Source: a virus. Taken from it: a DNA stretch of 20,817 nucleotides. This document shows, one piece after another, positions 1 to 20,817 of this stretch. Within the stretch, counting starts at the first letter, position 1; every line of letters starts with the position of its first letter. The stretch spans positions 1-20,817 of the IMG/VR virus record IMGVR_UViG_3300045120_000256; one strand, written 5' to 3'. The translations under genes and the position numbers were made by a program. The notes beneath the pieces are model-generated. The model did not search any database and was not told where the DNA came from. It saw nothing but the letters and a program-made list of their open reading frames with translations.

Positions 1-3000
1 CTCGCGGCCAGCGACTCACCGAACTTCTGCGCGTGCGTTTTGGGATCGTGCAGCGTGTCGATCACGTCGGACATGCCTTGCAAAAACGTGTTGTCCAGCA
101 CGTATCGACCGATTGCGGTGACGGAGTTGAGTTGTTCCTCTGGCGACAGGAACGTGTTCCCGCGGTGGATCGGATCGGTCATGATCGCCGCCATCGCCAT
201 CGGGAAGCCCATCGGCCCCATGTTCTGAAGCGGGAAGTAGTACGTGTTGCCGTCAACAGGACTGGTCGCGCGGAGAGACCACGGTCGCCAGCCCTGCGGC
301 AGCGTGGAGGCTTCCTTCGGATCGAGCGGGTACGCACCCGTCAGGTGACCGGCAGCGCCCAGGGCGAGACCGCCTCCCAGGAGCAAGCTGCCGATCACCG
401 CGCGCGCTGCGCGCTCTTCGGCCAGCAGCGTCTCACGACCCTGCGCGGCACGCTCCGCGGCAGTGCCGAGCGGCATGCTGCGCGCCTTCATAGCACTCTG
501 CATGGCACCGCTGAAGCCGAGCGGCGACATCGCACCGCCCTGCGCGGTGATGTTCAACGGCGTGCGGTAGAAGGGCACCGCCTGCTTTACCAGGAACTCA
601 CCCGAGTCTGGCAGCTTCGCGCCGCCGAGACCGGTCCGCTTCTCCTGAAAGACCTGGCGTGCCGCGGCATCGGTCGCTTCTTTGGCGAGCTCGGGGTAGT
701 CCTCCAGATGCGACATGATGTCCGCCGCGCGCTCTTCGACCATCCCACCCTTGAAGCCCTCGCGGATCGCCTGCCGACTGGCGACGCGCATACCGTGCGC
801 GTTCAGCGCAGCGCCGCGGAACAGCGCGTCTTCAGCGCCTAGCAAGCGCAGCGGCGCCTCTACGGCAAAGTTGAGCTTCTCCGATGGGCTAAAGCGGCCC
901 GTGATCTTGGTCGGATCGGCTAGCTGCTCGGGTGTCAGACCGCTCTTCATGATGCGGTAGGCGTTGTCCCACTGGCCGAGCGCCCCCGGTCCGTACGCCT
1001 TCAGCATCGGGATGAGCTCGCCCGCGTACGCCTGCCGCTCGCCGCCAGTGACCGCAGCGCGAAGGCCGTCGATACCGACCACCAGCGCCCTGGTCGGGAC
1101 CTCGACTATCGCGCCCGCGGTGTTGCCGCCGATGTTCACCAGTTGCGTGATGGGACTCGAAACGAGTCCAGCAAGGCGCAGCACGGTCGCCCGCTTCCAC
1201 GCCGACATCACCGCGGTGCTCTGCAGGAACTTGGCAGCGACCATCGGATCGGGGTCGCTCAGCGCCGCCAGGTAGTTCTTCAGCAGGTCCTTGGTGACCT
1301 CCTGACCGCCCATCGATTCGAGGAGCTTCTGCGCCTTCTCGCCCTGCTTGCCGCGGCGTGCCACCTCCGCGTCGAACGCACGCGTCATTTCGCGGTCAGC
1401 GTTCCGTAGCGCAAGTTGCGCACTCTTCCGCTGCTGCTCGATATACAGCCCGCCGCGAAACGCGGTCCGCTTCGCCATCATGTTCTCGAACGCCTTCTCA
1501 TCCTTGAAGGCCATCGTCTCCCAGGTTGACTTCCGCTTCGCGAAGTTGTCCTGCTCGGCGCGTAGCTCCTGCTTCAGCGCAGAGAGAAGCTCCTCGGGAG
1601 CGCCGCGTACGGCGTTCTTACGGCGCTCGCGCGCGGCGTCGCGTGCAGCCTTGAGCTTGTCGAAAACCGCGCCCTTCTCGTGCAGGCTCATCGCGTTGTA
1701 GCGGTCTAGCTCGTCGTACGCCGCCGCGATCTGATCGATGATGTTCTTGGGGGCGCCTTCTGACCGCGCCCTGGCGACCGCAGTTGCACGTTCCTTGTCG
1801 GTCGCCGCCGCCTTCTCGATCAACGTGCCGGCCCTGGTCGCGACCTTCTCCGCCTGCGCCTTGATCCGTGCCGCGGCTTTGCGCGCGTTCTGCGCGGTGA
1901 TGTCGCTGGCGAGTGTCTTGTCGAAGCTGATCTTCCTGGCGTTCAGCGACCGCGCCACGGTGCTACCTGCGCCTTTGGCTACGGCAGCCAGACGCTGAGC
2001 ACCAGTCAGTTGCGACAGCGCGTAGGCCAGTTGCTCGGGTGTCAGCGCATCGACGCCGCCACGGTCCAGGATGTCCTGCGCGAGGGTTGTCTGCGCGTGC
2101 TGCGACTCGATCATGGCCGCTTGCAGCGCCACCATCTCGCGGTCGTTCAGGGCTTTGCCTACGGGTAAAGCCTTCCACTCTTCGGCGGTCATACCGACCC
2201 GTCGCGCGAGATCGTTCTTCAGCGAGTCGAAGCTGATACGGCCCTGCTTGTAGTGCTCCCACAGCGCCGGGTTGTCCTCGACCGACTTCTGGATCTGCGC
2301 CGCGATCTCGGGCATGTCCTTGCCGATCGCGTTGAGATTTGGCATCAGCGCCCTGGTCTCTTCCGACGGCGGCTCGTGCACGACCTCCGCAGGATTGACG
2401 ATGCCGCGACCGGTAATGCCACCCGCCTCGCCCGTCACCTGGTTTACGTCGCTGGTCAGCGTGCCGCCTTTGGTAGCGACGGTCTGCTGCGCCAGCTTGG
2501 CACCCTCGTCCATGCCGCCGCCTTCGCTGAACGGCAGCGCCGCCGCGGCCCGCTCTTCAGGCTTGACGAACTGCGCGCCCTCTGGCGCGGTGTACTGCTG
2601 GTCGATCGCGTCCTGGATGTGGGACTGGTCTTGCTGGAGGCTTGCCGCCTCCCGTCGAAGCTCCGCGGGCGTCGGCTCGCGCCCACGGTCCGCCGCGCGG
2701 AAGCCACCCTCACTGATCGCGCGCACCTCACCAGAGCCAACGTCCAGACCAGCCTTCTCCCACCACAGCGGCGCGTACGCGCTCTCGCCGTGCGCCTGCG
2801 CGATCTTGACCAACTCGTCGTTCGACCAGCCCGCCGCCCACGGTGGTCGCTCAGGTTTCGAGCCAGGATTGCGTAGCTGCTCATCGATCGACGCCAACCG
2901 ATCCTGGTTGGCCTGGAAGCGGTCTTCGAGACTGCCCTGGTGCGCGAGACGCTCATCCAGCGTCATCGGCGTCTCGTCGGGAGTCGCTTCGCGCAACAAG

Positions 3001-6000
3001 TGCGGATTACTCTGCACCTCCCCCAGGTTGCGCGGCTCTGGCCCGGTGGGCCTTCCGGTGCCAGGCGGCTCCTGGGTGTTCGCTCGCAGCAGACCTTCCA
3101 GGTCCTGGCGCGTGGCACCGCCCGGAGCGCGGAATCCCTCCGCTGCTCGCGCCGCTTCGGGCGCCAAGCGCGCACCCAGGCCGCGGCCCGCGATATGTCC
3201 GCCGATCAGACCAGCGGACGCCCCCAGGCCGATGTTACGAAGACGAACGTCTAGGGGAGCGTCTTCGGGGGTGGCGGCGTTGCCCGCGGCTCCGCCGACA
3301 GCGCCTCCGGCGAGGCTGATGTTGAAGGGGGAGTAGGACTCGCCGCGCTGGCGGGCGGAGGGATTGAAGAAGCGTCCAACTGACTCGGGGGCGCGGAATC
3401 CTGCGGGGAGGTCGGAAGCGGGGACGCCTGCGGCGTCCACTCCTGCGCCGCCAGGGAGACCACCCCCTGATTCTGATACGCCGCGCTGCTCGCTGGCCGA
3501 GTACCGCTGACCATACTGGCTAAGAGCGGACTGCGACTCCGCGGGGCTGACGGATCGTACGTGACCATTGAGTTCTCCAATGTGGGCGCCGGCTCGTTGG
3601 GCTGCCTCAGCGACCGCCTGCTCGTAGTCGGCGTTCGCGCGGGGCAGCGCGTTAACCCCTATTGTACCCCCGTTCAACTCCTGATACCCGATACCTGACG
3701 CCTTCAAGTTGTCTACTAGAGCCGCCCTACTCTCGGGGGGTACGTCGTAAATTTCCCACCCTACGTGCTCGGTCGATTCGGGACGGTAGACGTACAGCGT
3801 GGCGGGCGCCGCGTCCGGTCCCGACGCCTCGTGGATCTTCGCCGCGACATAGCGCAGCGTGTCCATGTTGCCGCCAGGCACCAACACCTGATCGCCCTGC
3901 ACCTCGTGCGGCACGCCGCGTAACTCGGCAAACTGCCGCGTCTCAGGGTCGTACCCAAGCGCCTCCTGCGCGTGCTGCGGTATCTCCGCCTGCGCGACGC
4001 CTGCCTGGCGCTCTGCTTGACCAGCGCGGCCTAGCGTGCTCTCAGGCACCACCCCGCTGGTCCGCGGCGCCTTACCGCCGATCGCCGTCGCGCCCTTCAG
4101 CGCCTTGCCCTTGCCCGGGTAATACAGGTAGCTGGAGTCAGCGATGTCCGGGCGGCTCGCGCCACGCTCCAGCAGCGGGCGCAGCTTGTCTAGCTCGGAC
4201 GAGACGCCTCGATCGGCAGCGACCTGCTCCCACGTTCCGGTCGGGTTGGCGTACGCGCCCTCCGCTTTGGCCTGATCGAGCACGTCGCGCAGCGTCGCGC
4301 GGCCATTGCCGAAGTCCTTGACGATCGCCTTGAGCCTCGAAGAGGCTACCTTGCTCGCGGCAAAGTCCTTGGCCCCCTTGATGGCGAACCACATCGCCGC
4401 CTGCGCCTGGTGCGGCACCTGCCCGGTCTCGCCTGCGAGATGGTCTACGACCGTCCGCATCGCCTGAAACGCCTGGTCGCTGCTGGCTGTCCGATTCGGG
4501 AAACGATAGTTGAAGACCTGCGCCACCCACGTATCCATCGTGCTGTTCGGATCGAACCGATTCAGCAGCGCCGACAGGATGTTGGACGCATAGCTGCTGG
4601 TCTTGGCGTTGGTCGCGACCTTGACCTCGCCGGTCGTGTATAGCTGCGCGACCTTTTTGAACTGGTCCGCGTTCATCTTCCACTTCGCGCCGGTCGTGCC
4701 AGTGCTCGTCACCCGCGGGTTGGCCGCGATCCACTGCTTGATGTTCTGGACCGTGAACGGCGTGTCGGTCTCTGCGAACTCACGCGCCATCCGCATCAGG
4801 CCGATCGTGTACTGGAGGTTTTCAGTCGGCGGCGTCTGCTGAGACGTGATGCCGAACAGCGTGCGGAACTCGTTGATGTTCCCCTCACCGACCACGCGCG
4901 ACACGTTCTGCGCGAACTTGGAGTACCACTGCGACTGATCCATGCCCACGTCCTGGGCGTAGCGCAGGTCGTCCAGATGCGGGGTAATGCCTTCCTGCCA
5001 CTTGGGGACCGCAGGTCCCTCTTTCACGCTCGGGCGCGGCAGGCTCGGCAAGGCACCGAGCGTCGGCCCGTCAATGTGCGCCACACCCGTAGGGTCTGTC
5101 TCCGCAGCACGGCGCAGACTGTCAGAGATGGTGGCGGGCGTCGATCCTGGCTCGTAGGCGTAGCGCGGCGTACCGAGTCCACCTTCGGTAATGGGCGTAC
5201 GCGCCTCCGTAGGCGTCGAGACCGGTGGCGGCGCCTCTGGCCGTTCAGGACCACGCGGTACCCCCAGGGCTGCGCCGACCTGCACCTCACCGCGCTGGCG
5301 CGTGCGTAGCGCGGCCTCTATCTCGGGCGCGCGATCGATGATCGCTTGTCCGATCTTGCGTAGCTGCGCCGCGACCGCGGGCGCGGAAGCGTCCATGATG
5401 CCGCCGAGACCAGCACCAGTCCACAGCGCCTCACCGACAGACTGCGGCGTGGCACCGGTCTGATCGACCGCGAACAGCGCGTTCTGGAGACCGCCCACGA
5501 TACCGCCGCGCGCCAGCTTCTCGAAGACCTGCGGCAGCGCCTGGGCGATCTTGAAGCCGACCTCGTTCGGAATTCCTCGAGCGACAAGCTCAGGAATACC
5601 AGCGCGCAGCGCACCGCTCGCGGCGAGCTCGCCACCGAGACCGCCGAGCTTGGTGGTCGGACCAGCGGCCAGCCACGTCTCGGGCGCCGCGATCTGCTGC
5701 ACGATCATGCTCGTCAGACCGCCCAGGACGAGCGTGTTCTTGAGCGGGTTGGCCTGCTCGATCATGTCGTTCCTGGCCGAGCCAGCAGCCTGGAACCAAT
5801 CCTTGACCGCGCCTAGCTGCTCCTGCGGAGACAGGTTGCCGATCGACTGGCCGCGCACCATCTTGCCGAGCGGGGTATCCGCCGCGGGCATCGCCAGCAT
5901 CGGCGGATGGATGTCCTCTGGATGACTGGCGTCTGGCACGTACGGCTTTGTCACGTCGGGCAGCGCCGCGCCGAGCGCGTTCGCGCCCTCGCCCAGGGCG

Positions 6001-7736
6001 TCGGTTGCCCTACGGGCTGTAGTACCGATGGCAGAGGCAGCGCCTCCCAAGAACTCAGCGGGACCCGGCCCGACGCCAACCTGAGTGGTCGATCGACCGC
6101 CCGTCGGCATGACCGTCTGATTGGCGGTGTTGTAGTAGGTCGATACCGAAGGCGCCGCGGGAGGCTCCGCCCCCAGGTTGGTGACCTTCATAGGCTGCGA
6201 CGCGGTCCGCAGGTCTACGACACCTGGCTCGGACGACGGAGGCAGCGCAGCGCGCGTAGCGCCTGCAGCGCCCCCGTTAGCCTGCCCAATCCCGCCCTGA
6301 AGCGAAGTCAGCAGCGCCTGAGCGTTGAAGTCCTGCCCGAGTCCACCTTCAGAGCCAACACCGTTCGAGATACCGTGGCCGATGCCTATGTGCAGATGCG
6401 TCTCGCCCTGCCCACCCTTGTAGGCGTTGCCTGAGTTACCGACCGCGCCGATCTGCTCTCCGGTCTCGACCCGCTGCCCCGCCTTCAGACCAGTTGGTTG
6501 GTCGAAGTGGGCGTAGTAGTAATCCAACCCGTCGTCACCGTGAATCAGGACCGCGTTGCCACCGACCGTATGCGAGCCGTTGTCGGTAAAGACCTCCTGC
6601 ACCGTACCGCTCCGCATGTTCAGCACAGGCGTGCCGCGCGGTGCCATCAGATCCGAACCACCTCGACTGTGGTAGGTCGCGTCCGGCGCGTTACTCGACT
6701 TGACCGTTAGCGGAAATATCCGCCCATCGGCGTCTGGCGTATTAGCGATCAGCGTGCCCGGAGTCTGCTGTGGCGGGGAAGGCGCGTGCGGATCGCTGCC
6801 CGCTATCGCGCGACCAGCCTGGTCCAGCAGCCCGGTGGCGCGGTCTACGAGACCAGCACTCGGAGCGGGAGGCAGATGCTTGTTGATCGAGTTGACCTGG
6901 TCTACCCACCCCTGCGCGGGATAGCCCGGCTCATCGACCACGTAACCAGCGCGGCGCAGGTCCTCTACGAACTGCTCAGGGTTGGCGCGGTCGGCCCACG
7001 CCTGCTTGTACCGCGGAGCCTGACTGATCAGGTCTACAAACGCCTGGAAGCTCTGCTCTGGCGAGTCGTAGCTCGCCCACCTGGACGCTTGGCCGGACGG
7101 CCCCTGGATCGAGAACAGGTTGTTCTGCTGCTTCGCCGTGTCGCTCTGACCCCATCCCGTCTCGTTGGCCGCGATCGCGATCATGACGTTGGGATCGATA
7201 CCGGTCCTGGCCGACACCCTGGCAGCGAGCGGCGCCAGCGATTCGATGAACGCGGACTGCCCCTGCCCGACGCGAGTTGGAGCGACCGACTCGGGCGGGG
7301 CAGAAGCAATCGCGGTGACCGCAGCAGGACCCGTAGCCGTGTCGGAAGATGGAGGTCCTCCCAACACGTCACCCTGCTGCGCGGTAGGCGCTGCCGATGC
7401 GCCCAGGGTCTGGAGCGTGCCGCCCGATGGCGGCGCCGCCGTAGGCTGCTGCGCGATCAGACCGTCAACGTGCTGCTGGATGCGCGACGCCACGTCACCG
7501 ATCGGCTGGAGGGTCTGCTGCGCGGCCTGCTGCGTCTGCTGGCTCAGGTCATCGACGTGTTGCTGGATGCGCGCAGCGATCCCCGCGGGATCTTGTGCAG
7601 CTTGCTGCACCTGTTGAACGGGCTGGCTTACCGCCTGGAGAGCTTGCTGCGTCGATTGCTGCAGCGACTTGACGTGCTCGTTGATACGGTCCTCGACCGA
7701 CTTCCGCCAGTCATCGAGCAGCAGCGTGCCAGGCAT
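1..7736 (-). CDS. Giant virion/ejection protein with glucosaminidase and M23 peptidase domains (3' end outside window)
   Basis: I translated this frame from the ATG at 7736 to the window edge and found no stop, giving at least 2578 residues. Residues 17-93 are Gln-rich repeats. Residues about 165-290 resemble FlgJ-type glucosaminidases: NETGWGQ with candidate catalytic E192, then NNLFSI and a YDSPEQSFQAF motif. Residues about 339-452 form an M23 endopeptidase with candidate zinc ligands H356 and D362, H410 in YYYAHF, and H447/H449 in THLHIG. The rest has a folded-looking region (919-1200), another near 1265-1375, Pro/Gly-rich linkers, coiled-coil-like stretches (about 1990-2180) and a C-terminal region with SSPITQLVNIGGN (from 2192), seen in my experience in large polyvalent phage proteins. 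Gly-rich hydrophobic segments lie near 667-690, 1500-1522 and 2446-2466. It probably degrades peptidoglycan and helps DNA entry. The start overlaps the upstream stop (TAATG) behind a GGGGG ribosome site. A tape-measure role is less likely, because there is no long regular helix pattern. Confidence 0.85.
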   Translation of the reverse strand, partial: MPGTLLLDDWRKSVEDRINEHVKSLQQSTQQALQAVSQPVQQVQQAAQDPAGIAARIQQHVDDLSQQTQQAAQQTLQPIGDVASRIQQHVDGLIAQQPTAAPPSGGTLQTLGASAAPTAQQGDVLGGPPSSDTATGPAAVTAIASAPPESVAPTRVGQGQSAFIESLAPLAARVSARTGIDPNVMIAIAANETGWGQSDTAKQQNNLFSIQGPSGQASRWASYDSPEQSFQAFVDLISQAPRYKQAWADRANPEQFVEDLRRAGYVVDEPGYPAQGWVDQVNSINKHLPPAPSAGLVDRATGLLDQAGRAIAGSDPHAPSPPQQTPGTLIANTPDADGRIFPLTVKSSNAPDATYHSRGGSDLMAPRGTPVLNMRSGTVQEVFTDNGSHTVGGNAVLIHGDDGLDYYYAHFDQPTGLKAGQRVETGEQIGAVGNSGNAYKGGQGETHLHIGIGHGISNGVGSEGGLGQDFNAQALLTSLQGGIGQANGGAAGATRAALPPSSEPGVVDLRTASQPMKVTNLGAEPPAAPSVSTYYNTANQTVMPTGGRSTTQVGVGPGPAEFLGGAASAIGTTARRATDALGEGANALGAALPDVTKPYVPDASHPEDIHPPMLAMPAADTPLGKMVRGQSIGNLSPQEQLGAVKDWFQAAGSARNDMIEQANPLKNTLVLGGLTSMIVQQIAAPETWLAAGPTTKLGGLGGELAASGALRAGIPELVARGIPNEVGFKIAQALPQVFEKLARGGIVGGLQNALFAVDQTGATPQSVGEALWTGAGLGGIMDASAPAVAAQLRKIGQAIIDRAPEIEAALRTRQRGEVQVGAALGVPRGPERPEAPPPVSTPTEARTPITEGGLGTPRYAYEPGSTPATISDSLRRAAETDPTGVAHIDGPTLGALPSLPRPSVKEGPAVPKWQEGITPHLDDLRYAQDVGMDQSQWYSKFAQNVSRVVGEGNINEFRTLFGITSQQTPPTENLQYTIGLMRMAREFAETDTPFTVQNIKQWIAANPRVTSTGTTGAKWKMNADQFKKVAQLYTTGEVKVATNAKTSSYASNILSALLNRFDPNSTMDTWVAQVFNYRFPNRTASSDQAFQAMRTVVDHLAGETGQVPHQAQAAMWFAIKGAKDFAASKVASSRLKAIVKDFGNGRATLRDVLDQAKAEGAYANPTGTWEQVAADRGVSSELDKLRPLLERGASRPDIADSSYLYYPGKGKALKGATAIGGKAPRTSGVVPESTLGRAGQAERQAGVAQAEIPQHAQEALGYDPETRQFAELRGVPHEVQGDQVLVPGGNMDTLRYVAAKIHEASGPDAAPATLYVYRPESTEHVGWEIYDVPPESRAALVDNLKASGIGYQELNGGTIGVNALPRANADYEQAVAEAAQRAGAHIGELNGHVRSVSPAESQSALSQYGQRYSASEQRGVSESGGGLPGGAGVDAAGVPASDLPAGFRAPESVGRFFNPSARQRGESYSPFNISLAGGAVGGAAGNAATPEDAPLDVRLRNIGLGASAGLIGGHIAGRGLGARLAPEAARAAEGFRAPGGATRQDLEGLLRANTQEPPGTGRPTGPEPRNLGEVQSNPHLLREATPDETPMTLDERLAHQGSLEDRFQANQDRLASIDEQLRNPGSKPERPPWAAGWSNDELVKIAQAHGESAYAPLWWEKAGLDVGSGEVRAISEGGFRAADRGREPTPAELRREAASLQQDQSHIQDAIDQQYTAPEGAQFVKPEERAAAALPFSEGGGMDEGAKLAQQTVATKGGTLTSDVNQVTGEAGGITGRGIVNPAEVVHEPPSEETRALMPNLNAIGKDMPEIAAQIQKSVEDNPALWEHYKQGRISFDSLKNDLARRVGMTAEEWKALPVGKALNDREMVALQAAMIESQHAQTTLAQDILDRGGVDALTPEQLAYALSQLTGAQRLAAVAKGAGSTVARSLNARKISFDKTLASDITAQNARKAAARIKAQAEKVATRAGTLIEKAAATDKERATAVARARSEGAPKNIIDQIAAAYDELDRYNAMSLHEKGAVFDKLKAARDAARERRKNAVRGAPEELLSALKQELRAEQDNFAKRKSTWETMAFKDEKAFENMMAKRTAFRGGLYIEQQRKSAQLALRNADREMTRAFDAEVARRGKQGEKAQKLLESMGGQEVTKDLLKNYLAALSDPDPMVAAKFLQSTAVMSAWKRATVLRLAGLVSSPITQLVNIGGNTAGAIVEVPTRALVVGIDGLRAAVTGGERQAYAGELIPMLKAYGPGALGQWDNAYRIMKSGLTPEQLADPTKITGRFSPSEKLNFAVEAPLRLLGAEDALFRGAALNAHGMRVASRQAIREGFKGGMVEERAADIMSHLEDYPELAKEATDAAARQVFQEKRTGLGGAKLPDSGEFLVKQAVPFYRTPLNITAQGGAMSPLGFSGAMQSAMKARSMPLGTAAERAAQGRETLLAEERAARAVIGSLLLGGGLALGAAGHLTGAYPLDPKEASTLPQGWRPWSLRATSPVDGNTYYFPLQNMGPMGFPMAMAAIMTDPIHRGNTFLSPEEQLNSVTAIGRYVLDNTFLQGMSDVIDTLHDPKTHAQKFGESLAA
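7458..7688 (-). repeat. Gln-rich protein repeats at the amino end of the giant virion protein
   Basis: The motif RI(N/Q)(E/Q)HV(K/D)xL occurs at residues 17, 56 and 85. Between the copies lie runs rich in QQ, QQA and QQT. The DNA of the second and third copies is nearly identical (plus-strand word TGCTGGATGCGCG). This suggests recent duplication of a helical, coiled-coil-like unit, perhaps for oligomerisation. Confidence 0.7.
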
Positions 7737-8266
7737 TACATGCCCCCGCTAATCGGCTGGCCGTTCGGCCCGTAGATGACCGGCATAGCAGGCTGCGCCG
7801 ACGGCGGAGGAGGTAGCTGTGGGACGACCGGCATTGCTGGAGCCGTTGGCGGCATGGCCTGTGGCGCCGTTGGCGCTGCCTGGGGGGCCATCCCAATCCC
7901 GGGCTGCATCGCCGGGTGCAGCGCCTCTGGCGCCACAGGACCAGGCTCGGGCAGGACCACGCCGAGACGGTCGGTCACCTTCTCGAACTGCAGCGGGTCG
8001 CGCCGAGCTTCAGCTTGCAGGAACTCGCGATCGTTGTTCGCGTATGCCTGGCGGTAGATGTCGTCCAGGCGCGCGTTGGGCACACCAACCACGTCGGGGT
8101 GGTCCTTGGCGTCACCGAAGACCATCCGAGCGATGTGCGGCGCATCGCGCTCTATCTCGGTCGTAATCTCCGACTGCAGGCGGACCGTCTCGTTCTTCTT
8201 GTTCTGCGGTGGTCGCGCGAACTTGGGGTCGTTCTCATCGACCGGTTCAGGCGGGCGGGGCAGCAC
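7736..8266 (-). CDS. Proline-rich protein between portal and giant virion protein
   Basis: This 176-residue protein starts at GTG 8266 and overlaps the portal stop by 20 nt. A GGTGG ribosome site lies inside the portal end. Residues 1-105 are charged and mostly helical-looking (for example the stretch starting NARLDDIYRQAY). Residues from about 106 to the end are a Pro/Ala/Met/Gln tail with little predicted structure. The gene couples directly into the giant virion gene through TAATG. Its position after the portal would fit a small head, scaffold or portal-associated protein, but nothing in the sequence proves this. I do not recognise the family. Confidence 0.8.
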   Translation of the reverse strand: MLPRPPEPVDENDPKFARPPQNKKNETVRLQSEITTEIERDAPHIARMVFGDAKDHPDVVGVPNARLDDIYRQAYANNDREFLQAEARRDPLQFEKVTDRLGVVLPEPGPVAPEALHPAMQPGIGMAPQAAPTAPQAMPPTAPAMPVVPQLPPPPSAQPAMPVIYGPNGQPISGGM

Positions 8267-10235
8267 CGTTCACCACCTGGCCGTACGCGGGCGGGTTCAC
8301 CCCTGCCCCATTCGGCGCCGCCGCGAGAGCCGCCAGATCTGGCACTCCGCCCATGCCGGGACCGCCGCCCTCGAAGACACCGGGCTGTGGTTGCTGGCCC
8401 GCAGGTCCGCCACCAGGCGGCAGACCAGCCTGCGGTAGCTGGCCCTCAAGAGCGCGTTGCTCCATCTCCTGGGCTTTCTGAAGCAGGTCGCCCCGACCAG
8501 CCAGCATGAACACCTCTGCCTGAAGCATCTTCTTGTATGCAGGCGAAGCTCGGATTTCGTCACGCGCGATCGACCGCCGAATCTCGTCCGGGTTGTCGCC
8601 CAGGAACGTGATTGCCTCGTCCTTGCCGTACGTGCCAGCGGCAAGCCGCTCGTGCGCGTACCGCGCTTGAATCATTTCGTCCGTCGGCAATTGCGCCTGG
8701 ACTTCCCATTTCACGTGCATCGGGCGCTCCAGGTCCTTCGGCGCAAAGCCAATGAACTCGGTCGCGGCCTGCTCCGAGCCGACCTCCGTGCCGCCGTAGA
8801 ACACCCACACCTTCTCGGAGATCTTGGGGTGCTCGCGGACCATGCTCCACAGCTTGTCGGTCTGCCCTCTCAGCAGCGCCTCCAGGCCGTGACGGATGGG
8901 ACCGACGCGCGTCCTGGTGAAGCTCAGGATCTGGCTGATCGCGAAGCCGGCACCTTCCATGCCCGACAGGGTGGTCACCCTGGGTGACTCCAGATCGCGG
9001 ATGGCCTGGTCGATCAGGCCCATGTGCTTCTCCAACGTCGCGGCGTCGGCATACTCGATACGCTGGAGCTGGCGTCCGGGCGGCAGGTTGAGGATCTCGC
9101 CAGGGTGCAAGGCCAGGTCGGTCTGCTCCCTCGGTAATCCGTCCCCGGTCCCAACCGCCGCCGCAGGACTCTCGCCGTACGTCACCAGCGGACTCATCAG
9201 GTCGCGAGCCACATATTGAGCATGCATGGCGCGCAGGTACTGGCGGTACTTGACCAGCCACAGCTTGGTCCGACCGATGCCCCAACCCACCTTCCGATCG
9301 CGCATCCAGGACATCGTCAGACCCGGCGCGTAGTCGTACGGCACGCCGCACGGATACTGGTGCCTGAACTGCTTCACGATCTGGCCGGTGGGCTGGTTGC
9401 GGAAGTTGCGGCCCGAAACCATGTACGTGACCCACGTCTTGTCCCAATGCTCGATGAACTGCACGGTCGTGAGCGGGCTGCGCTCACCTCCTGACGTGGA
9501 GTCGCTCCCTACCGTCGCCACGCCGAGCTCCGCGGGGACAATCTCGCCGTCACGGTCTCTGCCCAGGCGCCACTTCCTGAAGGCGGACCGCAGCGTCATG
9601 TCGGTCACCTCCAGGACTTCCTCCAGCTTGCCGCCCGACCGCTGCGGGTAGATCGTCCTGGGGTCCACGTAACTCCAGACGAAGGGTGGACCGAGCCGCT
9701 TCTTGGCCTCTTCGGTCAGACGGTCGTACTGCGACCACGCCTCTTTACCCTCGCCGCTCCGCGGCGATGGGATGGCATCCCGCTCAGACCACAGGTCCGC
9801 GGCCCACAGCAGTTTCGCCCACCCGCCGCCGTCATTCAGGCACGAGTCGGTGACCTGCACCATCGTGTCAGCCCCGGGTTCGCGCGTGCCGCACTGCCAC
9901 AGTACTTCCTCGGTCCAGTGCTCCAGCTTCGACGCGATGGTCTGCGCCGTGTCGCCCTCACCGCCGACGATGGAAAGCTTCGGTCTCTCCAGCGTGAGGA
10001 TGGCAGTCTGCTGGAACGCCTCTTCGGTGATGTCCGGGTCGCGCGGATCGACGTGCACCATGATGTAGCGGCTATCCGCTTCCTGCATGGCCGGCACCTT
10101 CATCTCGCGCACGGACCGCATCTCATCGATGTCCAGGTCCTGTTGCTTGAACTGGTCGCCTAGCTCGACCTGCAGATCGAGCACGTACCGGCTATCAGGC
10201 GCGCCTAGCTCACCCTGGCTACGGTCAATCGCCAT
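8247..10235 (-). CDS. Phage portal protein (probable)
   Basis: The protein has 662 residues, a size usual for podovirus-type portals. It lies directly downstream of the large terminase block, the classic place for a portal. Through it the genome is packaged and later ejected, as a dodecamer at one capsid vertex. The amino part is acidic and helical. The middle has many Trp and Arg residues, with a segment from about residue 300 (YDYAPGLTMSW, RDRKVGWGIGRTK) followed by a helical stretch (LWLVKYRQYLRAMHAQYVARD) of the kind seen in portal stems. The carboxyl tail is Gly/Pro-rich. The ATG at 10235 has no good ribosome site. Translation may be coupled to the small frame ending 24 nt upstream, which is in the same frame. 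The call rests on size and context more than on a single diagnostic motif. Confidence 0.75.
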   Translation of the reverse strand: MAIDRSQGELGAPDSRYVLDLQVELGDQFKQQDLDIDEMRSVREMKVPAMQEADSRYIMVHVDPRDPDITEEAFQQTAILTLERPKLSIVGGEGDTAQTIASKLEHWTEEVLWQCGTREPGADTMVQVTDSCLNDGGGWAKLLWAADLWSERDAIPSPRSGEGKEAWSQYDRLTEEAKKRLGPPFVWSYVDPRTIYPQRSGGKLEEVLEVTDMTLRSAFRKWRLGRDRDGEIVPAELGVATVGSDSTSGGERSPLTTVQFIEHWDKTWVTYMVSGRNFRNQPTGQIVKQFRHQYPCGVPYDYAPGLTMSWMRDRKVGWGIGRTKLWLVKYRQYLRAMHAQYVARDLMSPLVTYGESPAAAVGTGDGLPREQTDLALHPGEILNLPPGRQLQRIEYADAATLEKHMGLIDQAIRDLESPRVTTLSGMEGAGFAISQILSFTRTRVGPIRHGLEALLRGQTDKLWSMVREHPKISEKVWVFYGGTEVGSEQAATEFIGFAPKDLERPMHVKWEVQAQLPTDEMIQARYAHERLAAGTYGKDEAITFLGDNPDEIRRSIARDEIRASPAYKKMLQAEVFMLAGRGDLLQKAQEMEQRALEGQLPQAGLPPGGGPAGQQPQPGVFEGGGPGMGGVPDLAALAAAPNGAGVNPPAYGQVVNGAAPPA

Positions 10236-10259
10236 CGTGACGCGAGTGTAGCGCGCCCT

Positions 10260-10379
10260 TTACTGAAGATCGTCCTGGTCGTGCTGGTACTTGAACCAGC
10301 GACTGATCAGCCAGCCCACGGCGAAGCTAATCAGGACCCAGGACAGCAGCAGTTTCAGGATCGTCGGCAGGTCCAGCAA
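10260..10379 (-). CDS. One-helix membrane peptide (39 residues), possibly the second half of a frameshifted gene
   Basis: This short frame can start at TTG 10379. It has a hydrophobic segment of about 20 residues (LLLSWVLISFAVGWLI) followed by a basic then acidic tail (SRWFKYQHDQDDLQ), so a single membrane helix is likely. It has no good ribosome site. It overlaps the end of the zinc-finger frame at 10327-10557, and its first codon falls two codons after that protein's last zinc ligand, C59. It may be its own gene, a leader for portal translation, or the membrane tail of the zinc-finger protein reached by a +1 frameshift. Confidence 0.45.
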   Translation of the reverse strand: MLDLPTILKLLLSWVLISFAVGWLISRWFKYQHDQDDLQ

Positions 10380-10557
10380 GGCAGTCGTGCATCCGATTGG
10401 GGGTCAACTCGTCGTGCCGCAAGCACAGCACCTTCTGACACAGCGGACACCAGGTCACGCCGTCGTCATCGCAGCCCTCGCGCTCGCAGGTCATCGACTG
10501 GAAAGAACGACCGTCGCGAACAGGATGAGCAAAGCGAACATCAAAATCAGTAGCCAC
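10327..10557 (-). CDS. Small AN1/B-box-like zinc-finger protein
   Basis: This 76-residue protein starts at GTG 10557. Its Cys/His pattern is C24-x4-C29-x7-C37-x2-C40-x4-C45-x2-H48-x8-H57-x-C59. That is close to AN1-type and B-box fingers, which bind two zinc ions. The function is unknown; such fingers usually mediate protein contacts. The tail after C59 is short and bland, and it overlaps a hydrophobic frame (10260-10379). A perfect AGGAGG overlaps the terminase stop codon but is 14 nt from the GTG, which is longer than usual. Its place between large terminase and portal suggests late expression with the packaging genes. Confidence 0.65.
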   Translation of the reverse strand: MATDFDVRFAHPVRDGRSFQSMTCEREGCDDDGVTWCPLCQKVLCLRHDELTPNRMHDCLAGPADDPETAAVLGPD

Positions 10558-10575
10558 TCGTCTACTCGCGGCCTC

Positions 10576-11865
10576 CTAATGGCGCAGAGAATAGCTGCTC
10601 GTGCGCTGTACGCGGTCGTTGAAGCCGTAGCGCGTCACGCCCGCGGGGGTCTGCTCACGCTGTGCGCCGAGCCACGCCAACCCCAGGCTAATTACGGTGT
10701 CGTCATGCTGTCCGCTCGGCGCGCCATAGCGCAGCATGCCGGATGGCAAGACCTTTGCTTCGTAGGCCAGTAGCTCAGCCTGCTGGACAGCGTCGTCCAG
10801 CAGGGTGACATCTCCCCGCTCGATAGCGATGCCCAGGCTCTGCACCAGCGCCGCCTTGGAGGCGTTCGTTGCCTCCCAGGCCCATATAGGTAGCGCCCTG
10901 CGGGGCGCTTCCAGGAGCCTGGCGTAGCCGGTCTGGAGCTTCTCGACCAGCGGACCGCCAATCGAGTTGCGTTCCGCCACGACCAGCACCGGCTTGTAGG
11001 CTTCGCACCAGCGATGGAGCCGCTCGGTCTGCAACTCGTAGTCGATCTCGTTGAAGCGATCAAGCGCGACCTGCTGCTGCGTCGATACGTCCATGACGCT
11101 TATTGCCGTGAAGTCGTTCGTCCTGCCCCAATCAACCCCGATCACGTATTGATGGCTCGCTACGGGCTTCGCTGGCCTCAGTCTGCTGACCGCGCCAACG
11201 CCGCGGAACACGCCGGCACCTTCAACCTGTAGGAAGCGCGCCTCGAACTCTTGCGCGTAGTCCCGCTCCGGCATCTCCCGCTTCGCGGCCTGGAGCTCGG
11301 CCAGGTTGATGTGCGGGTTGACGTTGGTCGGCATCTGCCACGATGCCCAATCACGCTCAAGCGGGTCCTGGCCGCGCTGGTACAGCGTATAGAAGTCGTT
11401 CAGACCGCGCGGGGTGGACAGCCACCACGACTCGCCCTCCAGGTCAGCCAGCGTCGGACGGAGGGCCTGGTTCCAGATGTCCAACAGGTTGGGCACCATC
11501 GCGGCCTCATCGATGACGATGCGACGGTACTTCCGACCGCGGGCTGGATCGCCCGTATCCATCGACCAGCATTCGATCGTGCCCCCGCCGTAGATCTCGG
11601 CGCGGTGCTCTTGCTCGCTCTTCATGATGATCACCGGCCCGAGCAGGCGCTTCAACTCGCGCCAGGACTCTTCGAGCAGCTTGTAGGTCGGACCAAACCA
11701 GCCCGCGGGCTGATGCTCTAAGGCGGTCCTGACCACTATCTCGTGCCCCATCGTTGACTTCCCCGACCGTCGGCCCAGGGCTACGACGTTGTGTCGCTTC
11801 GCTTCGGCTCTGATCTGAGCCTGCGCGGCGTGCGGTCTCGGCAGTGTTACGGTCAGGTTCGGCAT
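10576..11865 (-). CDS. Terminase large subunit
   Basis: This is the 429-residue packaging motor and headful or site-specific nuclease. The amino ATPase has Walker A GRRSGKST (31-38), Walker B IVIDE (116-120) and the coupling motif STPRG (150-154). The carboxyl RNase H-like nuclease has D245 in GVDWG, E298 in VVAERN and D388/D389 in QHDDT, so all expected metal ligands are present. It works with the small subunit (12192-12608) and docks on the portal. ATG 11865 has no clear Shine-Dalgarno sequence and lies inside the 3' arm of a strong RNA hairpin, which may limit initiation. The gene is split from the small terminase by a plus-strand cassette. Confidence 0.97.
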   Translation of the reverse strand: MPNLTVTLPRPHAAQAQIRAEAKRHNVVALGRRSGKSTMGHEIVVRTALEHQPAGWFGPTYKLLEESWRELKRLLGPVIIMKSEQEHRAEIYGGGTIECWSMDTGDPARGRKYRRIVIDEAAMVPNLLDIWNQALRPTLADLEGESWWLSTPRGLNDFYTLYQRGQDPLERDWASWQMPTNVNPHINLAELQAAKREMPERDYAQEFEARFLQVEGAGVFRGVGAVSRLRPAKPVASHQYVIGVDWGRTNDFTAISVMDVSTQQQVALDRFNEIDYELQTERLHRWCEAYKPVLVVAERNSIGGPLVEKLQTGYARLLEAPRRALPIWAWEATNASKAALVQSLGIAIERGDVTLLDDAVQQAELLAYEAKVLPSGMLRYGAPSGQHDDTVISLGLAWLGAQREQTPAGVTRYGFNDRVQRTSSYSLRH

Positions 11866-11914
11866 CGGGCTGGCCGTGTGAGATCCAATCCGAGATCGCT
11901 AGCCGGCCCGATGC
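11862..11914 (-). promoter_or_regulatory. Hairpin that buries the large terminase start codon
   Basis: GCATCGGGCTGGC (11862-11874) and GCCGGCCCGATGC (11902-11914) are inverted repeats matching at 12 of 13 positions, with a 27-nt loop. In the minus-strand RNA the ATG of the large terminase lies in the 3' arm. A structure of this kind can hold back initiation until it is melted or bound. Confidence 0.55.
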
Positions 11915-11951
11915 TTGACGCCATCACAGTAGGTGCCCTACAGTAGGGGAC
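11915..11951 (+). promoter_or_regulatory. Sigma70-like promoter for the plus-strand cassette, with apparently leaderless start
   Basis: A TTGACG box (11915-11920) and TACAGT (11939-11944) are separated by 18 nt. The expected transcription start falls at 11951-11952, on or next to the A of the ATG at 11952. The transcript would therefore be leaderless, as is common in actinobacteria. A GGGG just before the ATG is too close to serve as a normal ribosome site. Confidence 0.55.
11926..11947 (+). repeat. Direct repeat ACAGTAGG x2 and small palindrome in the promoter, candidate operator
   Basis: ACAGTAGG occurs at 11926-11933 and 11940-11947, 14 nt apart. The second copy covers most of the -10 box. 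Between and across them runs GTAGGTGCCCTAC (11929-11941), with 5-nt arms. A regulator bound here would block the promoter. This is a pattern only; no regulator is identified. Confidence 0.4.
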
Positions 11952-12176
11952 ATGACTACCGCTACCACCGCTCGCTGCTTGTGCGGTCACGGACCGAGCC
12001 GTCACTACCACCTCGACGGCGCCGACTCGTGCCGTATCTGTACGACCTGCCAATCGTTCCGCCCCCGCTGCGAGTCCATCGCCTACTCGAAGGGTCGTGG
12101 CGGAACGATGTGGCCCGGTGACTGCTCCAGGCGAGCGGTCGAAGGCTCGCGCTTCTGCAAACAGCACGGCAAGTAG
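11952..12176 (+). CDS. Small zinc-binding protein of an autonomous 'moron' cassette
   Basis: This 74-residue protein is the only convincing plus-strand gene. The first half has C9-x-C11-G-H13, further His at 18 and 20, then C27-x2-C30-x2-C33 and C40. This resembles small CxCGH zinc ribbons frequent in actinobacteria and their phages. The second half ends with C58 and C69-x2-H72-G, the same style of knuckle as the amino end of the small terminase. The gene has its own promoter and terminator and lies between two genes that are normally adjacent, so it was probably inserted. Its function is unknown. A host-interaction, regulatory or lysogenic-conversion role is possible. Base composition is similar to its neighbours. 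Confidence 0.75.
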   Translation: MTTATTARCLCGHGPSRHYHLDGADSCRICTTCQSFRPRCESIAYSKGRGGTMWPGDCSRRAVEGSRFCKQHGK

Positions 12177-12191
12177 CGCGCTCCGCGCGAG

Positions 12192-12608
12192 TCAGGCCCC
12201 CTCTTCGGAGGGGGCTTTTTGATGTCCGTTCTGACCATTCACCAGGCCCGGTACGGGTGTCACGTCGATGATCGAGTGCGCCAGCGCCACGTCTTCGTAG
12301 CTGACCGTCACCGTCACCTGGTTATCGACCTCGACCTTTTGCTCCGCCACGATGCCGGCTCGATCGAGAATCTCGGTCGCCGCCTTGAGCCTGACCGTGT
12401 GCGTCTCACCCCTCAGCATCATCTCGCGGACCGTGCCGATCGCCGGCTCAACGAGCTTCTCCAATCTCAGCCGAGCGGCTTCCCGAACGTGACCAGCCAT
12501 GCCACCGTGAACGCGACACACTCTCGCTCCACGAATAACCGAAGCTCCACACGGTTGTCCGTCCTGGCGCTTCGCCGTGCACAGTAGCCAACCCTTCGTA
12601 CCCGGCAT
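12192..12608 (-). CDS. Terminase small subunit (HGG zinc-motif type)
   Basis: This 138-residue protein should recognise phage DNA at the start of packaging and regulate the large subunit. The amino end has C10, C20, C31 and H34 followed by GG, a zinc-knuckle type seen in many actinophage and plasmid proteins. A helical part (VREAARLRLEKL) follows, then VRLKAATEILDRAG near residues 72-85, typical of small terminases. The tail (from about 115) is Pro/Gly/Gln-rich. It lies 21 nt after the nuclease gene and upstream of the large terminase, apart from the inserted plus-strand cassette. Its last codons also encode the terminator of that cassette on the other strand. Confidence 0.8.
   Translation of the reverse strand: MPGTKGWLLCTAKRQDGQPCGASVIRGARVCRVHGGMAGHVREAARLRLEKLVEPAIGTVREMMLRGETHTVRLKAATEILDRAGIVAEQKVEVDNQVTVTVSYEDVALAHSIIDVTPVPGLVNGQNGHQKAPSEEGA
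12194..12220 (+). terminator. Rho-independent terminator with UUCG loop
   Basis: GCCCCCTC (12196-12203), loop TTCG (12204-12207), GAGGGGGC (12208-12215), then TTTTT (12216-12220). The 8-bp stem closed by a UUCG loop is very stable. The T-run is only on the plus side, so it serves the cassette gene ending at 12176. It overlaps the 3' end of the small terminase gene. Confidence 0.9.
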
Positions 12609-12629
12609 TGTTTCTCAGGTGACCGAAGC

Positions 12630-13658
12630 TTACGCCAGGTTCAAGGCAGGTTGAACCCAGGTTGGCGCCGTAGGCGCTTCGCGCCCTCTCTGGAGCTTGA
12701 TCTTGTTGGGACGGGCGCCGTCCTGGCAGACATGGTGGTGACCGTACGACCTGCCGCATTCCAGGCAACTGCCGTGCGCTTTGGTGCAGGCAAAGTTGCC
12801 GTTCTGGACCGCCTCCGCTATGGCGTCTGCGCGAAACAACAGCCCTGCCAGGTCGTCGTTCCACGCCCGTTGATTGGCCCACGTCCGATCGAAGACCTGC
12901 ACGGTCCCGTTCGACCTGCTCAAGACCACATACCGAAACGTGGGAATGACATCGTAGGCACGGCGGTACGCCCAGGTATACAGCATGGGCTGCCACATTT
13001 CTTTCTCGGCTCGCGCTTGCGACCAGCTACCGAGCGTGGTCTTGAAGTCAAAGATGACCGCCCCATGCTGCGACCAGGGAGGAGACCACAGATCGACCGC
13101 TCCGATCGTCGGCATGCCCCAATCGTAGGCGCTCGAAGAGCGCACGCTCGGCGTTGCCGTAGGCAAAGTAAACCAGCGTTCCGGCTCGGACTGCGCGTCA
13201 GCGTTGAGCTTCATGTTCGAGACCAGGTCCAGCATCCGCAGCCCCTCGTTGTACAGACTGGCCGTCGCCATCACCGGCTGCGGCAGTTCTGCCAGGCGTG
13301 CCGCCATCAGGTCGAACTGCTCCGTATAGACCGCTCTCCCGATCTTGTACGAGTCCGCAGACTCGTCAACGTAGCCGCTCGCTCCGCTCGCGAAGTGGTC
13401 TTCGCCCCCGTCGGGGGTAAGACACACTCCCCGGTGCCCCTGGTGCATGGCCTCCAGAGCAATGTGCACGGCACTGCCAAAAAGCATCGGCAGGCTTGGG
13501 TCTGTCGCTATGCCATCAACATACCGGTCCTTGTAAAGCTGCGGACACTGCTCGAACAGCATGAACCTGCTCGCAGACCAGTGCTCTTCTCCCCGACCGG
13601 GACGGGTGCTAATTCTTGGCACCGTACCAGGCCAGTAGCTGCCGAGCTTGTTCGTCAT
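12630..13658 (-). CDS. Cas4/RecB-type PD-(D/E)XK exonuclease with possible Fe-S cluster
   Basis: This 342-residue protein has the ordered motifs of the family. WSASRFMLFEQCPQLY opens the fold (residues 27-42), then FGSAVHIALE with H65, GAVD with D189, DFKTT with D204 and K206, and Q223-x3-Y227. One Cys (C38) near the amino end plus C291, C298, C301 and C311 near the carboxyl end resemble the split four-Cys Fe-S site of Cas4 and AddB. It probably processes DNA ends in replication or recombination beside the polymerase. The annotated ATG overlaps the upstream gene by 50 nt. A GTG at 13622 would cut this to 14 nt and still keep all motifs, so the start is open. Confidence 0.88.
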   Translation of the reverse strand: MTNKLGSYWPGTVPRISTRPGRGEEHWSASRFMLFEQCPQLYKDRYVDGIATDPSLPMLFGSAVHIALEAMHQGHRGVCLTPDGGEDHFASGASGYVDESADSYKIGRAVYTEQFDLMAARLAELPQPVMATASLYNEGLRMLDLVSNMKLNADAQSEPERWFTLPTATPSVRSSSAYDWGMPTIGAVDLWSPPWSQHGAVIFDFKTTLGSWSQARAEKEMWQPMLYTWAYRRAYDVIPTFRYVVLSRSNGTVQVFDRTWANQRAWNDDLAGLLFRADAIAEAVQNGNFACTKAHGSCLECGRSYGHHHVCQDGARPNKIKLQRGREAPTAPTWVQPALNLA

Positions 13659-13857
13659 TGGATGACCCGAACTCTTCGGTCAGCCAATGCTCCTGCCGGT
13701 ACGTGCTCGGCCAGTAGTCATGCACGACCAGGCTCAGCACCCGGTCAGATGGCGGCTCGACCTGCTTCGGCTCACGGTAATGATCCAGCTTCTCACTGCC
13801 GGACACCCACCCCCGCGGCGTGAGATGCCACGTCCACCACTCGTTACTGGCCGACAT
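13609..13857 (-). CDS. Trp-rich hypothetical protein coupled to the replicase
   Basis: This 82-residue protein has no recognised motif. Its ATG overlaps the stop of the replicase gene (TGATG), so translation is coupled. It is rich in aromatic residues (NEWWTWHLTPRGW near the start, later HDYWPSTYRQEHW) and acidic toward the end (TEEFGSSNDEQARQLL). It has no signal peptide or membrane segment. Its place between the replicase and the Cas4-like nuclease suggests a small replication accessory, but nothing in the sequence supports a specific role. Confidence 0.75.
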   Translation of the reverse strand: MSASNEWWTWHLTPRGWVSGSEKLDHYREPKQVEPPSDRVLSLVVHDYWPSTYRQEHWLTEEFGSSNDEQARQLLAWYGAKN

Positions 13858-16800
13858 CAGCCCACCACCTTCCGTCCAAGCTTCTTGTCCGCATCGGCGT
13901 AGCTCGGCACGATCAACGCCTCGACCCCGACCATCACACCCTTGACCAGCGGCTGCATTGCGTCCTTCAAACCCTGCTTCAGCCAGACCCCGACCGTCTC
14001 CGCTTCAGCCTCGTCACACTCCGCAATAAGCTCGTCGTGGACCATCATCACCAGTCGGGCAGATGGTACCGCATCCCTGCTGCTATACAGGCCCTGCAGA
14101 GCTAGCTTGAAGCCATGTGCTTCGACCATCTGGACCGGCGTGTTGGCTTTGATGTTCTTCGAGAAGATTGCACTGCGGCGCCGTCCCGAACCCGACGGAT
14201 CGAAAATCGTTTCCTCGACCCCCCAATCGCTCAGGTCACGGTGCCACGACCGGATGCCACGGTACGTCCGCATGAACGTCTCGCGATAGCGGTACGCCTC
14301 GTTCAGCGTCATGAAGATGCCATGCTTCCGCTGCTCCCTACGGAACGTCGCCGCCCCGGCGCCGAACAAGAACCCAAAGTTGACCGCCTTGGCCTCGTCC
14401 CTGGTGCAGCCCAACGCATCCGCAGTCCGCTGATGGACCTCGCCCCCAGGCTCGTTCAAGACCCGAATCATCTCCGTATCCTGCGCGTGCCAGGCCGCGA
14501 TGACGATCTGTAGCTGACTGTAGTCAGCCCGCACAAAGACCCGTCCAGGCACGGGTCGGATCGCCGCTCGCGCCAGCGTCTCCCGCGGCAGGTTCTGGAG
14601 ATTAGGGTCTGAGCAGCTTGTACGGCCCGTCTGCGCGCCGATCGGATTGAACGACGCATAGATCCGCCCATCGTCTGCGATGCGGCTCTGCGCCTTCCTG
14701 AGCAGCCCCAGGCACGCGCCAGCAGATCGATAGTCCAGCAGCGCGTCGATGAGCGGATCTTCCGACTCGGCATCCATCAACGCCCCCTCACCGGTCGATT
14801 CAAGCTCCAGCCCACGCCCCTGCAGGATCGGCAGCACCTGGATGGGTGACCGCCAGTTGACGCCCGTCACCCCCGCGGTCGTGTTCAAAATCTCGAGCTT
14901 GGCCGCAAGCTCCGCCTCCTGCTGGCGGATCGCCTCGACCATCACCGCACGATCGACGGGCGCTCCCGCGGATGCAAGCCACCACGTCGCCGCCTGGACA
15001 TCACGTTCCAGTGCCAGGCACGCCAGCAGGTCGGATGACCGACTGTCCTGCGCCAACTTGACCCGCAGCGCCTCGCCTGCTGCCTGCGTCACTCTGGCGT
15101 CCTCCGCGGCATAGGCCAGCTTGGCGTGCCGCAGCACTGGCATATCCCATCCACGTTTCTGCTCAGTCTTGGCAATGTGCTGCGCCAGATGGCGCTTGGC
15201 GATGCCCTGCAGGCGATAGTCCGTGTGCTCTTCTTTCGATTCGAGGACCATCGCCGCGGTCCGCACGTCGTAAATCCGATCAGGATCGATCGTCAGATCG
15301 CGCTGCGCCAGGAAGCCCAGGTCGAACAGATACGTGTGCATCTCGACCTGCGCGACCGTGTCCAGGTAGGTCTGCAGCGGCGCCAGGTCGGTGACCGCCC
15401 AGGTATCGATCACGACATGCGTCTGCCCGTCGCTCAGGTTGATCGTCCGTAGCTGGTCATGGTGCGCCGACAGGCCGGTCGTCTCCGTGTCCAGCCCGAC
15501 CGACACCAGCGACAGGTTGGCGAGCGCCTCGACCAGTCCCTGATCGGTCAGCACCGTGGTGTAGGTGATGTTTGGCGCGGCCAGATCGGCAGCTTCAAGC
15601 TTGGCGAGTTCTGCCGCAGCCTTCTTTTCCGCTGCCTTAGCGACCGCCTCAGGAGTTTTCTCTCTCGCGCGCGGGGGGACACCACCCCGAGAAGAAACTG
15701 GAACTACTTCGGCATCGGGCTCCGTAGGAGCCTGCGCGCGCGCGTACGCGAGGGGAGTTTCCTCTCCGGTTGGGGGAACCGCCGGAGAGGAAACTACCCA
15801 ATAGCCTTTAGGCGGTCGCCCGGTCTTGGATGGACGGTCGCCCACGCCGAGCCGCCCCTCCTCAAGCAGCGCGCTGATCGCCTGCTTTGTACTGGCAATG
15901 CCGAGTTTGGCACCCTCCTTGATTTCGCCCTCGATCTTGCTGCCCGACAGGTCGTCTGTCAGGTCGACCGCGCCCTGCTCGGTCAACCACTGCACGACCT
16001 TCTCCCGCGGTCGCGTCAGCTTGACCTCGGTCACCGTGCCACCAACCACGATGTACCGCTTCTCATCGACTAGCTCGACCAGCATCGTGTCTGGCGTGGC
16101 TGATCCAAACCGCCCGCTGCTTTCAATCTCGCGGTGATTCTTGAACTCCTTCCCCTTCAACTTGCGAATGCTGATCAGGATGTCGGCGTCACCCGCGTAC
16201 TGTGACGAGCCGCGGCCCGCCACGCTCACGTCGCGAATCTCGACCCCCTCATGGCGCAGGATGATGACCCCCAGGCCACGATCTGCCGCCCGCACCAGCG
16301 GCTCCATCGTCTTCCTGGCGACACCCGCCTTGTTCTCGTCGTCACCGTAGACGCGCGCCAGCTTGTCGAGCGTGTCCACCACCAGCACCTGAATGTCCTC
16401 CGCCAGGCACATCTCCACCGCGCCGTCGATGGTCTGCTCGAAGCTCTCCGAGCGCGGGATATCGGCCCGTGATTGGTAGCGCAGCCCATGCTGACCTGCG
16501 GTCCACTCATAGCCGGTGCGGTCTAGCACCTGCCGAAACACGTTCTTGCGCTCTTCGGTCAGGTACGCCACCCGTATCGGCCCATTGACCGGCAGACCGC
16601 AGAATTCACCGCCCTCTTCCAGCGCCGTGACGAGCCCGTTGACGGTCCAGGTCGTCTTGCCGACCTTGGTCTGCGCGGTCACCAGGGTGACAATCTTCGG
16701 CCCGACCCAACCAGGGATGTACCAGACCTGCTCGTCCTTTTCGTCGTCGGATTCTTCCCCAGCCCACGTCCACCTCTCGCGCGCGCTCGCGGGCGCATGC

Positions 16801-17771
16801 GCGGGCGCAGTCCCGGAGGGACCAGGCCGAGTTTCTTCTCCGGTTGGGCCCCCTATAAACGAGCGAGAAGAAACTCGACCAGTCAGGCTAATTTGGGCCG
16901 CTGGTCTGCCGTACCGCCGAGCAATGCCGCGGTACTGTCGCGCGGCGTCGGCGGGCTTGCGACGGCTGTACTTGAACCAGCCCAGGCTTTCGTCCCGCTC
17001 AGCCAGGATGCTGGCGATACCCTCGACATCCTGGTAGCCCGCGTCGCACAGCATCTTGGCTATCTCGACCAGGCCGTTGCTGCGGTCATCCGCATCGACC
17101 AGCCCGTTCCACTTCGCTAGCTGGTCGACGGTCAAATCGATCGGCGGCTCATCCGTCTCCGCGGGTACGACCTCGTCTTCGTCCACGATCTCCGCCGTTG
17201 TCGGCGCCACAACCTCGACCACCCACTCCGGGCGCAGCGCCGTGTCGCGCCACTCGATCCAGCGATAGGCGTTGCCAGAGGCATGCACCGAAGGCGGCGC
17301 CACGGCATAGCCGTCACTCAGGATGTCAAAGCGACCGCGCCGCGCGATCCGCCGTCGCGGTAGCCCGCCACGGTCGTACAGCCAGTGCTCGTGCCCCTCA
17401 CCGCCGCCACTGGCGAAGTGCATGGTCGGCGGCAGACCGCGCGCCTTGAACTCCGCCCAATACTCGATCGAGTCCGGTGCCACATCGACCAGCCCCGCGG
17501 CGCCGAGCGCCAGCCCGATGTTCGCATCAGGCCAAAGCGTCCACCAGGTAATGACCAGCTTCGGATCAGTGGTTGCATCCCGGTGCGCGTGCGGCACCAA
17601 GTTGCCGATGACATGCTTCGCTGGCTTGCACTTCTTGCTGGTCTTGTACTCGTCTGGACACGCGCACACGCCGTCTCGAATCGGGTACAGCGGCAGCACC
17701 GGCCAGCCCATGCTGACATACACCAGTGCCGCGTCCAGCAGCGCCCCTGCTGGTGCTTGTGTACTATCCAC
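13857..17771 (-). CDS. Fused replicase: PrimPol, helicase ATPase, 3'-5' exonuclease and family A DNA polymerase
   Basis: This is a 1304-residue chain from GTG 17771 with good site AAAGGA 6 nt upstream. (1) Residues about 8-175: bifunctional primase-polymerase, with CACP and KKC before KHV, WWTLWPDANIGLALG, motif I D96-V-A98, GGGEGHEHW (122-130), D149 and VAPPSVHASG. (2) About 215-290: primase C-terminal-like helical region. (3) About 350-580: RecA/RepA-like ATPase with TKVGKTT (K372), VVDTLDK (D466) and LRHEG (505-509). (4) About 580-662: winged-helix-like region. (5) About 735-905: DEDD exonuclease with D761, E763, D817, Y887 and D891. (6) About 905-1304: polymerase with TGRTSCSDPNLQNLP, motif A D1083-YSQLQ, motif B R1124/K1128/F1132, and motif C H1245-D1246-E1247. 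It could prime, unwind, copy and proofread. The linkers carry palindromic elements. Confidence 0.95.
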   Translation of the reverse strand: MDSTQAPAGALLDAALVYVSMGWPVLPLYPIRDGVCACPDEYKTSKKCKPAKHVIGNLVPHAHRDATTDPKLVITWWTLWPDANIGLALGAAGLVDVAPDSIEYWAEFKARGLPPTMHFASGGGEGHEHWLYDRGGLPRRRIARRGRFDILSDGYAVAPPSVHASGNAYRWIEWRDTALRPEWVVEVVAPTTAEIVDEDEVVPAETDEPPIDLTVDQLAKWNGLVDADDRSNGLVEIAKMLCDAGYQDVEGIASILAERDESLGWFKYSRRKPADAARQYRGIARRYGRPAAQISLTGRVSSRSFIGGPTGEETRPGPSGTAPAHAPASARERWTWAGEESDDEKDEQVWYIPGWVGPKIVTLVTAQTKVGKTTWTVNGLVTALEEGGEFCGLPVNGPIRVAYLTEERKNVFRQVLDRTGYEWTAGQHGLRYQSRADIPRSESFEQTIDGAVEMCLAEDIQVLVVDTLDKLARVYGDDENKAGVARKTMEPLVRAADRGLGVIILRHEGVEIRDVSVAGRGSSQYAGDADILISIRKLKGKEFKNHREIESSGRFGSATPDTMLVELVDEKRYIVVGGTVTEVKLTRPREKVVQWLTEQGAVDLTDDLSGSKIEGEIKEGAKLGIASTKQAISALLEEGRLGVGDRPSKTGRPPKGYWVVSSPAVPPTGEETPLAYARAQAPTEPDAEVVPVSSRGGVPPRAREKTPEAVAKAAEKKAAAELAKLEAADLAAPNITYTTVLTDQGLVEALANLSLVSVGLDTETTGLSAHHDQLRTINLSDGQTHVVIDTWAVTDLAPLQTYLDTVAQVEMHTYLFDLGFLAQRDLTIDPDRIYDVRTAAMVLESKEEHTDYRLQGIAKRHLAQHIAKTEQKRGWDMPVLRHAKLAYAAEDARVTQAAGEALRVKLAQDSRSSDLLACLALERDVQAATWWLASAGAPVDRAVMVEAIRQQEAELAAKLEILNTTAGVTGVNWRSPIQVLPILQGRGLELESTGEGALMDAESEDPLIDALLDYRSAGACLGLLRKAQSRIADDGRIYASFNPIGAQTGRTSCSDPNLQNLPRETLARAAIRPVPGRVFVRADYSQLQIVIAAWHAQDTEMIRVLNEPGGEVHQRTADALGCTRDEAKAVNFGFLFGAGAATFRREQRKHGIFMTLNEAYRYRETFMRTYRGIRSWHRDLSDWGVEETIFDPSGSGRRRSAIFSKNIKANTPVQMVEAHGFKLALQGLYSSRDAVPSARLVMMVHDELIAECDEAEAETVGVWLKQGLKDAMQPLVKGVMVGVEALIVPSYADADKKLGRKVVG
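15654..15699 (-). repeat. Imperfect palindromic linker element 3 in the replicase gene
   Basis: Plus strand AGTTTTCTCTCTCG (15654-15667) and CGAGAAGAAACT (15688-15699) are imperfect inverted repeats around a GC-rich core. It encodes part of the linker starting VSSRGGVPPRAREK (from about residue 692), just before the exonuclease module. Confidence 0.5.
15756..15795 (-). repeat. Perfect palindromic linker element 1 in the replicase gene
   Basis: AGTTTCCTCTCCGG (15756-15769) and CCGGAGAGGAAACT (15782-15795) are perfect 14-nt inverted repeats with a 12-nt loop. It encodes SSPAVPPTGEETP (residues about 661-673), right after the winged-helix module. Its left arm and following TTGGG nearly match element 2. 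Confidence 0.8.
16828..16877 (-). repeat. Perfect palindromic linker element 2 in the replicase gene
   Basis: CGAGTTTCTTCTC (16828-16840) and GAGAAGAAACTCG (16865-16877) are perfect 13-nt inverted repeats with a 24-nt loop. It encodes SSRSFIGGPTGEETR (residues about 301-315), between the primase and ATPase modules. Confidence 0.8.
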
Positions 17772-17777
17772 AAAGTT

Positions 17778-17783
17778 TCCTTT
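17778..17783 (-). promoter_or_regulatory. Ribosome binding site of the replicase, directly after a terminator-like hairpin
   Basis: AAAGGA lies 6 nt before GTG 17771, which supports the GTG start. It begins 3 nt after the U-run of the hairpin at 17786-17828, so folding or termination at that hairpin should affect access to this site. Confidence 0.7.
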
Positions 17784-17785
17784 CC

Positions 17786-17828
17786 AAAAACGCCAGCCCC
17801 CACCCGCAAAAGTGAGGCTGGCGTTTTT
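17786..17828 (-). terminator. Bidirectional terminator-like hairpin or attenuator before the replicase
   Basis: AAAAACGCCAGCC (17786-17798) and GGCTGGCGTTTTT (17816-17828) are perfect 13-nt inverted repeats with a 17-nt loop. Both strands end in a T-run. On the minus strand it follows the VRR-NUC gene and ends 14 nt before the replicase GTG. No convincing promoter fits between them, so replicase expression from upstream needs read-through. Confidence 0.8.
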
Positions 17829-17845
17829 ATTGAGTCAAGATCGGG

Positions 17846-18232
17846 CTACGTTACACCCCTGAAAGTCGTAACAATGGTCTCTTCGTCACCCGGTTTCCAG
17901 ACGCCGACATCGGCACCGGCGGCAGCCAATCGAGCATGCCAACCCTTCTGCTCCTGGGTCAGATAGCTGCCCTTCTTTTTCAGTTCGCGATAGAGAATCC
18001 GCTCACGAACGAACACCCAATCCGGGAAGCCGTTCGAGTCGTAGTGGCTGTCGCCCAGGCCAAGCATGTGGACACCGGTCACGGCGCCTTTGCTGAAGCT
18101 GATGTGGAAGCCACACCAGCCCCAAAACCGTGCCACCTTCGTGACCCACGCCTGGAAGCGCCGCTCGTCTGGAGAAACCAGCGCGATGACCGGTGGCGGA
18201 CGCCTGCGGCGCGGTTTAGCGGGCGCGACCAT
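17846..18232 (-). CDS. VRR-NUC domain nuclease
   Basis: This 128-residue protein has a basic amino end (residues 6-14). The nuclease core follows, with GFPDWVFV (D71), RELKKKG (E83 and K85), the TQEQ motif (Q95), then a helix, AGADVGVWKPGD and a final strand. This is the small stand-alone VRR-NUC arrangement of the PD-(D/E)XK superfamily, which cuts branched DNA such as Holliday junctions or flaps. It lies just upstream of the replicase and probably resolves replication or recombination intermediates before packaging. ATG 18232 overlaps the end of a 53-residue frame by 17 nt and has only a weak ribosome site. A strong hairpin follows its stop. Confidence 0.88.
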   Translation of the reverse strand: MVAPAKPRRRRPPPVIALVSPDERRFQAWVTKVARFWGWCGFHISFSKGAVTGVHMLGLGDSHYDSNGFPDWVFVRERILYRELKKKGSYLTQEQKGWHARLAAAGADVGVWKPGDEETIVTTFRGVT

Positions 18233-18377
18233 TTTCTAGCGCATCGGCAACCGCATTCCGAATGTCGTGCGGATGAGCCTCGCGAACTGCCATCTCGTTG
18301 ATCTTCTCCAGCGCCGCCCGCAGCCACGGGTTGGCACCACGCGGTCTGAAGACGTGGGTTGGAGGCTTGTCAGTCAT
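18216..18377 (-). CDS. Small hypothetical protein (53 residues)
   Basis: A short frame runs from ATG 18377 to TAA 18216 and fills the otherwise empty stretch between the zinc-knuckle gene (stop at 18387) and the VRR-NUC gene. The product begins MTDKPPTHVFRPRG and continues with a helical stretch (NPWLRAALEKINEMAVRE) and a short amphipathic end. There is no family I recognise and no signal peptide. The ribosome site is weak. It is accepted because it closes the gap with operon-like spacing (9 nt after the previous stop, 17-nt overlap with the next gene). Confidence 0.55.
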   Translation of the reverse strand: MTDKPPTHVFRPRGANPWLRAALEKINEMAVREAHPHDIRNAVADALENGRAR

Positions 18378-18386
18378 AACCATCAC

Positions 18387-18602
18387 TTAGGCATCGCTAA
18401 CTTTCGGCTTGCGACCCTGCCACTGCCGATGACCGCACGGCTCGGCGTAGACGCAGGGTCGCACCTCGCGGTAAGCCTCAATTGGGGCTTTGCACACCAG
18501 GCACTCACGCGATTCGCCTCGCATCACTTTGGCGAGTTGTTCGAGATACGCGACGACAGCCTTCTCGTCTTCGGGGTCCAGCTTGGTTGTGCTAACCATC
18601 AT
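18387..18602 (-). CDS. Small zinc-knuckle protein
   Basis: I place the start at the ATG at 18602 (71 residues) because it overlaps the upstream stop by only 11 nt. An ATG at 18599 is equally possible, and one at 18635 would overlap far more. The amino half is helical (DPEDEKAVVAYLEQLAKVM). The carboxyl half has C34-x2-C37, C50, C56 and H58, likely one zinc site, followed by a basic end. Its function is unknown. The gene belongs to the early-type operon ahead of the nuclease and replicase. Confidence 0.65.
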   Translation of the reverse strand: MMVSTTKLDPEDEKAVVAYLEQLAKVMRGESRECLVCKAPIEAYREVRPCVYAEPCGHRQWQGRKPKVSDA

Positions 18603-18858
18603 CTTTATGGCTATCAAGCGTCCGCAGAAACGCATCGGCCAGGTCGGGGTCGGCGTGGCGCACCATCGCTGCCGCAGTCTCTATCGCTGCGCCCAGCCGT
18701 CTGATTTCGCGCAAGAACTTATCCGCTGCTATGTGCATTTCGCGCGCAGAACGCTCCGCCGCCGCGAGCTTCTCTCGCAGTTCTTCGCGCTCGCGGCAGA
18801 CTTCTACCAGTTCTTCCTCGAACGTGTTGGCGTGACCGTGCATGTTCAGCGGTTCCAC
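18592..18858 (-). CDS. Coiled-coil hypothetical protein
   Basis: The frame is open from 18903, but the best start is GTG 18858 (88 residues). It has AGAGG 9 nt upstream and begins 22 nt after the previous stop. ATG 18843 is an alternative. The product is highly charged with a heptad-like stretch (EEELVEVCREREELREKL) followed by a second helix and an acidic tail. It has no signal peptide or catalytic motif. It resembles its upstream neighbour in style and may pair with it. Confidence 0.65.
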   Translation of the reverse strand: MEPLNMHGHANTFEEELVEVCREREELREKLAAAERSAREMHIAADKFLREIRRLGAAIETAAAMVRHADPDLADAFLRTLDSHKDDG

Positions 18859-18880
18859 CTTGGTCACCTCTAACAAACAA

Positions 18881-19324
18881 TTAGATCTGCCTAAGCGCCG
18901 CATACAACGCTTCTCGGGTGGCGGGTGTCCATCCGTCCTCTTCGATCCAGCGTGCCGCCGCTTCGACCACCCGTAGCCGCTCGTTCTCAGTTAGCGCCCG
19001 ATCCTGGTCCTGGCGGATTGCTTTCAGCGTGTCCATCACAGCGTCGTACCGTGCCGCTTCAGCGTCGCGCTCACCCTTGAGTTGCTCGACTTCGGCGCGC
19101 AGTTCGCGTATCCGGGCGAGCAGGGTTGAGCGTTCATTGTCGAACCCAGCGCGCAGTTCGTCGCGCTCGGACTCAACAGCGTGCAGAAGCTTCTCTGTTC
19201 CGGCGATAGCAGCCACGGCGGTCTCGCGGTGCGCCTTCATCTTGCGCTCGATCTTCTCGACTTCGGCGCGCAGTTCGTCGCGCTCGGCCAGGAGTCCTAC
19301 TGGATCGTTGAATGGGTTGGTCAT
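18881..19324 (-). CDS. Coiled-coil protein with repeated RDELRAE units
   Basis: The start at ATG 19324 (147 residues) overlaps the stop of the Rpf-like gene by 4 nt (ATGA) and follows a GGTGG sequence; an earlier ATG at 19348 is less likely. Most of the protein is heptad-like: ERDELRAEV, ERDELRAGF and RELRAEVEQLKGERD recur. These units are also repeated in the DNA, with a 22-nt plus-strand word (ending GGCGCGCAGTTCG) near 19087 and 19259. The carboxyl end has a small separate unit (WIEEDGWTPATREALYAAL). It is probably an elongated oligomer of unknown role. Confidence 0.75.
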   Translation of the reverse strand: MTNPFNDPVGLLAERDELRAEVEKIERKMKAHRETAVAAIAGTEKLLHAVESERDELRAGFDNERSTLLARIRELRAEVEQLKGERDAEAARYDAVMDTLKAIRQDQDRALTENERLRVVEAAARWIEEDGWTPATREALYAALRQI

Positions 19325-19704
19325 ATCCGCCACCGACAGACCGGCCACGGTGCCATACCGCGCACCGCGCGGAGTCGTTCCGCAACCGCAATCTGCTGCG
19401 TACGACTAGCCAGGTGCGCCGAGCTCGCGTACGCGCCGCCACCGTTTCCCAACCATGTCTGCTGGTCGAACTGCAGTCCGCCGCGGTAACGACCTCCAGC
19501 CGACACGGCAGACCAATTCCCACCGGACTCACACCGAGCCAGCCTGTCCCACATGCCCACAGGAGCCACGTACGGCACGACCGGCGCTTCGACCTCTACC
19601 AGGACCTCCGCATCAGCAACCTGCTCAGAATCGCTTCCTGGAGCGGTCTCGCTGGATACCAGGACCTGCGCCAGCAACAGCGCACCAGCCAGCACGACCG
19701 CCAC
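19321..19704 (-). CDS. Rpf-like transglycosylase, exported or membrane-anchored
   Basis: This 127-residue protein starts at GTG 19704, which overlaps the upstream stop (TAGTG). Residues 2-17 are hydrophobic (AVVLAGALLLAQVLV), a signal peptide or anchor. An acidic low-complexity linker follows (to about 50), then a full resuscitation-promoting-factor domain: WDRLARCESGGNW with catalytic-position E59, GGLQFDQQTW, ASRTQQIAVAERL and WPVCRW. The two Cys (58 and the near-terminal one) should form the usual disulfide. Such enzymes cut the glycan strands of actinobacterial peptidoglycan. It sits in the early-type operon, not beside lysis genes. A role in superinfection, wall remodelling or lysis is open. 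Confidence 0.92.
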   Translation of the reverse strand: MAVVLAGALLLAQVLVSSETAPGSDSEQVADAEVLVEVEAPVVPYVAPVGMWDRLARCESGGNWSAVSAGGRYRGGLQFDQQTWLGNGGGAYASSAHLASRTQQIAVAERLRAVRGMAPWPVCRWRI

Positions 19705-19895
19705 TAGCTCAGCCCCGTAAACAGCCCGGCCATGAAGGCGGGCAGCGTGTCACGGTGCGCGGCATGCGGATCGGGACGGACACCCCACCACGTCAGGTAC
19801 GCCTCCTGCGCCGCGACCGGCAACACGTTGAACATCATCCGCATCTCCGGCGGCATGCGCTGAAGCGTGTCCAACAATTCCTGGTCGGTGATCAT
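19704..19895 (-). CDS. Small hypothetical protein (63 residues)
   Basis: The ATG at 19895 is chosen over the earlier in-frame 19952. It has a strong GGAGG site 8 nt upstream and overlaps the previous stop by one base (TGATG). The product is MITDQELLDTLQRMPPEMR followed by a hydrophobic-aromatic middle (YLTWWGVRP) and a tail AFMAGLFTGLS. No family is recognised. It has no clear membrane helix, and the end is only mildly hydrophobic. It is coupled to the Rpf-like gene by TAGTG. Confidence 0.75.
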   Translation of the reverse strand: MITDQELLDTLQRMPPEMRMMFNVLPVAAQEAYLTWWGVRPDPHAAHRDTLPAFMAGLFTGLS

Positions 19896-20170
19896 CAATC
19901 TTTCCTCCGATATTGCTGCCACAGACGCACGTCGCCGCAACCGCATTCGCACAGCGTGCTCTTGGTAATTGGCAGCGTCTTGACGTACGTGAAGCCCGCG
20001 GCTTCGACCAACGTACGGACCTGCTTCGCCACACCGGCAGGCGGACGGACCAGGAACTTCCCACCGCGTTTGATGAGCCGTGACTGCTCGGGCAACATCA
20101 ACTTGAGCGAGTCCACATACTCATCGTTCGTCCGCCAACCCGGGCCGCTCACCCACAGTACGTCCTTCAC
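19895..20170 (-). CDS. Hypothetical protein with C-terminal CxCxC motif
   Basis: This 91-residue protein starts at GTG 20170, 8 nt after a GGAGG site, and overlaps the methyltransferase stop by 4 nt (GTGA). The first part is mixed helix and strand (LIKRGGKFLVRPPAG, then VRTLVEAAGFTYVKTL). C74, C76 and C78 cluster in CECGCG, perhaps half of a metal site completed by another chain. I do not recognise the family. Its tight coupling to the methyltransferase suggests a shared task, such as DNA modification. Confidence 0.75.
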   Translation of the reverse strand: MKDVLWVSGPGWRTNDEYVDSLKLMLPEQSRLIKRGGKFLVRPPAGVAKQVRTLVEAAGFTYVKTLPITKSTLCECGCGDVRLWQQYRRKD

Positions 20171-20808
20171 GCGCCCCGCCTCCGATGCGACTTGTGGCGC
20201 TGGTCACCCTTCCTGAAGATCAGATACGTGGCGCCGTTGTTTAGCGCCGAGTAGTGCTCGGTCAGATCCGGCGACACGATCGCGTAGCTGCGGACGTGGT
20301 GCACCACGTCATACGGCACCATCCATTGACCGTTCACCGCCAGGGCCTCGCTGATCAGATCCGCTTCGCTCTGGAACAGTTGACCGTGGACCTGGTCGGT
20401 AACTTTGATGATCACCCCGAGACGACAAACGCGCCACGCCTCGCGGGCGCCGTCCATGATCAGCTTGTCCAGGTTGGCTTGGCCTTTGACCGTGCCGAAC
20501 CGCTGGCCCATGATCGAGTCAGCCCCCGCGTCCGCGTTGTGGGGCGGGTCGAACAACGGCACGTCGAACGACGCATCGTCGTAATCGAGTGCGGTGAAGT
20601 CCATCGTCTCGCCACCGGGCGACCGCTCGACCAGCGAGTCGTGTGCGGTCACCTGGACCGGCGCCGTGTCATCCCAAAACTGACCGGACCCGTACGTCAT
20701 GTCGAGTGCTGTTTCTGCGTCCTCGAAGAACGTCAGCAGGATCAGACGAATCACCGCGGCCACAGACAGGTCCGGCGGCATGTATCGCAACAGCGGCCTC
20801 TCAGCCAC
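20167..20808 (-). CDS. SAM-dependent DNA methyltransferase (start may lie outside window)
   Basis: This is at least 213 residues. Motif I is D36-MTYGSG (SAM binding) and the catalytic motif is D87-P-P-H90, a variant of the DPPY of N6-adenine and N4-cytosine methyltransferases. After it come a helix (LDKLIMDGAREAWRV) and a strand typical of the Rossmann-like fold (GVIIKVTD). The basic tail KSHRRR may touch DNA. It probably modifies phage or host DNA, for example to escape restriction; no partner nuclease is visible. The GTG at 20808 has a GGAG only 2 nt away, and the frame stays open to the window edge, so the true start could be further right or at ATG 20781. Confidence 0.8.
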   Translation of the reverse strand: MAERPLLRYMPPDLSVAAVIRLILLTFFEDAETALDMTYGSGQFWDDTAPVQVTAHDSLVERSPGGETMDFTALDYDDASFDVPLFDPPHNADAGADSIMGQRFGTVKGQANLDKLIMDGAREAWRVCRLGVIIKVTDQVHGQLFQSEADLISEALAVNGQWMVPYDVVHHVRSYAIVSPDLTEHYSALNNGATYLIFRKGDQRHKSHRRRGA

Positions 20809-20817
20809 CTCTCCGTC

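Follow-up and report, generated by a model that had tools for sequence, protein, structure and literature searches.

The locus, its neighbours, and its relatives

The window analysed here is the whole of one IMG/VR virus record (IMGVR_UViG_3300045120_000256; 20,817 bases, classed as linear), a single metagenomic contig from a phage that has never been cultured. The following genes and features lie on its minus strand:

3-7736, minus strand: frame of at least 2578 codons with N-terminal glucosaminidase and M23 peptidase domains (homologues at 29–57% in G001 and G002, two related records)
8247-10235, minus strand: portal-position protein (71–78% in G001 and G002)
12630-13658, minus strand: PD-(D/E)XK exonuclease, downstream of the replicase gene (PF12705, 9e-14; phrog_69)
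13857-17771, minus strand: single-chain replicase gene, 1304 amino acids (open frame, Pfam matches, eight full-length single-frame homologues)
17786-17828, minus strand: hairpin rich in G+C with a T run behind it, shortly before the replicase start (RNA folding)
17846-18232, minus strand: VRR-NUC/Holliday-junction-resolvase-like endonuclease, upstream of the replicase gene (phrog_93, 6e-9)
19321-19704, minus strand: Rpf-like transglycosylase, a small early-region protein (PF06737, 2.5e-27)

The replicase gene is one open frame on the minus strand, running from 17771 to 13857, and the initial annotation, which had described a 1304-residue frame with no internal stop, was right on this point. 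The start codon at 17771 is GTG and is preceded by the purine-rich sequence GGAAAGGAAA. The chain comprises a primase slot, a helicase slot, an exonuclease, and a family A DNA polymerase; a profile search of each segment, which had been proposed as a check on this four-module order, matched Prim-Pol, AAA_25, 3'-5' exonuclease, and DNA_pol_A in that order, each above its curated Pfam cut-off. The fused four-module protein is real as to its domains and its frame.

A scan of IMG/VR with an alignment of the exonuclease–polymerase part (exo-PolA) returned eleven contigs at 64–73% identity. The whole fusion is present in a single frame of 1315–1348 codons in eight of these (L009, L088, L089, L090, L091, L094, L096, and L097), and it is cut by contig ends in the remaining three, so that the search of viral sequences for the full order, which the initial annotation had called for, yielded eight intact copies. 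The fusion-bearing relatives share a gene order of methyltransferase, VRR-NUC, replicase, PD-(D/E)XK exonuclease, small and large terminase, and portal. Two of the records, G001 (41,101 bases) and G002 (41,315 bases), are circular assemblies whose ends overlap exactly, over 123 and 82 bases. As the window is one metagenomic contig of a phage never cultured, the fusion might be an artefact in which assembly joined separate genes in frame or sequencing errors mask stops; with eight other intact single-frame copies whose linker sequences differ, and two records that close into circles, this explanation is vanishingly improbable. A polymerase gene merely adjacent to a separate Prim-Pol gene was also considered and rejected.

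Among 80 viral PolA loci that were scanned, the fusion occurs in two family members only, and the other frames with a PolA match span 869 codons or fewer; none of 50,697 deposited phage records matches over 80% of the replicase length. A scan of cellular and prophage genomes with the exo-PolA alignment gave no close relative and two distant PolAs (25–29%). Single-sequence scans of IMG/VR with the whole protein, its N-terminal half, or the window helicase module returned no relatives, and a scan with a helicase-module alignment returned no members beyond those already known.

For the portal-position protein, which is conserved within the family, neither Pfam nor PHROG gave a match, nor did tblastn against the same 50,697 phage records, and the phage group, as judged from sequence, is far from the deposited phages. 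The frame at 3-7736 probably encodes a virion protein of very large size that carries cell-wall hydrolases. A small protein with an Rpf-like transglycosylase domain also lies at L115:17120-17605, and the window protein has no counterpart in G001. The phage had been presumed to be an actinophage; the Rpf-like protein appears compatible with an actinobacterial host, but among cultured phages the terminase comes closest, at about 30%, to haloarchaeal, Thermus, and acidobacterial ones.

RNA folding predicts a G+C-rich hairpin a short way before the replicase start in every one of the seven members examined (the window, L089 at about 4671-4717, L088, L091, L009, L094, and L096), with differing stem sequences. 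The hairpin and T run of the window resemble an intrinsic terminator, and may mark the end of the VRR-NUC transcript or attenuate the replicase.

Protein and profile searches of seven related records found one PolA match and one AAA_25 match in each, no DnaB_C, and no Prim-Pol outside the fusion. Among the early genes of G001, family scans recovered a methyltransferase, nucleases, and terminase, and no second primase, helicase, or polymerase, although such searches could miss a highly divergent gene for another replication protein. The gene is quite likely the core replicase of this group of tailed phages of about 41 kb. A protein of 214–243 amino acids is encoded upstream of the replicase region in two relatives (L119:1305-2036; L008:7-651); it has no family match in the copy tested, and the acidic DGDEVPF that terminates the L008 copy resembles the tail of a single-strand-binding protein, to which the protein might, as a guess, be likened.

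Modules and active sites of the chain

The modules and motifs of the chain, all on the minus strand, are as follows:

17223-17729, minus strand: Prim-Pol (AEP) domain, residues 15–183 (PF09250, 4e-23; 83 bits against a cut-off of 22.8)
17469-17492, minus strand: Prim-Pol motif I, residues 94–101, with LVDVAPDS replacing hhDxD (alignments with 15 outside Prim-Pols)
16902-17129, minus strand: putative PriCT-1-like helical bundle, residues 215–290 (aligns with the PriCT_1 region of L005 and L007)
16242-16778, minus strand: RecA-fold AAA_25/RepA-type helicase domain, residues 332–510 (PF13481, 3e-15; Foldseek; profile match to L005)
15792-16019, minus strand: possible winged-helix-like region, residues 585–660 (weak MarR_2 match in L008; aligned to the C-terminal end of L005)
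15567-15779, minus strand: variable linker, residues 665–735 (alignment, identity profiles)
15063-15554, minus strand: 3'-5' proofreading exonuclease of DEDDy type, residues 740–903 (PF01612, 3.7e-19; 70 bits against 23.6)
13953-14927, minus strand: family A DNA polymerase domain, residues 949–1273 (PF00476, 2.6e-42; 145 bits against 34.3)
14502-14525, minus strand: polymerase motif A, DYSQLQIV, with Gln at the steric-gate Glu position (family-wide, in 0 of 81 other viral PolAs)
14361-14402, minus strand: polymerase motif B, RDEAKAVNFGFLFG, with Phe at the conserved Tyr position (alignment with 81 other viral PolAs)

The exonuclease motifs are LDTETTGL, HTYLFDL, and YAAEDARV, and the full DEDDy set is present, in agreement with the DEDD residues noted initially. 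The polymerase retains its catalytic residues, with the motif A Asp, the motif C Asp-Glu, and the motif B Arg, Lys, and Phe; motifs A, B, and C had all been recognized in the initial annotation, but Gln takes the place of the steric-gate Glu, and Phe that of Tyr. The exonuclease–polymerase part does not reach the NCBIfam equivalog cut-offs. The steric-gate Glu is Glu710 in E. coli Pol I (PMC13228545). Every family member has DYSQLQ in motif A and GFLFG in motif B, while 77 of the 81 other viral PolAs aligned have Glu/Tyr and none has Gln/Phe. The motif B Tyr, replaced by Phe here, presumably corresponds to Tyr766, and a 2013 study in Biochemistry (cited in PMC5872031) reportedly treated Glu710 and Tyr766 together. 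The missing Glu and Tyr tune sugar selection and are not required for membership of family A. Because Glu to Gln and Tyr to Phe change together, the paired Gln/Phe suggests a coupled change in sugar selection.

The helicase module carries Walker A at residues 365–375 and Walker B at residues 463–468, so that the Walker A/B ATPase read initially stands, with AAA_25 above its cut-off. A model of the N-terminal half, of moderate confidence (600 residues, pLDDT 64), gave Foldseek matches to KaiC and RAD51 for the middle module, and the RecA-fold ATPase with Walker A and B that characterizes RepA/SF4-type ring helicases is thus present. A PDB search with the helicase-module profile returned nothing. 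F13 GP46, a related AAA_25/RepA-type phage protein, has been measured to be a 5'-3' DNA helicase (PMC8965321). The window helicase module is only 27–32% identical to that of any other member. For the region behind it, which had been called winged-helix-like, a relative (L008) gives a weak MarR_2 match (E = 0.07), but the window itself gives no significant profile match. The linker at residues 665–735 ends in a conserved Lys/Ala/Glu-rich stretch.

The Prim-Pol domain departs from the canonical active site. Motif I of AEPs has the form hhDhD/E and shares with motif III the binding of the catalytic metals (PMC4538821). In the window, the second catalytic Asp of motif I is replaced by Ala, and the hhDhD/E pattern is lost; the motif II His is kept (GHEHW, with a two-residue insertion) and motif III reads FDILSDG, preserving the sxH and hD patterns. 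The PrimPol motifs reported initially are therefore present in the PF09250 match, motif II His, and motif III, but not in motif I. In alignments, DxD is absent from all five Prim-Pol-type members, each of which has LVDVAPDS, and present in all 15 outside Prim-Pols, which were drawn from phages, plasmids, and other viral contigs; an alignment scan for Prim-Pol relatives found the altered motif I to be confined to the fusion family. Because the active site is non-canonical, priming by the window Prim-Pol cannot be assumed. Helices are predicted at residues 215–287 of the chain, and PriCT_1 itself gives no Pfam match in it. It is the Pfam match that supports the Prim-Pol fold, since the N-half model confirmed a RecA/KaiC fold in the middle only; no AEP structure is among the top 50 PDB matches of that model (Foldseek), and a single-sequence PDB search with the Prim-Pol domain returned nothing.

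Exchange in the primase and helicase slots

The primase slot is filled by Prim-Pol in the window, L009, L091, L094, and L096, and by a VapE-type AEP in L088, L089, L090, and L097, whose first 300 residues are unrelated by sequence to Prim-Pol. This alternative N-terminal domain matches the PHROG primase/helicase families phrog_9765 (1e-15) and phrog_256 (1e-9), as well as the N-terminal domain of VapE-type phage proteins, and its invariant residues (D71xD73, T95-H96, R106, D137, and R145) form the set expected of an AEP. A PDB search with its profile gave chance matches only, and an AlphaFold2 model of the domain was set aside (pLDDT 45, two-sequence alignment). The one primase slot thus accommodates two different AEPs.

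These observations bear on the possibility that the Prim-Pol-like domain has lost catalysis in the window and in its four look-alikes and serves in DNA binding or origin recognition, while host DnaG or the polymerase domain primes. The loss of DxD in five of five members, against none of the 15 outside proteins, favours such a loss of activity, as does PolpTN2, in which changing the motif I DID to LIL, and so both of its Asp residues, abolishes activity (PMC5862659), given that motifs I and III hold the metals (PMC4538821). The replacement motif LVDVAPDS, however, is strictly conserved, and the domain keeps its motif III and the His of motif II; D100, four residues past D96, could, speculatively, stand in for the missing motif I ligand. 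Moreover, an intact AEP occupies the slot in sister phages, from which it can be argued that the slot still matters, and non-homologous displacement of this kind is evidence of functional equivalence (PMC2579912). A dead domain is plausible but less likely than not, and the preferred reading is that the N-terminal slot would prime in both its Prim-Pol and its VapE-type version.

Comparison of close relatives points to exchange along the chain. The L091 and L009 proteins are about 96–100% identical at residues 51–300, about 40–68% at about residues 350–750, and 90–100% in the exonuclease and polymerase, and DNA identity steps in the same way. L089 and L088 follow the same three-step pattern (86–98%, 22–62%, and 72–98%). 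Chimeric assembly is disfavoured because the L089 combination recurs in L090 and the L088 combination in L097, each from a second metagenome. The polymerase of the window groups with the VapE-type members (72%). The exchanged helicase cassette has its right-hand edge in the linker at residues 665–735. Since the primase and helicase slots have been exchanged in frame between relatives, the chain is, on these alignments, a three-slot cassette that recombines in or near its linkers.

The N-terminal half has a free-standing counterpart, a Prim-Pol–PriCT_1–AAA_25 protein in the spring phages L005 and L007, whose profile match spans the helicase and C-terminal part. The nearest plasmid relatives of exo-PolA are on cyanobacterial plasmids (28–32%), directly behind an AEP–DnaB_C gene; these abutting AEP(TOTE/LigD-like)–DnaB_C and exo-PolA genes (L002:8468-13734; L003:2706-7547) are an apparent two-gene counterpart of the fusion. 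The chain presumably arose by fusion of an AEP–helicase gene to an adjacent exo-PolA gene.

Known one-chain replicases and the proposed working

The initial annotation was not aware of this exact four-activity order in a presumed actinophage. The idea itself has precedents: PREX and GP55 are one-chain replicases, and pRN1 and NrS-1 have AEP–helicase chains. The primase and helicase of PREX are of the bacterial/T7 type. In Plasmodium, PREX joins primase, helicase, exonuclease, and PolA in one polypeptide (PMC9631997, PMC8113025), in the same order of activities as the window chain, and, of the solved structures, its polymerase is one of the closest in sequence to that of the window. The window chain, however, gives Pfam matches to Prim-Pol and AAA_25 in place of the TOPRIM primase and DnaB-like helicase of PREX, and is phage-encoded, whereas the gene for PREX lies in the nucleus of a eukaryote. 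GP55 of lactococcal phage 1706 is a helicase–AEP–exonuclease/PolB protein for which all four activities have been measured, and is nearly the only replication protein of its phage, a further likeness to the window chain; both are phage chains of about 1300 amino acids with helicase, AEP, exonuclease, and polymerase (PMC12205980). The order in GP55 is SF3 helicase, AEP, an alpha-helical domain, and family B polymerase, in contrast to the window chain, with its central AAA_25 and C-terminal DNA_pol_A. Filing the window chain under PREX or GP55 was considered and rejected.

Proteins of the pRN1 ORF904 and NrS-1 types have a canonical motif I. Like the window protein, they join an AEP to a helical bundle and then to a ring helicase on a single chain, but they have other helicase families and neither an exonuclease nor a separate polymerase domain (PMC4538821, PMC7102993). 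The spring-phage "RepA" proteins of L005 and L007 hold the three modules of the window N-terminal half but are only 630–634 amino acids long, with no fused polymerase and an intact DxD, and the L002 and L003 plasmids have the same activities in the same order but in two adjacent genes with a TOTE/LigD-like AEP and a DnaB-type helicase. PolA of the Pyrovirus/3173 type is likewise a phage exo-PolA with an N-terminal helicase-like part, DUF927, but of a different family and with no AEP (PMC10423840). In the open-access full text that was searched, there is no description of an AEP, a RepA-type helicase, an exonuclease, and PolA on one chain, nor of in-frame module swapping within such a chain.

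In the proposed working, the primer would be made by the N-terminal AEP with its helical PriCT-like bundle, the RepA/SF4-type RecA-fold ring would unwind DNA in front, and copying and proofreading would fall to the DEDDy exonuclease and family A polymerase at the C-terminal end, with flexible linkers tethering all parts. We infer that the chain acts as an oligomer of uncleaved copies, which would be a hexamer should the helicase resemble RepA in its behaviour; a hexameric ring would bring six primases and six polymerases to one fork. By comparison, GP55 is mainly a dimer, with primase and polymerase able to act in trans (PMC12205980).

The fixed 1:1 ratio of modules proposed initially would hold only for a chain that escapes cleavage, and PREX is cleaved into separate enzymes after import (PMC9631997). 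The window chain might similarly be a polyprotein that a protease cuts into primase, helicase, and polymerase, the fusion coordinating expression only; its linkers are long, variable, and Pro/Ala/Glu-rich in the alignment, and module exchange at linkers suits semi-independent parts. However, family scans identified no phage protease next to the replicase gene, the import-linked processing of PREX is absent from the bacterial cytosol, GP55 works as an intact chain (PMC12205980), and the Lys/Ala/Glu-rich stretch ahead of the exonuclease is conserved. Processing of this kind is rather unlikely, and an uncleaved chain is the preferred reading.

The altered sites may also be read jointly, although we regard this as distinctly doubtful: priming in cis would have reshaped the polymerase, with either a non-canonical D96/D100 site or lost AEP catalysis, the Gln/Phe gate would accept ribonucleotide or mixed primers handed over within the ring, and free swapping of the primase and helicase modules would serve, for example, in matching origins or evading host defences.

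Both the Gln/Phe sugar gate and the changed motif I of the primase provide precise residues to test, and the L091/L009 and L089/L088 pairs, in which nearly identical polymerases are combined with swapped modules, offer a direct test of how far a replicase depends on specific contacts between modules. Such chains are also candidates for primer-free DNA amplification. For the biology of these phages, the family shows that a complete chain of primase, helicase, proofreading exonuclease, and polymerase, in which the polymerase is of family A and the primase of archaeal type, exists and is clade-stable, apart from PREX and GP55.
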